This document shows, in pieces, positions 1 through 64,000 of a DNA stretch of 64,000 nucleotides. Source of the DNA: Arthrobacter crystallopoietes (GTDB lineage Bacteria > Actinomycetota > Actinomycetes > Actinomycetales > Micrococcaceae); contig NZ_CP018865.1 in NCBI RefSeq assembly GCF_002849715.1, positions 124,001-188,000 of the forward strand, given 5' to 3'. The position numbers and the translations under genes were made by a program. Position 1 is the stretch's first letter. Each line of letters begins with the position of its first letter. The notes under the pieces were generated by a model. That model saw only the letters and a list, made by a program, of their open reading frames with translations. It ran no database searches and was not told where the DNA came from.

Positions 1-179
1 TCTCGGGCCTCCGCCGCGGGGACCGGATCGAAGCCGTGGGACCCGATCGGGTCCGGTACAACGGCCGGGTGGAAGAGATTGCTCCCGAAGTGGGAGCCCT
101 TTGGATCATGGAGGAACCCCTCGGCACCCGCAAGATGCTGGACACCATCGACTACAGCGTCCGGATCGTCTGCGGCTGA
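1..179 (+). CDS. SH3-like small protein, C-terminal part (paralog A)
   Basis: The frame enters from the left edge (first full codon at 3) and runs 58 codons to TGA at 177-179, so only the C-terminal part is present. Three blocks are visible: LRRGDRIEA, then VEEIAPEVGALWI, then LGTRKML. The same blocks in the same order and spacing occur in two other small proteins here (23050-23259 and 47826-48068), which supports a real gene although I recognise no named family. The pattern of short hydrophobic strands suggests a small SH3/KOW-like barrel; that is inference. Function unknown. Confidence 0.65.
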   Translation, partial: SGLRRGDRIEAVGPDRVRYNGRVEEIAPEVGALWIMEEPLGTRKMLDTIDYSVRIVCG

Positions 180-189
180 GACATCCCTC

Positions 190-525
190 CCCGGACTGCG
201 CAGGACCGACGGAGCAGAGAGCCCCGGAAACCGATGACCAACGGCAGGCCAGGCTTGCCGTAGAAACAGGCGGCGACCTGGGCTAGTAGGGCGCCTTTGG
301 CCGGGGATGGTTGCGAAGCATCTGCTGCCCACTTGATCGTTCCAGTGAGCATAGTCAAATACCTTGGGAGAGTTTCCGGCGCCCAGATGTGAGCCATCCA
401 GTTCAAGCTGGATCACGTTCGCGAAGAGAATTTCGGAGAGCTCGGCGATGGCGGCACCGAAAATCTTGTCCTTGAGCCGGAAGTCCTGAAGGTGTTCGGA
501 GGGGCGATCCCGAAGACCTTGAAAA
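190..525 (-). pseudogene. Possible decayed coding fragment, unknown family
   Basis: No intact gene fits between 180 and 740. On the minus strand a stretch from about 525 to 310 reads as plausible protein (for example KDKIFGAAIAELSEILFAN). It continues in another frame from about 350 to 190 (for example KGALLAQVAACFYGKPGLPL), which suggests one frameshifted remnant. I do not recognise the family. The rest of 180-690 shows nothing clear. Confidence 0.25.
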
Positions 526-674
526 CGGGGGGCTGTCAGCTCGGGAGTAGAGCATGAACCCGCAGATGAGAGGCGCCACATCCACAGGGGCGCATTTGGG
601 AAGTTCTCCTTCTACCTCATCCCATATCAACACCCCCGGCGCTGACCCGTTATCCCATCCTTGCCGAACTCTAA

Positions 675-729
675 TGAACACTCGCTGACACCTTGTACAC
701 CGATGTTCACAAAGTTCATCGATGTTCAC
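675..729. promoter_or_regulatory. Operator-like repeats before the AAA ATPase
   Basis: CGATGTTCAC occurs twice as a direct repeat (701-710 and 720-729, 19 bp apart). An inverted half-site TGAACA lies at 675-680. The cluster sits just upstream of the ATPase start at 741, as expected for a regulator site. The regulator is unknown. Confidence 0.4.
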
Positions 730-740
730 TAGGAGTCGGA

Positions 741-1835
741 TTGGCCCCGCATCTAAGCCCATTTCGGCCTACTGCCAGGGCGGAACCGCCACGGCTGGTA
801 GGCAGGGCCGGACTGCTAGATGAGTTCGAGTACGGGCTGCGGATCCGCTCCGGCGCCCCGGGCCTGCTGACCATCTTTACGGGAGCCCGGGGAGTAGGCA
901 AGACCGTGATGCTTGGAGAAGCCGAGGACGCCGCCCGCCGGGCCGGCTGCCTGTTATTTCCGAGACAGCCACACGCGGCTCCCTGGGCCGCATCGGTGAG
1001 GTAATGCGCCAGCTAGCCGATGAACTCGGCGCCGGCCCGCCCTCACGGCGGGTCACCGGCATCGTGATCGCCGGTTTCACCGTGCAAACCGAACTGCCTC
1101 CGGAGCAGCAGCCCGGCTGGCGCCAGCTGGGGGAGCAGCTCCTGGGACTCCTGAATGACCAGCAAACGGGACTGCTGATCACTTTGGACGAGATCCACGG
1201 CGCCAACCGCGACGAACTGGCGCAGCTGGCAGCCTCTGTCCAGCATTTCATTCGGGGCCGGACTGCCGGTGGCCCTGGTATTCGCCGCACTGCCGGCGGC
1301 CATCTCGGACCTGCTGGATGAGGGAGTAGCCACCTTCCTGCGACGAGCGGACCGGATCGACCTGCACGCTGCGGCAATAGAAGAGGTCGAGGCGTACTAC
1401 CGCGAGGTCTTCGCCGTGTTGGACCACCCGATTAACCACGTGCTGCTGCTTAAGGCGGCCGAGGCCACCGGCGGCTATCCGTTCCTGATTCAGCTGGTCG
1501 GCTACCACCTGTGGCAGGTAGCCGAGTCCACAAACCGGCCTCTGGAAGCCGAGGATGTCCGTGTAGCCGTGGCAGCCGCCCGCCGGCGCAACACCCGCAT
1601 GGTCATCGAGGCAGCCCTGGCCTCGGCCTCGCCCAAGGACCTGGAGTTCCTCAAAGCCATGGCCGAGGATGACGGCCCCGCAAAGACTGCGGACATCGGC
1701 CAACGGCTCGGGGATGCCCGCAACACCGTGGGCAACTACCGCGCAAGACTCATCGACACCGGCCTGATCGAATCAGCAGGACACGGCCTGGTGGACTTCG
1801 CCATCCCAGGACTACGTGAGCATCTGCGGGCCTGA
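741..1835 (+). pseudogene. AAA/ORC-like ATPase, two frameshifts
   Basis: A roughly 360-codon ATPase is interrupted by two shifts. The likely start is TTG at 741, 6 bases after AGGAG at 730-734. The first frame carries LVGRAGLLDEFEYGL and the Walker A motif GARGVGKT (about 881-904). Near 950-957 the frame changes, and the second frame carries Walker B LLITLDEIH (about 1171-1197). Near 1250 it changes back to the first frame and runs through FAALPAAISDLL and a C-terminal winged-helix-like tail (KTADIGQRLGDARNTVGNYR) to TGA at 1833-1835. The shifts compensate and the rest is well preserved, so the decay is recent or these are sequence errors. Such ATPases are common on actinobacterial accessory elements; the role is unknown. 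Confidence 0.7.
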
Positions 1836-2174
1836 CGTATTCCTACCCCATGAAGCCTCCTTGCATAAGATCCCCGACCTCGCTCTCGCGTAGACCCTCG
1901 AATGAGTTTCGGAGTAACTGACGCATAGCGGCACCCCCTCTTAGGGACTGCGGAAACGTTCCCATGGAGCGAATGACGTTGGCCGTCATCGCCAGTGCCG
2001 AATCCGGATATTGTAAAGCCGATGAAGGGGCCGGATCCTGCAGTAACAGCGAAAAAGGAGGCCTAGGCCCACAGGGGAGGCGATGCACTGCCGACGGCGG
2101 CGGTTTCCGTCTCTGCCGGTGCAGTTTCAGCACCGAGAGTCGCAATGCATGTGCGGGTGTGGAATGACCTGCTG
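1836..2174. other. No supported gene
   Basis: A minus-strand open stretch here has unusual composition, no ribosome-binding site and no motif. I see no gene or clear site. Confidence 0.5.
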
Positions 2175-2405
2175 CTAAAGAGCTTCTAAGTGGTCTCGTT
2201 CGTAGGTCAAGCCGTATGGAACGTCGGGACTTACGGCGACGGTAAAGGTGTCGTGACGGCGCCGGGTGATGAGCACTCCGTTTCGTCCGCCTGACACGGC
2301 CCAGGACCGGACTTCTTCATGAGCTGCGTTCAGTTGTTCCTGGAGGTCATCCCAGTCGCTGCCTGCAGCTGCTTCGACAATGACGTTTTGATTCTGAAAG
2401 GTCAT
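2175..2405 (-). CDS. Small hypothetical protein (76 aa)
   Basis: A 76-residue acidic protein encoded 108 bases downstream of the reductase gene, in the same direction, so it may be the last gene of the cluster 1 operon. It begins MTFQNQNVIVEAAAG and has alternating polar and hydrophobic segments, with no signal peptide or membrane segment. The upstream sequence lacks a good Shine-Dalgarno, so the start is uncertain. Unknown family. Confidence 0.5.
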   Translation of the reverse strand: MTFQNQNVIVEAAAGSDWDDLQEQLNAAHEEVRSWAVSGGRNGVLITRRRHDTFTVAVSPDVPYGLTYERDHLEAL

Positions 2406-2513
2406 GGATCGTGGTTTCTGGTTCGGAAGGATAGTTGATCAGCGTTAGTGTTCGGTCAGCCCTTGACGTGCTGAGCAGGTTCGTTGGGGGATGGCTGATC
2501 GTCCTGCTGGTGG

Positions 2514-3491
2514 CTAGGCGTCTAGGACCAGCTTCGGGCACTTGGAGCGGCTGACGCATATGAACATGGTGTCGTTCTTCGCCCGTTCCTTTTCGGAGAG
2601 GATGGTGTCGCGGTGTTCGACTTCGCCCTCGAGGACCTTTGTTTCGCAGGTACCGCAGAATCCTTCTTCGCAGGAGGACATAAAGGAGGGGTTCACCTCG
2701 AGCACGACGTCCAGCACAGACTTTTCGGATGGAACCGTCAGCGTGCAGCCGGACTGCCTTAACTCAATTTCAAATGGCGCGTCTGTAGCCGTGTCCGTTG
2801 TGCCCGTGGTGCTGGCGGGCGGTGTTGCGGCGGCAAAGTGTTCGGCGTGGAAGGCCCCTGCACCCAAGGTATCCATGGTGATTTGTTGAAGGTCGGCGAG
2901 GAGCCGCTCCGGTCCGCACGCGTAGACCGCTGTTCCGGCGGGTGCATCCTTGATTTCGGTGAGTAGGTCGGCTCTGCCGCGCTCGTCCTTCGGGTAGACC
3001 GCGAGGGAGTCTCCCATGATCTCCTGGACCTCGTCGATGAACGCCATTGTCTGGCGGCTGGATCCGCAGTAGACGAGCTTGGTGCTCTTGCCTGCGGCCA
3101 CGAGTTGGCGTGCCATGGCCAGGATGGGGGTGACGCCGATGCCGCCTGCGACCAGGAGGTAGTGCGCTGCGCCGTCCTCGATTTTGAAATGGTTGCGTGG
3201 TCCGCGTGCCGTCAGTTTTGTGCCGAGCCGGGTCTGTGAGTGGATTTCCTCGGAGCCTCCCCGCCCGTTGGTTTCGCGCAGGACAGCTAGGCGGTACCGC
3301 CGGAGATCGCCCGGGTCGGAGCACAGGCTGTACTGCCGCACCAAGCCTGAAGGCAGGACGATGTCCAGGTGGGCGCCGGGTTGCCATTGGGGAAGTGCGC
3401 GGCCGTCGGGCAGGGCCAGTTCGAGGGACATGACGCTGCTGGATTCCTGGCGCAGGCCCCGGACGACAAGGTCAAACGACTCGTTGGACAT
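2514..3491 (-). CDS. Phthalate-dioxygenase-reductase-like FMN/2Fe-2S reductase
   Basis: This 325-residue protein has the single-chain reductase order of phthalate dioxygenase reductase and VanB. The flavin site is RQYSLC at residues 52-57 and the NAD(P)H site is AGGIGVTPI at 115-123. A C-terminal plant-type 2Fe-2S domain has CEEGFCGTC and a fourth cysteine near 312. It would pass electrons from NAD(P)H to the Rieske oxygenase encoded at 5231-6514. It starts 2 bases after the stop of the 170-aa gene, so the two are translationally close. Family is clear; the partner follows from co-location. Confidence 0.92.
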   Translation of the reverse strand: MSNESFDLVVRGLRQESSSVMSLELALPDGRALPQWQPGAHLDIVLPSGLVRQYSLCSDPGDLRRYRLAVLRETNGRGGSEEIHSQTRLGTKLTARGPRNHFKIEDGAAHYLLVAGGIGVTPILAMARQLVAAGKSTKLVYCGSSRQTMAFIDEVQEIMGDSLAVYPKDERGRADLLTEIKDAPAGTAVYACGPERLLADLQQITMDTLGAGAFHAEHFAAATPPASTTGTTDTATDAPFEIELRQSGCTLTVPSEKSVLDVVLEVNPSFMSSCEEGFCGTCETKVLEGEVEHRDTILSEKERAKNDTMFICVSRSKCPKLVLDA

Positions 3492-3493
3492 GA

Positions 3494-4006
3494 TTATGCT
3501 CCGGGAGTGGGAAGTTGGAAGAGTTTGCCGGGAACGGCGTCCTTGGTTCCGCCCTTGAGGACTTCGATGAAGTCGCGGGCGAGGTCGGCTTTCCTGACGG
3601 TGACGAGCATGTCGAGCTCGCGGCGGAGTACCTTCATGGAAGTCGAGCCCGGTTCGGAATCCCAGCCGCCGATGCCGACCAGTACTCCTGCGAGGAGTGT
3701 TCCCTGGTTCCGTCCTGCGGTAGCCATGACTTCCACGAAATCATCGGCGATTTCCTCGAGCCTGGATCCGAGGAAGACCATCATGTCCGTGGCGGCGGCG
3801 AGGTCGCTGACGGTTTCGATGGAGGGATCCGCCGGTGAGTCGATTTCGTGGAGCAGGACTCCGTCGGGATGGCTGGCCGGTGCCGCGACCAGGATTTCCC
3901 TCAGGCCGGCGTCGGACATGGTCGAGACGAGTGAGGCGCCGGAAGGTCCCAAGGGGACGAGAAGGATGCGGGCCTTGTAGTAGGCGCGCGACGTCAGATA
4001 AGTCAT
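3494..4006 (-). CDS. Unknown 170-aa protein of the Rieske operon
   Basis: A soluble 170-residue protein between the alcohol dehydrogenase and the reductase. It begins MTYLTSRAYYKARILLVPLG and contains a glycine-rich segment (GTLLAGVLVGIGGWDSEPG) near the middle. It lacks cysteine clusters, signal peptide and membrane helices. I do not recognise the family. Its position inside a tight oxygenase operon, with gaps of 2 and 30 bases to its neighbours, suggests a role in the same pathway, for example as a chaperone, sensor or accessory subunit. The function is not inferable from sequence alone. Confidence 0.75.
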   Translation of the reverse strand: MTYLTSRAYYKARILLVPLGPSGASLVSTMSDAGLREILVAAPASHPDGVLLHEIDSPADPSIETVSDLAAATDMMVFLGSRLEEIADDFVEVMATAGRNQGTLLAGVLVGIGGWDSEPGSTSMKVLRRELDMLVTVRKADLARDFIEVLKGGTKDAVPGKLFQLPTPGA

Positions 4007-4036
4007 GGTCTTTCCTTAGATTGGGGTTGTCGCAGG

Positions 4037-5206
4037 TTAGAGCGCAGGCCGGATGACGACGTGCGGGCTGCTGGGCCCTGACCGGTCCAGCAGGGTGCGG
4101 AACAGGTCGTCGACGCCGTCCAGACCGACGTCGATGCTGGGTACGTGCTCCAGGCCGGTGTTTCCGGCGGCAAGAAGTTCGATGCTCCTGGTGACGGCTT
4201 CCGGCGAACGGCCCCGCACGCCGACGACTCCGGACGCGCCCCGTACGAGGGTTTTCAGGTTCACTTCGGCGACGGGAGTATCTCCGAGGCCGGCCAGGAC
4301 CAGACGTCCCAGCTTCCGGAGATGTTCCGTGGTTCCGAGCGCTGGTCCTCCTAGGCCGACAGTATCGACGATGACGTCGAATCCGTTGCCTTTGCCATGG
4401 CTGCCCAGCGCGGCCGAAGTTGTCTCGGCGTTGTCGTTGATGAGGATGGAGGCGCCCATGGCCTCGGCAATCTCCAGGCGGTCCCGGCTGGTGCGGGAGT
4501 TGCGGCCCAGCACCACGATCTCCTCGGCGCCGACCGCGGTGGCTGCGGCTACCGCGGCGACACCGTGGTAGCCGGGCCCGATGACGGCCACCCGCGATCC
4601 GCTCTTGGCGCCACCAATGTTGATGACCCAGTCGACTGCGTTTGCAAAGGGCTGGGTCCAGGCAGCGAGGTTTGAGTCCAAATCCCGGGGCAGTTTGTGC
4701 AGCACTGTCCGGGTCGATAGCTCCATGTATTCCGCGTTGCCGCCGTGAAGGCCGGAGCCCTCGTGGAGGCCGAGCATCCCGACCCGGCGCTGTCCGCCCC
4801 AAAGATCCGCGTCCGGGCAAAACCGGTACACGTCGGGCTGTGAACAAGCTTTGCAGCTGGCCAGTCCGCAGGGCAGGTATTCCTCCAGCGCTACTCTGTC
4901 GCCGACTTCGACATCCCACGACCACTGCATGGCAGGACTGAGAGAGACGATTTCGCCGACAACGTGGTGGCCCATGACCGTGGGATGGCCCAGGCCCTGC
5001 TGGTACAGGTCCAGGTCCGTCCCGCACAGGGCCGAGGATTCCACTTTCAGCCAGCCGGCCGCGGTGGTTGCCAGGGCCGGATCGATCGTCTCGAGCACCG
5101 TTGTTGAATCCGGCAACGAGACGGCGGCCCTGACAGTGTCGGGGAGGGGTGCGCCCAAGGTCCGGGCCCTTTTGGTAGAGGCGACGGGGGAGGCCTGGTC
5201 CTGCAT
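4037..5206 (-). CDS. Zinc-dependent alcohol dehydrogenase (MDR family)
   Basis: A 389-residue medium-chain dehydrogenase. Catalytic zinc ligands are visible as C61 (SALCGTD) and the GHHVVGE segment at about 79-85. The structural zinc site is C113, C118, C121 and C130. The nucleotide fold shows GPGYHG in VAVIGPGYHGVAAV near residue 215. It lies 24 bases downstream of the Rieske oxygenase gene, so it probably oxidises the product of that oxygenase, an alcohol or diol, with NAD+. The first 25 residues are longer than usual for the family. Substrate unknown. Confidence 0.9.
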   Translation of the reverse strand: MQDQASPVASTKRARTLGAPLPDTVRAAVSLPDSTTVLETIDPALATTAAGWLKVESSALCGTDLDLYQQGLGHPTVMGHHVVGEIVSLSPAMQWSWDVEVGDRVALEEYLPCGLASCKACSQPDVYRFCPDADLWGGQRRVGMLGLHEGSGLHGGNAEYMELSTRTVLHKLPRDLDSNLAAWTQPFANAVDWVINIGGAKSGSRVAVIGPGYHGVAAVAAATAVGAEEIVVLGRNSRTSRDRLEIAEAMGASILINDNAETTSAALGSHGKGNGFDVIVDTVGLGGPALGTTEHLRKLGRLVLAGLGDTPVAEVNLKTLVRGASGVVGVRGRSPEAVTRSIELLAAGNTGLEHVPSIDVGLDGVDDLFRTLLDRSGPSSPHVVIRPAL

Positions 5207-5230
5207 GTGGAACTCCTGTTGGGTGCGGGT

Positions 5231-6514
5231 CTAGATGGAAACGAAGTCGGTGCCGGGGACCACTTGGATGGCCTGGTTGGCACCTTCGTAGAACGGGATG
5301 TCTTTGGGCAGCAGCATCGACGTTGAGCGGACACGCTGGTCCGTGGTATCGATACCCGGGAGGGCCTCGTCTTCCATGCTGTCCACTGCTGCGAGCAGGC
5401 GTCGCCGGGCCAGGATGATGGCAGCGTCCGACGTGCCCAGCCGCTCCTTGGTGCGGTCCGCGATGTCGCCCATGCTCTCCTGAAGGGAGAAGTCCTGCGC
5501 GGCGATGCCCTCAATGCCGGAGAACGTTTTGTTTTGCTTCTGGGCCTCCCGGTCCATGAGGTAGTCGTTGCTCTTGTTGGCCAGGGTCCGGTACGTTCCC
5601 GGGATGTACTTGGCGTGGATGCCGTCGCCGTTGCGCATCTGCTCGAGTTCGTCCTCCCTCAGGTCCCGGGTCGGGTGGTAGTTCCACGACCAGGCCCAGC
5701 ATGTGGTGTCATCGATCGGGACCCAGGCGTGGCCGCCCATGGGGTTGTGTGTGCCGAAGGGGGGAATGATCGTGTAGAAGGGCATAATCCACTGCGTGAT
5801 GCGCCAGTAGAACTCTTCCTCGTTCGCGTTGCGGCGGGCGCCGATCAGCAGCCCGCCGTTGCTTTCGGCGACCTCGAATTTCGGGCGGGTGTCGGCCTTG
5901 ATGTAGTCGTTGCCGGCGGTGCCGGAGTGCATGGGGTCATCGTCCAGGTTGAAACGGTGGGCGAATGAAACGTGGCTGGAGTCGATGCCTCCCTCCATGG
6001 CCTGGAGGTAGTTGGTTTCCTGGAGGCGCTTGGAAATGAACCGCTGCCCCTCGCCGAGCAGGGCCCACTCGAGTTCCGGGAGCTCGGGCATGTGCCCGGC
6101 AGGTCCCATGTATGCCCACAGCACGCCGCCCCGTTCCACCAAGGGGTACGACTTCTGCTTGATCCGGCACTTGAACTTGGAGTCTTCCGGCTCCGAGGGC
6201 ATGTCCGTCAGGTTGCCCTCTACGTCGTACTTCCACCCGTGGTAGGCGCACCGCAGGCCGTTCTCCTCGTTGCGTCCAAAGTAGAGGGAAGCCGTCCTGT
6301 GAGCGCAGAACTCGTCCAGAAGGCCCAGCCGGCCGGAGGTATCACGGAACGCTATGAGCTTCTCGCCCAGAAGCTGGACGCGCACCGGGGGGCAATCCGC
6401 TTCGGGCAGCTCCTCGGCAAGGAGCGCAGGGAACCAGTACCGCCGGAACAACCGCCCCATGGGCGTTTCCGGTCCGGTCTGGGTCAGCAAAACGTTCTGT
6501 TCTGAAGTGAGCAC
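5231..6514 (-). CDS. Rieske oxygenase, phthalate 4,5-dioxygenase-like
   Basis: The start is taken as GTG at 6514-6512, giving 427 residues beginning (M)LTSEQNVLLTQTGPETPMG, the usual N-terminus of phthalate 4,5-dioxygenase-type oxygenases. GGAAGG precedes it. The Rieske 2Fe-2S ligands are C70-x-H72 and C89-x2-H92 (CAHR, CAYHGW). The mononuclear iron site is D178, H181 and H186 (GIDSSHVSFAH). This class uses a single oxygenase subunit with a separate FMN/2Fe-2S reductase, which fits the reductase at 2514-3491. It heads the minus-strand operon and is divergent from the double IclR regulator. The substrate is probably an aromatic acid; this is inference. Confidence 0.92.
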   Translation of the reverse strand: MLTSEQNVLLTQTGPETPMGRLFRRYWFPALLAEELPEADCPPVRVQLLGEKLIAFRDTSGRLGLLDEFCAHRTASLYFGRNEENGLRCAYHGWKYDVEGNLTDMPSEPEDSKFKCRIKQKSYPLVERGGVLWAYMGPAGHMPELPELEWALLGEGQRFISKRLQETNYLQAMEGGIDSSHVSFAHRFNLDDDPMHSGTAGNDYIKADTRPKFEVAESNGGLLIGARRNANEEEFYWRITQWIMPFYTIIPPFGTHNPMGGHAWVPIDDTTCWAWSWNYHPTRDLREDELEQMRNGDGIHAKYIPGTYRTLANKSNDYLMDREAQKQNKTFSGIEGIAAQDFSLQESMGDIADRTKERLGTSDAAIILARRRLLAAVDSMEDEALPGIDTTDQRVRSTSMLLPKDIPFYEGANQAIQVVPGTDFVSI

Positions 6515-6551
6515 TGTGCGGGCCTTCCGATATAAGCCAAAAGTGTTTAGT

Positions 6552-6585
6552 GTCCGCTTTCCGCGCAACGGCGCGCTTTGCGGTC
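6552..6585. promoter_or_regulatory. Candidate operator 1 of the double IclR regulator
   Basis: The block GTCCGCTTTCCGCGCA at 6552-6567, 8 bases, then CTTTGCGGTC at 6576-6585. The same composite with identical spacing occurs at 8281-8314 before the MFS gene. The outer ends form an imperfect inverted repeat (GTCCGC / GCGGWC). Here it overlaps the expected -35 region of the minus-strand oxygenase operon (-10 candidate TTATAT, complement of 6530-6535). Binding by the IclR protein is inference. Confidence 0.55.
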
Positions 6586-6679
6586 TAAGTAGTGTTGCAT
6601 GGGTCTCACGAACCGTCAAGCAGAATGTCGCTCGGGCGGGGCAGGTGGTGAACGGGGGCGATGGTCTAGATTCGAGATT

Positions 6680-8275
6680 GTGAATGCATCAATGCCCTCT
6701 GCCGCAGAGCCCGCAGTGAAAGACCCTGACTACGTGGACTCTCTTGAACGGGGACTTAGCGTCCTCAGGGCGTTCAGCATGCGGGAGGGGGCATTCTCGG
6801 TCGCCGACCTGGCCGCTGTCGTTGGCATCACGCGCACGGCGGCGCGCAGATTTGCACTCACCCTGGAGCATTTGGGCTACACCTTCCAGTCGGCGGCAGG
6901 ATATGCGCTGGCGCCAGGGGTGCTCGCGATTGGTGACGCATATCTGCGCAGCAATCCGCTTCCGGACGCCGCGCACCCCCAGCTCGAAGAAATCGTCAGG
7001 GCGGTTGGGGAGACAGCTTCCTTGACCGTCCTGCACAAGCGGCGCGTCTACTACACTGCCCGCGTGGCCGCCGACAGGATCATCACGGCGAACATCACGC
7101 TCGGCACCAGCGTTCCCGCCTACAGCACGGCCACCGGTCGGGTTCTGCTGGGCGGCCTTGATCCGGACGAACTGGAGGAGTACCTATCCACCATCGAACC
7201 CGCGTCCGGCTTCGATCCGGACTACGTGCGGGCGAGGATCGTCGAAGCCCGCGAACAAGGCTGGGCCGCGGCCGACCAGGAGATGACAACTGGAATCCGG
7301 TCCGTGGCGGTCCCTCTACATGATCCCGAGCAACGGATCATCGCCGCCCTGAACATTTCCGCCCACGCCACGCGTGTGTCCACGTCAATGCTGGAGACCG
7401 ACTTCGTTCCGTTGCTCCAGGCTGCCGGGCAACGCACCGCCACCACCCTCTGGCCCGGTCCCGGTCCAGCTCCCCGCAGGCCGGCCGCGGCTTCCGCATA
7501 TGCCGTCCGTCCGATTGCGCGCCCGACTGATGCAATCCAGTCGGTAGAGCGCGGGTTGTGCATACTCACTGCCTTTGACGAGACCCACCCGGCCATGAAT
7601 TTGGCGCAGATATCCGAGCGGTGCCGCCTCCCTCGCTCGGCCGCGCGCCGCTTCGTCCGGACTTTAGCCTCGCTCGGCTACCTTGCGCCGCAAGGGCGCA
7701 GCTTCGTGCCGACTCCCCAGATCCTGGAACTGGGATACTCGCTGCTTCCCCGGCTTTCTCTCGCGGACGTAGCCAAACCGCGCCTCGAAGTTCTGGCGCG
7801 AAAACTTGGAGCATCCGTGTCTATCGGTGTTCTCGAGGGCCTGGACCTGCGATATGTAGCCAGGGTGAGTGCACCCAGCCCCTTGACCGTGAACATCCGC
7901 GCGGGCAGCCGGGTCCCCGCACACCGGACGGCCATGGGGCAGGTTCTGCTTTCCCTTCTGCCGCCTGAGGCGCTTCAGGATGGGGCGAGCTCGACCGCCG
8001 CTGACAGCGCCGGTGAAGGTCTGACCGAACTGGGCGACACTCTGGAAGCGGTACGGGAGCAGGGCTGGAGCTATGTTGATCAGCTGCTCGAAGTGGGAAT
8101 CCGCGCCGTCGCGGTCCCTCTGCGCAACCGCCGGGGTGAGGTGGTGGCGGCTTTGAGCGCCTCCCTGCATGAGGCTTCAACCTCCGGCAACGACATGGTC
8201 AGCACGTTCCTCCCTGCCCTGCGTACCGCCGCCGACGAGTTCGTCATGGATCTCAGGGATGGCCTCAACCTCTAG
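6680..8275 (+). CDS. Tandem-fused double IclR-family regulator
   Basis: One frame encodes two complete IclR modules in series. The first has a winged helix (DYVDSLERGLSVLRAF ... GITRTAARRF) and an effector domain ending near QRTATTLW. After a Pro/Ala-rich linker the second repeats the plan (DAIQSVERGLCILTAF ... LPRSAARRFVRTLASLGYL) and its own effector domain (GIRAVAVPLRNRRGEV). A normal IclR protein is about 250 residues; this one is about 530. GTG at 6680 is a plausible start, with ATG at 6692 as the alternative; neither has a strong ribosome-binding site. It is divergent from the Rieske operon and 141 bases upstream of the MFS gene, so it probably controls both. Confidence 0.9.
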   Translation: MNASMPSAAEPAVKDPDYVDSLERGLSVLRAFSMREGAFSVADLAAVVGITRTAARRFALTLEHLGYTFQSAAGYALAPGVLAIGDAYLRSNPLPDAAHPQLEEIVRAVGETASLTVLHKRRVYYTARVAADRIITANITLGTSVPAYSTATGRVLLGGLDPDELEEYLSTIEPASGFDPDYVRARIVEAREQGWAAADQEMTTGIRSVAVPLHDPEQRIIAALNISAHATRVSTSMLETDFVPLLQAAGQRTATTLWPGPGPAPRRPAAASAYAVRPIARPTDAIQSVERGLCILTAFDETHPAMNLAQISERCRLPRSAARRFVRTLASLGYLAPQGRSFVPTPQILELGYSLLPRLSLADVAKPRLEVLARKLGASVSIGVLEGLDLRYVARVSAPSPLTVNIRAGSRVPAHRTAMGQVLLSLLPPEALQDGASSTAADSAGEGLTELGDTLEAVREQGWSYVDQLLEVGIRAVAVPLRNRRGEVVAALSASLHEASTSGNDMVSTFLPALRTAADEFVMDLRDGLNL

Positions 8276-8280
8276 GTGAC

Positions 8281-8314
8281 GTCCGCTTAGCGCGCACAAA
8301 TACACTCTGCGGAC
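8281..8314. promoter_or_regulatory. Candidate operator 2 of the double IclR regulator
   Basis: GTCCGCTTAGCGCGCA at 8281-8296, 8 bases, then CTCTGCGGAC at 8305-8314. It matches the site at 6552-6585 at 14 of 16 bases in the first block and 8 of 10 in the second, with the same spacing. It ends 7 bases before the -35 hexamer of the MFS promoter, a typical activator position. Confidence 0.55.
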
Positions 8315-8321
8315 GAAAATG

Positions 8322-8350
8322 TTGCGATTGCCACTGTGGGTTGTTATATT
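8322..8350 (+). promoter_or_regulatory. Promoter of the MFS transporter gene
   Basis: TTGCGA at 8322-8327, a 17-bp spacer, and TATATT at 8345-8350 form a good sigma-70-type promoter. It leaves a leader of roughly 60 bases before the ATG at 8417. Confidence 0.6.
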
Positions 8351-8416
8351 CATCACCTACTTCCCAGCGGTTTTCGCGATGTCCCGTGGCGACCACGCCC
8401 CCCTCAAGGAATTCAC

Positions 8417-9679
8417 ATGACTACACTTGTTCCTGCACAAATTGCCAGCGAGGTTGATCTGTCCAAGCGGCCCTATCGTTGGCTTGTTCTCGTGCTTTGC
8501 TGGCTTGCCTTCACCATGACCTCCGTCGATCGTTCGACTTGGGGTCCGGCGTCAATCTTTATCGGAGAAGACCTGGGCGTGCCTTTGGCAAGTCTGGGTC
8601 TTTTCGCCACCTTCTACTACATTGGGTACGTTGTTTCGAATGCCGGCAGCGGATTCCTCACGGACAAGGTCGGCGGTCGTCTTCTCATTGCGGTCTCCCT
8701 CGTGGGTGCCGGCGCCTCGATGATGTTCTTCGGGTCGACGACCTCGGCTGCCATCGGGATGGGCGTCCAGGCGCTCATCGGACTCTTCGCCGGAGCTGAA
8801 TATGCCGCTGGCATCAAGTTGATTTCCAGCTGGTTCCGTCCCGAGGAACTCGGCAAGGCCATGGGTATCTACACTTCAGCGACATCACTCGGCGTCGTCG
8901 TGGCCAACACGGCCGTTCCCTACCTGATCGAGCATTACTCCTGGCACGCTTCCTACTTGCTTTTCGGAGGCATTTCCATCGTGGCGGGCGTGGTTTGCTA
9001 CGCCATCCTCAGGCCCGGCCCGATCGTGACCAGAAAGACCCGCACTGCGGGGGGCCGGTCCGCCCTTCGGGAGCTGACAAGCAACAAGAACCTCCTTCTC
9101 CTGGCCCTGGCCGGATTTGGCGGCTTCTGGGGAACCTATGGCTTCATCACCTGGTCCAACGCCCTCATGATCAAAGGGCACGGCATAGACCCGGCGGTTG
9201 CCGGAGGCATTGTGGCGATCTACGCAGCCCTCGGCGTGCTGGGCAAGCCCCTCATCGGCTGGATTGCCGATAAGTTCAACGGCGCACGCAGGATCCCTGC
9301 AATGGTCGTCCTGGGCTGCTTCTCCATCATGCTCGTCGTCTTCGGCTTGCTGGACAACGCCCTGGCCTTTTTCATTGCCGCCCCGTTGCTGGGGCTGGGA
9401 GCCTACTGTTATCTGCCGCTCATCGTTGCCCTCGTGCCCCGGCTCGTCAGCAGCAATGTCGTCGGAAGCGCCGCCGGAATGACCAACGCGATGTGGCAAA
9501 TCGGCAGCGTTCTGGTTCCCTTGGCGGTAGGAGCGGTCTTCGCCGCCACCGACAATTCCTTCATGGCCGCCCTGATCACACTTGCCGCCGGTCCTTTCCT
9601 GGGCATGATCATCATGTACTTCGTGAACGAGCGCCCCGACGATGTTGAAATCGCTGTGAAAGCGGAAGGAAAAGCCTAG
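8417..9679 (+). CDS. MFS transporter (aromatic-acid type)
   Basis: A 420-residue major facilitator protein with about 12 hydrophobic segments. The segment between TM2 and TM3 has the family motif (GFLTDKVGGR) and the N-terminal half has SVDRSTWGPAS. ATG at 8417 is preceded by AAGGAA; a longer frame starting at 8336 has no ribosome-binding site. Position next to the double IclR regulator and a shared operator suggest it imports the substrate of the cluster 1 oxygenase, as aromatic-acid/H+ symporters do. Substrate is inferred. Confidence 0.9.
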   Translation: MTTLVPAQIASEVDLSKRPYRWLVLVLCWLAFTMTSVDRSTWGPASIFIGEDLGVPLASLGLFATFYYIGYVVSNAGSGFLTDKVGGRLLIAVSLVGAGASMMFFGSTTSAAIGMGVQALIGLFAGAEYAAGIKLISSWFRPEELGKAMGIYTSATSLGVVVANTAVPYLIEHYSWHASYLLFGGISIVAGVVCYAILRPGPIVTRKTRTAGGRSALRELTSNKNLLLLALAGFGGFWGTYGFITWSNALMIKGHGIDPAVAGGIVAIYAALGVLGKPLIGWIADKFNGARRIPAMVVLGCFSIMLVVFGLLDNALAFFIAAPLLGLGAYCYLPLIVALVPRLVSSNVVGSAAGMTNAMWQIGSVLVPLAVGAVFAATDNSFMAALITLAAGPFLGMIIMYFVNERPDDVEIAVKAEGKA

Positions 9680-9777
9680 AACACACAAAGGCTGGCGCAC
9701 CCCTTATCCACTCGACCAGCTCGGCCATGAGCCACAGCCTCGCGGAGGGCCACCGCGCGCATTGGTTTTGAGATGCC

Positions 9778-9818
9778 GTCCTTGCCCCTGCGCCTCGACG
9801 ATCGGCAGGGGCAAGGAC
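9778..9818 (+). terminator. Hairpin downstream of the MFS gene
   Basis: Perfect 14-bp arms GTCCTTGCCCCTGC (9778-9791) and GCAGGGGCAAGGAC (9805-9818) around a 13-base loop, 98 bases after the MFS stop. There is no U-tract, so it may act as a processing or Rho-related stop. Confidence 0.45.
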
Positions 9819-10740
9819 GGTGGCTGATGTGCGGGCCTAGGGGCGAACTGAGGTGGATGTCCCCGCCTTCCGGATTTTTGGGGAAGGGCGAAGCCAACCC
9901 CGAAGGCCCTCGTGTGGCGGGACCGGAATCGTAAGGCGGCCGGTCGACGGGGTTGATTCGGCGATGTTAACCAGATGATCCAGCACCACGCATCGCTCGG
10001 AGACCGTGGAACCATTAAGGGGTTGTCAATCTGATCCGACGACCATTTTTACCTTCGAATCATCGCATTGCCAACTCCTTCCTCGGGGTAGGAGAAAAGC
10101 CCGCCCATCGACCGTTTCATCCCGCCCAAGCCGGAGGCGTTGCCGCCCTAGCGCGGGCACAATCGGGAGCGGATCAACGCGGTGGCCGAAGTGAATCCAG
10201 CTCCAGATGCCGGTGACACGTGTTGGCGCCACCGAAATTTGCCCACTGGCGGCCATCTGGAATTATGGCTTTCGCCGCACATGGCCATGTGAACTGTCCG
10301 CTGGTGGCCGTGCCGAAAAATCCCGGTGCGAGGGCTCGCTGGACTTGAGCAGCACAGTGTGACGCTTGCTGGGCCATGGAAGCTGGCTCCTCGTCCGATG
10401 ATGCCGGGCTCAGTGCCGGGGATGGTCACAGTCGGCCGAAGCCTGCTGGTGTTAGACAGGCCGCTGGCGGTTTCGTCTCATGGGCAGCCATTTGGGCGGA
10501 GCACCTTCCAAGAGTCAGCTCCGGAGTCTCAAGGGCGCCCTCCGGTGTGTCGCCTATGCCCCACTCGGGGCCGCTACTGACTGGCCCTGCGCACCGTGAC
10601 GGCCGCAGCTTGGCAGTTCTGCATGCCACCAACAGACCCCGAAAGCCCGATCTGGTTGGTGCAGATCGCCCCGTGAGTCCCCTGTTGACTGATCCTTGCC
10701 TTGAGGGTCACCCGTGCGGAGCGCAACTGGCTCGACCAAA
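9819..10740. other. No supported gene; possible IS remnants
   Basis: No intact gene is seen. Short open stretches on both strands have no ribosome-binding sites or motifs. Around 10205-10310 the text repeats GGCGGCCA/GTGGCC-like blocks spaced by tens of bases, recalling the multiple terminal sites of IS21-type elements, but there is no transposase nearby. It separates clusters 1 and 2. Confidence 0.4.
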
Positions 10741-10755
10741 AAGGGACATTTTCCG

Positions 10756-10783
10756 TTGTTCTCTGTCTAGCAGAGACTATATC
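10756..10783 (+). promoter_or_regulatory. Promoter and palindromic operator of the importer operon
   Basis: The palindrome CTCTG-TCTAG-CAGAG (10761-10775) lies between a weak -35 (TTGTTC, 10756-10761) and a -10 (TATATC, 10778-10783). An almost identical palindrome precedes the -10 of the dioxygenase operon at 17262-17276. This points to one regulator, probably the IclR protein of 21895-22746, controlling both. The regulator assignment is inference. Confidence 0.6.
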
Positions 10784-10849
10784 TGGACAGCAGTGAAGTG
10801 ATGTGTTTCACTTACACGAACACGCCACTCACGTGAATGAGGAGAACGC

Positions 10850-11857
10850 ATGTCAACAACAATTGGCCGCCCGCTGGGTCGCCGAGGATTCCTGAAACTA
10901 TCGGCTGCGGCGGGAGGCGTGGTCTGGTTGGGCTCGTCTTTGACAGCCTGCGGGCAAAGCGAGGCCGGCGGCACCGGTGGCTATTCCGGCGATGCCGCCA
11001 TTACTGGCCTGGCGAGCCTAATCCATTCCGCTCCCTTCTTCATCGCCCAGGCCGAGGGCTACTACGAGGAAGAGGGGCTGGCGCTTGAACACATTCAGTT
11101 CCCGGGCGGCCTGGACACCGTGCGCGGCATCGAGTCCGGAATCGGCCTGGGTACATCCTCGACCATCCCGGTGTTCATCGCCGCCGAAAAGGGCATGGAC
11201 GTCAGGATTTTCGGAAACGTCTACACCGCGGCCTCCGTGGATTTCATCGCCCTGCCGGACTCCGAGGTGAACTCCATCGAGGATGTGCGGGGCAAAAAGA
11301 TCGCGGTCAGCACTCCCGGCTCGAATTCCTCCTACTTCGCCGAGCGGACCCTGCGCGAAGCCGGGTTGGAACCGGGCAAGGATGTCGAACTCGTCAGTGT
11401 CGGATCGGCCAGTGATTCATGGACAGTGGTCTCCCAGGGCGTCGTCGACGTCGCGTGGACCGCCTCGCCGTTGTCGGAAAAGATCGCCGACGAGAACGGC
11501 GGGAAGGTTATCTGGCGCTCCCGGGACTACGTCAGTGACTGGTCCGACACCTGTCTGGTAGCCACCGGCGCCTTTACCGATGAGAACACCGAGGCGCTTG
11601 TGGGTTGGGGCCGCTCACTGAAGAAGGCCATGGACCTCATCGCGAATGACTTGGACAAGGCGGCCGAGGTGTATGCCAAAGCCATCGGCTACAAACCCGA
11701 AGTCGGACTCGCGGCGCTGAAGAACTCCCAGAACTACTTCAGCCTTGAGCTGACAGACGCCCAGCTTGCCGCCGTCGTGGATGCCGGCAAGGAACAGGGC
11801 CAGATAACCAAGGAGCCTGATATGGACGCCATCGTGATGCGGGAGTTCCTCGCATGA
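10850..11857 (+). CDS. ABC importer substrate-binding lipoprotein (NitT/TauT type)
   Basis: A 335-residue NMT1/SsuA-like binding protein. The N-terminus has a twin-arginine-like GRRGFLK, a hydrophobic stretch and a lipobox LTAC, so it is exported, possibly by Tat, and lipid-anchored. The mature part begins its ligand domain at ITGLASLIHSAPFFIAQAEG, typical of binding proteins for sulfonates, nitrate and aromatic acids. It is first in a four-gene importer operon and overlaps the ATPase gene by 4 bases. In this setting the ligand is probably an aromatic carboxylate such as phthalate; that is inference. Confidence 0.9.
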   Translation: MSTTIGRPLGRRGFLKLSAAAGGVVWLGSSLTACGQSEAGGTGGYSGDAAITGLASLIHSAPFFIAQAEGYYEEEGLALEHIQFPGGLDTVRGIESGIGLGTSSTIPVFIAAEKGMDVRIFGNVYTAASVDFIALPDSEVNSIEDVRGKKIAVSTPGSNSSYFAERTLREAGLEPGKDVELVSVGSASDSWTVVSQGVVDVAWTASPLSEKIADENGGKVIWRSRDYVSDWSDTCLVATGAFTDENTEALVGWGRSLKKAMDLIANDLDKAAEVYAKAIGYKPEVGLAALKNSQNYFSLELTDAQLAAVVDAGKEQGQITKEPDMDAIVMREFLA

Positions 11858-12681
11858 GCCACATTCCTGCCATGCCTTCGGCGACCCAAGAGCACGATGT
11901 CATTTTCGAGAACATCGGCATGACCTTCCAGACCGCAACCGGCGCCACCCAGGCGGTTGCCAATGTCACCGGCGCCATCCCGGAACACAAGTTCGTTTCG
12001 GTGATCGGCCCCAGCGGCTGCGGCAAGAGCACGCTGCTGGACATGGTCGGCGGTCTTCTCCAGCCCACCCAAGGTTCGGTCAGCATCGACGGTGAGGCGG
12101 TCACCGGCCCACGACGTGATACAGCGATGGTCTTCCAGGAGGATTCGACGCTGCACTGGCGCAGCGTGCTGGATAACGTCGCCTTCGGCCTGGAAGTCAA
12201 GGGCGTCTCCAAGGCCGAGCGTCACGAACGGGCCCGCAAAATGATCGAGCTCGTAGGCCTGCGCCAGTTCGAGGATCACCGGCCCGGGCAGCTCTCCGGC
12301 GGCATGAAGCAGCGCGTGGCCATTGCCCGGGCGCTGGCCATGGAACCGCGGGTGCTGCTCATGGACGAACCCTTCGGCGCCTTGGACCAGCAGACCCGCC
12401 AGTTCATCGGCCGCGAACTGCTGCGCATCTGGGAGAAGACCCGCAACCGGGTCCTGTTTATCACCCATGACATCCAGGAAGCCGTCTACCTTTCCGATGA
12501 AGTATGGGTCATGTCTGCCAGACCCTCGGTAGTCAAAGAGGTGGTCAAGATCGACCTGCCCCGTCCGCGGCCGGAGGGCACCCACGCGCTGCCCCGGTTC
12601 CGGGAACTGGAGGACCACCTGTGGGCGCTGGTCAAGGTGGAAGCAGAAAAAACCCTTGGGCCAGGAGCGCAGTTGGCGTGA
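11854..12681 (+). CDS. ABC importer ATPase (NitT/TauT type)
   Basis: A 275-residue ATP-binding subunit with Walker A GPSGCGKST, Q-loop FQEDSTLHW, signature LSGGMKQR, Walker B VLLMDEPFGALD and switch FITHDIQEA. It powers the importer formed with the two permeases downstream. The start overlaps the binding-protein stop (ATGA), and its own stop overlaps the GTG start of the next gene, so the genes are translationally coupled. Confidence 0.95.
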   Translation: MSHIPAMPSATQEHDVIFENIGMTFQTATGATQAVANVTGAIPEHKFVSVIGPSGCGKSTLLDMVGGLLQPTQGSVSIDGEAVTGPRRDTAMVFQEDSTLHWRSVLDNVAFGLEVKGVSKAERHERARKMIELVGLRQFEDHRPGQLSGGMKQRVAIARALAMEPRVLLMDEPFGALDQQTRQFIGRELLRIWEKTRNRVLFITHDIQEAVYLSDEVWVMSARPSVVKEVVKIDLPRPRPEGTHALPRFRELEDHLWALVKVEAEKTLGPGAQLA

Positions 12682-13487
12682 GCGTTGCAAAGACTCTGCC
12701 ACGAAACCGGCCACTGCAAAGACGCCAGCCTGATCCGTTACGACGCCGCGCCGCGGCCGTCCGCTGGGCGATCGTCATCGGCCTGGTCGTCGTCCTCGAG
12801 GCGACCACCAGAACGGGCATGATTGACCGCACCCTGATGGTGCCGCCGTCCGAGATACTGATCCGGCTCGCATCGATCGTCCTGACCGAACAGTTCGGTG
12901 TGGACGCCGCCCGCACCATCACCACGATCCTGACCGCATTCAGTATCGGCATGGTGCTGGGTATCCCGCTGGGTGTCTTCCTGTGGAGGGTTCCTGCTGC
13001 CGGGCGCATCTTGGAACCCTTCATCGTCACCGGTTATGCGATGCCGACCCTGCTGTTCTACCCGGTGCTGCTGGCGGTTATGGGACTGAACGCCGGACCC
13101 ATCATCCTCATCGCCGCCAGCATGTCGTTGGTGCCGATAGCATTGACGACCATGGTCGCGCTGAACTCGATCAAGCCGATCCTGCATAAACTGGCGAACT
13201 CGGTGAACGCGTCACCAACGCAGTACTACCTGAAGGTCCTGTTGCCCGCCGCGACCCCGCTTGTCTTCCCCGGCGTCAAACTCGGCTTCATCTATGCCGT
13301 GATCGGCACCATCGCCATGGAATTCATCCTCGCAGCGCAGGGCATCGGCTTCCGCGCAGGCTTCTACTACCGCGAGCTGAACACCGCCGATATGTGGGCG
13401 TACATTGCCGTCGTCGTCGTGCTCAGTGTGCTTGTGAACAGCATCCTTACCCGGCTGGAGAAGCGGATCAGAAGGGACATGCTTTGA
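12678..13487 (+). CDS. ABC importer permease 1
   Basis: A 269-residue inner-membrane permease of the BPD_transp_1 family, with about six membrane helices and the EAA-loop region around SVNASPTQYYLKVLLPAATP. GTG at 12678 is chosen because it overlaps the ATPase stop (GTGA) and a longer upstream frame lies inside the ATPase gene. It pairs with the following permease as a heterodimeric channel. Confidence 0.92.
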   Translation: MSVAKTLPRNRPLQRRQPDPLRRRAAAVRWAIVIGLVVVLEATTRTGMIDRTLMVPPSEILIRLASIVLTEQFGVDAARTITTILTAFSIGMVLGIPLGVFLWRVPAAGRILEPFIVTGYAMPTLLFYPVLLAVMGLNAGPIILIAASMSLVPIALTTMVALNSIKPILHKLANSVNASPTQYYLKVLLPAATPLVFPGVKLGFIYAVIGTIAMEFILAAQGIGFRAGFYYRELNTADMWAYIAVVVVLSVLVNSILTRLEKRIRRDML

Positions 13488-14284
13488 GAACCACCGTTAC
13501 ACTTCCCTCATTTCCCCGTACCACGGGCGCGTCGCGGACCAAAAGTTCCGCCGCTGTCACGGACAACCTCTGGCGTGCGGCGGTCATGGTGGCGCTGCTC
13601 GCCGTCTGGGCAGCGCTGTCCGCAATGTCGGACCTGGTCGCCTCGCCGGCGGCGTCCTTCACCGCCTTGGTGGACCTCTTCGCCGACGGATCCATCTACC
13701 GGCACCTGAATGCCACGCTGCAGGCAGTGGCCATCGGGTTCCTTATCGCCGCGGCCGTCGGATTCCCGCTGGGATATGCGATCGGACGAAGCAAGTTCCT
13801 GGGCGCAGTCTTCGATCCAATCGTTGCGGGTGCATTCGCGATACCCCGCGTCATCTTCTTCCCGATCCTGCTGCAGATCTTCGGGGTGGGGGTAGGCGCC
13901 CAGTCGGCCATGGCAGCCCTGGCAGCAGTGTTCCCGATCATGGTCTCGACCACTGCAGGGGTGCGGGCCATCAACCCCCTCCTGCCAAAACTCGCACGGT
14001 CGCTGAGCCTGTCACCCCTGCAGACGGTGGCCAAAATCTACGTGCCGGCCATGGCGCCGTCGCTGATGGTCGGCATCCGAATCGGCTTCAGCATCGCCTT
14101 CATCAACGTCATCATCGCCGAGTTCTTCGCCGCGCGCGCGGGCCTGGGGTTGCTGACCCTGCGTGCCTACGGCCAACTGGATCTCCCGGCAATGTACGGC
14201 ATCATCGTGCTGCTCGCACTGATTGCGTTGGTCGGCAACCTGGTTCTCTGGGCCGCCGAGCGCAGGCTAAGCCGCAACGCCTGA
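13484..14284 (+). CDS. ABC importer permease 2
   Basis: A 266-residue permease of the same family. The EAA loop is visible as SLSLSPLQTVAKIYVPAMAPSL (read near residues 165-190). TTG at 13484 overlaps the previous stop (TTGA) and is preceded by GAAGGGA, so I use it; there is no better start before the first membrane segment. It completes the four-component importer. Confidence 0.88.
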   Translation: MRTTVTLPSFPRTTGASRTKSSAAVTDNLWRAAVMVALLAVWAALSAMSDLVASPAASFTALVDLFADGSIYRHLNATLQAVAIGFLIAAAVGFPLGYAIGRSKFLGAVFDPIVAGAFAIPRVIFFPILLQIFGVGVGAQSAMAALAAVFPIMVSTTAGVRAINPLLPKLARSLSLSPLQTVAKIYVPAMAPSLMVGIRIGFSIAFINVIIAEFFAARAGLGLLTLRAYGQLDLPAMYGIIVLLALIALVGNLVLWAAERRLSRNA

Positions 14285-14338
14285 ACCCTTAACACCTGAA
14301 ACCTTCCATGACATTGCCACAGTGAGGACACCCCACCC

Positions 14339-14998
14339 ATGTCTACCAACGCTGCGGTCGACGAATATGAGCGACTGCGAACCGAATTCAAAAACAAAGG
14401 CCTCGGCGGCCGCACGGGCTTCGGCGAGAGGCCGGCCCTGCTGGTTGTTGACCTGATCCGGGGCTTCACAGATACACGCTCCCCGCTGGCCGGAGAACTG
14501 GACGGCCAGTTGGAGGCCACCCGGCAGCTGCTGGCCTCGGCCCGGAACGCCAACGCGCCAGTGATCTTCTCCACGGTCGCCTACGATGCCGATCTACAGG
14601 AAGCCGGCAAATGGATTCGCAAGATTCCCTCCAACAGCTGGCTGGTGGAAGGGAGCGAATGGGTCGAACTGGACGAACGGCTGGGCCGCCGGGACGACGA
14701 AATGCTGCTCGTCAAGAAGTACGCCTCCTGCTTCTTCGGAACCGATCTGGCCGCACGCCTCATCTCCAAGGGAGTGGACACCCTGATCATCGTCGGGTGC
14801 ACCACCAGCGGCTGCATCCGCGCCACCGCAGTCGATTCCTGCTCCTACGGCTTCCACACCGTCGTCGTTGAGGAAGGCGTCGGGGACCGGGCGGAACTGC
14901 CCCACCTCGCCAGCCTCTTCGACATCGACAACAAATACGGCGACGTCGTGGGACTGAGGGAGGCCGCCGCCTATCTGGACCGTATCGGTAACCAATGA
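14339..14998 (+). CDS. Isochorismatase-like amidohydrolase
   Basis: A 219-residue cysteine hydrolase of the isochorismatase / N-carbamoylsarcosine amidase family. The catalytic triad is visible: Asp in LLVVDLIRG, Lys in LVKKYAS, and the nucleophilic Cys in [17 protein letters not shown]. The TTSGC context is like carbamoylsarcosine amidase and maleamate amidase rather than true isochorismatase. Family members cleave small amides. Its place between the importer and a dioxygenase operon suggests removal of an amide from an imported aromatic, such as phthalamate to phthalate; this is inference. Confidence 0.85.
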
Positions 14999-15066
14999 CA
15001 GCGTGCCCGTTGATCTGGGGGAGACCAGAGCCGGGAACCGGCGTCCAGTCACGCGGGGTCTAGACC

Positions 15067-16278
15067 ATGACTCCAAGTGCTCCCGCCAGGTGGAAAGGGG
15101 ACCCGTCTGCCGGTTCCGACAGGGCACTCAGCGCTGTAGCGAACGTCTTGTTCTCCTACTCCCTCGGCACCCTATCGGTTGTCGTCCCGCTGCTGGCGGT
15201 GCGGATAGGCTACAGCGCCAGCCAGATCGGGCTGCTGGTGGCTGTGGCTGCCGTCGCGCAGATAGCGACCCGCCTTTGCATGGGGGCGCTCGTGCGTGCC
15301 TGCGCGGACAAGTGGTTCCTCCTCATGGCGGCAGTCATGATTGCTGGATCCTGTGCACTGATCACGTTGTCGGACGCCCTACTGATCTTTACCTTGGCGC
15401 AACTGGTGCAGGGCATGGCGCGGGCCCTGTTCTGGACCAGCAGCCAAACTCACGCCGTGCGGACTTCCTTATCGCCGGTTCAAGGATTGCGGAACGTCAA
15501 TTTGGCCGCTGGTGTCGGCGCATTGATCGGCCCGGCGGCAGCAGGGTACTTCTGGGAGACCTCCACTGAGCTGCCGTTGCTCGTGGGTGCTGCCACGGGT
15601 TCGCTGGCTGTCATTCCGCTGCTGCTGATCATCAGATTTCCTCCATTCGCCGCCAAAAACTCTGCGGTGCGCGGGAAGGGGAAACGGCTGTGGCGGCAAC
15701 CGGGCGTCGAGACGGCCTGCTGGATGAACGCCGCCGCAGGAGGCTGGAAGAGTCTGCTGGACTCCTACGTGCCCCTCGTGCTTTCCCTCGCCGGTCAACC
15801 CGCCGCAGTCATCGGAATCCTCATATCGGTAGCCAACGCCACCGTACTGGCGGGCAGTGCCGCCAGTGGCTGGGTGCGCGCGAAGGGGATCAGGGCCTCC
15901 TTGAGCATGGGAGTGCTCGCGGCAGGACTGGGCTTGGCGGCAGCGGGGTTCTTTGCCGGCTGGGCAGTAGCCGCGGCTGCCGCCCTTGCCCTCTCCGGCA
16001 TCGGCGCCGGGATCCTGCAGACCGTTGGTCCAGCCATTGCTGCGGAAACTGTCCATCCGGAAGAACGCGGGGACGCTCTTGCGGTCACGGGCACCTTCCG
16101 GGCCTCGGCACTGTTCCTCGTGCCGGTTGGCATGGCCGGACTGGTCACGGTTGTTCCCGCGACCCCAGCCTTACTCGCGGCGGGCCTGCTCCTTGCCGCC
16201 CCGGCCGCTGCAGTATGGCGGCAGGGCACACGCGGCACCGAGGACGGGGCGGCGGATGCGGCTCCCGTTCCCCACTGA
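15067..16278 (+). CDS. MFS transporter
   Basis: A 403-residue major facilitator protein with about 12 hydrophobic helices and very Ala/Gly-rich C-terminal helices. It lies between the amidohydrolase and the aldo/keto reductase. No strong Shine-Dalgarno precedes ATG 15067. It could import an alternative substrate or export an intermediate; the sequence does not tell which. Confidence 0.85.
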   Translation: MTPSAPARWKGDPSAGSDRALSAVANVLFSYSLGTLSVVVPLLAVRIGYSASQIGLLVAVAAVAQIATRLCMGALVRACADKWFLLMAAVMIAGSCALITLSDALLIFTLAQLVQGMARALFWTSSQTHAVRTSLSPVQGLRNVNLAAGVGALIGPAAAGYFWETSTELPLLVGAATGSLAVIPLLLIIRFPPFAAKNSAVRGKGKRLWRQPGVETACWMNAAAGGWKSLLDSYVPLVLSLAGQPAAVIGILISVANATVLAGSAASGWVRAKGIRASLSMGVLAAGLGLAAAGFFAGWAVAAAAALALSGIGAGILQTVGPAIAAETVHPEERGDALAVTGTFRASALFLVPVGMAGLVTVVPATPALLAAGLLLAAPAAAVWRQGTRGTEDGAADAAPVPH

Positions 16279-16303
16279 ACGCACACCACGGAAGGACCCT
16301 GTA

Positions 16304-17170
16304 ATGACCTTTGAAAACCTGCCGATCACCCAGGCGGTGGCAGTCCCCAGATTGGAGCTCCTGCACGGACACAGCGTTCCGCGGCTCGGACTCGGCACCT
16401 GGCCGCTCCTGGATGACGAGTGCGAAACGGCCGTCCGTTACGCCGTCCGTGCCGGCTACAGGCTTTTTGACACCGCCTTCCAGTACCGCAACGAGAAAGC
16501 CGTCGGACGGGGCGTTCGGACAGCCGGCGTTCCCCGAGAAGATTTGTTCATTGCCAGCAAATTCAACAAGGAATCGCACAGTGTCGACGGCGTGCAACGC
16601 GCGTACGACGAGAGCCTGGGCCGCATGGGCCTTGACTACCTTGACATGTTCATGTGCCACTGGCCTGTACCGGCCCAGGGTAAATACGTCGAAGCGTGGA
16701 AAGGCCTAGTCAAACTGCTGGAGGAAGGCCGCGTCAAAGCGATTGGTGTCTCCAATTTCAAACCCGGCCATCTGGCCGCGATCATCGAGGCCACCGGCGT
16801 GGTTCCGGATGTCAACCAGATCCAGCTGAGTCCGGATCTGGCCCGGCTACACCCCCGGGACGTTCATCGGGAGCTGGGCATCCTGACCGAGGCATGGAGC
16901 CCTATCGGGCGTGCGTCGGGTCTGCGCGAGAACCCGGTGGTGCTCGCGATCGCGGAACGGCTGGGGAAGACCCCATCCCAAGTCTTGCTGCGCTGGCACG
17001 TGCAGCAGGACCTGGTCCCCATTCCCCAGGCCGCGAAACCGGTCTGGCTGGAGGAAAACATTTCGGTGTTCGACTTCGAGCTGACCCCTGCCGACATGGA
17101 AGCGCTGGCCGTCCTAGACAGGGGAGAAGCGGCCGCACGCGACTCGGACTCGCCCGAAAACGGCCACTAA
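16304..17170 (+). CDS. Aldo/keto reductase, candidate dihydrodiol dehydrogenase
   Basis: A 288-residue AKR. ATG 16304 follows GAAGGA and gives the normal family N-terminus (SVPRLGLGTWPLLDDE); a longer frame from 15986 lies inside the MFS gene. The catalytic tetrad is visible: Asp in FDTAFQYRN with its Tyr, Lys in IASKFNK and His in MCHWPVP. The NADP-binding end shows the expected helix near IPQAAKPVWLEENISVFDF. Directly upstream of a ring-hydroxylating dioxygenase, it may oxidise the cis-dihydrodiol; this role is inferred from context. Confidence 0.88.
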   Translation: MTFENLPITQAVAVPRLELLHGHSVPRLGLGTWPLLDDECETAVRYAVRAGYRLFDTAFQYRNEKAVGRGVRTAGVPREDLFIASKFNKESHSVDGVQRAYDESLGRMGLDYLDMFMCHWPVPAQGKYVEAWKGLVKLLEEGRVKAIGVSNFKPGHLAAIIEATGVVPDVNQIQLSPDLARLHPRDVHRELGILTEAWSPIGRASGLRENPVVLAIAERLGKTPSQVLLRWHVQQDLVPIPQAAKPVWLEENISVFDFELTPADMEALAVLDRGEAAARDSDSPENGH

Positions 17171-17261
17171 TTCGTGCAGGGCGCCCTCTCCAAGGTCGGG
17201 AACCGCCCGAGGGGTTGACGAGAGTCACTATTTACGACATTCTCTTCTCTAAAGAACTACT

Positions 17262-17283
17262 CTCTGTCTTGCAGAGATATACA
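17262..17283 (+). promoter_or_regulatory. Promoter and palindromic operator of the dioxygenase operon
   Basis: CTCTG-TCTTG-CAGAG at 17262-17276, then -10 TATACA at 17278-17283. It differs by one loop base from the palindrome at 10761-10775 and has nearly the same offset to the -10 (16 versus 17 bases). A clear AAGGAG ribosome-binding site follows before ATG 17313. Confidence 0.6.
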
Positions 17284-17312
17284 AGATCCACCGACCAAGG
17301 AGATCCATCCCA

Positions 17313-18773
17313 ATGACAGACCACAGCTCGGTCCTTCAGGACGTACGGCAGGGAATGATCCCCGCCCACATCTACAACGACAAGGAGATCTTCGAACTGG
17401 AAAAGGAGCGGCTCTTCAGCCGGAGCTGGCTGTTCGTGGCGCATGAGTCCGAAGTGCCGGACGCCGGAGATTATGTCGTCCGTCGGGTGCTGGAGGATTC
17501 CTTCATCATTTCGCGGGATGAAAAAGGCGAAATCCGGGCCCTGTTCAACATGTGCCTGCACCGCGGGATGCAGGTCTGCCGGGCGGAGATGGGCAACGCG
17601 TCGCACTTCCGTTGCCCGTACCACGGCTGGTCGTATCGCAACGACGGCCGCATTGTCGGCCTGCCGTTCCACAAGGAGGCGTTCGGCGGCGAAGAGGGCT
17701 TCCGGAAGAAGGGCCAGACTCTGCTGCCCGCGCCGTCGCTGGCTACTTACAACGGACTGATCTTTATCAGCATGGATCCCGACGCCGAGCCGCTGGAAGA
17801 CTTCCTCGGAGACTTCAAGTTCTACCTGGACTACTACACCAAGCAGAGCGCCGACGGGATCGAGCTCCGCGGTCCGCAGCGTTGGCGGGTCAAGGCGAAC
17901 TGGAAGATCGGGGCCGAGAATTTCGCCGGGGACATGTATCACACGCCCCAGACGCACACCTCGGTGGTGGAGATCGGCCTGTTCCGCGAGCCGAAGGCGG
18001 AAAAGCGCAAGGACGGCACCACTTACTGGGCGGGCAACGGCGGCGGCACCACGTACAAGCTCCCGGAAGGCAGCCTGGAGGACCGGCTGCGCTATGTGGG
18101 CTATCCGGACGAGATGATCGGGCGGATGAAGGAGCAGTGGACCCAGCAGCAGCTTGACGTGGTGGGCAAGGACGGGTTCATGGTCTCCGCTGCCTCGCTG
18201 TTTCCCAACATGAGTTTCGTGCATAACTGGCCGCGCGTGGAGGAAGGCTCCGACGAGGTCCTTCCGTTCATCTCCATCCGCATGTGGCAGCCCATTAGTG
18301 AAAACGAAACCGAAGTGCTGTCCTGGTTCGCCGTGGACAAGAATGCCTCCGAAGAGTACAAGGCTCTTTCCTACAAGGCCTACCTGATGTGCTTCGGCAG
18401 CGGCGGCATGTTCGAGCAGGACGACGTTGAAAACTGGGTGTCCCTGACCAATACCGCCGCCGGCTCCATGGCGCGGCGGCTGCTGCTCAACGGCCGCATG
18501 GGCCTGTTGGAGGACGGCCAGAACGTGGTGGAACCGCTGACCGCCGAAGAGTATTCCGGCCCCGGCTCCACCCGCATTGGCTACAGCGAATACAACCAGC
18601 GCGAGCTGCTGTTCCGTTGGGCAGACCACCTCGAACGCCCGGTCCAGGCCGCGGCCCAGCTGCACGTCGGAATCGATCCGGTCCAAGCCGGCGCTGTGGG
18701 CGGCGGAGATGCTGCCCCGGCCGCAGGCAGTGCAGCAACCGTGCCCGCAGCGATGATGTCCCAGGAGGCCTAG
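17313..18773 (+). CDS. Ring-hydroxylating dioxygenase, alpha subunit (pht type)
   Basis: A 486-residue large subunit. The Rieske ligands are C81-x-H83 and C101-x2-H104 (CLHRG, CPYHGW). The catalytic iron site includes H210 and H215 in ENFAGDMYHTPQTH. Length and motifs fit the actinobacterial phthalate 3,4-dioxygenase / phenanthrene-type dioxygenases that use a 3Fe-4S ferredoxin and a separate reductase, all present downstream. The C-terminus carries an extra Ala/Gly/Pro-rich tail of about 35 residues (GAVGGGDAAPAAGSAATVP) not needed for the fold. Confidence 0.93.
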   Translation: MTDHSSVLQDVRQGMIPAHIYNDKEIFELEKERLFSRSWLFVAHESEVPDAGDYVVRRVLEDSFIISRDEKGEIRALFNMCLHRGMQVCRAEMGNASHFRCPYHGWSYRNDGRIVGLPFHKEAFGGEEGFRKKGQTLLPAPSLATYNGLIFISMDPDAEPLEDFLGDFKFYLDYYTKQSADGIELRGPQRWRVKANWKIGAENFAGDMYHTPQTHTSVVEIGLFREPKAEKRKDGTTYWAGNGGGTTYKLPEGSLEDRLRYVGYPDEMIGRMKEQWTQQQLDVVGKDGFMVSAASLFPNMSFVHNWPRVEEGSDEVLPFISIRMWQPISENETEVLSWFAVDKNASEEYKALSYKAYLMCFGSGGMFEQDDVENWVSLTNTAAGSMARRLLLNGRMGLLEDGQNVVEPLTAEEYSGPGSTRIGYSEYNQRELLFRWADHLERPVQAAAQLHVGIDPVQAGAVGGGDAAPAAGSAATVPAAMMSQEA

Positions 18774-18777
18774 AAAA

Positions 18778-19383
18778 ATGACAATCACCACTGCACACGA
18801 AGCCAGCGGCACCACACTATCGGAACAGTCGGCACTAGGAGCGCATGCGCCGCGGACCCAGCGGACCGGGCGGAGCCTGCCCTTCAATGACGAACTCCAT
18901 CTGGAGGCCCACCGCTGGCTTGTGGACGAGGCCTACCTGCTCGACGAGCAGAACTACGATGAGTGGCTGTCCCGCATTGCCGACGACATGCACTACCTGA
19001 TGCCGGTGCGCGTCACCACCGCCCTCGGTGCCGGCTACTCGACATCCCCCGGCATGGCGCACATGGACGAAAACAAATACTCACTCAGCCGCCGGGTGGC
19101 CCGCTTCGCCACCGAGCACGCCTGGACCGAAGATCCGCCGTCGCGGCTGCGCCACTACGTTACGAATGTACGCACCTTCCGCACGGAGAAGGCCGATGAA
19201 ATCATCGTGGAATCGGCAGTCCTGCTCTTCCGCAGCCGCGGCGACGTCGGCGAGGCCGCCACCGTGTCGGCCGGACGCGAAGACCTCCTCCGCCGCACCG
19301 GAACGGGCTGGCATCTTGCCCGCCGCACCATCATGCTGGACGAGGCCGTGATCCGGATGCAGAACCTGGCCATTTTCCTATGA
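18778..19383 (+). CDS. Ring-hydroxylating dioxygenase, beta subunit
   Basis: A 201-residue small subunit of the SnoaL-like beta family (LDEQNYDEWLSRIADDMHYLMPVR; LRHYVTNVRT). It packs with the alpha subunit, usually as alpha3beta3. AGGAGG in the end of the alpha gene is its ribosome-binding site. It overlaps the next gene by 4 bases. Confidence 0.92.
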   Translation: MTITTAHEASGTTLSEQSALGAHAPRTQRTGRSLPFNDELHLEAHRWLVDEAYLLDEQNYDEWLSRIADDMHYLMPVRVTTALGAGYSTSPGMAHMDENKYSLSRRVARFATEHAWTEDPPSRLRHYVTNVRTFRTEKADEIIVESAVLLFRSRGDVGEAATVSAGREDLLRRTGTGWHLARRTIMLDEAVIRMQNLAIFL

Positions 19384-19745
19384 AACTCGAATGGGAAGGC
19401 GAGGAAGATGACCGGCTCGCAGCGATCCGGGCGGCCGAGGAGCGCGTCCGGCTCGAAGCCCGCGCGACCGGGGAGCCAATCGTTATCGCCAACGAATTCT
19501 CCGAAGTTCAGGTCACCCGGGTAGAAACGCGGAACGGATCCCGCCTGATGATCAAATCCCCGCGCTCCGGCCAGTGGGTCACACTGTGCCCGCTGGAACT
19601 CGAAGCCCTGACCTGGCAGGCCCCGGCCACTTTCTCCGCCATGATCGGACACCCCTTCGGGCCGCTAGTAACCGAAGAAGACGAGTATCCGGAACCCCAC
19701 GAAAACGCCAACCAAAGCGAAGGAGCCCACCATGCCCGTCGTTAA
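19380..19745 (+). CDS. Small conserved protein of actinobacterial dioxygenase operons
   Basis: A 121-residue soluble protein. The core (PIVIANEFSEVQVTRVETRNG, then LELEALTWQ and ATFSAMIGHPFGP) resembles a short family I recall beside actinobacterial dioxygenase genes. That family is often labelled dihydrodiol dehydrogenase without visible nucleotide-binding motifs. None is visible here either, so that label is doubtful. It overlaps both neighbours (4 and 14 bases), so it is made with the oxygenase and ferredoxin, perhaps as an accessory factor. Confidence 0.8.
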   Translation: MKLEWEGEEDDRLAAIRAAEERVRLEARATGEPIVIANEFSEVQVTRVETRNGSRLMIKSPRSGQWVTLCPLELEALTWQAPATFSAMIGHPFGPLVTEEDEYPEPHENANQSEGAHHARR

Positions 19746-19929
19746 AGCCGATCTCCAAGCCTGCCAAGGCTACGCCAACTGCGTCGTTGGAGCGACCGAC
19801 TATTTCGATCTGGACGACGACGGGATCGTCGTAGTCCTCCGCACCGAAGTGCCGCAAGAGGACCGCGCCCGCGTGATTGAAGCCGCCCGCAGCTGCCCCG
19901 TATCCGCCCTTGTCGTGGAGGACGAATGA
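19732..19929 (+). CDS. 3Fe-4S ferredoxin of the dioxygenase
   Basis: A 65-residue ferredoxin with the cysteine pattern CQGYANC and a later CPVSAL; the second cysteine position of a 4Fe-4S cluster is replaced, as in 3Fe-4S ferredoxins of actinobacterial dioxygenases and P450s. AAGGAG precedes ATG 19732. It carries electrons from the reductase encoded just downstream to the Rieske centre. Confidence 0.92.
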   Translation: MPVVKADLQACQGYANCVVGATDYFDLDDDGIVVVLRTEVPQEDRARVIEAARSCPVSALVVEDE

Positions 19930-21152
19930 GCCCGGCCACCGTCATCGTCGGATCCTCCATCGGCGGTGTCCGTGCCGCCCAGGCGCTGCGACTGGAAGGA
20001 TACACGGCGGAGATCATCCTCGTCGGCGAGGAAACGGAACTCCCCTATGACAAGCCGCCGCTGTCCAAGTCTGTGCTGGCAGGCACAGCCGAGGAATCCT
20101 CCATCGGGCTGCTTACACGGGATGAAGCCGACGAGGCCCGGATCCAGCTCCTACTCGGGCAGCGGGCCACCGGCGTCGACATCGCGACGAGCCTGCTCCA
20201 GCTGGAGGGCCACGAGCCGGTCCGGTTCGACAACCTCATCATCGCCACCGGCGCCTCCGCCCGGCCCTCGCCCTGGGGCCAGCGGCCCGGGATCCACGTC
20301 CTGCGCACCCTTGAGGACGCGCGAAAACTGCGGGAGGACCTGCTGGCTGGCGGTCACCTCGCGGTGATCGGCGCCGGCTTCATCGGTGCCGAGGCCGCAG
20401 CCACCGCCCGGTCGCTGGGACTTGACGTAACCGTCATCGACCCGGTGCCAGTTCCGATGAGCCGCATCTTCAATCCCGAAATCGGGCACTGGTTCGGGGA
20501 CCTGCACCGGAGCAACGGCATCAACACCATTTTCGGCACCGGGGTAGAGTCCGTCGACGGCGACCGGGGATCCTTCGTCCTCCGGCTGACCAACGGAACA
20601 AGGATCGAGGCGTCCGCTGTGCTGGTCGGCATCGGTGCCGTCCCCAACGACTCATGGCTGGCTTCCTCAGGATTACTGGTGGATAACGGTGTGGTCCTCG
20701 ACGAATACTGCAGGGCCGTCGATGCCCCCAACATCTACGCCGTCGGCGACGTGGCCCGCTGGCGTCACCTGGGCCATGGTGAAGAGATCCGGATCGAACA
20801 CTGGACGAATGCGGTCGAGCAGGCGTCCTGCGTCGCGCACAACATCACCCATCCGCAGGAGCCACGCGCGTACACACCTACCGAATATGTCTGGAGCGAC
20901 CAGCACGACTGGAAAATCCAGGTCGTCGGACGAGTAGGAGGGGACTGCGAACACATTGTCATCGGCCACCCCGAGATTCACGGAAAGTTCGCCGCACTCT
21001 ATACAGGGGACGGCTCCAGCCTCCGCGGGGCTGCCATCGTGAACTGGCCCAAGGCGCTCGTAGCCTGCCGCCGCGGCATGACGGCAGGCACGACCGTACA
21101 GGAGCTCCGTGCCAAGCTTGAACCCCAGCTCAACCCGGTGGCGGCCTCATGA
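19926..21152 (+). CDS. NAD(P)H:ferredoxin reductase of the dioxygenase
   Basis: A 408-residue FAD enzyme of the pyridine nucleotide-disulfide family without redox cysteines. It has an N-terminal FAD fold (VIVGSSIGGVRAAQALR, with SSIGG replacing the usual GAGxAG pattern), an NAD fold (LAVIGAGFIGAEAAATARSLG) and the second FAD motif (IYAVGDVARW). It completes the three-part electron chain and overlaps both neighbours by 4 bases. Confidence 0.93.
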   Translation: MSPATVIVGSSIGGVRAAQALRLEGYTAEIILVGEETELPYDKPPLSKSVLAGTAEESSIGLLTRDEADEARIQLLLGQRATGVDIATSLLQLEGHEPVRFDNLIIATGASARPSPWGQRPGIHVLRTLEDARKLREDLLAGGHLAVIGAGFIGAEAAATARSLGLDVTVIDPVPVPMSRIFNPEIGHWFGDLHRSNGINTIFGTGVESVDGDRGSFVLRLTNGTRIEASAVLVGIGAVPNDSWLASSGLLVDNGVVLDEYCRAVDAPNIYAVGDVARWRHLGHGEEIRIEHWTNAVEQASCVAHNITHPQEPRAYTPTEYVWSDQHDWKIQVVGRVGGDCEHIVIGHPEIHGKFAALYTGDGSSLRGAAIVNWPKALVACRRGMTAGTTVQELRAKLEPQLNPVAAS

Positions 21153-21889
21153 CCGCTGTCAGCGCTGCGCCGAGTGCAGGCCACAAACAACGGGAAGCCG
21201 TCGCGATGGCCTGCCGTGTCCTCGCCCACCGAGGCCTAGCAGAGGGCATTCTCGGCCACATCAGCCTCAGGATCACGGATACCGAACTCCTCGTCCGCTG
21301 CCGCGGCCCACAGGAACGCGGCCTCGCCTACACCGAGGCCAGCGACATCCGTTTCGTTGACCTCGACGGCAACCCTGCCAGGGAGGGAGAGCTCGACGGC
21401 GGCTACACCGTCCCCAACGAACTTCCCCTCCACACCGAACTGCTCCGACGCCACCCCCAGATCCGGGCAGTGGTGCATGCCCACCCTCCCAAGGTCGTCG
21501 CCGCCGACCTGGCAGGACTGTCCGTGCGTCCCATCGTCGGAGCCTACGACATCCCCGGCACCCGGCTCGCAGCCGGCGGCGTTCCCGTTTACCCGCGCGG
21601 AGTGCTGGTCAGGAACAGGCAGCTGGCAGCGGAAATGGCCGAATCCATGGGCAGCAGGCCGGTGGTCATCCTGCGCGGGCACGGCATCACAAGTGCCGCC
21701 GACACAGTGGAACAGGCAGTCCTGCAAGCCATAAGCGTCGACAGCCTGGCCGGGTTGGCGCTGCAAATAGCTGCCGCCGGCGGAGAAACCCTGGACCTGC
21801 CCGAAGCCGACATGGCCGAACTTCCCGATCTTGGCGGCTCGTTCAACACCCTGACAGCCTGGCGGCACGAACTGGCAAGGCTGGGTTAG
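21149..21889 (+). CDS. PhtC-like dihydroxyphthalate decarboxylase (class II aldolase fold)
   Basis: A 246-residue class II aldolase/adducin-type protein. Metal-binding histidines are visible in AVVHAHPP and LRGHGITS, and the N-terminal half has GILGHISLRI and LVRCRGPQERGLAYTEASDIR, wording I recognise from 3,4-dihydroxyphthalate 2-decarboxylase (PhtC). After 3,4-dioxygenation and dehydrogenation it would convert 3,4-dihydroxyphthalate to protocatechuate. No ring-cleavage genes are in the window, so the product would have to be used elsewhere. Confidence 0.82.
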   Translation: MTAVSAAPSAGHKQREAVAMACRVLAHRGLAEGILGHISLRITDTELLVRCRGPQERGLAYTEASDIRFVDLDGNPAREGELDGGYTVPNELPLHTELLRRHPQIRAVVHAHPPKVVAADLAGLSVRPIVGAYDIPGTRLAAGGVPVYPRGVLVRNRQLAAEMAESMGSRPVVILRGHGITSAADTVEQAVLQAISVDSLAGLALQIAAAGGETLDLPEADMAELPDLGGSFNTLTAWRHELARLG

Positions 21890-21894
21890 CGGCG

Positions 21895-22746
21895 ATGAAG
21901 ACAGCCAGCCCTGCTGACCCAAATGCCGGACTACGGCTGGGTAGGATTAGGTCCATGCAACCAACAGACGTGGAGGACACGGCGAGATACGGGCCTCCGC
22001 CGCAGTACCGAATCGAGTCCGTCGATAATGCGCTACGTCTCCTGCTGTTGTTCGAAACGCAACCGAACATCAGGCTCACCGATGCCAGCAACTACCTCGG
22101 AGTAGCGTCCTCCACCGCGCACCGCCTGCTGGGGATGCTCCAGTACCGCGGCTTTGTCCGCCAGAACCCGTCGACCAAGGCCTACGAGCCCGGGCAGGCC
22201 CTCAGCTCCATCGCGGTCTCGATACGACGGCAAGTCGATATCAGGACACTTGTCCATCCTGTTTTAGAGCGGCTGTTCCAGTCAACAGGAGAGACGGTCC
22301 ACTTCGGGAAGCTGGAGGGCACTAATACGCACTTTATTGACGCCATCGAAAGCGCGCGCGCAGTGCGTGTTGCCTCCCGGCAAGGCATGACCCTGCCTGC
22401 GAATTGCACTGCCACCGGCAAAGCCATTTTGAGCCGCCTACCCCTAGAGCAGCTTCGAAAGCTGTACCCGGCGGAAGAACTACCGGGCCTCACCAAAGGC
22501 TCCATCACCTCCATGACCGAACTGGAACGGGCCCTGGAGGTCATCCGGAAAACCGGGTACGCAACCAGCCAGGAAGAAAGCGAAGACGGAGTGACCTCGG
22601 CAGCTGTCGCCGTGCTTAGCCCCGGCGGCGCTTGCTACGGCATCAACGTATCGGTTCCTGCCCACCGTATGACCCGGCAACTCCGCGCCGAGCTCGGCGC
22701 CAAACTGCAGGAAGCCGCCAAGGAGATCGAAGGCCTGCTGGTTTAG
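21895..22746 (+). CDS. IclR-family regulator of the pht-like cluster
   Basis: A 283-residue single-module IclR protein: winged helix (YRIESVDNALRLLLLFET ... GVASSTAHRLLGMLQ) then effector domain (DGVTSAAVAVLSPGG). It starts 5 bases after the decarboxylase stop, so it is co-transcribed and probably autoregulated. The palindromes at 10761-10775 and 17262-17276 are its likely targets. ATG at 21955 (MQPTDVEDTARYG) is an alternative shorter start. Confidence 0.9.
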   Translation: MKTASPADPNAGLRLGRIRSMQPTDVEDTARYGPPPQYRIESVDNALRLLLLFETQPNIRLTDASNYLGVASSTAHRLLGMLQYRGFVRQNPSTKAYEPGQALSSIAVSIRRQVDIRTLVHPVLERLFQSTGETVHFGKLEGTNTHFIDAIESARAVRVASRQGMTLPANCTATGKAILSRLPLEQLRKLYPAEELPGLTKGSITSMTELERALEVIRKTGYATSQEESEDGVTSAAVAVLSPGGACYGINVSVPAHRMTRQLRAELGAKLQEAAKEIEGLLV

Positions 22747-23049
22747 CTACTCCCAGGCCTCCTGCCCCGTGAGCAGTCCACGGATTGCTCCGGAACGACC
22801 CCTGCACCTTCCTGAGCCCCGGCGGCGCCCCCACTGTAGCACCGGAGACGGATGCCTCCCGCCACGGGCAGCACCGGGCTCCACCCCATGCCAGCGCTGC
22901 CCGGGCATCCGTTCTGCCGGGTTGCGCGCTCCGGATCCGGAACCGGAGCCTACCTCGGACATTTTGGCTTCGGGCGGGCCCTGTCTGCAGATGTCATCAT
23001 GCACCCTTCGCCCGAGCCACCCGGCAACCTATAGAAAGGCCATGGCGCC
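22747..23049. other. No supported gene
   Basis: Spacer after the IclR gene, proline/arginine-rich in all frames. I see no gene and no clear promoter for the small gene at 23050. Confidence 0.5.
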
Positions 23050-23259
23050 ATGACGGACAACGCCGACGCTGGCCTCGACTCCGCCGCCCTCCGGCCCGGC
23101 GACCACGTCGAGGTCCGGGGAAACGAGCATCTCCACTACAAGGCATACGTGGAGGACACCTTGCCGCAATTCAACATCGCGTGGGTCCGGGAACAGCGGA
23201 CCGGGGAACGCAAAATGCTCTTCACTAACGAGTGCCGCATCCTCCGGTGCGAAAGCTAA
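23050..23259 (+). CDS. SH3-like small protein (paralog B)
   Basis: A 69-residue protein with LRPGDHVEVRGNEH, VEDTLPQFNIAWV and TGERKML blocks. It aligns along its length with the protein ends at 1-179 and 47826-48068. It lies just downstream of catabolic cluster 2, as paralog C lies just downstream of the flavoprotein gene of cluster 3. Paralog A ends at the left edge of the window before cluster 1. Family unrecognised; a small beta-barrel is the likely fold. Confidence 0.75.
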   Translation: MTDNADAGLDSAALRPGDHVEVRGNEHLHYKAYVEDTLPQFNIAWVREQRTGERKMLFTNECRILRCES

Positions 23260-23383
23260 TCCTGCCAGCCGCCGCCCCGACTCCAGCGCGGCCCGCAGCC
23301 GGCGGCCGGCGGCCGGCGGCGCACCCGGGGTTACGGCACCAGGCGTGGCAAGCGGGCGGTTCGTTCACGGGTAGCGTCTGGCG

Positions 23384-23571
23384 CTACCTGTCCCAATCCA
23401 GACGTTTGGGGAGGTCCGGGATGATTTCTTCTTCGGACATTAGGAAGTCAGTTGCAAAGGCATGGGCCTGATTCTCTACAAGCTTGGAACCAGGGGCGAT
23501 TCCTTCGTGCATGACGAGGTGGCCAAGTTCGTGCGCTGCATCGAAGCGGCTTCGTGCTTTGTCACCCTTTT
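23384..23571 (-). pseudogene. ImmA/IrrE-family metallopeptidase, truncated
   Basis: The minus strand encodes about 62 residues ending at TAG (23384-23386) with the zinc-protease motif in RFDAAHELGHLVMHEG. A following region (NQAHAFATDFLMSEEEI) is typical of ImmA/IrrE (DUF955) peptidases. The upstream part of the gene is missing: the frame breaks off just before the repeat module that begins at about 23590, which probably inserted or recombined there. Confidence 0.65.
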
Positions 23572-23589
23572 GTGGAGAGAGAATCTGTG

Positions 23590-23831
23590 TCCCGTCTCAT
23601 CTAACTTGACCCACGAAAACCCCGGAATCTCGCGGGTTGGGCCAACTGTAGTGAGAAAAATTACACGCGTTTGTCTCACTACAGTTGGTCCAAAACGCAG
23701 AATCGTACAAAGTCCCAATGACCCTAGGGCCCGGAAATACGCGGGTTATGGGCCGGTGGTCCAACTGTAGTGAGACAGATTCGGCTAATGGTCCAAGTGT
23801 AATGAGGTTGGGTCACTTTAGATGAGACAGG
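23590..23831. repeat. Inverted-repeat module, recombinase-associated
   Basis: A 240-bp unit bounded by imperfect 23-bp inverted arms: GTCTCATCTAACTTGACCC at 23594-23612 and GGGTCACTTTAGATGAGAC at 23810-23828. Inside are a near-perfect 20-bp inverted pair, TTGGRCCAACTGTAGTGAGA (23637-23656 and complement 23674-23693), and two more copies at 23758-23776 and 23790-23807. All belong to the degenerate consensus NNNWCAASTNNANTGARA that also fills 24139-24740. Confidence 0.7.
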
Positions 23832-23969
23832 ATGTCGGATAACAACCGAGCTGTCGTGAGTGCCGGGCTACTTGTCCAACAGACGAGCGTGGATTCAGGG
23901 GCACTCAGCCGAGTGCGGTGACGGCCGATCTGTCCAAACCTTGGCTAGAGGGTGAGCAGACCGATTTTT

Positions 23970-24190
23970 TCAGTGGTCGTCGGTGGCCGTGAACGCAGCG
24001 GGCCGCAGATCGTCGAGGCGGACTCCGAACTCGGCAGTTCTGCTGGTGATGATGTCGATTGCAATCTCAACGAGTTCGCCGGTGAACTTCCAGAGGACAG
24101 CGCGCATGACGCCGTTGGACAGGCCGCTGAGACTTTTGGACAACTCAGTTGTGATTTGGGTTGTCCTTTTCCATCTAACTTGACGGAGTC
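23970..24190 (-). pseudogene. Possible decayed ORF fragment in the repeat region
   Basis: One minus-strand frame reads as plausible protein for about 70 codons to TGA at 23970-23972, including LSGLSNGVMRAVLWKFTGEL and VEIAIDIITSRTAEFGVRL. There is no start codon with a ribosome-binding site and I recognise no family. Confidence 0.3.
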
Positions 24191-24740
24191 ATGGGCCTCT
24201 GACCTGCGGTGCGACAACTGAAGTGGAACGAGATTTCATGGCATTTGTTCGTTTCAGTTGTCGCACAGCCGCGAATCGTGCCGTCGATTTCCGTGACCAG
24301 GACGGCCTGGCAGCCTGCGGATATGGTTAATCTGCGTATATTCACGTCACGGATAAGAATCTGCGTCAACTGTAATGACGCCGGCATCAGAATGTGTCGA
24401 GAAGAGTGAGTGCGTCAACTTAGTTGGAAACTGTCATGGATATGTCGCCTGTGAAATGAAACTACACAGGACAATCTGTGTCCGTTCTCAATGTAGTTGT
24501 CAGTAGCAACCTGGGAACTGACAGATTGGATGAGATGAATCTGGCGGACTCTTTCTCATTGATGTTGTCAGTTCCGTAAATCGTTGACGGCTCGTGGCGC
24601 GGCTGAAAGGCCATAAGCGTGCCATTCGATGCCGTGACGGGACGCTGACAACTTAACTGAAAATTATCCAGAATCCGTACCCTGACACGTTGAATGCGAA
24701 AACTGACATCAGGAATGAGAACGGACAATCTGGTTGGAAC
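24139..24740. repeat. Array of diverged palindromic recombination-site-like units
   Basis: At least nine further copies of the degenerate 18-20-bp unit occur in both orientations. Examples are GCGACAACTGAAGTGGAAC (24211-24229) with its inverted partner at 24249-24264, GCGTCAACTGTAATGACG (24363-24380), GCGTCAACTTAGTTGGAAA (24412-24430), CTGACAACTTAACTGAAAA (24645-24663), and inverted copies at 24485-24504 and 24553-24575. An outer block AATCTGTGTCC before a unit recurs at 23582 and 24473. Apart from a possible decayed ORF fragment (23970-24190), no gene is seen in 23580-24870. The array lies immediately downstream of the recombinase operon. Confidence 0.65.
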
Positions 24741-24875
24741 CCCTTCTGACAAGGAGTTTTGTAACTGGCATGCGCGGGTATTCATGGGCCGGGAGTAGGC
24801 GATTTCCGCCGTTGCCATTAGCCCTCTTAACAGATTGCCCTCTCGAAAGTTCGGACCGTGTCGGCCGAACGCCTG

Positions 24876-26354
24876 TTAGACATGTGGCGCGTTTCGCCGG
24901 GAGGTTCTTGCTGCTGCGATGTATTGGGCGTAGGCGGCGGCCGAGTCAGTGGCATGGCGTTCGATGGTAACCGGGGAGTAGCCCAGTGCATCGGCAATGA
25001 TGGCCACGGGCGCGAGTTTGGTGAGTTCGTGGAGAGTTCCGAGCCGTGCCGCCCGAGTGCTGAATAGTCTGCTGAGCCGCACTGTCAGGTGACCTGGGTC
25101 GATGTGGCGCCCGGGCGCGATTCCGCGGAATACCCAATTAGTGCTCGGGTGTGAGGCGGTGAGGTTGTGGCCGGGATTCTCAGCGAGTTCCCGCCACGGC
25201 AGGTCCAGCGGATCAGGCAGTGCGATCTGGATTGTCCCGAGCCGGATGGTGACCAGGTCTTCGGTGATGGTCACGTCGTCCCAAGTCAGCCGAGCGATGT
25301 TTTCGGCCTGTTGTCCGAAGACGAGGATGAGGATGGCGGCGGCCCTGTCCCGTACGTCGAGTCCGTCCAGTTGAAGTACCTTGTTCAGCGCTTCGTCCTG
25401 TCCTGTCTTGTCGAGTTTGGGACTGGTTCCGCGGCGGTGCGGGAGGATGGCGAGACCTGCCGGAGCGGCTTTGGTTTTGATGGCCCATTTGAGGAAGCGC
25501 TCGGCGATGCGCCGGGTTGTTGGCCCTTCTGCTTGCCATACGTCGAGGTGGGATTGTTGCAGCTCGGGCAGTTTGATGCCGTGGCCGGTGAGCCAGTTGA
25601 GGAGGTCGATGGCCACGGTGACTTCTTGTTTGGCGCGCAGGAAGGTTCCGCGGCTGACTTCGTCCATGTGGTTCATCCGTCGTTGGTGGTGCCAGCGGAT
25701 GTAGCGGCGGATCACTTCACGGTTCTGCAGGTCACTCACGCGCTCGAGGGCTTGCGTTGCCCAGTTGTCGTAGCGCATCCGGAGTTCGTCGCGGCGGGGG
25801 AGCACCCCGTGCTCGATGAGGAGTCCTCGGACGTATTCGCGGGTGCGTGAGTCGGGCAGTCCGTCGAAGGTTTCGTGCGTGATCGCGGGTGCGACTGCGA
25901 GGTTTCGCAGGAACGCTGTTACGTGCTTTTGGCGGATCCAGGTCAGGCCGCTGTTGGCCCGTTTCATCGACTTCAGCGCCGCCGCCAGCGGGATCAGATC
26001 GTTGGCGATGGATCCCGTGGCCGGGTCGGTGAGCAGGCCATCTACGACATTGCCGAGGACGCAGGTCCAGCAGCGGCCGCCGCTGTGAAGTTCGTCCTCG
26101 GCTCCGCAGGTCCGGCAGTCGACGTTGAGTCGGATGCCCGAGCATCGACGGCACGCGGGTTGGGTGTCGATGAGGCCGGGCAGGACGCCTTCGTGTCCGC
26201 AGGCGCAGATGCCGCGGGTGCGTTTGGCTTGCTGGTAGCAGTAGCCGCAGACGCCGCCGTCGGGCCACCGTGCAACGGTTTGGTGGTGTTGGCCGCAGCG
26301 GGAGCAGGGGACCGGCCAGCGGGTCGGGTCCTCCGGCTTGCGGGGCCTACTCAC
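24876..26354 (-). CDS. Zinc-knuckle recombinase-like protein (TnpB-like)
   Basis: A 492-residue protein. The first 100 residues hold several zinc-knuckle cysteine pairs (17/20, 36/39, 68/71, 80/83, 95/98 plus CACGH at 50). The rest is helical and ends in a fold like a tyrosine-recombinase C-terminus (FGQQAENIARLTWDDV; LHELTKLAPVAIIADALGY; YAQYIAAAR). The HxxR box is not clear, so it may be non-catalytic. It is the last gene of an overlapping trio and overlaps the HTH gene by 8 bases. Tn554-type elements also use two recombinases and a small protein; the match here is by architecture only. Confidence 0.7.
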   Translation of the reverse strand: MSRPRKPEDPTRWPVPCSRCGQHHQTVARWPDGGVCGYCYQQAKRTRGICACGHEGVLPGLIDTQPACRRCSGIRLNVDCRTCGAEDELHSGGRCWTCVLGNVVDGLLTDPATGSIANDLIPLAAALKSMKRANSGLTWIRQKHVTAFLRNLAVAPAITHETFDGLPDSRTREYVRGLLIEHGVLPRRDELRMRYDNWATQALERVSDLQNREVIRRYIRWHHQRRMNHMDEVSRGTFLRAKQEVTVAIDLLNWLTGHGIKLPELQQSHLDVWQAEGPTTRRIAERFLKWAIKTKAAPAGLAILPHRRGTSPKLDKTGQDEALNKVLQLDGLDVRDRAAAILILVFGQQAENIARLTWDDVTITEDLVTIRLGTIQIALPDPLDLPWRELAENPGHNLTASHPSTNWVFRGIAPGRHIDPGHLTVRLSRLFSTRAARLGTLHELTKLAPVAIIADALGYSPVTIERHATDSAAAYAQYIAAARTSRRNAPHV

Positions 26355-26700
26355 CGTCCTCGGGGGTGACGAGGCGGATGCGTTTGGCGATCGGGTTACC
26401 GGGTTGGATTCCCAGGTCTTCGCTGCGCCGAGGTGCGTCGGCTGTCGCCGCGGCGCGCATCTCGACGAAGGGTTCGAACAGGTCGTTGGGGGTGCAGTCC
26501 AGGATGTCGCAAAGGGCCGCGAACGTCCTGGCCGGAATGCGTTCCGGCGTGGCCGTGACCAGCCGGTAAACCTGGCTCTCGGAAAGGTTGATTCCGCGGG
26601 ATTTCAGCAGCGGCATCAGTTCGGTGGTCTTCCAGAGGTTGTGCTTGGCCATGAGGGCACGTAAGTTCCAGCGGTAGCCGATCCGGCGCTGTTCAGGCAT
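26347..26700 (-). CDS. XRE-type HTH protein of the recombinase operon
   Basis: A 117-residue protein with a Cro/CI-type helix-turn-helix (LWKTTELMPLLKSRGINLSE, then FAALCDILDCTPNDLFEPF). It overlaps the genes on both sides by 8 bases, so all three are co-translated. It may direct or regulate recombination, a position comparable to TnpC of Tn554; that comparison is architectural. Confidence 0.8.
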   Translation of the reverse strand: MPEQRRIGYRWNLRALMAKHNLWKTTELMPLLKSRGINLSESQVYRLVTATPERIPARTFAALCDILDCTPNDLFEPFVEMRAAATADAPRRSEDLGIQPGNPIAKRIRLVTPEDGE

Positions 26701-27814
26701 CTGGGTCCTCCAAGGTGGTGATGCGGCGTGCGATCATCTGTTGCACGGTTTTCTGCTTGAAGTCCGACGATACCGATGTGTAGAGGCCGGTGGTCGAGGC
26801 GTACGAGTGGCCGACCTGCGTCTGCACGAAGGCCGGGTCGTAGCCGGCTTCGATCAGGTGGGTCACGTAGGAGTGTCTGAGGCAGTGCAGCCCCAGTTCC
26901 TTGGGCAACCCAACGGCGTCGCGAGCTGCTGCGAAGGCATCGCCGAAGCTGCCAAGTGACATCCGGGCGCCCCGCTCGCTTGGCCAGAGCGCCGAGGACC
27001 GGTCAGCTGTTGGGAACCGCGCCCGCATCCCGCCGGTCCAGGTACGCAGCTGATCCACGACCCAGTCGAACTCCGGCACGGTCAGAACAGTCCGCCGCCT
27101 GGGCCCGGAACCTGCCGTGCCTTTGGCAAACCTCACCTGGACGGCACCGAAGCGGCCATACTCATTCACGTGGGGATTGGGGCCGAAGTCCTCCAGATCC
27201 AGCATCGTCATCTCACGCCGGCGAAGCCCATAGGCATAACAGACTTTGAACGCCACCGAATCACGGAACAGCGGCAGCCAACGCTTGCTGCCGGCCGCGT
27301 ACTCACGGTCGACGAGATCGTCAACGTGATCGAAAAGCCGTTGCAGCTCAACCTTGGTGAATGCCCGCCGCTGCGCCGGCACGGCGTCATCGGTCGTGTG
27401 CCTGGGCGTGTTCCATTCAAAGCAGATCTGGCTCGGGATATCACCAAAAGTGCGTTCGCAGAACTCACCCCATCCATAGCCAGGATGCGTCAGGTAGGCG
27501 CAGAACATCCCCACGGCATTGCTGTACGAGCGCAGCGTCTTGAGGCTGATCGGCTGCTCACCGGAACGCAGTCCGGCCAGGAACTCATCTATGTCCACCG
27601 CACGCCATTGCCACGGAAACTCACCGGTGAATTCCTGGAACCGCGCCAGCAGCTGGCAGCGCTGCTTGATGGTCTGCGTCGTGAGCCCACGGGCCAGCAT
27701 CTGCGCCCGCCAGCCATCCAGCATGGCGGTGAAAACACGCTCGTCGGCCCTGAACAGCCCGACAGCCGGATCCACCAGCATCCGCGGGACAAAACCCGGA
27801 ACGGCACCATTCAC
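26693..27814 (-). CDS. Tyrosine recombinase (integrase family)
   Basis: A 373-residue integrase with an N-terminal SAM-like core-binding domain and an intact catalytic domain. The motifs are Arg in CYAYGLRRREM, Lys in FAKGTAG, HCLRHSYVTHL, VGHSYASTTGLY and the nucleophilic Tyr in LYTSV. It is first in the trio 27814 to 24876 and should be the active strand-exchange enzyme of this mobile module. The repeat array downstream is a candidate set of its sites. Confidence 0.9.
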   Translation of the reverse strand: MNGAVPGFVPRMLVDPAVGLFRADERVFTAMLDGWRAQMLARGLTTQTIKQRCQLLARFQEFTGEFPWQWRAVDIDEFLAGLRSGEQPISLKTLRSYSNAVGMFCAYLTHPGYGWGEFCERTFGDIPSQICFEWNTPRHTTDDAVPAQRRAFTKVELQRLFDHVDDLVDREYAAGSKRWLPLFRDSVAFKVCYAYGLRRREMTMLDLEDFGPNPHVNEYGRFGAVQVRFAKGTAGSGPRRRTVLTVPEFDWVVDQLRTWTGGMRARFPTADRSSALWPSERGARMSLGSFGDAFAAARDAVGLPKELGLHCLRHSYVTHLIEAGYDPAFVQTQVGHSYASTTGLYTSVSSDFKQKTVQQMIARRITTLEDPDA

Positions 27815-27961
27815 TGCAACCCCTAAACCATGGAAACATGCATTAGATGCAGGAAACCTACAGTGGCAAGGGATCCAGGAGCAAATTCAGGCCTAGCGTC
27901 CAGATGCGGTCGTTGCAGCAAAGGCTCGTCTGACCTGCGGAAACACCGAAATAGCCGTGGA

Positions 27962-28001
27962 ACGGGAGTTTTCGCAGCTACTTCTACTCCCGTACTTTTT
28001 T
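27962..28001 (+). terminator. Hairpin with T-tract upstream of the recombinase operon
   Basis: ACGGGAGT (27962-27969) and ACTCCCGT (27986-27993) enclose a 16-base loop and are followed by six T at 27996-28001. This looks like an intrinsic terminator for plus-strand transcription, but no plus-strand gene precedes it; it could belong to an element end or an unannotated RNA. Nothing else is seen in 27815-28092. Confidence 0.35.
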
Positions 28002-28092
28002 CGCCGATAATGGAGATTATGTCAACCTAGCATCAACACGGGTACATTGATGCCCTTAAGGTATTATACTTCGTCGTCGTTCTGGCTGCTAG

Positions 28093-28731
28093 TTAGGCGA
28101 ACTTCATCCCCGACCAGCCGGTGGTATCAGTGAGTTTGGCGAGTGCAATGCTTTCGCTTCGGCTGCGGATGGGCTGAAAAAGCGGCCGTCCTGGCGCGCG
28201 TCGCCTGAACCGTTGCCGACGTGGATGCTCAGCGCTGTCTACACAATTTGGGGTTTGATCTTTGTCGATTCCGAGGCGGCGCCAGTCAACGGCCACTGGT
28301 GGATCGAGGTGATTGAGGCTGGAACTCTCCACATACAAGCGGCTGCGAGCTGAAAATCCTGTGGGCGGGCCTGTGGGGACCTTTTCGGCGACTCTCACAG
28401 TTATGTCAGGTGAAGCACCGCTCCAGAGGTTCGCCTTGAGTAGCTTTCCTGCTGCATAGATAGCTGCAGTCGTACCGCGCGGAACGACGAGGCGGACGCG
28501 CACTCGCTTCTTTGGCTGCGCTGCTTTTAATCCGGACCACCACGGCAATCGCCTTCCGGCGCATCGCTGCAGCCTGCGGAACCGCCCTCGGCTATGCATG
28601 CCGCTAGCAGTAAATCGCCTGACGCAACTTCCTCTAGGACCCGGTCCCCTGTCCGTCTGGCTCCCCGGGTTGTCCGACAGTTCCCTGTTCGAGGGCCGCG
28701 GTGATGGCTGCCGGAGAAGGGAGGGCGGCAC
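28093..28731 (-). CDS. Doubtful open frame, C-terminal part protein-like
   Basis: The last two thirds read as plausible protein (KKRVRVRLVVPRGTTAAIY ... DWRRLGIDKDQTPN) downstream of the nuclease gene in the same direction, but the N-terminal part is Arg/Ser-rich and overlaps the nuclease gene by about 100 bases. It may be the remains of a gene whose start was lost. No family recognised. Confidence 0.25.
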   Translation of the reverse strand: MPPSLLRQPSPRPSNRELSDNPGSQTDRGPGPRGSCVRRFTASGMHSRGRFRRLQRCAGRRLPWWSGLKAAQPKKRVRVRLVVPRGTTAAIYAAGKLLKANLWSGASPDITVRVAEKVPTGPPTGFSARSRLYVESSSLNHLDPPVAVDWRRLGIDKDQTPNCVDSAEHPRRQRFRRRAPGRPLFQPIRSRSESIALAKLTDTTGWSGMKFA

Positions 28732-29701
28732 GTTCCTCAGCCGGAAGGGTGTCGTAGGTGTAGGAGGTCACGGCGATGGGCTGGGATGAGCCGTCGAGTG
28801 CATATCGAACAGTGGGGTCATGCTTGGAGCCGCAGACGAGGATCCCTACAGTCGGCGCCATCCCCGGGAACCTAACCATGTCGTTGACGGCGGCCACGTA
28901 GAAATTGAGCTGCCCCAGGTGTTCGGGCCTAAACTTCCCGGACTTAAGTTCCACGACCACGAACCGGTTGGTCGGAACGTGCACCAGGAGCAGGTCGATA
29001 TAGAAGTCGTCTCCTTCCACATCGAGGTGAAACTGTCGTCCGTAAAAGGCGAAACCCCGCCCGAACTCTGCCAGCGTTTGCGACATGCGCTGCGTCATGG
29101 CCTCCTCGATGGCGAGTTCCTCTGCCTCCGTGGTCAGGCCGAGGAAATCGAGAACCAGGGGATCTTTGGCGACATTGCGGGCAAGTTCAGCACCTTCGGA
29201 CGGAAGGCGTGCCTCCAGGTTGTTTGGAGCGGCCCCGATCCGTCGGTGGAGTGCAGTGGCTATCTGGTGCTCCAGGACCTCAAGCTTCCAATTATGTTCA
29301 AGCGCTTTTTCCGCATACCAGTCGCGGACCTCAGGGTCCTTCAGCTTCAGCAATTCAATGATGTGTCCCCATGGCAGGGCGCCAACGCGACCGCGAACGG
29401 CCGGCTCCGACAGGTCCCAGGCGGCTGCGAAGGAGCGCATATAGAACAAGTTGGAGCGGGAAAAGCCGCGCATATGCGGAAAGGTTGCCTTGAGGTCTGT
29501 TGCCAGACGCTGCAGCACTTTACTCCCCCACGGTTCCTGTGCCTGACGCTGCAGGAGGGTCGCACCAATTCCCCAGTACATTTCGATCATTGCACTGCTC
29601 GCTGCCTGTTGAGCCCGCGACTGGGCGGAGGCGACAAGTTCCTTCAGGGAAGCGAGGGTGCCGGCATAGCTGCTGGGTAGTTCTGGCTCGATTCTGGACA
29701 C
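28634..29701 (-). CDS. YhcG/DUF1016-type PDDEXK nuclease
   Basis: A 355-residue protein. The N-terminal half is the DUF1016 helical domain (MYWGIGATLLQRQ ... FPHMRGFSRSNLFYMRSF; LPWGHIIELL). The C-terminal half is a PDDEXK nuclease (DFYIDLLLVHVPTNRFVVVELKSG, then GQLNFYVAAVND). The start codon is GTG at 29701. Homologues are common on mobile DNA and defence islands; the biological role is not settled by sequence. Confidence 0.88.
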   Translation of the reverse strand: MSRIEPELPSSYAGTLASLKELVASAQSRAQQAASSAMIEMYWGIGATLLQRQAQEPWGSKVLQRLATDLKATFPHMRGFSRSNLFYMRSFAAAWDLSEPAVRGRVGALPWGHIIELLKLKDPEVRDWYAEKALEHNWKLEVLEHQIATALHRRIGAAPNNLEARLPSEGAELARNVAKDPLVLDFLGLTTEAEELAIEEAMTQRMSQTLAEFGRGFAFYGRQFHLDVEGDDFYIDLLLVHVPTNRFVVVELKSGKFRPEHLGQLNFYVAAVNDMVRFPGMAPTVGILVCGSKHDPTVRYALDGSSQPIAVTSYTYDTLPAEERAALPSPAAITAALEQGTVGQPGEPDGQGTGS

Positions 29702-29754
29702 TCCCCTACCCTAGTCGCTCACTCTGACAGGGCCGTGAAGCCGAAGGCGCCGTC

Positions 29755-29780
29755 AATTGTCCAAAGTTCTTTGGACAATT
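29755..29780. repeat. Palindrome 1, GTCCAAAG core
   Basis: Perfect 12-bp arms AATTGTCCAAAG and CTTTGGACAATT around TT. It lies between the nuclease start (29701) and the small gene stop (29865). It shares its GTCCAAAG-NN-CTTTGGAC core with the palindrome 26 bases further on. There is no T-tract, so an operator or recombination site is as likely as a terminator. Confidence 0.75.
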
Positions 29781-29805
29781 GCTGCCCGGCCCAGACGTTG
29801 GTCTT

Positions 29806-29835
29806 TGGAGAGTCCAAAGAACTTTGGACTCTCCA
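29806..29835. repeat. Palindrome 2, GTCCAAAG core
   Basis: Perfect 14-bp arms TGGAGAGTCCAAAG and CTTTGGACTCTCCA around AA. Same core as palindrome 1, with the central dinucleotide complementary (AA versus TT), so the two sites can also pair with each other. Confidence 0.75.
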
Positions 29836-29864
29836 GCCGAGCTCACCCGTCGCGTTATCCGGTG

Positions 29865-30071
29865 CTAAGCATCAGGATCGTGGCCCAGGATACGGAGCAG
29901 ATCACGGGTGGCCATATTCAACTGCTCGAACCAATGCTGGTAGAACAGCGGACTCATCTCGGTGAGGGGCGTGTTGTCGAGCTCTTTCAACATCTGCAAC
30001 GTCTGAGCGATAATCTCCGCGTCGTCCTCGCCGGCACCAGGCAAAGATTCGTTGTCCGTGAAGTCCTTCAT
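29865..30071 (-). CDS. Small acidic plasmid protein (68 aa)
   Basis: A 68-residue acidic helical protein (GEDDAEIIAQTLQMLKELDN ... YQHWFEQLNMATRDLL). AAGGA precedes its ATG. It follows the mobilization genes in the same direction and could belong to the transfer module. Family not recognised. Confidence 0.6.
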   Translation of the reverse strand: MKDFTDNESLPGAGEDDAEIIAQTLQMLKELDNTPLTEMSPLFYQHWFEQLNMATRDLLRILGHDPDA

Positions 30072-30272
30072 CGTGAGTATTCCTTTGCGGGCGCTTCGGA
30101 CAGAGACCTAACGTCTGCTTACCGATGAACTGCTGCGGCCGTATGGCGTCCGGAGAAATCCCCGAAGGGAACCGGCAGAAACCGGATAGAGGGCCGTTCT
30201 CTACGCCTCCACACACTCCTGAGAATGGGGACCCCGCCATGGGAAGTCTCGCCATTCGTTGGCCGGGCCGCC

Positions 30273-31505
30273 CTATCGGGAGGGGCCGCTCTTGGTCCGC
30301 TCCGCACCCATGGCTGCCCCTGTGCGGGTCTTTTTGGCTTTGGCTGCGCCTTTACCTAGGGTGAGGGCTGCGCTCGGATGCGTGCCGTCGCTGCGGGCGG
30401 CGGCCAGGCGGCCCCGGATCTGGGTGTCGTTCGCCCCGCTGCTTTCCAGTGACTCAGCAAACTTCTCGTGGTGGGCGGGTGAGCCGTAGCCGGCGGCCGA
30501 CGCAGTTTCTGCTTTCAGTTCCTGATTTTGAAGCCGGCTGCTGTCGTTGCCGGTGACGCGGTTTTCGATTTCGCGGCCGATGCCTTCGAGGCGGTTGAAG
30601 AGTTCCTTTTCGGCCCGTTCGTACCGCTGTTCCATTGGCTCCCTTTGTGAGCCTGTGAACCCGGCTTCGGCCAGGAGTTTGGCTTCGTGCATTTGCTTGG
30701 CGGCTTTCACGAATGCGGGATCCTTGAAGTGCTCATCTCCAGCACCGTTGACGTTCGCGGTGGTTTCTTTGCGCAGCTGGTCGATGTCGGGGCCTTGGAT
30801 CCCGTCCTTGCCAATAAGGAACATGCGTTCCTTCACTTCTGTGTCGGCAGCTGCCACCGCTGTGGGGGTTTTCGCGTTGTGGGCCCGCTGTAATGCCTGT
30901 GCCAGCTCGGGGTTGGCCAGGTATTCAACGGGCACGTCATGGCGCTCCATTTCGGGGGCGAGTTTCTCGGCCTGTGCGCGGAGTTCTTCGGTACGGGCCG
31001 CTGCGAGCAGCTGCATGGCTTTTTCGTGTTCAGCGGCGGCCTTGCGGGTCTGTTCCTGGCTGCGCGTCAGCTCATCCTGCCGGGCCTTTTCGGTCGCGAT
31101 GGTTTCGATCCCGGATTCGAGGTAGGCGGTGTCCGGACCGACGTCGTGGGTGTCGATGCCGTACCGGGCGAGGACCTCGTGACGGATTTTCTCCGCCGCT
31201 TCCAGAGCGGTGGGGTCGTGGTCTTTCCACCCCTCGGCGACGGCGTGGGCGGCGGCGATGTCGGCCGGCTGCGCCTTGTCCCACCACTGGTCCTTGTGGA
31301 CGGCGGCGAGGGCCGCGTGTGCTGCGCTGCGCTCGGCCGCGAGCCGTGCCCGGGTTTCGTGCGCCGCTTGGGAGTCCTGGTGTTCCTGCTGTCGCTGGGC
31401 CTCTTGCCGGTGGCGGGCCAGCGTCTCGGCAATGCGTGAGGCGATCAGCAAGGATTGCCGCATGCCGTTGTCCAGAAAGTCGTCGATGCCGTCTGCTTCA
31501 CTCAA
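30273..31505 (-). CDS. Coiled-coil mobilization accessory protein
   Basis: A 410-residue, strongly charged, Ala/Glu/Gln-rich protein predicted to be mostly coiled coil (RHRQEAQRQQEHQDSQAAHE; HEKAMQLLAAARTEELRAQA). The C-terminus is basic (GAAKAKKTRTGAAMG). TTG at 31505 follows AAGGGG. It starts 30 bases after the relaxase stop, so it is probably co-expressed and part of DNA processing for transfer. No enzyme motif is visible. Confidence 0.7.
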   Translation of the reverse strand: MSEADGIDDFLDNGMRQSLLIASRIAETLARHRQEAQRQQEHQDSQAAHETRARLAAERSAAHAALAAVHKDQWWDKAQPADIAAAHAVAEGWKDHDPTALEAAEKIRHEVLARYGIDTHDVGPDTAYLESGIETIATEKARQDELTRSQEQTRKAAAEHEKAMQLLAAARTEELRAQAEKLAPEMERHDVPVEYLANPELAQALQRAHNAKTPTAVAAADTEVKERMFLIGKDGIQGPDIDQLRKETTANVNGAGDEHFKDPAFVKAAKQMHEAKLLAEAGFTGSQREPMEQRYERAEKELFNRLEGIGREIENRVTGNDSSRLQNQELKAETASAAGYGSPAHHEKFAESLESSGANDTQIRGRLAAARSDGTHPSAALTLGKGAAKAKKTRTGAAMGAERTKSGPSR

Positions 31506-31535
31506 GGTGTTCCCCTTGCACTAGTGGTGTGAATT

Positions 31536-33176
31536 TCATCGGTCGAGGCCCGGCGCGGTGTCGCGCCGGGTGGGTTGGTAGGTCTTCGCTGGTGTCGCCG
31601 GTGCGGGCGTCGCAGGCACCACCGAACCGGGACGGATCGGTGCCATGCCGCGGCGCGCGATATCAACAGCCCTCGGCGGCACCGTAGCCTCTTCGGCTGG
31701 CGGCCGTTCTGCTCCTAAGGGGACGGCCTCAGGCATCGTGGCGGTGAAGGGTGCCAGCTGGTTTTCGACTACTGAACGGATGCGCTGGGCTTCCCGGGTT
31801 CGTCCGGATTGGGCGTGCATTTCGTACACGGCGAAGGCGGTGTTGATCAGCTGCACCATCAGTGCCGTCTGCGCTGCCGTCTTGTTCTTGCTGGACGCTG
31901 CCATGAACAACATGGCGGTGCCTGCGATAGACGGCAGGGCAACGGGCTTGCCGTGCTGTCGTGGCACACGCAGCTGTGCTGTGCGGGAGAGTTCCGCGGC
32001 GGTGGCCGCCAGCGGCCCGGGGACCGGTTCGAGCCTGTGGGACCATGCTGCGAAGGCGCCGGATACTTCCCGGGCGGCTTTCGCCCAGGTGGCGTGATCA
32101 TCACGCGGGATAGTACGGAGCCGGTCCGCCAAAGTCTTGGCGTTGCGGGTGTAGTCCACCCATGCCTGTGCCGGCGGTGTCGCCTTCTCGGGGCCGGCCC
32201 TGGAGACCTTGCGCTTGTTGCGGGCCGCGGCGGTCCATTCCGCCGCGGCCTCAGTAGCCAGGTGCGGGGAGTCCGGCCATCCTTCACGCAGGGCACCGAG
32301 CTTCAGGTCGGAGGCAAGGCTGCCGCCGCCGAACCAAATCGGCCGCTCCCCCGGTGTCGGCCGCTCGGCCACGGAGTACCCGACAATGACATCCGTCGTG
32401 TTCTTCGCGAACCGCGGGCGGACCAACAGACCGGTGTCACGGGCACGGCGGACGAACTCCGCCTCCGTCACGGAAGCACCGGCGGAGGCGCGGACCTTAC
32501 GGGCCAGCGACGCACGGTGCATCTCGCGCTCCTCCCTGATCGCCGTGGCCTTCTCGGCGCGCTCGTAACCCCTCGTGGCGTGCACCGAAGAAAGCTGCTC
32601 GAGGCCGTACTTGACCTCGAGTTCGCGGCAGGTTTTCTGGGCGCGTTTGTAATCGCCATGTGTGGAGGCCTTGGTGCCGTCCTCGCGGACCAGGGACACC
32701 GCGATATGAATGTGGTGATTCCCGTTTTCGCTGGTGCCGTGGTTGATCGCGGCCCACCGGCACTGGGTCTTGCCGCTGGTCTCGGTGAAGCCCATCGCGT
32801 CCACGAAATCGTTGGCGATGTCGCCCCACTGCTGGTCCGTCAGGGAACCTTCTTCCGCCCGGAGACTCAGGGAGCAGTGCCACACGTCGGCCTGCTTGTA
32901 CCCGTTTTCCACCCGCCGCTTAGTGGCCTGGTCCCAGCGGAAGTCTTTCTGCCGGATCTCGACCCCGTAGGCCTTGCGCGGTTGGTCCAGATGCTTCGCG
33001 ATCGCCAGCGCGTCGGCGTGGTCCAGGACCCCGTCGTCGTACCACGCCATGATGGCAGCGTCACCGGCGACCAGGTGTGGATCGGTGTGCGCGTTCTTCG
33101 TCTTATCCGCATCCGTCGACGCCAGATACACCATGAGCCCGGCCATCCGGGAGCCGCGGGTAATGTTCGGAATCAT
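31536..33176 (-). CDS. Relaxase/mobilization nuclease (MobA/VirD2 type)
   Basis: A 546-residue relaxase. The N-terminus has the GLMVYLAST segment with the candidate catalytic Tyr17. The metal site is visible as NHHIHIAV near 153-160, with a further His in DVWHCSLSL near 100. The C-terminal half is a long helical region with a hydrophobic patch near 420-450. It would nick oriT and pilot the strand during conjugative mobilization. It begins 4 bases after the MobC-like gene. No type IV secretion genes are in the window, so the element appears mobilizable rather than self-transmissible. Confidence 0.9.
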   Translation of the reverse strand: MIPNITRGSRMAGLMVYLASTDADKTKNAHTDPHLVAGDAAIMAWYDDGVLDHADALAIAKHLDQPRKAYGVEIRQKDFRWDQATKRRVENGYKQADVWHCSLSLRAEEGSLTDQQWGDIANDFVDAMGFTETSGKTQCRWAAINHGTSENGNHHIHIAVSLVREDGTKASTHGDYKRAQKTCRELEVKYGLEQLSSVHATRGYERAEKATAIREEREMHRASLARKVRASAGASVTEAEFVRRARDTGLLVRPRFAKNTTDVIVGYSVAERPTPGERPIWFGGGSLASDLKLGALREGWPDSPHLATEAAAEWTAAARNKRKVSRAGPEKATPPAQAWVDYTRNAKTLADRLRTIPRDDHATWAKAAREVSGAFAAWSHRLEPVPGPLAATAAELSRTAQLRVPRQHGKPVALPSIAGTAMLFMAASSKNKTAAQTALMVQLINTAFAVYEMHAQSGRTREAQRIRSVVENQLAPFTATMPEAVPLGAERPPAEEATVPPRAVDIARRGMAPIRPGSVVPATPAPATPAKTYQPTRRDTAPGLDR

Positions 33177-33180
33177 CCGT

Positions 33181-33741
33181 CTACATCAGCCCCTCAATGG
33201 TCCGGTCGATCCGCCCCGCCACCTGCCGCACATAGCCCAACACGGCGGCGGCGTCCTGGGGGAAGTCCTCCCCCGCGTTGGCGTGCCTCGCGATCTGGTT
33301 CACGTTGTTCGACACCCGCGCCAGCAGGGTGTGCAGGGCCATCAGCTCGGCCATCGCGGCCTTGCGCTGCGTCGGCGTCTCCGCGGATTCGGACAGGGCC
33401 GCGGACATCAGCAGGTTCGGTACCGTCACCCGCTCCCGCGCCGCCCGGGCCACGAGCCGGGCTTCCTCCTCGGCCGTCACCCACACGGTGCGGCGCTTCT
33501 TCGAACCCGCCGGCGCGTTCTCCCGCCGCCGCTTGCCTAAACGGTTCCTTGCGACCGGTTCCTCAACCAACGCGCTTCCACCGCCCTTCCGACGCCCTTC
33601 AATGCCCAGCGCAGCGACCCCGTATCTTCGGGGACCACACCCCCAGTGTGCCCGACCCGAGACAATTTGTCGAAAGGTTTCACCACTTACGGGTACGTAA
33701 GTGTATAGCTTGCTCCGTCGACTTCCGTGGACGGAGCACAA
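33181..33741 (-). CDS. MobC-like relaxosome protein
   Basis: A ribbon-helix-helix-type auxiliary protein. The conserved part runs from KKRRTVWVTAEEEARLVARA through LLARVSNNVNQIARHANAGE, the MobC signature, to RQVAGRIDRTIEGLM. The frame is 186 codons, but the first 50-70 residues are low-complexity and overlap two palindromes (33684-33738), so the true start may be downstream. It precedes the relaxase by 4 bases. Confidence 0.8.
   Translation of the reverse strand: MCSVHGSRRSKLYTYVPVSGETFRQIVSGRAHWGCGPRRYGVAALGIEGRRKGGGSALVEEPVARNRLGKRRRENAPAGSKKRRTVWVTAEEEARLVARAARERVTVPNLLMSAALSESAETPTQRKAAMAELMALHTLLARVSNNVNQIARHANAGEDFPQDAAAVLGYVRQVAGRIDRTIEGLM
33684..33738. other. Candidate oriT (two palindromes beside mob genes)
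   Basis: CACTTACG-GGTA-CGTAAGTG at 33684-33703, and TGCTCCGTC (33711-33719) with GACGGAGCA (33730-33738) around 10 bases. Adjacent inverted repeats directly upstream of mobC and relaxase genes are the usual form of an origin of transfer. The nick site is not identified. Confidence 0.45.
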
Positions 33742-34028
33742 ACGGAATGGTGGCTAGGTTGGGTTGTACCCATGCGGATCCGCTGCGCGGACCGGGATGC
33801 TTTGAACGGCTGAAGCCGTTCCGTTTCGGCGGTTGAGTGTACTGCCCGTCCTTCTCTTGGCAAGTCTGCGCTGGCGGCTTTCGCGGCATATCCTCACTCG
33901 CTGGCGCTCCCTGCGGTATTCCACGGACCCCCGGACTCCGACCTGCCAATTCACTTCGACGGGCAAGTCGACACAAACGTGCCGAAAGGAACGGGCATCC
34001 AAACAAAACCAGTCAGGAGCAACTCACC

Positions 34029-34280
34029 ATGGCACTCATCCCGCCCCACGCAGTGCACCAGCAATACGGCATCCCCGTCCGCCAGCTCGCCGGCTGGCGC
34101 AGCCAGGGCATCGGGCCCGAATACTTCACCCTCGGGCCACGCAGCATCCGCTACTACCCAGCCGACATCGACGACTGGCTCAACGACCAAACCCACCACC
34201 ACCAGGACGGGCACGCGGACCCGGGCACTCCGGCCGGCACCAGCCGTGGCAGCACTACAACCTCAGGATGGAACGTTTAA
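34029..34280 (+). CDS. Small HTH DNA-binding protein (AlpA/excisionase-like)
   Basis: An 83-residue protein with a MerR/AlpA-type helix-turn-helix (VHQQYGIPVRQLAGWRSQG), the wing GPRSIRYYPADIDDWL and a His/Gly-rich tail. ATG 34029 follows AGGAG; longer frames upstream have no such site. Such proteins regulate or assist excision on plasmids and phages. Confidence 0.8.
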   Translation: MALIPPHAVHQQYGIPVRQLAGWRSQGIGPEYFTLGPRSIRYYPADIDDWLNDQTHHHQDGHADPGTPAGTSRGSTTTSGWNV

Positions 34281-34290
34281 GCTCGAAGAC

Positions 34291-34596
34291 ATGGCAAACC
34301 TCAGCATCGAAAAAACCCAGGAGCAGGCCCGCCGCCTGCTCGATTCCCGCATCGCATCCGTCACCGGCCTCGTCACCGCCAAACAACGCGTCGCGGATCT
34401 GAAGGACCAGCTCGCCGAGGCCGAACGCGACAGCAAGAAAGCCTACGTCCGCGCCACCAAAGACGGCTGGACACCGGAAGAACTCAAGAAACTCGGACTC
34501 GAAAACCAGGCCGCCGCCAAACGAAACACCGCCCGCCGCAACCAGACCGAGACCCCGGTGGCGCAGCAGGCCTTCGACGGATCCCTGCCGGCCTGA
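34291..34596 (+). CDS. Small charged helical plasmid protein (101 aa)
   Basis: A 101-residue Lys/Glu/Ala-rich helical protein (EKTQEQARRLLDSR ... KQRVADLKDQLAEAERDSKK) with a short motif TKDGWTPEELKKLG. It starts 10 bases after the HTH gene stop, so the pair is an operon. Family not recognised. Confidence 0.7.
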   Translation: MANLSIEKTQEQARRLLDSRIASVTGLVTAKQRVADLKDQLAEAERDSKKAYVRATKDGWTPEELKKLGLENQAAAKRNTARRNQTETPVAQQAFDGSLPA

Positions 34597-34669
34597 CCGG
34601 CACACGCTCAGCGTCCCTCACCTCCGCTCCTGCAGGGTGCACGGCTGCCTTACGGGGGCTTAACGTGAA

Positions 34670-34702
34670 AGCAGGACCAGAACATGATGTTCTGGTCCTG
34701 CT
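34670..34702 (+). terminator. Terminator hairpin of the HTH operon
   Basis: Perfect 16-bp arms AGCAGGACCAGAACAT / ATGTTCTGGTCCTGCT around a single G, 73 bases after the last stop. A weak T-rich stretch (GTCGTTTCC) follows. Confidence 0.65.
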
Positions 34703-34788
34703 GTCGTTTCCCTCAGCAAAAGGAAATCACTGGGGCAGCGTCACCGCTGCGTGGGTTCCGGCCCGTCGGACCGGGGGGGTTTTTCACC

Positions 34789-34833
34789 CGCAAAACTCTA
34801 CCGTGCTTCCCGGGCTACATCCCGGAAGCACGG
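34789..34833 (-). terminator. Terminator of the 53-aa gene
   Basis: On the minus strand, CCGTGCTTCCGGG and its bulged partner CCCGGGAAGCACGG (34801-34833) form a strong stem followed by TAGAGTTTTG. It lies 16 bases after the stop of the small gene at 34849-35010. Confidence 0.6.
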
Positions 34834-34848
34834 GCTCATGAGGGCGCG

Positions 34849-35010
34849 CTAGTGTCCGTCGATCTGGTTAATCCAGGCCGCATCGACCGGGCCAAGATGC
34901 GCGTCGCCAAGGCTACCGAATGTTCGAAGCTGTTCCTCCGCTGCACTCAACGCACTGGTGTCCTGGCGGTAGTCGATGGCGGCGGCAGGATGTTGGTAGT
35001 CGGATCCCAT
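34849..35010 (-). CDS. Short protein (53 aa), unknown
   Basis: The minus strand encodes MGSDYQHPAAAIDYRQDTSA and continues to end in AAWINQIDGH (53 residues). AAGGAG lies 8 bases before the ATG, and an intrinsic terminator follows the stop, so this has the full form of a gene although it is very short. It is acidic and soluble. Family not recognised. A plus-strand open frame over the same bases has no such signals. Confidence 0.6.
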   Translation of the reverse strand: MGSDYQHPAAAIDYRQDTSALSAAEEQLRTFGSLGDAHLGPVDAAWINQIDGH

Positions 35011-35095
35011 AGAACGCGCTCCTTTTCCATTGGGTTTCTCGCTTTCAAGCCACTCTAGTTTCTCTCCGGTGCGGAAGGTGCTGCGCCGCCAGCGT

Positions 35096-35185
35096 GTCGG
35101 CCGGCTGCCGGCGGAGCGCAGCGGGGGAGGCAGCCGGCCGACATTTTGGGGGACGCGAACAGCCCGCCCCGTGGTCGGGGCGGGC
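35096..35185. terminator. Two hairpins downstream of the DUF4192 gene
   Basis: GCCCGCCCC / GGGGCGGGC (35162-35170 and 35177-35185) and GTCGGCCGGCTGCC / GGCAGCCGGCCGAC (35096-35109 and 35129-35142) lie between the DUF4192 stop and the 53-aa gene. The second is followed on the plus strand by ATTTT. Probably transcription stops. Confidence 0.5.
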
Positions 35186-35198
35186 CGTCCTCACCGGG

Positions 35199-36251
35199 TT
35201 AGCGCTTGTAGGAGGTGTCCTTGCTCAGGGCGGGGAGGGGCAGGATTCCGGTGTTGTAGAACCTGCGCAGCAGTTCCGCCAGCCGGTACCCCGGCGCCGC
35301 CTCAAGGGCCTTGTCCGTGTAGAGGCTGGCGGGGGTGCCTTTGCCCTTGTACCAGTTGATCCAGCCCAGCCCGGTCAGCAACGGAGCCCGGTACAGTCCC
35401 GGAGTGAAGCGGAGCAGGTGCACCAGCAGCCTTTCGGCGGTGTCGACCCGCGCCCAGTCCGGCGCCGTCTCGGTCCGGCCGAGCAGGACTTTCTGGAACT
35501 CGATGTCATCGTTGCTTCTGTCGATGATGTCAGCCAGCAGCCGGTCCCGCACCGCCGGGATCTGGAACGCCGCGCACAGCTCGAGCGCTTCCTCCTCGTC
35601 AGGTTCCCCGCCACCGTTGATGGCTGTCTCGAGGGCGCGGCGCGCGGCGGCCATGGGTTCGGCGGTGAAGTCCGACGCGTCGGTCACCTCGTAGTGTCCG
35701 GTCAGGATGTCGATGGTGTCCGCGGTGGAGGTGGAGCCGCTGAACTCCGGTGCCGGTGCTTGCTCCGTGGTGCCGGGATTGGATCCGCGGTAGATCATTT
35801 CCGCGCTCACGATGCTGTTCTCGATCAACGCGGTGTCCTGCCAACGGGTGCAGTCCGGGATCTCGCAGCCGGGTTCACACGCGTACCTAGCCCACCGGCG
35901 CCCGGTGACGATCCAGCCGTCGCGGACCGGCATTCCCGCCGTGTCCAGCTCTTCCCGCAGGGCGTCGATGTGGGCGGCGTGCGGTCGCTGCCCGGACGGG
36001 GCGGTTTCGTCGCTGTAGACGATGAACAGGGTGGCGTCGGCCGTCTCGTCCCGGCACACATACGACGTCAACGTTTCCGCGAAAGAACAGATATCGCTGC
36101 CCGGTTCCGGTGCATCAACGCGCAGGGTCGCGCCGAGCAGTACCCCGGACATCGTGACCAGCACGATGGATTCCTTCGGCTGGAAGCCCAGTGTGTGCGG
36201 GACGTAGCCCAGGAGGTCGGCGGGGCTGGTGGCGGTGATCTTGTTGTTCAT
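35199..36251 (-). CDS. DUF4192-family protein
   Basis: A 350-residue protein with the family opening (TSPADLLGYVPHTLGFQPKESIVLVTM), the WARYACEPGC segment and a C-terminal helical part (LLRFTPGLYRAPLLTGLGWINWYKGKGTPA). DUF4192 proteins are frequent in actinobacteria, often on plasmids; function unknown. ATG follows AAAGGA. Its upstream leader (36317-36376) is repeated before another plasmid gene at 41385. Confidence 0.88.
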   Translation of the reverse strand: MNNKITATSPADLLGYVPHTLGFQPKESIVLVTMSGVLLGATLRVDAPEPGSDICSFAETLTSYVCRDETADATLFIVYSDETAPSGQRPHAAHIDALREELDTAGMPVRDGWIVTGRRWARYACEPGCEIPDCTRWQDTALIENSIVSAEMIYRGSNPGTTEQAPAPEFSGSTSTADTIDILTGHYEVTDASDFTAEPMAAARRALETAINGGGEPDEEEALELCAAFQIPAVRDRLLADIIDRSNDDIEFQKVLLGRTETAPDWARVDTAERLLVHLLRFTPGLYRAPLLTGLGWINWYKGKGTPASLYTDKALEAAPGYRLAELLRRFYNTGILPLPALSKDTSYKR

Positions 36252-36316
36252 GATTTCTCTTGTCCTTTGCTGAGGAAATCGGCGGGCGGAGTGCGGTACT
36301 GGACCGGCCAGCTTTC

Positions 36317-36376
36317 CCCTCTCCCCCGACGCTTTTACCTGCTGGCGAAGCTTGCGGAGCGGGCACGTAGAATCCG
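36317..36376 (-). repeat. Plasmid leader repeat, copy 1
   Basis: The blocks CCCTCTCCCCCG (36317-36328) and CCTGCTGGCGAAGCTTGCGG, followed directly by GGAGCGGGCACGTAGAATCC (plus-strand reading). The same blocks occur at 41447-41640 upstream of the gene at 40957-41385. Both copies lie upstream of minus-strand genes, at about 65 bases. A shared promoter or leader element is likely. Confidence 0.55.
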
Positions 36377-36417
36377 AAGGAGTCCTTATGTTGTTACCGG
36401 GCTCAGTTCCGCGGTCA

Positions 36418-37850
36418 TTGTAGGGTCGTGGCTACCCAGGGGAGGCGGGTATGGCTTGGCTGCTGTGGACCGCACGCTTGCACGTGACGGCTCCGTAGGA
36501 TTGGCCGCCCGCCACCCCGCGATGACCCGACCGCTGATTGAGAGACGCGACATGATCGCCGGATAAGGACACGACGGCGCGGTTATCTGCTGGCTCTTCT
36601 CATCCAACAGACTGGAGGCTGTTCTTGGTGCAATTATGGGCCGGTATCGATGCCGGCAAAGCCCATCACCACTGCGTTGTGATCGATGGCGAGGGAAACA
36701 GGCTGCTCTCGCAGAAGGTTCCCAACGACGAAGCGGCGCTCATCCAACTTTTGGGCACGGTCCTGGACTTGTCGGACGGTGGTCCTTTGGTGTGGGCGAT
36801 GGACTTGAATCATGGCGGACCGGCGCTGCTCATCGCGTTGCTTGTCGGTCATGGTCAGAACCTTCTCTATATTCCTGGGCGGACGGTGCACCACGCCTCG
36901 AAGATTTATAGGGGTGACGGCAAGACAGATGCCAAGGATGCCGCTGTGATCGCCGACCAGGCCCGGATGCGGACTGACCTGCAGCCTTTGCGCGCCGGTG
37001 ACGAGATCAGCGTCGGGTTGCGACTCCTAACGGCCCGGCGGGCTGACAAGTCGGCGGATCGGGTGAGGTCGATTAATCGACTCAAAGCTCAGCTCCTGGA
37101 GTATTTCCCCGCGCTGGAGCGGACCTTCGATTACAGCCGGTCCAAAGCCGCGCTGATGTTGCTGACCAAGTACCGGACTCCGGATGGGATCCGCCGTGCC
37201 GGCCAGGCGCGAATCCAGGCGTGGTTGAAGAAACACGGTGCTCGTTCCTCGGCAGCGGTTGCTGCGGCTGCGGTAGAAGCCGCGAAGTCCCAGCAGACCG
37301 TCGTTCCTGCCCAACGCATCGGGGAGGTGATTGTCGCAGCCCTCGCCCGCGAAGTGGCAAGTTTGAACGAGGAACTGGAAGAACTGGATGCGCTGATCAG
37401 CGAGAAGGTTACTGAACACCGGCATACCGAGGTGCTGTTGAGCATGCCCGGCTTTGGCCCTGTCCTTGCCGCCGAATTCCTTGGTGCCACCGGCGGAGAT
37501 ATGACGGTTTTTCAGTCTGCGGACCGGTTCGCCGGTGTTGTTGGATTGGCGCCGGCGCCGAGGGACTCCGGAAGGATCAGCGGCAACCACCATCGGCCAA
37601 GACGATACGATCGCCGGCTGCTCCGCGTCTTCTTCCTCTCCGGGCTCTCGGCGCTTAAATCCTGCCCGGCCTCACGTGCCTATTACGACCGAAAACGGGT
37701 GGAAGGGAAATCTCACATCCAGGCCATGCTCTCGCTCGCCCGACGGCGGCTCAATGTCCTCTGGGCCATGCTCCGCGACGGCACTACTTACACCTTGGTA
37801 TCGCTGGCACCACCACTTACAGCCTGATCTAGCCGTCTACGACCGGCGGC
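36418..37850 (+). mobile_element. IS110-family element 1
   Basis: The left end is set near 36418, where similarity to the inverted copy (element 2) begins with TAGGGTC and CTACCCAGG, and continues through GGATTGGCCGCCCG and CCGCTGATTGAGAGACGCGA to the transposase. IS110 elements lack terminal inverted repeats, so the right end, after 37827, is not exact. Confidence 0.6.
36625..37827 (+). CDS. IS110-family transposase 1
   Basis: A 400-residue DEDD transposase: N-terminal RuvC-like domain (LWAGIDAGKAHHHCVVIDGEG; GKTDAKDAAVIADQAR) and C-terminal Tnp_20 domain (LLSMPGFGPVLAAEFLGATGG; FAGVVGLAPAPRDSG). The start is TTG or GTG at 36625/36628 after GGAGG. It is complete and closely similar to the transposase at 42101-43306. 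Confidence 0.93.
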   Translation: MVQLWAGIDAGKAHHHCVVIDGEGNRLLSQKVPNDEAALIQLLGTVLDLSDGGPLVWAMDLNHGGPALLIALLVGHGQNLLYIPGRTVHHASKIYRGDGKTDAKDAAVIADQARMRTDLQPLRAGDEISVGLRLLTARRADKSADRVRSINRLKAQLLEYFPALERTFDYSRSKAALMLLTKYRTPDGIRRAGQARIQAWLKKHGARSSAAVAAAAVEAAKSQQTVVPAQRIGEVIVAALAREVASLNEELEELDALISEKVTEHRHTEVLLSMPGFGPVLAAEFLGATGGDMTVFQSADRFAGVVGLAPAPRDSGRISGNHHRPRRYDRRLLRVFFLSGLSALKSCPASRAYYDRKRVEGKSHIQAMLSLARRRLNVLWAMLRDGTTYTLVSLAPPLTA

Positions 37851-37996
37851 TTGGTAACGAGACGATTCCTGCGCCTGGCGATCATAAGCGTTGTGGGTGC
37901 TTGCTGTGGATTGGGACCGGCGGCGCTTTCGTCGTGCCCAGATCCGCTATTGTCCAAGGGGTGGCGACTGAAGATTTTGAAGCAAAGGAAAGCGAA

Positions 37997-38314
37997 GTGT
38001 CAGGCAGCGGCATCGGGTGGACGTTCCTGACTAACCACGCCCACGTACTGTTGACCATTGCCCGTGATCCGCAGATACGGCTACGTGACCTGGCTGCCAC
38101 GGTGGGGGTCACGGAGCGTGCCGCCCAGAAGATTGCTGCTGACCTTGTCGAGGCCGGCTACATCACCAGGACACGGGCAGGCAGGCGGAACATCTATTCT
38201 GTGGTGTTCGGCCGCCCGTTCCGGCACCCTGTTGATGCCGGCCATCAGCTTGACGAACTCCTTGCTGTGCTCGTGCCTGAAAAGGGGCAGCCCGCGGAGG
38301 GCACGAAGGCCTAG
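37997..38314 (+). CDS. Winged-helix transcriptional regulator (105 aa)
   Basis: A 105-residue winged-helix protein (LTNHAHVLLTIARDPQIRLR; VTERAAQKIAADLVEAGYI; TRAGRRNIYSVV). GTG 37997 is preceded by AAAGGAA at 37984-37990; another GTG at 37961 lacks spacing to its purine tract. The gene is convergent with and overlaps the PII-like gene by 4 bases. It may regulate the bicarbonate transporter pair next to it. Confidence 0.78.
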   Translation: MSGSGIGWTFLTNHAHVLLTIARDPQIRLRDLAATVGVTERAAQKIAADLVEAGYITRTRAGRRNIYSVVFGRPFRHPVDAGHQLDELLAVLVPEKGQPAEGTKA

Positions 38315-38613
38315 AACTTGGCCGGCCGCAGGACCTCGACGTCGCTCAGAAACAGGATCATGGCGTAGTCCTCGTAGTAGTGCTCGCGAAGGTGTGCAGC
38401 AAGGCCTTCCGCTATCACGGCGTCGCAGACCACCTCGATACGGATATTGCTGTTCGCTTCCCAGCCTGCTCCGCGGACGCCCCGGCTGCCTTTCCCGCGC
38501 GCGTCGGTGATGGTGTATCCGTGGGCGTGGTGTTGCTCGATGTCGCGGACGAGGGTTGATTCGAGGACGGCCTCGGTGACGATGGTCAGGAGCTTGCGTC
38601 GGTGGCTTTCCAT
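38311..38613 (-). CDS. sbtB: PII-like protein, SbtB type
   Basis: A 100-residue GlnB-like protein (RKLLTIVTEAVLESTLVRDI; YTITDARGKGSRG; IRIEVVCDAVIAEGLAAHL). It is encoded 4 bases after the SbtA-like transporter, the arrangement of SbtB, a nucleotide-binding PII protein that binds and regulates the bicarbonate transporter SbtA. The ribosome-binding site AGGGGATAA overlaps the transporter stop. Assignment rests on fold pattern and gene pairing. Confidence 0.8.
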   Translation of the reverse strand: MESHRRKLLTIVTEAVLESTLVRDIEQHHAHGYTITDARGKGSRGVRGAGWEANSNIRIEVVCDAVIAEGLAAHLREHYYEDYAMILFLSDVEVLRPAKF

Positions 38614-38617
38614 GGCT

Positions 38618-39562
38618 TTATCCCCTCGCGAAGGTATGGATCCAGATGGACAGGGCGTGGTAGAGCGGGATCCCCACCACCACGTTGAACGGGAAGGTGA
38701 TCCCTAGGGATGCCGCCAGCGACAACGTGGGGTTGGCTTCCGGTACGGAAATGCGCATGGCCGCCGGCGCCGCGATGTAGGAGGCACTTGCCGCCAGTGT
38801 TGCCAGAATAGCTGTTCCGCCCACCGACAGTCCTAATGCCCAGCCCAGCCCTGCACCTATGACGGCTGAGAACAGCGGCATGATGATGGCAAAAGCCGCT
38901 AGGAACACGCCGTATTTGCGCAGGCCTCCGAGCTGCGTTGCTGTCAGCAGCCCCATTTCCAGCAGGAATAAGGCAAGGATCCCTTTGAACATGTCCACAA
39001 ACAGGGGTTCGATGGAGGACAGGCCGTCGGGTCCGGCGATCCAGCCGATGAACAGGCCACCCAGGAGCAGGACAATGCCTTTTCCGAGGAAGACCTCGTG
39101 AGCGACCGTTTTCCACCTGGTCTCCTTGGAGACTCCCCGCGCCAAAACTATGCCCACGATGATGGCTGGTACTTCCAGCATCACCAGAAGCAGCGGCATG
39201 TGCTCTTCGAAGACGACCTGTCGAGTGCCCAGGTAGGCGATGGCTACGGCGAAGGTACCTACACTGACGGAGCCATAGTGGGCGGCAATGGAGGCTGCGT
39301 CGGCACGTTTGAAGCGTCCGAGGTAGCGCAGCACCGGGAAGGCCAGAAGGGAAAGGAAGAATCCCATCGCCACTACGGCCAGGATCTGGGGTAGCAGTTC
39401 GCCAAAGGGCTGCTTGGCGAGTTCCACACCGCCCTTAAGGCCAATGGCCAGCAGCAGCACGATGGTGACGAACTCATAGATTGCCGCCGGAAGGCGCAGC
39501 TCCGACCGGAGCAGCCCGGCCAGCGCCCCAAGAATGAAGAAAAGGATGATGGGGTCTACCAC
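38618..39562 (-). CDS. sbtA: Sodium-dependent bicarbonate transporter, SbtA type
   Basis: A 314-residue membrane protein with about ten helices in two inverted halves, as in SbtA (DPIILFFILGALAGLLRSEL; IGLKGGVELAK; AHYGSVSVGTFAVAI; ASASYIAAPAAMRI). The start is GTG at 39562. With the PII-like gene it forms an SbtAB pair. In a heterotroph it could supply bicarbonate for carboxylation reactions. Whether it carries bicarbonate here is inferred from family. Confidence 0.88.
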   Translation of the reverse strand: MVDPIILFFILGALAGLLRSELRLPAAIYEFVTIVLLLAIGLKGGVELAKQPFGELLPQILAVVAMGFFLSLLAFPVLRYLGRFKRADAASIAAHYGSVSVGTFAVAIAYLGTRQVVFEEHMPLLLVMLEVPAIIVGIVLARGVSKETRWKTVAHEVFLGKGIVLLLGGLFIGWIAGPDGLSSIEPLFVDMFKGILALFLLEMGLLTATQLGGLRKYGVFLAAFAIIMPLFSAVIGAGLGWALGLSVGGTAILATLAASASYIAAPAAMRISVPEANPTLSLAASLGITFPFNVVVGIPLYHALSIWIHTFARG

Positions 39563-39821
39563 ATTAGGACTCTCTGATTATTTCCCGACGGAGTGAACAA
39601 GAGCAGTAATGAACCCTGCCGGGTCCCCTGGACTCACTGGCCGCAGATGCAAGCTCGTGCTGCCAGCATTTCACAAATCGCCGCATACATACGCATTGCT
39701 ATTCATGAAACGTAATTCGTCTATTAGGATGTCTTCGAAGGTTTGGGGGACTGTCCCGGCCTCGGCACCTGGGATGAGGTGCCGGCCACTTCAGCCTCTG
39801 CTGCTCCATGAAAGGTGAGTT

Positions 39822-40697
39822 GTGACCAAGGCCGAATCTGATGATCCAATCCCGCATGCAATCTATGCCGGTGAACGCGTCGCTCTGCTGACCCAACATG
39901 GGAAGGAGCGGGTGCTAGGACCCGCGCTGGAGCATGCACTTGGGTGCCGGGTTGAACATGTCACGGGTTACGACACGGACTTGCTCGGTACTTTCACACG
40001 TGACATTTCCCGCGCAGGAACACAATCGGAAACTGCCCGTAAGAAGGCATCGGTGGGCATGGAATTATCGGGCCTGTTGCTGGGTATCGCCAGCGAGGGT
40101 TCCTTTGGGCCGGATCCCTACATCGGCATGTTCCCGTGGAACATCGAACTAATCGTTTGGATGGACAACGAGCGCAATCTCGAGGTGGTGGGAATAGGCG
40201 AAGGGAAAACAAACTTCAATCACCTGCTCACCGGCGAGTGGGCGGCAGCCCAGGCGTTCGCCCGTGAAGTGCAGTTTCCTGGACACCATCTGGTCGTTCG
40301 CCCTGACGGCAAGGACGGAACGTACATCTGCAAGGGAATCGCGAGCTGGCAGGACCTGGAGCGCGCCTTTTCGAGAGCGTTGACTCGATCTTCAAACGGC
40401 TTGGTCTTAATCGAGACCGACATGCGTGCCAGCGCAAACCCAACACGCATGGAAGTAATCGGCCTCGCGGCCGAAGACCTTGCCCATAAGCTTCGCTCCT
40501 TGTGCCCAGCCTGCGGCACTCCAGGGTTCTGGCGAGTCGGCCGGGTACCGGGGCTCCAGTGCAGTGCATGCGGTACGCCGACCAGCGAGACGCGTGCTGA
40601 GACGTTTGGATGCCTCAAATGCCCTTACCACGACACCCGCGACATAGCCGATACAACGTCCGCACCCCCAAGTATTTGTGACTACTGCAACCCCTGA
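39822..40697 (+). CDS. DUF6671-family zinc-ribbon protein
   Basis: A 291-residue protein. The N-terminal two thirds (GERVALLTQHGKERVLGPAL; EGSFGPDPYIGMFPWNIEL) match the DUF6671 pattern. The C-terminus holds cysteine pairs: CPACG, CSACG, CLKCPYHD and CDYC, two zinc ribbons. GTG 39822 is the start. Function unknown; possibly nucleic-acid binding. Confidence 0.8.
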   Translation: MTKAESDDPIPHAIYAGERVALLTQHGKERVLGPALEHALGCRVEHVTGYDTDLLGTFTRDISRAGTQSETARKKASVGMELSGLLLGIASEGSFGPDPYIGMFPWNIELIVWMDNERNLEVVGIGEGKTNFNHLLTGEWAAAQAFAREVQFPGHHLVVRPDGKDGTYICKGIASWQDLERAFSRALTRSSNGLVLIETDMRASANPTRMEVIGLAAEDLAHKLRSLCPACGTPGFWRVGRVPGLQCSACGTPTSETRAETFGCLKCPYHDTRDIADTTSAPPSICDYCNP

Positions 40698-40855
40698 CGT
40701 TTGCCCCTCCTTCTGCGCCGCCGCCCTACGTGTCAGGTCGGAAACCCTACAGGAGATCGCTTGATCCAGAGGGGGGGATCCCCACCCGTGATTCCAAAGC
40801 CCCATTGGTGGATCACCTCATTGTGACCGGGGCCCTAACCGACCCGCAGGAATCC

Positions 40856-40894
40856 GTTGACAACATCATTGAGAGTCTCAATGATGTTGTCAAC
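40856..40894. repeat. 39-bp perfect palindrome related to the recombinase repeats
   Basis: GTTGACAACATCATTGAGA (40856-40874), a single G, and its exact complement (40876-40894). Half of it, TGACAACATCATTGAGA, matches the array unit at 24553-24575 in 16 of 17 bases. It lies between two convergent genes, so it could be a bidirectional terminator, but the sequence match to the array suggests a recombination site. Confidence 0.7.
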
Positions 40895-40956
40895 TGCTTC
40901 GGGCCTGGGTTCGGCTGTCCCGCCCGTTGTTCTGCCGGGACAGCCGATGTGGATTG

Positions 40957-41385
40957 TTAGTGTGTCCAGCCCGGGTAGGGCTTGCGGTCGGCGGCCGGCA
41001 GTTCGGCTGCCGTTGCGGGCAAGTCGGCAGGGCCATCAGACTGGCCCATCTGCCAGTGGAAGAACACTTCGGCCGTGATGGCTTCGAAGCACGCGGCCTG
41101 GGTGCGGAACCAGTGCGCGGACGTGTCGCCCTCGACGTAGGTTCCGTAGCCGAAGAGTTCCCCGTTCCCGTCGCGGGTGCGGGCCACGGCGAGAATGATC
41201 AGCGGCCATGCTCCGGCGTCCCAACCGTCGGATCCCCAGCTCGGCAGTGCTGCCCAGCCGGTACCGGCGAGGGTTTCCATCCAGTCGTACCCGTCGCCTG
41301 TCCGGTCATCGGCAGGCAGTCCGGGGACGGTGACGGTCTCGCCGGTATCGGCGGTTCTCGTGCTGTTCAGTGTTGCAACGCTCAT
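40957..41385 (-). CDS. Hypothetical plasmid protein (142 aa)
   Basis: A 142-residue acidic protein rich in Trp and Gly (GYDWMETLAGTGWAALPSWG; FGYGTYVEGDTSAHWFRTQAA). The start is ATG at 41385, preceded by AAGGAG; a longer frame has no ribosome-binding site. The leader contains the plasmid repeat also found before the DUF4192 gene. Family not recognised. Confidence 0.75.
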   Translation of the reverse strand: MSVATLNSTRTADTGETVTVPGLPADDRTGDGYDWMETLAGTGWAALPSWGSDGWDAGAWPLIILAVARTRDGNGELFGYGTYVEGDTSAHWFRTQAACFEAITAEVFFHWQMGQSDGPADLPATAAELPAADRKPYPGWTH

Positions 41386-41446
41386 GTATTGGCTCCTTCG
41401 GTTCACAGGCGGGGTGGGAAACCCTCGGTGACCAGCAGATCCGGTT

Positions 41447-41640
41447 CCCTCTCCCCCGTTGTTTTGCCTGCTGGCGGAGCTTGCGGAGCTGTGCCCGACG
41501 GAGACGGTGCAACCCTTCAGGGCAAAGCGGGCGGGAGTTTGGTGAGGAAATAAGCGACGCAGGAGCGCCGAGCCAAAGTCCTGGCCGCGCAGCCGGCCGC
41601 AGGCCGGTTGAACCGCCGGAGCGGGCACGTAGAATCCAAC
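41447..41640 (-). repeat. Plasmid leader repeat, copy 2
   Basis: CCCTCTCCCCCG (41447-41458) and CCTGCTGGCGGAGCTTGCGG as in copy 1; the last block, GGAGCGGGCACGTAGAATCC, is displaced to about 41618 by roughly 130 inserted bases. Confidence 0.5.
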
Positions 41641-41835
41641 GGACAGCAGCAAAAGACAGAGAATGCTTTTACCGTCCGAGCGCCAGCGAGGCCCGATTCA
41701 CTTATTGCCCGGTTGGTACTGCGTGAACCTTGAGTACCAGGCTGAAGGCATCGGAAAATCCCATGCCGTTACGGTTGCCCTGTGGGCGACATTGAACCAG
41801 ACGCAGGTAATTCCGGAGCAAAGCAGGGTGTGCCG

Positions 41836-42083
41836 ATGAAAGCCCGGGAACGCACGAATTCGCGGCTTGTAAGCATCCTGACCGTGACGTGGTGCGTTCT
41901 TGCCATCACATGGCTCAGCTTCACTGCTGGACATTCTTCCAGGGAGACCGGGACTATATCCGTCTGGTCTTCGGAATTCTTTACCTAGGAGTGGCCGTAG
42001 GCTATGTCGTGATGTGGTGGCGCGCCAGGAGCCGATCCGACAACGGATACGACGGCACCCGGAATCCTGATATGAGAACCTAA
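41836..42083 (+). pseudogene. Frameshifted small membrane protein
   Basis: ATG 41836 opens MKARERTNSRLVSILTVTWC with a first membrane helix. Near 41925-41945 the protein-like reading moves to another frame, which gives a second helix (LVFGILYLGVAVGYVVMWW) and a charged tail to the TAA at 42081-42083. One frameshift therefore breaks a two-helix protein of about 80 residues. It is cut close to by IS110 element 2. Confidence 0.5.
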
Positions 42084-42089
42084 GGCACG

Positions 42090-43523
42090 GCAGTGAAGGA
42101 TCAGGCCGCCATGTGAGCGGGAACTGCAGGACGGGGCCCATACGTAGTGCCATCCCGCAGCATTGCCCAAAGGACGTTGAGCCGACGTCTGGCCAGCGAG
42201 AGCAAGGCTTGGACGTGCGTTTTTCCTTCCGTACGTTTTCGGTCGTAGTAGGTCCGGGACGCGGTCGAGCTTCGGAGGCTGGACATGGCGGCCATATAGC
42301 AGGCCCGCAGGAGCCTTCGGTCGTAACGTCGTGGCCGGTGGTGGTTTCCTCTGATTCTGCCCGAATCCTTGGGCGCCGGTGCCAGCCCTGCGACGCCGGC
42401 GAGACGGTCGGCGTTTTCAAAGACGGCCAGGTCACCGCCGGTGGCGCCGATGAATTCTGCCCCGAGGACGGGCCCGAAACCGGGCATGCTCAGCATGATT
42501 CCGGCGTGGTGGTGTTCGCGGAAGCGTTCAGTGATGCGCTTGTCCAGAGCCTGGATCTGGTTCCGAAGGTCAAGCACTTCCTGCGCGAGCTCGGCGACCA
42601 CGGGAGCACCGATCCGTTGGGCCGGAACCGTGGTGTGCTGGGATTTCGCTGCCGCAATGGCCTTTTCGGCCACGTCTGCGCTGCTGCGGGCGCCCTGGCC
42701 CCTGAGCCAGGTGTGTAGCCGCTTCTGTCCGAGCCGGCGCAGGCCATCGGGAGTGTTGTACCTAGTGAGCAGAAGCAGTTCGGCTTTGGATTTGCTGTAG
42801 TCAAAGGCCTGTTCCAGCGCCGGAAAGTATTCCAGCAACTGAGCCCGCAGCCGATTGATCGGGCGGGTGCAGTCGCAGGCCTTGTCAGTGCGGCGGGCGG
42901 TAAGAATCCGCAGGTCGATACTGATGTCGTCTCCGCCACGGACCGGCTGCAGGTCCCGGCGCATACGGGCCTGGTCGGCGATTACCGCGGCGTCTTTCGC
43001 ATCGGTCTTACCGTCGCCGCGGTAGGTCCGGGAGACGTGGTGGACCGTGCGGCCCGGAATGTAGAGAAGGTGCTGGTCGTGGGCTGCCAGCAGGGCAATC
43101 AGCAGCGCGGCCCCGCCGTGGTTCAGGTCCACGGCCCAGACGACCTCTCCCCCGCCGCCGAGCGCGGCTACACTTCCGATCAGTTCCAGCAGGTCTGTCT
43201 CGTCGTTGGCAACCCGCTGGGAGAACAGTCGGGTACCCTCGTCGTCGATAACAACGCAGTGGTGGTGGGTTTTGCCGGCGTCAATCCCGGCCCACAGTTG
43301 TGGCAAATCGGTGTCCCTTCGTCGGCGGATGTGAAGCCCAGCAGATAACCTCGCCGTCGTGTCCTTATCCAGCGATCGTTCGTGTCGCGTCTCTCAATCA
43401 GCGGTCGGGCCATCATTGGGAGTGACGGGCGGCCAATCCTTCGAAGCCGTAACATCTGTCCGGCACAGCAGCAACAGCCATACCCGCCGCTCCTGGGTAG
43501 TCAAGACACTACAACTGCCCTGC
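42090..43523 (-). mobile_element. IS110-family element 2
   Basis: An inverted relative of element 1. The shared left-end sequence runs from TAGTGTCTTGACTACCCAGG (complement, ending near 43523) to the transposase start. The right end near 42090 is not exact. Confidence 0.6.
42101..43306 (-). CDS. IS110-family transposase 2
   Basis: A 401-residue DEDD transposase collinear with transposase 1 (LWAGIDAGKTHHHCVVIDDEG; LSMPGFGPVLGAEFIGATGG; LAGVAGLAPAPKDSGRI). Complete. The two differ at many residues, so they are separate members of one IS group rather than a recent duplication. Confidence 0.93.
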   Translation of the reverse strand: MPQLWAGIDAGKTHHHCVVIDDEGTRLFSQRVANDETDLLELIGSVAALGGGGEVVWAVDLNHGGAALLIALLAAHDQHLLYIPGRTVHHVSRTYRGDGKTDAKDAAVIADQARMRRDLQPVRGGDDISIDLRILTARRTDKACDCTRPINRLRAQLLEYFPALEQAFDYSKSKAELLLLTRYNTPDGLRRLGQKRLHTWLRGQGARSSADVAEKAIAAAKSQHTTVPAQRIGAPVVAELAQEVLDLRNQIQALDKRITERFREHHHAGIMLSMPGFGPVLGAEFIGATGGDLAVFENADRLAGVAGLAPAPKDSGRIRGNHHRPRRYDRRLLRACYMAAMSSLRSSTASRTYYDRKRTEGKTHVQALLSLARRRLNVLWAMLRDGTTYGPRPAVPAHMAA

Positions 43524-43581
43524 GAACTACCTGCTCAACAACATAAGGACAGCAGCAAAAAACGGTAATACTGGAAAAGGT

Positions 43582-43659
43582 CTTGAGCCGGCGTGACTCA
43601 GCAAAAAACTGACGCGCTTTCGGGCACTGTCTTATCGACGATTTGTCCGCCGGCTCAAG
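43582..43659. repeat. Inverted repeat before IS110 element 3
   Basis: CTTGAGCCGGCG (43582-43593) and CGCCGGCTCAAG (43648-43659), with matching flanks, enclose 54 bases. It lies 141 bases upstream of the third transposase and may be part of that element's end. The rest of 43524-43799 shows no gene. Confidence 0.5.
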
Positions 43660-43799
43660 GTCCGTCAAGGGGTGTTGAGCCAGGCGGACATGACTTCATA
43701 GGAGCCTGATTCGACCAGTCCCATTACCGTTTTGTCTGCCCACCTGGCCCGCGCCCTGTTCAATCAGCCATTGATCTCAACTGAGGGGCAACTTCCATC

Positions 43800-45038
43800 T
43801 TGGCCAGCGAAACAACGAAAGTCATCGCGGGTATCGACACCCACGCTGACACACACCATGTCGCCATCATCAACGAATACGGCAAGCCCCTCGCAGACAG
43901 GGAATTCCTGGCCGTGGGTTCCGGATACCGCAAGATCCTGGAATTCATCACCGGCTATGGCACTGTCTCGGCCGTAGGCGTCGAAGGGACAGGTACTTAT
44001 GGTGCGGAACTCACCAGGACCTTGCGTGGTGAAGGGTTGACCGTGCTGGAGGTGAACCGTCCGAACCGGGCCGCGCGCCGGCTGAAGGGCAAGTCCGATC
44101 CTTTGGACGCCTACCAAGCCGCTCAATCGGTGTTGGACGGCCGGAGCCAGTCGATCCCCAAGGCCAAGGATGGTCCCGTTGAATGCCTGCGGATCCTGCG
44201 CGCCGGGCGTGCATCTGCCCTGAAAGCCCGCACCGCGGCCATCAATCAGATCAAGGGCCTCCTCGTTTCAGCCCCGGACAAACTCCGTGCGAAATACCGG
44301 TCGCTCGGAACCCCTGCGATGATCACAGCGCTACAGCGCACCAGGCCTTCAGGCCACACAGCTGATCCAGAGTACGTGACCCTGCTGACGCTGAAAGCGT
44401 TGGCCGCCCGCTGCCAGTCTCTGGCAGCGGAAATCGCCGCCGCAGATGCCGCGCTCCAGGAAATCGTTGACACCTACGCGCCGATGCTCTGCGACCTGCC
44501 AGGGGTCGGAACGGAAGTGGCCAGCCAGCTGCTGGTCACAGTAGGAGACAACCCCGAACGTCTGGCGACGGAGGCACAATTTGCCTCCCTCGTAGGGGTT
44601 GCCCCCGTACCGGCATCATCAGGCAAAACCACCCGTCACCGGCTCAGCAGAGGCGGCGACCGCAACGCCAACCACGCCCTGTACCAAGTCGTCCTAGTCC
44701 GCATGGCCTCGTGCCCGCGAACCAAGGACTACGTCAACAAACGCACCAACGAAGGCAAGAGCAAACGAGAGATCATGCGCTGCCTCAAACGCTATGCGGC
44801 CCGGGAAATCTACCTCCAGATCACGAACCCCCAGCCAGCACCGAACAACACCGACCTGCGCCCCCTGCGCACCAAACTCGGAATCACCATCACAACGGCA
44901 GCCAGCCAGCTCGGCCAATGGCCCTCGATCATTTCCCGCCTTGAACGAGGCCTCGTCCGGAACGACACCCTGGCCACGCGCTACCGTCAATGGTTGGCCG
45001 AACAAACTGCAGAAATCCCCAGTCGAGTAACCGCGTAG
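43800..45038 (+). CDS. IS110-family transposase 3, with C-terminal HTH
   Basis: A 412-residue IS110 transposase of a different subgroup: VIAGIDTHADTHHVAIINEYG, KSDPLDAYQAAQ, LCDLPGVGTEVASQLLVTVG and FASLVGVAPVPASSGKT. The last 60 residues add an XRE-like helix-turn-helix (LGITITTAASQLGQWPSIIS), common in this actinobacterial subgroup. TTG at 43800 is the apparent start. Complete. Confidence 0.92.
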   Translation: MASETTKVIAGIDTHADTHHVAIINEYGKPLADREFLAVGSGYRKILEFITGYGTVSAVGVEGTGTYGAELTRTLRGEGLTVLEVNRPNRAARRLKGKSDPLDAYQAAQSVLDGRSQSIPKAKDGPVECLRILRAGRASALKARTAAINQIKGLLVSAPDKLRAKYRSLGTPAMITALQRTRPSGHTADPEYVTLLTLKALAARCQSLAAEIAAADAALQEIVDTYAPMLCDLPGVGTEVASQLLVTVGDNPERLATEAQFASLVGVAPVPASSGKTTRHRLSRGGDRNANHALYQVVLVRMASCPRTKDYVNKRTNEGKSKREIMRCLKRYAAREIYLQITNPQPAPNNTDLRPLRTKLGITITTAASQLGQWPSIISRLERGLVRNDTLATRYRQWLAEQTAEIPSRVTA

Positions 45039-45603
45039 CTAATCTTCGAGGCTGATCCTCGCCAGCCATCGCTCGGGCCAACCCCAACTAGGCAGTGTCA
45101 GTCACTTTTTAACAGAAACAATCACGAACAGCTCGCGATCCTAACGGTCTTTGCCTCGTTCCCGCCAGTAGTCGTCCCGCTGCATCCGCACGAACCATAC
45201 CGTGTACCGCTCCGGAAAATTTATGACTCACACTATCGATTGCGCCACTGGTAGAGGACCGTCTAAAAGACGAGGTCCAAGCATGAATCAAACTGCAATG
45301 TTCAATTTGACCTCTATAGGAGCATCGTCGTAGACACAACTGGTTCGGGCCCGGCGGAGCGCTGCGACAACGGGCCCGGACCTCAACAGCCGGCCGCACC
45401 AGCGGACGATCCGCTTCCCGGCGAGCCCCGCGAGCCTCATCACCAGCACCCCGGCGTTCACCCAGGGTTCCTGTCACGGCTTAGGTGGGCGCGCTCCCCA
45501 CGGCTCCCCCGCTAATGATCCTGGGCGGGATGGCGGTCCGCCACCGGCAACCACCAGGACAAGCCGTCCCGTTGCGGCGGACCGCCCGCGGTGACCGGCC
45601 CGA

Positions 45604-45771
45604 AACGAGACGCGGTGAGAGGTAGAGTTTCCGCTCATTGACGCTGAACTCGGTCACGTCCGTCACCCAATTCGGTTCTGCGCCAGTGCGTCGAACTCCC
45701 GGTTCCAGCAGATTGGACGCCACGACCCTTGGTCGCCCTGATAGGAGTTGTAGCGCTTCTTCCGCCGAACC
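45604..45771 (-). pseudogene. IS3-family transposase remnant
   Basis: About 56 codons read like the middle of an IS3 OrfB: NLLEPGVRRTGAEPNWVTDV followed by TEFSVNERKLYLSP, the first catalytic Asp region of the integrase domain. The flanks do not continue the protein. The rest of 45039-45600 shows no gene. Confidence 0.65.
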
Positions 45772-45804
45772 TTGCATCCCAGTCCAAGGAAACGCATAAG
45801 CTTC

Positions 45805-46075
45805 AGAACTGTCTTTCTTCGCGACGTTCCAGCCCAAGAAAGTGATTCGCTTTTTGTTCGTGCTTGGCCGTGTCTTGGACAAAACAGATCTGGTCGGCTT
45901 GGAGGCCGCCGGCGACCAGTTGGTCTTCCATTTGCTGGAGGCGTTTCATACCGGTTTCCCGGCGATGCCCCCGTTGGCCTTGGAGGGCGTACTCAGGGAC
46001 CACGCAGGGGCCTTTGAACCAGCGCCACGGCAGGATGACCAGCGCTGTGCAGGTGTATTCATCGATGGATATTGA
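45805..46075 (-). pseudogene. Unidentified gene remnant
   Basis: A minus-strand stretch with GC-rich third positions reads as plausible protein (LPWRWFKGPCVVPEYALQGQ; RETGMKRLQQMEDQLVAGGL). It has no start or complete context. It adjoins the IS3 remnant; possibly both are pieces of inserted DNA. Family not recognised. Confidence 0.35.
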
Positions 46076-46141
46076 AGCGCCGAAATCATCCGTTGACCGA
46101 GCGGTGTGCAGTCTAGGCGCAGCCACGTTGTGCACCGGGTC

Positions 46142-46168
46142 TTGCACATCGATATCCTCTTGTATACT
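46142..46168 (+). promoter_or_regulatory. GTATAC box 1 in the flavoprotein promoter
   Basis: TTGTATACTC contains GTATAC at 46162-46167, overlapping a -10 hexamer TATACT (46163-46168). TTGCAC at 46142-46147 could be the -35, with a short 15-bp spacer. GTATAC also overlaps promoter-like hexamers at 49165, 52810 and 62890. Confidence 0.45.
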
Positions 46169-46198
46169 CTCGTATTCAGAAAAACACAGGAGGATGCT

Positions 46199-47677
46199 AT
46201 GAGGACGCAGGAGTCTAAGGACACAGCTCAGGTTGTGGTAGTGGGAGGAGGCAACGCTGGCTTCACTGCGGCACATGCGGCAGCCGTGCGCGGCCGTGAG
46301 GTGATATTGCTCGAAAAAGCGGAAAAGGACATGGCTGGAGGCAACAGCTTCTACACCGCGGGGGCCACCCGGATTGTCCACGGCGGCCTGAAGGATCTGC
46401 AGGGGCTCATTGAGCCCGACGAGCGGCACCTGCGCACCGTCGTGCCCGCCTATAGTGCCGAGGAGTACGCCGCCGACCTGGAGAAAGTTACTCAGGGGCG
46501 CAATGACCCTGAACTGACCGAGGTCCTCATAGCCGAAAGCCAGTCCACGTTGCGATGGCTGAACAGTTTGGGTCTGAAATACCGCCTAATGTACGAACGC
46601 CAGGCCTATGAGCGCCCAGACGGCAGCTACCTCTTCTGGGGCGGGCTTCACGTAGGCAACGTCGGCGGTGGTGAAGGCCTGATTGAAGACCACGTCCGCG
46701 TAGCCGGTGAACTCGGCATTGACGTTCGATACGGCCATAGCGCCAAGCGGTTGCTCGTCCAGGAAGGCCGCGTTAGCGGCATCATCGTCGACACGCCCGA
46801 GGGCGAAAAGACGATTTTAGCGGAGTCCGTTGTGCTCACCGCCGGTGGATTCGAGGCGAACCCCGAATGGCGGCAGAAGCACCTCGGCGAGGGTTGGGAA
46901 AACGCCAAAGTCCGCGGCACCCCCTACAACACCGGTGACATGATTGCGGCTGCCCTAGAGATCGGCGCGACCCCCGGCGGGGACTGGAGCACCTGCCACA
47001 GTGTCCAATGGGACGCATTCACTGACCAGAACGAAAGCAACCGTGAACTGACCAACCGCCTCACCCGACAGAGTTACCCGCTGGGAATTATAGTCAACAC
47101 CGAGGGCCGGCGTTTCCTGGACGAAGGGGCGGACTTCCGTAATTACACCTATGCCAAGTACGGCAAGGAAATCCTCAAACAGCCCGGCTCCATTGCCTAT
47201 CAGATTTTCGATTCGGCGCTGCGCCTGCTGCTGCGTACCGAAGAATATGACATGCCCGGCATCTCTGTGGAGATTGCGGACACTCTGGAAGAACTGGCGG
47301 TGAAGATCGGAGTCGACCCTGAGAACCTGGAGAAGACTGTCACCGATTTCAATACGTCGATCGATCGTAGCAATCCCTTTGACCCGACCATCAAGGACGG
47401 CCGGGTCGCGAACACCGAACCCGTCAAAAGCAATTGGTCTGCGCCGATTGAAACGGGGCCGTTCTATGCATATGGCGTAACCTGCGGCATAACGTTTACA
47501 TTTGGTGGGGTCAAAACGGACACTTACGGACGTGTACTCAACGCAGAAGGCGGGCACATCCAAGGGCTCTTCGCCGCCGGAGAAATGCTCGGAGGGCTCT
47601 TCAGCGACAACTATCCGGGGGGAACAGGGTTGGCCGCCGGCTGTGTGTTCGGGCGCCGGGCCGGCAGCTTGGCCTGA
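46199..47677 (+). CDS. FAD-dependent dehydrogenase, tricarballylate dehydrogenase-like
   Basis: A 492-residue flavoprotein of the fumarate reductase/succinate dehydrogenase family. The N-terminal FAD motif is VVVVGGGNAGFTAAHAAAVRG, followed by KDMAGGNSFYTAGATR. The C-terminal motifs include GVTCGITFTFGGVKTDTYGR and GLFAAGEMLGGLFSDNYPGGT. Segments such as DWSTCHSVQWDAF recall FAD-dependent tricarballylate dehydrogenase (TcuA). ATG 46199 follows AGGAGG. It is alone between decayed DNA and the small gene at 47826; it may desaturate a carboxylic acid intermediate. Confidence 0.88.
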   Translation: MRTQESKDTAQVVVVGGGNAGFTAAHAAAVRGREVILLEKAEKDMAGGNSFYTAGATRIVHGGLKDLQGLIEPDERHLRTVVPAYSAEEYAADLEKVTQGRNDPELTEVLIAESQSTLRWLNSLGLKYRLMYERQAYERPDGSYLFWGGLHVGNVGGGEGLIEDHVRVAGELGIDVRYGHSAKRLLVQEGRVSGIIVDTPEGEKTILAESVVLTAGGFEANPEWRQKHLGEGWENAKVRGTPYNTGDMIAAALEIGATPGGDWSTCHSVQWDAFTDQNESNRELTNRLTRQSYPLGIIVNTEGRRFLDEGADFRNYTYAKYGKEILKQPGSIAYQIFDSALRLLLRTEEYDMPGISVEIADTLEELAVKIGVDPENLEKTVTDFNTSIDRSNPFDPTIKDGRVANTEPVKSNWSAPIETGPFYAYGVTCGITFTFGGVKTDTYGRVLNAEGGHIQGLFAAGEMLGGLFSDNYPGGTGLAAGCVFGRRAGSLA

Positions 47678-47825
47678 ACCACGCGGAGCCATTGGTGGTT
47701 GCCGGGAAACCGACGGACAATGCTCTTGTCCCCCTTTCTGTTAGACCAGATCCTGACCTGCTTCTGGGTGCACGCTTCCATACCGGACGGCGTGCAGAAA
47801 ACAATCTCACGCGAGAAGAGGCTCC

Positions 47826-48068
47826 ATGACATCCTCCGATACGGTCGAAGCTGTGGGGGGCGAGTGTATGGATGACGGACCCAACCATGGATTCGGGCTG
47901 CTCCCCGGAGAATTTGTTGAAGCCAAAAGCAGAAGCGGACTTAGCTTCCGTGGCCTGGTCGATGACATTGCTCCTGAATCCGGGGTGATCTGGATCTTTG
48001 AAGACCCCCTCGGAACTCGCAGAATGCTGGACCTGGGCGAATACAGTGTTAGTCCGCTGCCGTCCTAG
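47826..48068 (+). CDS. SH3-like small protein (paralog C)
   Basis: An 80-residue protein with LLPGEFVEAKSRSG, LVDDIAPESGVIWIFEDP and LGTRRMLDLGEYSV. It is closest to paralog A at 1-179 and also aligns with paralog B. The first 25 residues form a variable acidic tail. It follows the flavoprotein gene by 148 bases. Function unknown. Confidence 0.75.
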   Translation: MTSSDTVEAVGGECMDDGPNHGFGLLPGEFVEAKSRSGLSFRGLVDDIAPESGVIWIFEDPLGTRRMLDLGEYSVSPLPS

Positions 48069-48636
48069 ATACTAGAAGCGCGCTTGTGGTCGTGGATCGC
48101 GAGCTGCAGGAAATGGGAGAGCACTGCTCTTCACCACGGTCCAGCTAGCGGCGGTTCCTGACGTACGCAGTGGCCGGACATGTCAGTCCCCCGCTCCTGC
48201 CGCCGGACTTACCCAAAGCTTTGCTTCGCTGATCACCGGATGTTTGTTCACGGCCGTGTCGTCTCGCACAGGCCCCTCGGCTGCCACTAAGGCGGCCGTC
48301 GATCCTGCCGAGCGGGAATTCACCGGCGCTGGAAGAGTGGACCGCCTTTTGTGACGGCGACTGCCAGGGCAACGGGAGTCCGAATCCGCCACAGCTGGCA
48401 GCACGGCAACGGAAGTTCAATCTCGACCCCTGTGCGACCGGGTGTTGGTACTGCCGCTGACGACATAGCCGCCCATTGGGAAATTGAGAATGGCGGCAGG
48501 ATCACCGGCGCCGTAAAATCCGGTGGCAGCACCCGGTGGGTGACACGGGGCAGCGGCACCATATCCTCTCACCAACATGAGGGAAGGGGCGGGGCTGCCA
48601 GGAGCTGTGCACCTGCTGCCGGTGTTCGCTGGTGTT
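48069..48636. other. No supported gene
   Basis: Open stretches on both strands are Pro/Arg/Ser-rich and lack motifs or ribosome-binding sites. I see no gene between the small protein and moaE. Confidence 0.5.
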
Positions 48637-49068
48637 CTATGACTCGGCACCGGCCCATTCGACGCTGCCGTCTTTGAAAAACTGCACCTTCCAAATGGGC
48701 ACACGCTCCTTAATGGTGTCGACCAGCTCGGAGCAGGCGGTGAATGCCTCATTGCGGTGTGCTGCCGCGGCCGAGACGACCAGGGCCATATCGCCGATTC
48801 CGAGCAGACCGATGCGGTGGCCCGCCCACAGCCGGACGCCGCTATGACGGGCCGCTATCTCTGCAGCGACCTCTTCCATGGTTTGCTGGGCGACAGGATG
48901 GGCGCTGTATTCCAGTTCCTGGACGTCCTTGCCGCCGTCGTGATTCCGAACAACCCCGCTGAAGGAAACGACCGCACCACAGTCGATCGACCGCACTGCG
49001 GCCAAAGCCGGTTCCAGGCTCAGCGGCGCACTGGTGACGGCTGCATTCAAGACAACGCTGGTGATCAT
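48637..49068 (-). CDS. moaE: Molybdopterin synthase large subunit MoaE
   Basis: A 143-residue MoaE. Motifs: GAVVSFSGVVRNHDGG, LEYSAHPVAQQTMEEVAAEI and the C-terminal KERVPIWKVQFFKDG with the catalytic lysines. ATG 49068 is preceded by GAAAGGAA; an ATG 24 bases upstream lacks one. With MoaD it puts the dithiolene sulfurs on cyclic pyranopterin monophosphate. It is divergent from moaA across the GTATAC-containing region. Confidence 0.92.
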   Translation of the reverse strand: MITSVVLNAAVTSAPLSLEPALAAVRSIDCGAVVSFSGVVRNHDGGKDVQELEYSAHPVAQQTMEEVAAEIAARHSGVRLWAGHRIGLLGIGDMALVVSAAAAHRNEAFTACSELVDTIKERVPIWKVQFFKDGSVEWAGAES

Positions 49069-49159
49069 TGGGTTCCTTTCAATCTCGGACATTGCCGGAG
49101 CATACGGGCATCACCGAATGCGGGAAGTGCAGCCTGATTTCTGCAACGGGTCCAACCCC

Positions 49160-49200
49160 TATTCGTATACTAATGTATTCGAATGTCTTAGAGTGTATAT
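49160..49200. promoter_or_regulatory. GTATAC box 2 between moaE and moaA
   Basis: TCGTATACTA contains GTATAC at 49165-49170 (-10-like TATACT), followed by an AT-rich segment with ATTCGAAT and TGTATATA directly before the moaA ATG. No Shine-Dalgarno is visible before moaA, so initiation may be leaderless or weak. Confidence 0.4.
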
Positions 49201-50322
49201 ATGAAAACGTTTCTCGGCCTGCCCGCGCTGCAATCCCTTCGTCTGGGCGGGGCCGGCGCTTCAACGACAGATGCCCTCTCCGGCGCCCTGGGCCTCGCGG
49301 ACCGTTACGGTAGGCGAGCAACCGACTTGCGCCTGTCGCTGACCGACAAATGCAATCTGCGCTGCACCTACTGCATGCCGGCCGGGGGACTCGAATGGCT
49401 CAGCAGGCAGCAACTGATGTCCGCCAGTGAAATTGCCCGTCTTGTACGCATAGGGGTGGAACAGCTAGGAATCCGGGAACTGCGGTTGACTGGAGGGGAG
49501 CCTCTGGTGCGCCCGGATTTGGTCGAGATTGTTGGAACAATCCGCACCAATCATCCGAAGCTTCCGATATCGCTCACTACCAACGGGTTGGGTTTGGACA
49601 AGAAGGCACGGGCGCTAAAGGACGCCGGCCTGACCCGTATCAACGTCTCGCTTGATTCACTCCACCGGGACACCTTTGCCCAGCTGACCCGCCGCCCGCT
49701 CCTGGACCGGGTGCTGGCGGGCATCGAAGAGGCTGGTCGAGTAGGACTGGAGCCGGTTAAGGTCAACTCCGTCCTGATGCGTGGAATCAATGACGGGGAG
49801 GCTTCCCGCTTGCTGGACTGGGCATTGACCAACGGGTTTGAGCTGCGCTTTATCGAGCAGATGCCTTTGGACGCTGATCACAGCTGGACCAGAGAGGATA
49901 TGATAACCGCGGCTGAGATCCGGGGACTGCTGGAACGTGATTTCGTCCTTACGCCGGATCCGGGACGGCGCGACGGCGCGCCGGCCGAGCGTTGGAAAGT
50001 GCGCAGGCGCCAATCAGATGGAACAGCGGATGGCCGGATAGCCGGCAGCGTCGGAATTATCGCATCCGTCACGGAACCATTTTGTGCCGACTGCCGTCGG
50101 ACTCGCGTTACCGCCGAAGGCAGGGTGCGCAGCTGTCTCTTCTCCCACGAGGAATCGGACTTGTTGCAGCTCCTTCGTTCAGGCGCAGATGACGCGGCAG
50201 TAGCGTGGCGCTGGCAGGAAGCGATGTGGGGCAAGCCAAAAGCCCATGGAATGGATCACACGGGGCTGGACGCCCCGGAGTATGTACAGCCGCAACGCAC
50301 AATGAGCGCCATCGGGGGCTGA
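49201..50322 (+). CDS. moaA: GTP 3',8-cyclase MoaA
   Basis: A 373-residue radical SAM enzyme, first step of molybdenum cofactor synthesis. The N-terminal 4Fe-4S motif is KCNLRCTYCMPAGG; LRLTGGEPLVRPD follows. The C-terminal cluster motif is FCADCRRTRVTAEGRVRSCL, and the required C-terminal Gly-Gly is present (SAIGG). moaC and moeA are not in the window and must be provided elsewhere. Confidence 0.95.
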   Translation: MKTFLGLPALQSLRLGGAGASTTDALSGALGLADRYGRRATDLRLSLTDKCNLRCTYCMPAGGLEWLSRQQLMSASEIARLVRIGVEQLGIRELRLTGGEPLVRPDLVEIVGTIRTNHPKLPISLTTNGLGLDKKARALKDAGLTRINVSLDSLHRDTFAQLTRRPLLDRVLAGIEEAGRVGLEPVKVNSVLMRGINDGEASRLLDWALTNGFELRFIEQMPLDADHSWTREDMITAAEIRGLLERDFVLTPDPGRRDGAPAERWKVRRRQSDGTADGRIAGSVGIIASVTEPFCADCRRTRVTAEGRVRSCLFSHEESDLLQLLRSGADDAAVAWRWQEAMWGKPKAHGMDHTGLDAPEYVQPQRTMSAIGG

Positions 50323-50362
50323 GAACCCCCGACCAGGCAACAACAAACACTGAACAGATGGG

Positions 50363-50635
50363 ATGCCAATGCTGATCCGATATTTCGCAGCCGCGCAGGC
50401 AGCAGTCGGCGTCGGGCAGGAAACGCTGGAGTTTCCGGACGGGTCCACCCTCACCGATGTAATTAACCGTCTTACGGAGTTGTACCCTGCGGCCAAAGCG
50501 GGCGGCCGACCATCCCTGGCTAACATCGTCGCCAGGAGCAGTTTCCTGCGTAATGAAGTAGCCTTGCGTGACTTCCACATGCCCTTGCACCCCACGGACG
50601 TCATCGATATCCTCCCGCCCTTCGCAGGTGGATAG
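50363..50635 (+). CDS. moaD: Molybdopterin synthase sulfur carrier MoaD
   Basis: A 90-residue ubiquitin-like protein (LIRYFAAAQAAVGVGQETLE; LHPTDVIDILPPFAGG) ending in the Gly-Gly that is activated and thiocarboxylated. ATG at 50363 or 50369 is possible. It follows moaA by 40 bases and is probably co-transcribed. Confidence 0.92.
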   Translation: MPMLIRYFAAAQAAVGVGQETLEFPDGSTLTDVINRLTELYPAAKAGGRPSLANIVARSSFLRNEVALRDFHMPLHPTDVIDILPPFAGG

Positions 50636-50658
50636 CGGGAGATAGGCCCCGGGCTCTG

Positions 50659-51249
50659 CTAAGGGAGGAGGTCCTTGAGTCCGCGCAGGTCCTCCGGTGT
50701 ATCGACGTCCAACCCCGATCCAAGGTCGCTGCAGTCGACATAGTCGACCACGGAAGGGTGCCGAAGCATGAATGCTCTCGCTCCTGAATCGCCTGCTGCG
50801 GTGGCTGCTGCTTTACGCGCCAAGGCGGCGTCTAACAGCACAGGGTGTCCGGGGTTTCCTGCATAGAGGGGCACCGTGATTCGCCCCGGCCCGTGGTCGC
50901 CGCGGAGACGGGCAATAATTTCCTTCGAGACGTCCGGCTGATCCACGACAGAGACAAGGATGTCAGCCTCCCCGAGGATGGAGGCCGCGATGCCGACGCG
51001 AAATGAACTCGCCATGCCGCTGGCCCACTGCGGATTGACGACAACCCGCATGTCCGCCAGGTGCGCAGTGCGCTGCACCTCATCGGCCTCGCACCCCAGA
51101 ACCACGGAAACGGGCGAACAGCCAGCTTCCTGCAGCGTGCGGCCGAGCCGGTCAATAAAATACTCATTCCGATAGCGCAGCAGGGCCTTGGGTCCCGCCG
51201 CCATGCGGCGGCCAGCACCCGCGGCAAGTATTAGCCCGGCCAGTCCCAT
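50659..51249 (-). CDS. mocA: MocA-like molybdenum cofactor cytidylyltransferase
   Basis: A 196-residue NTP transferase of the MobA/MocA type. The signature is LILAAGAGRRMAAGPKALL and the metal-binding part is ILVSVVDQPDVS. MocA makes the cytosine dinucleotide form used by xanthine-dehydrogenase-family hydroxylases; MobA makes the guanine form. The neighbourhood (hydroxylase genes at 56-60 kb) favours MocA. GGGAGG precedes ATG 51249. Confidence 0.85.
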   Translation of the reverse strand: MGLAGLILAAGAGRRMAAGPKALLRYRNEYFIDRLGRTLQEAGCSPVSVVLGCEADEVQRTAHLADMRVVVNPQWASGMASSFRVGIAASILGEADILVSVVDQPDVSKEIIARLRGDHGPGRITVPLYAGNPGHPVLLDAALARKAAATAAGDSGARAFMLRHPSVVDYVDCSDLGSGLDVDTPEDLRGLKDLLP

Positions 51250-51480
51250 AAGTCCTCCCGCCAGTTAGAACCTGCGGGGGCTCCGGAAACGTTCCGTAGG
51301 CCTGCAGCCGTTCATCAGGTGTGTTCCTTTATCCATGCTTTGCCAGCCTATCCGCACGTCTCCGGCCTCCGCCCACAATAAGTACGCTACTGCCCCACCA
51401 CCACGCGGGGCATGGGCCGTACACGACGGCAGTAAAGGCAGGCGCGGCCCGCGCCGCACGCCTCTGCGGACGGGCCGCGC

Positions 51481-52170
51481 CTAACTCGGCGTGCCCCGGG
51501 TCCAGAGCTTGAGGCGGATGTCCCGGGACTCGGTGAAATGCTCGGTAGCGAGGCTCGCAGCCAGATCACCGTTGCGCGACTCGATCGCCTCTACAAGAGC
51601 CGTATGCTGCTCGTTGGCGCGTCCCCAACGCCCGGGGAAGGACAGGGTGGTCGCAGGATACCTGCCCAGATGCAGGCTGAGCCGGTCAAGCAGATCCACC
51701 AGTGAACGGTTATGGCTCGCGCGCCAGATGGCACGGTGGAAACTGTCGTTTGCCGCCGCCATGGCTTCCAGGTCTCCGGTCTCCATCGTCTTCATACGAT
51801 CTGCCAGTTCGTGCATTTGCAGCAGATCGTGGAAGCTGCGCCGTTCTGATGCCACCCGTGCCGCGCTTGCTTCAAGAACAATGCGGGTCTCGTACAGGTC
51901 GAGCACGTCCTCCGGACTGTCATCACGCACGACCAAGCCACGGTCTGTGCGAACCACGATCCCGTCCTGCTCCAAGCGCGTCAACGCCTCCCGGATCGGC
52001 GTACGACTGACCTCACACCACTCCGCCAGGGCAGACTCGACCAGCGAGTCCCCCGGCTTGAATTCGCCCACAACAATGGCCTGCTTGATACGTTCGTACG
52101 CACCACGGCGACGATCGGCACTAAAAGAGCGGCCGACGCGTTCTGCAGCCGCCTGCTTCCTGTTTGCCAT
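51481..52170 (-). CDS. GntR/FCD-family regulator of cluster 3
   Basis: A 229-residue regulator with an N-terminal winged helix (AYERIKQAIVVGEFKPGDSL; EVSRTPIREALTRLEQDGIV) and a C-terminal FCD domain (LYETRIVLEASAARVASER; NDSFHRAIWRAS, with the metal-binding histidines). ATG 52170 follows GGAGG by 8 bases; an ATG 15 bases upstream lacks a site. It is divergent from the thioesterase and importer genes. The GTATAC boxes in nearby promoters are candidate sites. Confidence 0.9.
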   Translation of the reverse strand: MANRKQAAAERVGRSFSADRRRGAYERIKQAIVVGEFKPGDSLVESALAEWCEVSRTPIREALTRLEQDGIVVRTDRGLVVRDDSPEDVLDLYETRIVLEASAARVASERRSFHDLLQMHELADRMKTMETGDLEAMAAANDSFHRAIWRASHNRSLVDLLDRLSLHLGRYPATTLSFPGRWGRANEQHTALVEAIESRNGDLAASLATEHFTESRDIRLKLWTRGTPS

Positions 52171-52275
52171 GAGTGAGACCTCCACCTGCGCGGCTAGCGT
52201 CGAATTACTTTCTGACAGTGACTTTTACAGAATCACGGCCTACCCCCATGCACAATAGCTGCGCACATTTCAGTG

Positions 52276-52305
52276 TACCCTAGTATGCATGATTATGCAT
52301 TCCAA
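52276..52305. promoter_or_regulatory. Inverted repeat before the thioesterase gene
   Basis: ATGCAT-GATT-ATGCAT (within 52280-52303) is an exact inverted repeat in the GntR/thioesterase intergenic region, preceded by AGT. It is a possible operator for the divergent pair. Confidence 0.4.
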
Positions 52306-52317
52306 GGAACTGCATCC

Positions 52318-52725
52318 ATGATGCCGGAAACCTCCGCACTCAACGCGCTTGAAGCCCAAGGCATCACGTTGATCAGGGCAAGCAACGGATCCGCGGATGC
52401 CGAAATGACGGTGAGGCCCGAGAGCCTCAACCAGCAGGGAAGCGTCCAGGGCGGCATATACGCAGTGTTTGCCGATGCCGTCGCCGGTTGGGCAACCGAA
52501 TCGGCTCTGGGTGCGCCCCGCTACGTAACCGTGGACTTCTCCTGCAACCTGACAGGCACTGCGCGCGCAGGGGACCTGCTGCGGGGGCGGGCCTCACTTG
52601 TACATCAAGGTCGACGAACGGTGGTGCAGAACGTCGAAGTTGACCGGATCCGGACAGCGTCCGAACCGCGCCGAATCGCCTGGTTTACGTGCACCCAGCT
52701 GGTCCTCGAGGCCGAACCGGAATAG
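52318..52725 (+). CDS. PaaI-type hotdog thioesterase
   Basis: A 135-residue hotdog-fold protein (LNQQGSVQGGIYAVFADAVAG with the helix that carries the catalytic acid; RYVTVDFSCNLTGTARAGDL). ATG 52318 is chosen because AAGGA lies 9 bases upstream. Family members hydrolyse acyl- or aroyl-CoA esters, which fits the acyl-CoA ligase at the end of the cluster. Confidence 0.85.
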   Translation: MMPETSALNALEAQGITLIRASNGSADAEMTVRPESLNQQGSVQGGIYAVFADAVAGWATESALGAPRYVTVDFSCNLTGTARAGDLLRGRASLVHQGRRTVVQNVEVDRIRTASEPRRIAWFTCTQLVLEAEPE

Positions 52726-52788
52726 GTCCCGACTTTGTTTCCGGAACGTTAAAATTCCCGCACGACACATTAATTTCCCAAAAACCCT

Positions 52789-52816
52789 TGCATCCCCCTG
52801 TGTGCATCCGTATACA
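52789..52816 (+). promoter_or_regulatory. Promoter with GTATAC box 3, leaderless start
   Basis: TTGCAT (52789-52794), a 17-bp spacer and TATACA (52811-52816) form a good promoter. The predicted transcription start is about 7-9 bases further on, at or next to the ATG at 52825, so the mRNA should be leaderless. GTATAC is at 52810-52815, over the -10. Confidence 0.55.
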
Positions 52817-52824
52817 GTAGCGGA

Positions 52825-53625
52825 ATGAGAATCCCTCAGACCAAATTGCTTCGACTCGGTGCAGCCGGTCGCGCGTTCAGTTGGCCGGGCATCGTCATGG
52901 CACTGGCGATCTGGGAGTTCGCTCCGCGGTTAAACCTGGTGCCCTCCGGCTACGTTCCGCCGGCCTCGAGCGTCCTGGCGGATTTTGCCTCGATTCTGAA
53001 GACCAATGCCTTTTGGGACGACGTCGGATCAACGATGCTGGCCTGGGCTGTAGGTATGTGGATCGCGGTGATCGCCGCTGTAGCAGCCGGCATGCTCATC
53101 GGCAGCAATAAGTATGCCTATCGGGCCACCCGGTTCCTGATCGAGTTCCTACGTCCCATACCTGCCGTGGCCCTGATCCCGTTGGCGGTGCTGATCTTTG
53201 GCATCACGACCGAGATGAAAGTGTTTCTGGTCGTATTCGCGACCTTCTGGCCCATTTTGTTCCAAGCCGTATACGGCGTCCGCGAGACCGATGCGGTCGC
53301 CCGCGATACTGCCCGGTCATTCGGCTTCAGCCGCGCGGAAATTTTCTGGCATGTCACCCTCCCAAGCGCGGCACCCTCGATTGCTACCGGGATACGGCTT
53401 GCCTCCGCACTGGCAATTGTGATTGCCGTCACCGCAGAACTGATCTCGGGTGGCCCGGGGCTGGGTACGGCGATCCTTGCCGCACAGAGCGCAGGCTCGA
53501 ATGTGCGTATGTACGCACTCATCTTCGCGGCCGGCCTGCTCAGCTACATCGTAGGCACACTGATCGTCGTCATCGAGCGCCGGCTCCTGCGCTGGCATCC
53601 GAGCCACAGAAAGGCAGTCGCATGA
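52825..53625 (+). CDS. ABC importer permease 1 (cluster 3)
   Basis: A 266-residue NitT/TauT-type permease with about six helices and an EAA loop (TARSFGFSRAEIFWHVTLPSA). No Shine-Dalgarno precedes it, in keeping with a leaderless transcript. It overlaps the second permease gene by 4 bases. Confidence 0.9.
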   Translation: MRIPQTKLLRLGAAGRAFSWPGIVMALAIWEFAPRLNLVPSGYVPPASSVLADFASILKTNAFWDDVGSTMLAWAVGMWIAVIAAVAAGMLIGSNKYAYRATRFLIEFLRPIPAVALIPLAVLIFGITTEMKVFLVVFATFWPILFQAVYGVRETDAVARDTARSFGFSRAEIFWHVTLPSAAPSIATGIRLASALAIVIAVTAELISGGPGLGTAILAAQSAGSNVRMYALIFAAGLLSYIVGTLIVVIERRLLRWHPSHRKAVA

Positions 53626-54401
53626 ACGGACGCAAATTCGGCCTGGTCGGTCTAGAAATAGCAACCACCGTCGCCGTAGTCATCGCATGGTTCGTGCTGT
53701 CGGCCGGCTCGACCTCTCTGTTTTTCCCTCCCCTTACAGCCATCCTGGAGAGGTTCGGTGAAGTGTGGATCGGACCGGGCTTTACCGATCACGTTCTGCC
53801 AAGCCTCGGCCGGATGTTCGCCGGATATGCGATAGCAGCCGTGGTCGGCATAAGCGTCGGACTAGCGATCGGGATGTCGTCCTGGGTCCGCCGGCTTCTG
53901 GGACCAGGCATCGACTTCCTGCGCGCACTGCCCGCAGTGGTCCTGGTGCCGTTCGGCCTCATCGTTTTCGGGGTCGGGGCACCAATGCAGATCTTCGTCA
54001 TCGCCCTTGGCTGTTCTTTCCCCATCATTCTCAACGCCGCCGCAGGTGCCGCGTCGGTAGAGCCACTCCTGCACGACGTGACGCGCAGCTTCCGCTTCTC
54101 GACAGCTGAGCGGCTCTTCCGGGTCGTGCTTCCTGCGGCCGGCCCCAGCATCTTCGCAGGCCTGCGCGCCAGCCTCGCGCTGGCGCTCATCCTCATGGTG
54201 GTGGCTGAAATGGTGGGAAGCACCAACGGGATCGGCTACTCGATCCTGGAGTCACAACGGATGTTTGTGATGGCCGACATGTGGGCCGGGCTGCTAATGC
54301 TCGGCATCGTCGGCTACACCGTCAACCTGATCTTCCTCGGTGTCGAGCGCTTTGCGCTGCAATGGCACCACGGCCTGAAAGCGAGCACACGGGACGCATG
54401 A
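53622..54401 (+). CDS. ABC importer permease 2 (cluster 3)
   Basis: A 259-residue permease of the same family (EAA loop TRSFRFSTAERLFRVVLPAA). It should form the channel with permease 1. The start overlaps the previous stop (ATGA) and the end overlaps the ATPase start. Confidence 0.9.
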   Translation: MNGRKFGLVGLEIATTVAVVIAWFVLSAGSTSLFFPPLTAILERFGEVWIGPGFTDHVLPSLGRMFAGYAIAAVVGISVGLAIGMSSWVRRLLGPGIDFLRALPAVVLVPFGLIVFGVGAPMQIFVIALGCSFPIILNAAAGAASVEPLLHDVTRSFRFSTAERLFRVVLPAAGPSIFAGLRASLALALILMVVAEMVGSTNGIGYSILESQRMFVMADMWAGLLMLGIVGYTVNLIFLGVERFALQWHHGLKASTRDA

Positions 54402-55201
54402 CACTCATTCACGAAACGACCCCGCAGAATACCTCCACCATGATCATCGATGTCAAGAACTTGCAGAAGCGTTACGGACAGGGACCAGGTTCCCACCTTG
54501 CAGTAAGCGATGTCAGCTTCAACGCGGCAGAGGGAGAGTTTGTCTGCATCGTTGGGCCATCCGGCTGCGGCAAGACCACTCTGCTGCGTTGCCTCTCGGG
54601 CCTGATGCCGCCTACGGGGGGCGTAGTCAAGCTCCACGGCCAGGCCATCTCGGGTCCGCCGCGGCAGATGGGCCTGGTATTCCAGGAATACAACCGGTCT
54701 CTGTTCCCTTGGACCTCGGTACGCCGGAACGTCGAACTGCCTGTGCGCAAACTGCTCGGCAAGGCGGAACGCACCGTTGCTGTCCAGGAGGCGCTGGCTG
54801 CCGTCGGGCTGCAGGGCCACGAGGACAAGTACCCGTGGCAGCTCTCGGGCGGAATGCAGCAGCGCGTGGCAATCGCCCGTGCCATCGCCTACCGACCCGA
54901 AATCCTGCTCATGGACGAGCCGTTCGCTTCCGTCGATGCACAGACCCGGATCGAACTGGAAGACCTGCTGCTCGACCTCAAGGCCAAGTACGGGATCACG
55001 ATCGTCTTCGTGACCCATGACATCGACGAAGCCGTGTATCTGGCCGACCGGATTGTAGTCCTCAGCTCGCCGCCGTGCGTCGTCCGCGAGCAGCTCAACG
55101 TCCCGCTGCCACGGCCACGAAGCCAGACAGAAACGAAGGCGCTCCCGGCCTACAGCGAGTTGCGCAACCACGTCTATAACCAGATCGTCGGCACCCACTA
55201 G
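54398..55201 (+). CDS. ABC importer ATPase (cluster 3)
   Basis: A 267-residue ATPase: Walker A GPSGCGKTT, Q-loop FQEYNRSLFPW, signature LSGGMQQR, Walker B ILLMDEPFASVD and switch FVTHDIDEA. ATG 54398 overlaps the permease stop; a longer frame lies inside that gene. Confidence 0.95.
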   Translation: MTLIHETTPQNTSTMIIDVKNLQKRYGQGPGSHLAVSDVSFNAAEGEFVCIVGPSGCGKTTLLRCLSGLMPPTGGVVKLHGQAISGPPRQMGLVFQEYNRSLFPWTSVRRNVELPVRKLLGKAERTVAVQEALAAVGLQGHEDKYPWQLSGGMQQRVAIARAIAYRPEILLMDEPFASVDAQTRIELEDLLLDLKAKYGITIVFVTHDIDEAVYLADRIVVLSSPPCVVREQLNVPLPRPRSQTETKALPAYSELRNHVYNQIVGTH

Positions 55202-55252
55202 CATCGCCGCCCGCGACCGCCCAACCTCACACGGCCAGAAAGGTAACACACA

Positions 55253-56227
55253 ATGAATCACCGACTCGCCATAACCGCCACCTTGGCAGCGGCTGCATTG
55301 CTCGTCACCGGGTGCGGCGGATCGGCGTCTTCCGACAACGCCGACGGCTCTGCTGCGACCGAGATTACCGTCGGTACGCTCCCGATCGTCACCAACACGG
55401 TCCTGGCTCTGGGCGTTGAAAAGGGATTTTTCACGGAAGAAGGCCTCGATGTGGAACTGGCAAGCGCCCAAGGTGGCGCCGCCTTGGTGCCGGCGGTGGT
55501 CAGCGGGCAGTATGACTTCGCCTTCTCCAATAACGTGTCGTTGATGACAGCGCGGGCCCAGGGACTTCCGGTCAAAATTGTGGCTGCGGCCAGCAGTGCC
55601 GGTGAGAATCCCGCTCCCCCGGACGAAGCAATTGTGGTCGGCCCCGGTAATGACGCCGAATCGCTTGCAGACCTCGACGGCAGCACCGTTGCAGTCAACG
55701 GCCTCAAGAACATGGTCGAAGTAGCCGACCGGGTGGCCCTGGAAAAGGCCGGGGTCGACCTGAAAACCGTCGACTTCATCGAAGTGGGATTCCCGGACAT
55801 GCCTGCAGCGCTCAGGAGCGGACGCATCGACGTCGCCCACGTTGCAGAACCGTTCCTCAGCCAGGCCGTCAAGGATGGTGCTCGCATTCTCTCGGCCCCC
55901 TACCGGGAGGTCCTGCCCGACGTCTTCATGTCATCGTGGTTCACCAGCGACCAGTTCCTTGCCCAGGATCCCGATACGGTCGCCGCCTTCCAGCGGGCAC
56001 TTGAGAAATCGCGGGCCTACGCGTCCGAGAATCCTGACGAGGTCCGCGACTATATCCCGGAGTTTTTGGGAATGGAGACCACGGTTGCCCAGGAGATCAC
56101 GCTGGGCAACTGGCCAGCGGGCATGCCTGACGAGGAATCCCTCAAAGCATGGCATGAGGCATGCGTCAAATACGGAGTGTTCTCGGCGGATAAGCTCCCG
56201 GATCCGACCGAGATCCTGGCCGACTAA
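55253..56227 (+). CDS. ABC importer substrate-binding lipoprotein (cluster 3)
   Basis: A 324-residue binding protein. The signal peptide ends in a lipobox LVTGC and is followed by a Gly/Ser/Asp linker. The ligand domain (TVGTLPIVTNTVLALGVEKG) is of the NMT1/SsuA type. AGAAAGG precedes ATG 55253. In cluster 3 it presumably binds the substrate of the molybdenum hydroxylase. Confidence 0.9.
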   Translation: MNHRLAITATLAAAALLVTGCGGSASSDNADGSAATEITVGTLPIVTNTVLALGVEKGFFTEEGLDVELASAQGGAALVPAVVSGQYDFAFSNNVSLMTARAQGLPVKIVAAASSAGENPAPPDEAIVVGPGNDAESLADLDGSTVAVNGLKNMVEVADRVALEKAGVDLKTVDFIEVGFPDMPAALRSGRIDVAHVAEPFLSQAVKDGARILSAPYREVLPDVFMSSWFTSDQFLAQDPDTVAAFQRALEKSRAYASENPDEVRDYIPEFLGMETTVAQEITLGNWPAGMPDEESLKAWHEACVKYGVFSADKLPDPTEILAD

Positions 56228-56267
56228 TCCTGATCGCCGACCGAAATTCCTGCGAAAGGAACTTCCC

Positions 56268-57140
56268 ATGCAAGTGCTAAGACCTACGAGCGTTACCGAA
56301 ACCTTGACGCTGCTCAACGAATCGGATGACGGGACAAAAATAGTCGCCGGCGGCACCGCGCTCATGCTTATGCTGCGCAATGGCCTGATCTTTCCCACTG
56401 ACCTCATTGCACTCGAGCGCATCGAGGGCCTGGACTATATTGAGACCGACGACACCACGATCCGCATCGGCGCCCTCACGACGCTGCGCACCATCGAGCG
56501 GTCGGAGGAACTGCAGTCCCTGCTACCGACGCTCACCCAGGCGCTCGACATGGTCGCCAACCACCGCGTGCGCAACCGGGCAACCATCGCCGGCAACGTG
56601 TGCGAGGCCGATTATGCTTCCGACCCTCCTGCCATTCTGTCCACGATTGGCTGCCAGGTACGCGTCCTGGGTCCCCGGGGCGAGCGGGTTATCGCGCTGA
56701 CGGACCTGCTGGTGGACTATTACCAAACGAGCCTGGATCATAACGAGCTTGTTGTGGAAGTGATCATCCCCCGGCCGGACGCCCGTACCCGGACCAACTA
56801 CCTCAAGTACGTCAGCCGGTCCTCCGAGGACAGACCCTGCGTCGGGGTCGCAGCTTCGCTCTCACTCGATGGCACCGGCCGGTGCCTGGGCGTGGATGTG
56901 CAGGTCGCCGGCGCGACGGCGACTCCTTTCAGCGTCCCGTCCGTCCTCCGGGAGTGCGTCGGCGCCGATTCCGGCGATGCGGCCTGGGACCATATCGCCC
57001 ACTCCTACGCGGAGAGCATCGAACCCATTGACGACGCCCGCGGCTCTGCAGCGTACCGAAAACGTGTGACCGGAATACTGGTCGGCCGGGCGCTGCGGCA
57101 GATGAATGACGACTACGTGAACGGAGCGACGAAGCTGTGA
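56268..57140 (+). CDS. Molybdenum hydroxylase FAD subunit (CoxM/XdhB type)
   Basis: A 290-residue FAD-binding subunit of the xanthine dehydrogenase family. FAD motifs: IVAGGTALMLMLRNG and VRNRATIAGNVCEADYASDP. ATG 56268 is preceded by GAAAGGAA; a longer frame lies inside the binding-protein gene. It passes electrons from the Fe-S subunit to an acceptor. The next gene starts by GTGA overlap. Confidence 0.92.
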   Translation: MQVLRPTSVTETLTLLNESDDGTKIVAGGTALMLMLRNGLIFPTDLIALERIEGLDYIETDDTTIRIGALTTLRTIERSEELQSLLPTLTQALDMVANHRVRNRATIAGNVCEADYASDPPAILSTIGCQVRVLGPRGERVIALTDLLVDYYQTSLDHNELVVEVIIPRPDARTRTNYLKYVSRSSEDRPCVGVAASLSLDGTGRCLGVDVQVAGATATPFSVPSVLRECVGADSGDAAWDHIAHSYAESIEPIDDARGSAAYRKRVTGILVGRALRQMNDDYVNGATKL

Positions 57141-59470
57141 CTGACCACGCTGTGATCAACGAGTCCGGGGCCATCAGAGTTGCCCCGGGCTCCAGCATCG
57201 GCACCCCGACCGACATGTATGAAGCCCGTTCCCGAGTGGACGGAAGCATCAATTACGCGCTCAATGCCGAAGTTCCGGGCATGGTTCACGCCGCAATCCT
57301 GCACAGCACCGTGCCTCATGCCGAAATAATCTCCATCGACGTTGCCGCGGCCGAGCAACTCAAAGGCGTTGTCGCCGTCCTCACTGCGGCAGACTTCGAT
57401 GCGCCCGGCGCCCCCAGACGCCACTTCGGACCCGTCATCAACGACCAGCCGGTGATCTGCGGCCGTAAGGTGCGCTTCACCGGTGACCCGGTGGCCGCAG
57501 TGGTCGCCGAGACGGTGGAGATCGCGCGGGAAGCCGTCGCACTGATCGAGGTGGAATACAACGAACTGCCCGTCGTTGCCTCCATCGACGACGCGCTCGA
57601 CACCGATGCCGTGCATGTGCACGACCGGCCGCCGCGGCCACGGGAACGCAGCTATTCCGACATCAAGCTCCTGGGCCGGGAGGGCAACGTGTGCACGAAG
57701 TTCCAGGTGCGCAAGGGCGACGTCGACCGAGCGTTCGCAGAGGCGGACGTGGTCGTCGAAGACATCTATCACAGCCCCGCCGTCGAACACGTCACCATGG
57801 AACCCCACGTGGTCCTGGCCACCTTCGATCATGGGAAACTGGATGTCCTGACCAGCAGCCAGGCGCCGTTCGCCGTCCGCGACACGCTGTGTGAAATGTT
57901 TAGCCTGCCCGCCTCGAAAGTCCGGGTTACCGTACCTCCCATCGGGGGCGGTTACGGAGGCAAAACCTATGCCAAGTTCGAACCGATCACCGCGGCCCTG
58001 GCCTGGAAGTGCCGCAGGCCGGTGAAACTCGTGCTGACGCGGGAGGAAGAATTTTCCACTACGACCAAGCACGCCGCGCGAATCCACATGCGCTCGGCCG
58101 TGATGAACGACGGGACCATCATCGGCCGTGACGTCGTCGTATACTTCAACGGCGGAGCCTATGCCGACATCAGCCCCCGGCTGATCAAGAACGGCGGTTA
58201 CAGCACGGCGGGGCCGTACAGGATCCCCAACGTCCGGATAGACTCCTACGCGCTCTACACCAACCAGGTCCCGGCAGGCGCCTACCGCGGATACGGTGTG
58301 TCCCAAGCCGCCTGGGCCTACGAGAGCCAAATGGACCAGATTGCGGCCGCCCTTGGCATGGACCCCGTCGAACTGCGGCACAAAAACCTACTGCGGGCCG
58401 GCGACGAATTTGCCACCGGCGAGGTCATGACCGAGGCGACCTACGGCGAGCTGCTCGACATGGCCGCCGACGCCGTCTCCTGGTCCGACGGGATCCGGGA
58501 AACCGGCTCCTCCGACCGGGTCCGGGCAAAAGGGCTGGCGGTGATCCTGAAATCGACCATCACCCCATCGACGACGCATGCAGCTGTACGGCTGGACGCG
58601 GATGGGTCCGTCCAAGTACTCACCTCGTCCATTGAGATGGGCCAGGGAGCACACACCGTGCTGGCCCAGTTCGCGGCTCAGGCCCTGGAGGTGGACATCA
58701 GCCACGTCAATGTGACCACCCCTGACACGGCCTATACCCCGTACGACCAAACAACCAGCTCCAGCCGGACGACCCGTGCCATGGGTGGCGCCGTCACCAA
58801 GGCGGCCCACGAAGTCCGCGACAAGCTCTTCGAACGCGCGGCGCCGCTGCTGGGCGTGACCGGAGACAAGCTGCGGCTGCACCAAGGAAGGGTCGAGGTC
58901 ATTGACGTGCCGGAAACCAGCCTCAGCATCGAGGAGGTCTTCCAGGAAACGCGAGTAGGCAGCATTCTCGGTGAGGGCGAGGTGATCACTTCGGGTGGCC
59001 TGGATCCCGAGACAGGACAGGGGCTGGCCAGCGACCACTGGCACCAAGGAAGCGCCGCCGTGGAGCTCGAGGTCGATCTGGGCACCGGAAAGGTGTACCT
59101 CAACCATGTGTATGCCGCGGCGCACGCCGGGACGGTGATCAATCCCAAGCTGGCACGGCTGCAGATGCATGGCAGCGTCGTCTTCGGCATCGGTCATGCG
59201 CTGTATGAGGAGTTAATCTTCGAGGACGGCATGCTCACAAACCCCAACTTGTCCGACTACGCGATTACGACCATGGGAGACATGCCGCACACCCTTGAGA
59301 TCGACCTGCTCGAGGACGAAGGCGCCTCAACCATTCACGGCCTTGGCGAGACGGTGCTGCCGCCGGTGATCGCAGCAATAGGCAACGCGGTCGCCAACGC
59401 CACCGGCCACCGCGTACGGCGGCTCCCCATCACGCCCGAACGAGTTATTGAAGCCATGGAGGCACGATGA
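57137..59470 (+). CDS. Molybdenum hydroxylase large subunit (XDH/CoxL family)
   Basis: A 777-residue catalytic subunit. Cofactor-binding segments include SSQAPFAVRD, PPIGGGYGGKTYAKFEP, the Arg-containing GAYRGYGVSQAAWAYESQMD and the MGQGAHTVLAQFAAQAL loop. The base-catalyst glutamate is in HGLGETVLPP near residue 750. There is no VAYRCSFR-type loop as in true CO dehydrogenase, so hydroxylation of an N-heterocycle or aldehyde is more likely. GTG 57137 overlaps the previous stop. Subunit order FAD - Mo - FeS is one of the common orders. Confidence 0.93.
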   Translation: MTDHAVINESGAIRVAPGSSIGTPTDMYEARSRVDGSINYALNAEVPGMVHAAILHSTVPHAEIISIDVAAAEQLKGVVAVLTAADFDAPGAPRRHFGPVINDQPVICGRKVRFTGDPVAAVVAETVEIAREAVALIEVEYNELPVVASIDDALDTDAVHVHDRPPRPRERSYSDIKLLGREGNVCTKFQVRKGDVDRAFAEADVVVEDIYHSPAVEHVTMEPHVVLATFDHGKLDVLTSSQAPFAVRDTLCEMFSLPASKVRVTVPPIGGGYGGKTYAKFEPITAALAWKCRRPVKLVLTREEEFSTTTKHAARIHMRSAVMNDGTIIGRDVVVYFNGGAYADISPRLIKNGGYSTAGPYRIPNVRIDSYALYTNQVPAGAYRGYGVSQAAWAYESQMDQIAAALGMDPVELRHKNLLRAGDEFATGEVMTEATYGELLDMAADAVSWSDGIRETGSSDRVRAKGLAVILKSTITPSTTHAAVRLDADGSVQVLTSSIEMGQGAHTVLAQFAAQALEVDISHVNVTTPDTAYTPYDQTTSSSRTTRAMGGAVTKAAHEVRDKLFERAAPLLGVTGDKLRLHQGRVEVIDVPETSLSIEEVFQETRVGSILGEGEVITSGGLDPETGQGLASDHWHQGSAAVELEVDLGTGKVYLNHVYAAAHAGTVINPKLARLQMHGSVVFGIGHALYEELIFEDGMLTNPNLSDYAITTMGDMPHTLEIDLLEDEGASTIHGLGETVLPPVIAAIGNAVANATGHRVRRLPITPERVIEAMEAR

Positions 59471-59985
59471 ATGAAATGAATGAGGAGATCTCGGTAACTT
59501 GTCGGATAAACGGGGAGGACGTAGCGTTGCACGGCGACCCCGCCGGTTCGACAGTATCGGTGCTGAGGGCACGCGGGCTGTTCGGAGTGAGGGAAACCTG
59601 CGGTTTGGGTGTCTGCGGCACCTGCACCGTGCTGCTCAATGGCGAACCGGTGAGCAGCTGCATCCTGCCGATGTATGCCCTGGATGGCGGTACGATCCGG
59701 ACGGTGGAGGGTGCCGCATCCGGAGACACGCTCAGCGCACTCCAGCAGCAGTTCATCGAGTCCCAGGCCTTCCAGTGTTCGTTCTGCACGCCGGGATTCC
59801 TGGCCAGCGCCCAGGCCCTGCTCGACCAGACCGAGGGCGAACTGACACGCGAGCAGGTCGAGAGCGGGTTGCAGGGCCACCTGTGCCGTTGCGGCTCCTA
59901 CGAAGCCATCAGTGAGGCAGTCCGCATCTGCAGCCGCAACCGCGGCTGCGCCGCGGACGCATCGACCGGGTGCCCGGCGTCCTGA
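59467..59985 (+). CDS. Molybdenum hydroxylase 2Fe-2S subunit
   Basis: A 172-residue small subunit with two 2Fe-2S clusters: C45, C50, C53 and C65 (CGLGVCGTC) and C104, C107, C140 and C142 (CSFCTPGF, CRCGSY). It relays electrons from molybdenum to FAD. The Cys-containing C-terminal tail beyond residue 155 is unusual. Confidence 0.94.
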   Translation: MNEMNEEISVTCRINGEDVALHGDPAGSTVSVLRARGLFGVRETCGLGVCGTCTVLLNGEPVSSCILPMYALDGGTIRTVEGAASGDTLSALQQQFIESQAFQCSFCTPGFLASAQALLDQTEGELTREQVESGLQGHLCRCGSYEAISEAVRICSRNRGCAADASTGCPAS

Positions 59986-60004
59986 ACCGGCGAAGGGAAG
60001 CGCG

Positions 60005-60943
60005 ATGACCTGGGCCCATGAACGGCCGTTTGCCCCGATCCATGACCGCCTGCCGTACGACGCCATCGTCGACCGCCCGGCCCCGCGGTGGCCGGGCGGT
60101 GCCCGACTGGCGGTCTGGGTCGTGCCGAACATCGAGCATTACGAGTACCTGCCCCCGGCCGGCGCGGTGGACCCCTACCCGCGCACGCCGCATCCGGATG
60201 TTCGAAAGTACACGTATCACGACTACGGCAACCGGGTCGGGTTCTGGCGAATGCTGGAGGTTCTCGACCGGTATGAGATCCCCTGCACGACATCCCTCAA
60301 CGTTGCGGTCCTCGATCACTACCCGGCGATCGCCGAGGCCATGTCCGAGCGGGGTTGGGACCACATGAGCCACGGACTCTACAACACCCGTTATCTGACA
60401 GGAATGGGCGAGACCGCCGAGCGGTCCTTCCTGGAGGACTGCAATGCCGTGCTGCGCCGGCACACGGGCCGCAGCTTTTCCGGCATGCTGGGACCGAACA
60501 TTACCGGCAATGCGTGGACGCCCGACCTGATGGCCGAGCTCGGCATGACCTTTCATGCCGATTGGGTGCATGACGAGCGGCCAGCCCCGCTCCTCACCCG
60601 GTCCGGCGGCCCGCTGGTCGCGCTGCCGTATACTTACGCGCTCAACGACGCGCCTCTGCTGATGCGGTCGCACGTCGAAGGGCCCGACTATGCCGGATAC
60701 CTGACAGCCCAGTTCGACGAGCTCTACGAACGGGACGAGAACTGCGGACGGATGATGTGTCTGTCATTGCACCCCTTTACGATCGGTCAACCGCACCGCG
60801 CCGGCCACTTCGACCGTGTCCTGGCCCATCTGCGCGCACATGACGGCGTATGGATCGCAACGGCGTCGGACATCGTCGACCACTACCTCCGGACCTCCTA
60901 CGCACACGACCTGCAACGTGCGACCGAGGCGGTATGTGCATGA
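60005..60943 (+). CDS. Polysaccharide-deacetylase/PuuE-like hydrolase 1
   Basis: A 312-residue protein of the polysaccharide deacetylase fold, in the subgroup that includes PuuE allantoinase and related cyclic-amide hydrolases. Visible family segments: ARLAVWVVPNIEHYE, GNRVGFWRMLEVLDRYEIP, GWDHMSHGLYNTRYL and LSLHPFTIGQPHR, with histidines retained. ATG 60005 follows GAAGGGAAG. Beside a molybdenum hydroxylase it may open a lactam, imide or ureide ring; this is inference. Confidence 0.82.
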   Translation: MTWAHERPFAPIHDRLPYDAIVDRPAPRWPGGARLAVWVVPNIEHYEYLPPAGAVDPYPRTPHPDVRKYTYHDYGNRVGFWRMLEVLDRYEIPCTTSLNVAVLDHYPAIAEAMSERGWDHMSHGLYNTRYLTGMGETAERSFLEDCNAVLRRHTGRSFSGMLGPNITGNAWTPDLMAELGMTFHADWVHDERPAPLLTRSGGPLVALPYTYALNDAPLLMRSHVEGPDYAGYLTAQFDELYERDENCGRMMCLSLHPFTIGQPHRAGHFDRVLAHLRAHDGVWIATASDIVDHYLRTSYAHDLQRATEAVCA

Positions 60944-61869
60944 ACGCGCACGGACTCAACGTTGTCCGGCCGCCGCTGGCAGCCGAGCCTGGCTACGACC
61001 ATGGCTGGTTCCCCTACACTCCGCTCCCAACCAGGCGCCTGAACCATTGGCCGAACGGTTCAGGGCTGGCGTTGAGCATCATCTTGGATGTACGTGCGGC
61101 GGAGTGGGAGGACCCTGCACCAGCCGTCGGAGTGCCAGGCGGCCGCGGACCCGCGCCCTACCCGGATTTTCCCCGCATGTCCCACCTTGAGTTCGGGCAT
61201 CGTGTCGGGCTGTTCCGGCTGGCGTCCATCTGCGGAGAGGCCGGGATTCCGTGGGCTGCTGCCCTCGACGTCCTCACCGCCGAGCGCTATCCGCGGGTGC
61301 TCTCGCTGCTACAGGAACAGGCTGCCGAGATTCTGTCAGGCGGTTTGAGTTCCAGCAGGGCTATCAGCAGCCTGATGTCAGAGGCAGAGGAGAACGACTA
61401 TATCGCCCAGACCCTCAACCGGCTCGAGCGTGTAACCGGCTCAAGGCCGCGCGGCTGGATGAGCCCGCAGGGATCACAGTCCTTCCGCACGCCCGGGCTG
61501 CTGGGGCGCAACGGTGTCGCCTACGTCGCCGACTGGGCCAATGACGAACAGCCGTACGCCGTTACGGGTGCAGGTGACCTGTGGAGCCTGCCGGTGTCCT
61601 GGGAGCTCAGCGACCTGTCCGCGATGTTCATGCGGGGCCTCGGACCAGGATCCTACACCGGCGCCGTCCTCGAAGCCGTCGACGTCCTAGCCGCAGAAAG
61701 CCAAAGCTTGCCCCGGATGCTGTGCCTGCACCTGCACCCCTGGCTGAGCGGAGAGCCCTTCCGGGCACGCGCCGTCCGCGGACTCCTGGTGCAGCTTGCG
61801 GCCCGGGACGACATCTGGTGGACAACCCCCTCGGCCATCGTCGAGCACGGCCGGAGCGGGGCGCAATGA
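60940..61869 (+). CDS. Polysaccharide-deacetylase-like protein 2, altered site
   Basis: A 309-residue relative of the preceding protein, with the same plan: SGLALSIILDVRAAEWEDP, GHRVGLFRLASICGEAGIP, MSPQGSQSFRTPGLLGRNGV and LCLHLHPWLSGEPF. Where protein 1 has DHMSHGLYNTRY, this one has EILSGGLSSSRA, so the central His is lost. It may be a partner subunit or act on a different bond. ATG 60940 overlaps the previous stop, so the two are coupled. Confidence 0.78.
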   Translation: MNAHGLNVVRPPLAAEPGYDHGWFPYTPLPTRRLNHWPNGSGLALSIILDVRAAEWEDPAPAVGVPGGRGPAPYPDFPRMSHLEFGHRVGLFRLASICGEAGIPWAAALDVLTAERYPRVLSLLQEQAAEILSGGLSSSRAISSLMSEAEENDYIAQTLNRLERVTGSRPRGWMSPQGSQSFRTPGLLGRNGVAYVADWANDEQPYAVTGAGDLWSLPVSWELSDLSAMFMRGLGPGSYTGAVLEAVDVLAAESQSLPRMLCLHLHPWLSGEPFRARAVRGLLVQLAARDDIWWTTPSAIVEHGRSGAQ

Positions 61870-62861
61870 GCAAGCTACCCCGCGTCGCGCTGCTCTCCAC
61901 CGGCGGGACGATAGACGCGCTCGGGGCATCCCGCCTCGACCTGGCCTGGTACACGGAAACGAAGAACAGGCTGCCAGACGGAGCCCTCGTGGCCGCGCTG
62001 CCAGAACTTAAAACGGTTGCCGATGTCATCCAGGTACCCTTTGCGCGCATGCCAAGCTACGCATTGTCCACGGAGGACTGGTCGCTGCTCGCGACAACGG
62101 TCCAGCAACTCGCAGCCAGCGGCACGTTCGACGGCATTGTAGTCACCCACGGAACGAACACCCTCGAGGAAACCGCCTTTCTGCTGAGCCTAACGCTCAG
62201 CACCACCATCCCGATCGTACTGGTCGGAGCCATGCGCCCGGCGAACGGCCTGGGCAGCGACGGCATGATCAACCTGTTACAAGCAGTGCGTCTTGCCGCT
62301 TCGAAACCTGCCCGGGGGCAAGGGGTCCTGGTGCTGATCAACGACACAGTCTTCGCGGCCCGCGACGTCACCAAGTCCGCGACCTTCCGGGTTAACGCGT
62401 TCGCGGCACCCGGGCTCGGACCGCTGGGCCATGTGGATGCCGACGGCGAAATCCGGCTCACCCGCCGGCATGCCACCAACGCCGTCCCGGCCTTCGCCAT
62501 CGAGGACATCGCCCGGATGCCCAGGGTTGACGTCGTTGTCTCATACGTCGGCGCCGACGGAGTCCTGATCAAGGCTGCGGTTGCCGCCGGGGCGCGCGCC
62601 ATCGTCAGCGCCGGCACGGGCGCGGGACGTCCCACGCCTGCCGAGAGTGCCGCATTGAACGAAGCAGCGGCCGGAGGCGTCGTAGTATGCCAGGGCACCC
62701 GCGTGGCGTCCGGACGCGTCTCGCGCTCTCCTGCCATGAAAGCCGCAGGCCGGGTGGTTGCCCCCGCCATGGCTCCCTGGCAGGCGCGGATAGCCCTGGC
62801 CCTAGCGGTCCAACACACCACGGACAGCGAGGCGATCCAAATCACTCTGGACGCCCTCTGA
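61866..62861 (+). CDS. L-asparaginase-like amidohydrolase, Asp-to-Asn variant
   Basis: A 331-residue type II asparaginase-fold enzyme. The nucleophile Thr is in LSTGGTIDAL (T12), and the second motif is VVTHGTNTLEET (T97-N98). The usual motif is HGTDT; the Asp, which contacts the alpha-amino group of asparagine in characterised enzymes, is Asn here. GAMRPANGLGSDGMINLLQA and DVTKSATF are conserved. The enzyme probably cleaves an amide without an alpha-amino group, such as a half-amide formed by ring opening. ATG overlaps the previous stop. Confidence 0.85.
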   Translation: MSKLPRVALLSTGGTIDALGASRLDLAWYTETKNRLPDGALVAALPELKTVADVIQVPFARMPSYALSTEDWSLLATTVQQLAASGTFDGIVVTHGTNTLEETAFLLSLTLSTTIPIVLVGAMRPANGLGSDGMINLLQAVRLAASKPARGQGVLVLINDTVFAARDVTKSATFRVNAFAAPGLGPLGHVDADGEIRLTRRHATNAVPAFAIEDIARMPRVDVVVSYVGADGVLIKAAVAAGARAIVSAGTGAGRPTPAESAALNEAAAGGVVVCQGTRVASGRVSRSPAMKAAGRVVAPAMAPWQARIALALAVQHTTDSEAIQITLDAL

Positions 62862-62885
62862 ATACATAGATATGCTGGTTAATAC

Positions 62886-62900
62886 CGTTGTATACAAATT
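62886..62900 (+). promoter_or_regulatory. GTATAC box 4 before the CoxG-like gene
   Basis: TTGTATACAA (62888-62897) is a perfect 10-bp palindrome with GTATAC at 62890-62895, overlapping a -10-like TATACA. No convincing -35 is seen. AGGAG follows before ATG 62913. Confidence 0.45.
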
Positions 62901-62912
62901 GTCAGGAGCGCT

Positions 62913-63503
62913 ATGCAAATCGAAACAGAATTCACCATTGCCGCATCCCACGACCTGGTATGGGGCTACCTGCTGCGCACCGAGGAAGTCGTGGAGTGCA
63001 TCCCGGGCGCCCAAATCGATGAGAAGATCTCGGACGACGAGTACCGGGGCCATGTCACCATCAAGCTGGGACCTCTCGCACTGAGCTTGGAAGGCATTGC
63101 CACGATCAACGAGCGCGACCACGAGCAGAAAGTGCTCGTCATCTCGGGCAAGGCCAAGGACCGTCGGGGCCGCGGCGCTACGGATGCCTCCGTCACGGCC
63201 CGGGTCCATCCGGCCTCCGAAGGCTCCACCCGGGTTTCCATCGTGTCCGACCTGCGCGTCAGCGGCAAGATCGCCCAGTTCGGGCGCGGCGTGATGAAGG
63301 ATGTGTCGCAACGCCTTGCCGAGGAATTCGCCCGCAACCTTGAGGCACGCATATCCGCTGAATCCGCACCCGGCGGCCAACCAGGCGGCGATGCACCGGC
63401 AACAGCTGCCGCCCCCGCCCAAGCCATCGGCGGCATTGGTTTGATGGTCGGGGCGCTCACCCGCTCTGCCGGCCGCAGCGTATTCGGCCGTGACAAAAGC
63501 TGA
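62913..63503 (+). CDS. CoxG-like SRPBCC protein
   Basis: A 196-residue protein with an N-terminal START/SRPBCC domain (DLVWGYLLRTEEVVECIPGA; YRGHVTIKLGPLALSLEG), as in CoxG, and a C-terminal Gly/Ala/Pro linker ending in a hydrophobic segment (QAIGGIGLMVGALTRS). CoxG-type proteins accompany molybdenum hydroxylases and may anchor them to the membrane. AGGAG precedes the ATG. Confidence 0.87.
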   Translation: MQIETEFTIAASHDLVWGYLLRTEEVVECIPGAQIDEKISDDEYRGHVTIKLGPLALSLEGIATINERDHEQKVLVISGKAKDRRGRGATDASVTARVHPASEGSTRVSIVSDLRVSGKIAQFGRGVMKDVSQRLAEEFARNLEARISAESAPGGQPGGDAPATAAAPAQAIGGIGLMVGALTRSAGRSVFGRDKS

Positions 63504-63537
63504 CCGCGACTTCAGGGGACCAAAGGACAGGACGACG

Positions 63538-64000
63538 ATGATCAATCGAATGCTGACACGCCTTGACATGCCTCAGGCGCGTGAATATTACGACGCCGGC
63601 TACTGGCAGGACCAGACAATTTATGCCCGCGCGCGGGTTGCGGCATCCTGCAACCCCGACAAGGTGGCGGTGCTGGAACGCTCGCGCACCACCAGCTACC
63701 GTTGCCTGCTGGACGCTGCAGACCGGCTCGCCGGTCATCTCGCCGACGCCGGCCTGCAAAGCGGCGACCGCGTCGCCATCTGGCTGCCCAGCCGGGCCGA
63801 AGTGGCCGCAGCACTGCTGGCCTGCTCACGCAACGGATACATTGCCTGCCCGTCACTGCACCGCGACCACACTGTGGGAGACATTGTTGCGCTGGCCCAG
63901 CGGATGGGTGCCAAGGCCTTCATCGGTCAGCCCAACTACGGCGCCGACAGCGACCGCGCCGACATCTTCTCCCGCCTGAACGAGGTCGAAACCCTCCGGA
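63538..64000 (+). CDS. Acyl-CoA synthetase (AMP-forming), N-terminal part
   Basis: The frame from ATG 63538 stays open to the window edge (154 codons). It shows the N-terminal pattern of AMP-forming ligases: ARARVAASCNPDKVAVLERS, SYRCLLDAADRLAGHLADAG and LQSGDRVAIWLPSRAEVAAA. The core ATP motifs lie beyond the edge. It would activate the acid made by this cluster; substrate unknown. Confidence 0.85.
   Translation, partial: MINRMLTRLDMPQAREYYDAGYWQDQTIYARARVAASCNPDKVAVLERSRTTSYRCLLDAADRLAGHLADAGLQSGDRVAIWLPSRAEVAAALLACSRNGYIACPSLHRDHTVGDIVALAQRMGAKAFIGQPNYGADSDRADIFSRLNEVETLR

Follow-up and report, generated by a model that had tools for sequence, protein, structure and literature searches.

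The 64-kb window analysed here, a stretch of 64,000 nucleotides, carries on balance a probable operon, on a plasmid of the Arthrobacter group, for the catabolism of isonicotinate (pyridine-4-carboxylate). Gene content and order, conservation, family scores and residue changes were observed directly, whereas all substrates, the heteromer and the sequence of reactions are our inference. Genes for an importer, a three-subunit Mo-hydroxylase, two PuuE-like proteins, an asparaginase-like protein, a CoxG-like protein and a CoA ligase form a single closely packed operon, which extends beyond the end of the window into QOR-like reductase and XdhC genes. The genes, order and strand given in the first-pass annotation were borne out; that annotation had proposed a possibly undescribed pathway of N-heterocycle degradation. 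Its hydroxylation, PuuE-type hydrolytic ring opening and deamidation are supported by gene content and conservation, whereas its generic ring is not, as a TcuA-family gene suggests isonicotinate; nor does the pathway seem undescribed, as the chemistry is probably known and agrees with the way in which Mycobacterium sp. INA1 is said to degrade isonicotinate. The novelty lies in the gene set, within the reach of the searches, and in reading the PuuE pair as a single enzyme of two subunits.

The operon is preceded by a divergent GntR-family regulator gene (51481..52185, minus strand), with orthologues of 59% identity in the Pseudonocardia and MAG clusters described below. On the plus strand follow a hotdog-fold (PaaI-like) acyl-CoA thioesterase (52273..52725; Pfam 4HBT 39.8 bits, TIGR00369 over cut-off), with relatives at loci L060 (91 bits) and L178 (104 bits), and an ABC importer (52825..56227) with Pseudonocardia relatives of 55-72% identity. 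The importer comprises two permeases (52825-53625 and 53622-54401) and an ATPase (54398-55201), named from sequence and phmmer matches with no family scan, and an NMT1/SsuA-type binding protein (55253-56227), named from family profile scans. Beyond the hydroxylase, PuuE and asparaginase-like genes lie those for the CoxG-like SRPBCC protein (62913..63503, plus strand; Pfam COXG 71.5 bits), which perhaps helps to assemble the Mo enzyme or to anchor it to the membrane, and the acyl-CoA ligase (63538..65193 in window numbering, plus strand, cut by the window end at 64000; orthologues 59% and 61% identical), then, outside the window, the QOR/acrylyl-CoA-reductase-like (65190-66191) and XdhC-like (66248-67429) genes. 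Four-base overlaps link permease/permease/ATPase, CoxM/CoxL/CoxS and PuuE1/PuuE2/AsnA. The coordinates first given to the cluster were too narrow, as the TcuA gene (46199-47677), the Mo-cofactor genes (48637-51249) and the QOR and XdhC genes, to 67429, appear to be part of the same set. When gene order was checked in other genomes, CoxM-CoxL-CoxS-PuuE1-PuuE2-AsnA-CoA ligase-QOR was found again, CoxG excepted, in Pseudonocardia acidicola and an actinomycete MAG (L060), and the cluster is therefore more than a chance assembly; parts of the gene set are present in a Dactylosporangium MAG.

In the proposed route, the ABC importer would take up the ring acid, and the Mo-hydroxylase, served by the Mo-cofactor genes, CoxG and XdhC, would hydroxylate the carbons flanking the ring nitrogen, converting isonicotinate via 2-hydroxyisonicotinate to citrazinate (2,6-dihydroxyisonicotinate). 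The CoA ligase would then form citrazinyl-CoA, the keto tautomer of which would be an alpha,beta-unsaturated thioester. Reduction of its double bond by the QOR/acrylyl-CoA-reductase-like enzyme would give 2,6-dioxopiperidine-4-carbonyl-CoA, from which the hotdog thioesterase would free 2,6-dioxopiperidine-4-carboxylate (glutarimide-4-carboxylate). Opening of this cyclic imide by a PuuE1/PuuE2 heteromer would yield tricarballylate monoamide, which the asparaginase-fold enzyme would cleave to tricarballylate and ammonia; TcuA would then oxidise tricarballylate, and the resulting cis-aconitate would feed the TCA cycle. CoA activation, formerly put as the last step, is better placed before ring opening, with the thioesterase after it, because CoA would make the dihydroxypyridine reducible.

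The identity of the ring is suggested by a TcuA-family flavoprotein, a proposed FAD-dependent tricarballylate dehydrogenase (46199..47677, plus strand), which resembles TcuA in exceeding the curated cut-off of NCBIfam NF006130 (551 bits against 369). A gene of this family points to tricarballylate, and hence to a ring with its carboxyl opposite the nitrogen, as in isonicotinate, rather than to a generic heterocycle. The gene lies about 5 kb upstream of the operon, outside the interval first annotated and absent from its gene list. The cut-off is passed in all four genomes with the gene set (551.2 bits in the window, 540.9 in Pseudonocardia, 580.8 in MAG L060 and 587.2 in the Dactylosporangium MAG). 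It is unlikely, though deserving of serious weight, that the pathway serves another N-heterocycle (a pyrimidine, hydantoin, plain pyridine, pyrrole or maleimide), with the TcuA-family protein a chance neighbour or acting on another product: TcuA is within the cluster in all three genomes whose contig permits the test, against a base rate in the window's class of 18 in 296 genomes, its own included, and a dihydroxypyridine carboxylate fits the combination of two sister Mo-hydroxylases, CoA ligase, reductase and thioesterase. Such an alternative draws on the many different partner genes with which PuuE1-PuuE2 pairs occur (L033, L034, L139, L140), on the position of TcuA outside the operon, which also counts against the isonicotinate reading, as does the single Mo-hydroxylase of the window genome, and on a control with the genomes of other PuuE1 loci, mainly from phyla other than the window's, in which 39 of 43 held a TcuA-family protein over the cut-off, not close to the pair. 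Hence the mere presence of the family says little outside the window's class. Many of the control proteins outscore the window's, some from proteobacteria at 630-760 bits and up to 761, and members of the family may act on more than tricarballylate. No TcuA-family gene was found in the flanks of the other PuuE loci, up to 9 kb on each side (best 115 bits), a control blind to window-like spacing, as the distance between TcuA and PuuE1 is about 10 kb in Pseudonocardia and 12 kb in the window. What remains informative after the genome control is the position of TcuA near the pair, not its presence.

The window TcuA has relatives in the clusters of Pseudonocardia (62-63% identity) and MAG L060 (44-45%), and is 84% identical to a chromosomal copy in its own genome, which lies near a TctA tricarboxylate transporter gene, whereas the plasmid copy lies near a ring-degradation operon. 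Given 84% identity to the chromosomal copy and 63% to that of Pseudonocardia, separate recruitment to the gene set may have occurred.

The Mo-hydroxylase consists of an FAD subunit (CoxM type, 56268..57140), a large subunit (CoxL type, 57137..59470) and a 2Fe-2S subunit (CoxS type, 59467..59985), all on the plus strand. Their Pfam domains place them in the XDH/CoxL family: FAD_binding_5 and CO_deh_flav_C in the first, MoCoBD_1, MoCoBD_2 and Ald_Xan_dh_C in the second and Fer2_2 in the third all exceeded their cut-offs, as did Fer2 in the third (24.6 against 21). The equivalog cut-offs of xanthine dehydrogenase (subunits XdhA, XdhB and XdhC) were missed, at 495.9 against 780, 145.4 against 310 and 134.2 against 217. 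The CoxL-type subunit has a C-terminal GLGE motif, the Glu of which we take to be functional, and is 68% identical to its counterpart in Pseudonocardia and 66% in the MAG; we propose the enzyme to be a (2-hydroxy)isonicotinate dehydrogenase. In both Pseudonocardia acidicola and MAG L060 the Mo-hydroxylase is joined by a sister enzyme; scores against the window CoxL are 706 and 656 bits, the next paralogue reaching 392 and 375. Two such sisters fit two successive hydroxylations.

No orthologue of the second enzyme was found in the window genome, which has a single Mo-hydroxylase of such type. This fits a partial acquisition that lacks the first hydroxylase and leaves the operon of use for 2-hydroxyisonicotinate or citrazinate alone, or of no use at all. 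Three IS110 transposase genes in the window (36625-37827, 42101-43306 and 43800-45038) and an IS256-type gene directly behind the operon, beyond the window (67527-68810, minus strand), also favour this; however, the reading frames of the operon are open and their overlaps intact, and the window TcuA has its closest match in the chromosomal copy of the strain, suggesting later use, so that we consider partial acquisition improbable.

The Mo-cofactor genes encode a MoaE-like molybdopterin synthase large subunit (48637..49092, minus strand; best NCBIfam match MoaE, under cut-off at 66 against 175 bits), the GTP 3',8-cyclase MoaA (49201..50322, plus strand; TIGR02666 356 bits, cut-off 284), a MoaD-like ubiquitin-fold protein (50363..50635, plus strand; TIGR01687 45.9 bits, cut-off 49.5) and a MocA-type nucleotidyltransferase (50659..51249, minus strand; Pfam NTP_transf_3, with best NCBIfam scores of 209 against 260 for NboR and 112 against 186 for MocA) that probably serves the Mo cofactor. 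A moaA gene is near TcuA in L178 too.

PuuE1 (60005..60943) and PuuE2 (60940..61869), both on the plus strand, were previously treated as two hydrolases, but look like one two-subunit imide hydrolase, a heteromer suggested by adjacent, co-diverging genes that are fused once. Both fall far under the PuuE allantoinase cut-off (TIGR03212, 424.6 bits), scoring 125 and 83.5 bits. The nearest solved structures to PuuE1 include PDB 3cl6, a PuuE allantoinase, and 1z7a, deposited as hypothetical (E 1.6e-24 and 9e-26), and it shares with PuuE the residues E44, H123 and H256, a marker set picked from the alignment by the analyst, to which we presume catalytic roles in the PuuE clade. PuuE2, by contrast, had no Pfam match at E 0.001, has its closest structure in 3rxz, an entry for a polysaccharide deacetylase, and its window copy carries R44 and G123. 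From these sequences we propose PuuE1 to be the catalytic subunit of a cyclic imide hydrolase, and PuuE2 its diverged partner.

The three residues are kept in 86 of 88 PuuE1 (A) subunits, but at least one is changed in 43 of 88 PuuE2 (B) subunits, including two of three in the window; all three are kept in another 43, and two are unreadable. In 76 of 84 pairs the PuuE2 frame is open no more than 20 nt from where PuuE1 stops, and among 80 matched PuuE1-like genes, B lies directly behind in 61, about 1-1.6 kb on in three and fused in one. In a midpoint-rooted tree, the A and B groups mirror each other, and A forms one supported clade. The loss of markers, this adjacency and the mirrored groups make it very doubtful that PuuE1 and PuuE2 are separate hydrolases for two successive cyclic intermediates, a view to which three observations lend something. 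Firstly, the 43 B subunits with all markers mean that B need not be inactive everywhere. Secondly, 15 of the 80 PuuE1-like genes stand alone. Thirdly, B is not one clade in the midpoint-rooted tree, and a single origin of the pair is therefore not demonstrated. As to partners of the two-subunit enzyme, pairs elsewhere occur with isochorismatase-fold amidases and LeuCD, isocitrate-lyase-family, HMG-CoA-lyase-like or CoA-transferase genes (L033, L034, L139), or with amidases and HyuAB (L140).

AsnA (61866..62861, plus strand; Pfam Asparaginase N and C) resembles E. coli AnsB in its fold, as judged by sequence, and in its catalytic T12, Y25, T89 and K162, but scores under the cut-off for type II L-asparaginase (TIGR00520, 247.7 against 314.3 bits) and has D90N and N248R in all four cluster members. 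Asp90 of the type II enzymes, which presumably binds the amino group of the substrate, is thus Asn in all four. Against this stand the presence of D90N in one further, partial homologue (L192) and variation at positions 59 and 283 among ordinary copies. AsnA is proposed as a tricarballylate monoamide amidase. Taken together, it is quite possible, if somewhat short of probable, that PuuE1/PuuE2 represent a widespread unnamed two-subunit ring-opening hydrolase, with a catalytic and a diverged, often active-site-dead subunit, which has diverged in step across Chloroflexota, Acidimicrobiia, Actinomycetes and Proteobacteria and works beside several unrelated amidases as an interchangeable module for imide opening, and that its combination here with an asparaginase-derived tricarballylate-monoamide amidase and a recruited TcuA is the first gene set for isonicotinate degradation via tricarballylate.

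The isonicotinate catabolism of Mycobacterium sp. INA1 was reportedly described by Kretzer, Frunzke and Andreesen in 1993, and is said to involve two Mo-hydroxylases, a CoA ligase acting on citrazinate, a dioxopiperidine carboxylate and tricarballylate, in a route from isonicotinate through citrazinate, citrazinyl-CoA, glutarimide-4-carboxylate and tricarballylate to cis-aconitate. Against the two Mo-hydroxylases of the INA1 route, Pseudonocardia and MAG L060 have two and the window genome one; a CoA ligase gene is present here, its substrate being our proposal, and a TcuA-family gene is in all four genomes. Literature searches found no gene set for the INA1 route. The likeness lies in Mo-dependent hydroxylation, with candidate genes here for the CoA ligase, dioxopiperidine carboxylate and tricarballylate steps. 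Papers citing the 1993 work describe hydroxylation of isonicotinate to a 2,6-dihydroxy product (PMC4548258) and a Mo-dependent dehydrogenase in this hydroxylation (PMC4548258, PMC6346535). Another pyridine pathway, the hxn nicotinate pathway of Aspergillus nidulans, begins with a Mo-hydroxylase, after which the cyclic imidase HxnM, a PuuE-clade protein related to HpPgdA and PuuE, opens a 2,6-dioxopiperidine, followed by the amide hydrolase HxnN (PMC9304392). The Mo-hydroxylase start, PuuE-related cyclic imidase and subsequent amidase are shared with the operon; however, HxnM is described as one protein, HxnN resembles FAAH1 whereas the enzyme here has an asparaginase fold, and the ring acid and end product differ.

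If the isonicotinate reading is true, genes can be assigned to a biochemical pathway that was elucidated about thirty years ago, and a single testable operon predicts every step from a pyridine acid to the TCA cycle. The isonicotinate ring is also that of isoniazid. The paired polysaccharide-deacetylase-like proteins of SAR202 and other bacteria from sea and soil, which form a large and uncharacterised family, would likewise gain a function. Members of this PuuE1/PuuE2 family are annotated, for example, as polysaccharide deacetylase or hypothetical protein.

The operon is real and conserved. All of the genes listed by the first-pass annotation were found as open frames in the window, with the CoA ligase gene running past its end to 65193, and the same operon continues beyond through genes for a QOR-like reductase (65190-66191) and an XdhC-family protein (66248-67429). 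Upstream of the operon are a GntR gene, Mo-cofactor genes and a flavoprotein gene at 46199-47677. Eight PuuE1 sequences were scanned against 84,980 genomes; of at least 593 stretches returned, at least 552 proved to be relatives, and the 80 best loci were taken forward. In the loci that were fetched, genes were identified from open frames and by phmmer comparison with a reference set, so that only genes represented in that set were detected. PuuE1 was more than 60% identical to that of the window in three of these best 80 loci, from Pseudonocardia acidicola (L058), a Dactylosporangium MAG (L059) and an actinomycete MAG (L060). Looking for the same gene order elsewhere, as had been advised, recovered the window's arrangement of the Mo-hydroxylase FAD, Mo and 2Fe-2S subunits, the paired PuuE-like proteins, the asparaginase-like enzyme, the ligase and the reductase (CoxM-CoxL-CoxS-PuuE1-PuuE2-AsnA-CoA ligase-QOR) in L058 and L060, with CoxG absent at the window's position within both clusters. 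Protein identity between the window and Pseudonocardia ranged from 51% (PuuE2) to 76% (PuuE1). In the fragmented Dactylosporangium MAG, PuuE1, PuuE2 and AsnA sit together on one contig, and a second carries XdhC-like, CoxE-like and AAA-ATPase genes, moaA, a hotdog thioesterase, two ETF genes, a TcuA-family gene (587 bits) and CoxL2, the large subunit of a second Mo-hydroxylase, which matches the Pseudonocardia CoxL2 at 1097 bits.

Further clusters of this kind may exist beyond the best 80 of the at least 552 relatives. Searching for the same cluster with tblastn returned only relatives below 60% identity, and megablast of 48-64 kb against sequenced plasmids returned only three records, each covering 1% or less. 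Among 394 genomes of the class, the CoA ligase was found at an E value of 1e-120 in its own genome alone, while among 295 genomes of the family PuuE1 was found in its own genome and, at 45% identity, in two others, both of which have PuuE2 and an isochorismatase-fold gene nearby.

With modest confidence, we regard the operon as probably degrading isonicotinate through tricarballylate, using a two-subunit imide hydrolase, with its substrates predicted from the genes. In Mycobacterium sp. INA1, which catabolises isonicotinate, the steps past the dihydroxy acid reportedly follow the route proposed here. Citrazinate in its keto form would be an unsaturated cyclic imide; attaching CoA would make the ring double bond resemble an enoyl-CoA, which the QOR/acrylyl-CoA-reductase-like enzyme could then reduce. 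Such activation would account for the presence of CoA ligase, reductase and thioesterase genes alongside those for ring hydrolysis. Hence the succession of hydroxylation, ring opening and deamidation suggested by the first-pass annotation is retained, but CoA activation, which it put last, is moved before ring opening. Two studies describe hydroxylation of isonicotinate to a 2,6-dihydroxy product in INA1, and a Mo-dependent isonicotinate dehydrogenase (PMC4548258, PMC6346535). Literature searches, in which subscription journals were thinly covered, turned up neither a gene set for isonicotinate nor a paired PuuE-like enzyme. The pathway had been called undescribed: its chemistry is probably known, whereas the gene assignment and the paired PuuE enzyme look new.

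The end product is hinted at by the flavoprotein at 46199-47677, which scores 551 bits against the model for FAD-dependent tricarballylate dehydrogenase TcuA (NF006130, cut-off 369). Judging from structure, a pyridine with a carboxyl group at C4, oxidised at both nitrogen-adjacent carbons, reduced once and hydrolysed twice, would yield the six carbons of tricarballylate. Proteins above this cut-off occur in 18 of 296 genomes of the window's class, counting its own. The chromosome of the same genome carries a further copy, 84% identical, near a TctA-type tricarboxylate transporter gene, a context that fits ordinary tricarballylate use. The TcuA gene of the window stands outside the operon, which counts against the isonicotinate reading. 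Nevertheless, a family member above the cut-off is found inside the cluster in all three testable genomes: that of the window, that of Pseudonocardia (541 bits, with PuuE1 about 10 kb away) and L060 (581 bits, with PuuE1 about 6 kb away). Near other PuuE loci (those fetched up to L141, with flanks of at most 9 kb for genome loci), the best TcuA relative scored 115 bits, but this control would miss distances such as the 10 kb of Pseudonocardia or the 12 kb of the window.

The idea that TcuA is rare among genomes with PuuE pairs did not hold: a TcuA-family protein above the cut-off is present in 39 of 43 genomes searched in full, whose PuuE1 loci were hand-picked from the 77 loci L061-L137 and come mostly from other phyla. 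Many of these proteins, like those of the present clusters, score 550-600 bits, and some 630-760. Perhaps the family is just abundant in these phyla, or perhaps its members frequently take part in pathways with PuuE pairs. Therefore simply having TcuA in the genome carries little information beyond the window's class, and what the 550-600-bit members act on is less certain than their family name implies. This lowered our confidence in the isonicotinate reading, and in the PuuE pair as a general module, and raised that in a rival, by which the pathway serves another N-heterocycle and the TcuA-family neighbour is accidental or acts on a different product. We nonetheless consider this rival unlikely; the position of TcuA within the clusters and its low rate in the class remain telling after the control.

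The isonicotinate reading also bears on the Mo-hydroxylase. Both L058 and L060 carry a second CoxL-CoxS-CoxM set upstream of the first, and in each genome the first enzyme has the second as its nearest paralogue (706 bits in L058 and 656 in L060, against 392 and 375 for the next paralogue). Such kinship between the predicted proteins would be expected if one enzyme acted on a substrate and the other on the hydroxylated form of it. No separate tblastn match to the second enzyme of Pseudonocardia or the MAG was found in the window or in the flanks fetched around it, nor was it found in the whole window genome; having one of the two is a point against the isonicotinate reading. Xanthine or purine breakdown was ruled out, as the subunits score far under xanthine dehydrogenase cut-offs. 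Another Mo enzyme of the same genome (G000:C1, L183) lies in what, from protein starts only, appears to be a purine setting. Among the Mo-cofactor proteins, MoaA is above its family cut-off, and MoaE, MoaD and a MocA-like protein are below theirs; the last (50659-51249, reverse strand), whose top NCBIfam score is to nicotine blue oxidoreductase (209 bits, cut-off 260), is probably a Mo-cofactor nucleotidyltransferase.

The genes for PuuE1 (60005-60943, the A subunit) and PuuE2 (60940-61869, the B subunit) usually stand together. Among the best 80 of at least 552 relatives, PuuE2 directly follows PuuE1 in 61, lies about 1-1.6 kb beyond it in three, and is fused to it in one, an Acidimicrobiaceae MAG (L097:8935-10986, a 684-residue frame stop to stop); PuuE1 is alone in 15, and 73 have a tandem pair somewhere in the locus. 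These 15 lone genes (L114-L137), many from Comamonadaceae, are perhaps a homomeric offshoot, and 12 of their loci also carry a tandem set. Across loci L033-L141 there are 84 tandem pairs, with the PuuE2 frame open within 20 nt of the PuuE1 stop in 76; in the pairs of L037, L085 and L098, both members match PuuE1 better. In a midpoint-rooted tree of 86 chosen proteins (from 36 chosen loci, plus ten lone or outgroup proteins), the A subunits form one supported clade with one lone copy within, while the B subunits, instead of forming one clade, fall into three groups plus an isolated row, in parallel with the A groups. A single origin of the pair seems likely. The window's B subunit has a branch length of 0.80, against 0.26 for its A subunit.

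The three residues that PuuE1 shares with PuuE allantoinase (E44, H123 and H256, numbered as in PuuE1) are present in 86 of 88 A subunits; of the other two, one is a cut frame and one has Met at 44. Among 88 B subunits, 43 keep all three, 43 have at least one changed (five by Glu to Asp only) and two are unreadable; the idea that PuuE2 is dead in all bacteria was accordingly dropped. Among the best 80 of at least 552 relatives, both E44 and H123 are lost in B of the window and its three closest relatives. Tyr209 is present in 88/88 A subunits versus 1/88 B subunits, and the position of His189 is Asn in 85/88 B subunits. We therefore read the pair as one putative enzyme, in which one subunit is catalytic and the other has diverged. 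Elsewhere its partners are isochorismatase-fold amidases with maleate-type genes (LeuCD, isocitrate-lyase family, HMG-CoA-lyase-like and CoA transferase), or other amidases, so that opening of a ring and then release of ammonia seem to be what these sets have in common. For the fold, HxnM of fungal nicotinate breakdown offers a precedent: this cyclic imidase is described as a relative of a P. putida imidase and, at a greater distance, of PuuE (PMC9304392). We tentatively propose, as a serious possibility rather than the expected outcome, that the pair is a widespread, exchangeable, two-subunit imide-opening module, joined here by AsnA and TcuA in the first gene set for isonicotinate degradation via tricarballylate.

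AsnA (61866-62861) falls below the type II asparaginase cut-off, with the catalytic residues of E. coli AnsB kept. All four cluster members have Asp90 replaced by Asn and Asn248 by Arg. Among the four further homologues that these genomes encode, Asp90 is present in three and replaced by Asn in the fourth, a partial copy, and none has Arg248. The added Arg could hold the extra carboxylate of a tricarballylate monoamide. Loss of the whole amino-acid pocket was dropped as an idea, since positions 59 and 283 vary in ordinary copies too. Elsewhere among the loci fetched, up to L141, a PuuE pair with an AsnA relative nearby was found once, in Terrarubrum (L037).

The window takes up bases 124001-188000 of its contig. 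This contig, 244,759 bases of a 5.03 Mb genome in three contigs, looks like an Arthrobacter-group plasmid, because it has a relaxase gene and its DNA at 23.5-47.9 kb matches plasmids: 70 plasmid records, 47 of them from Arthrobacter, Paenarthrobacter or Pseudarthrobacter, with the best covering 16% of the query. Behind the XdhC-family gene, in the DNA beyond the window end (L002), is an IS256-type (mutator-family) transposase gene (L002:4528-5811, reverse strand). Together with three IS110-family transposase genes upstream (36625-37827; 42101-43306, reverse strand; 43800-45038), it flanks the TcuA-to-XdhC stretch in the manner of a mobile catabolic island. Behind the IS256-type gene is a second catabolic-looking set (L002:7299-17291), with amidohydrolase, aldehyde dehydrogenase, flavin-reductase-like, CMD-family, luciferase-like monooxygenase, PucR regulator and BCCT transporter genes. 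Directly upstream of the window, LeuC-LeuD-like, PEP-mutase/isocitrate-lyase-family and ABC importer genes (L169:11000-18450, on contig C3) resemble the maleate-type genes that adjoin PuuE pairs in other bacteria. A catabolic role for the plasmid is also suggested by an isochorismatase-fold hydrolase gene at 14339-14998 and, at 17313-18773, a gene with sub-cut-off matches to the large subunits of Rieske-type ring-hydroxylating dioxygenases.
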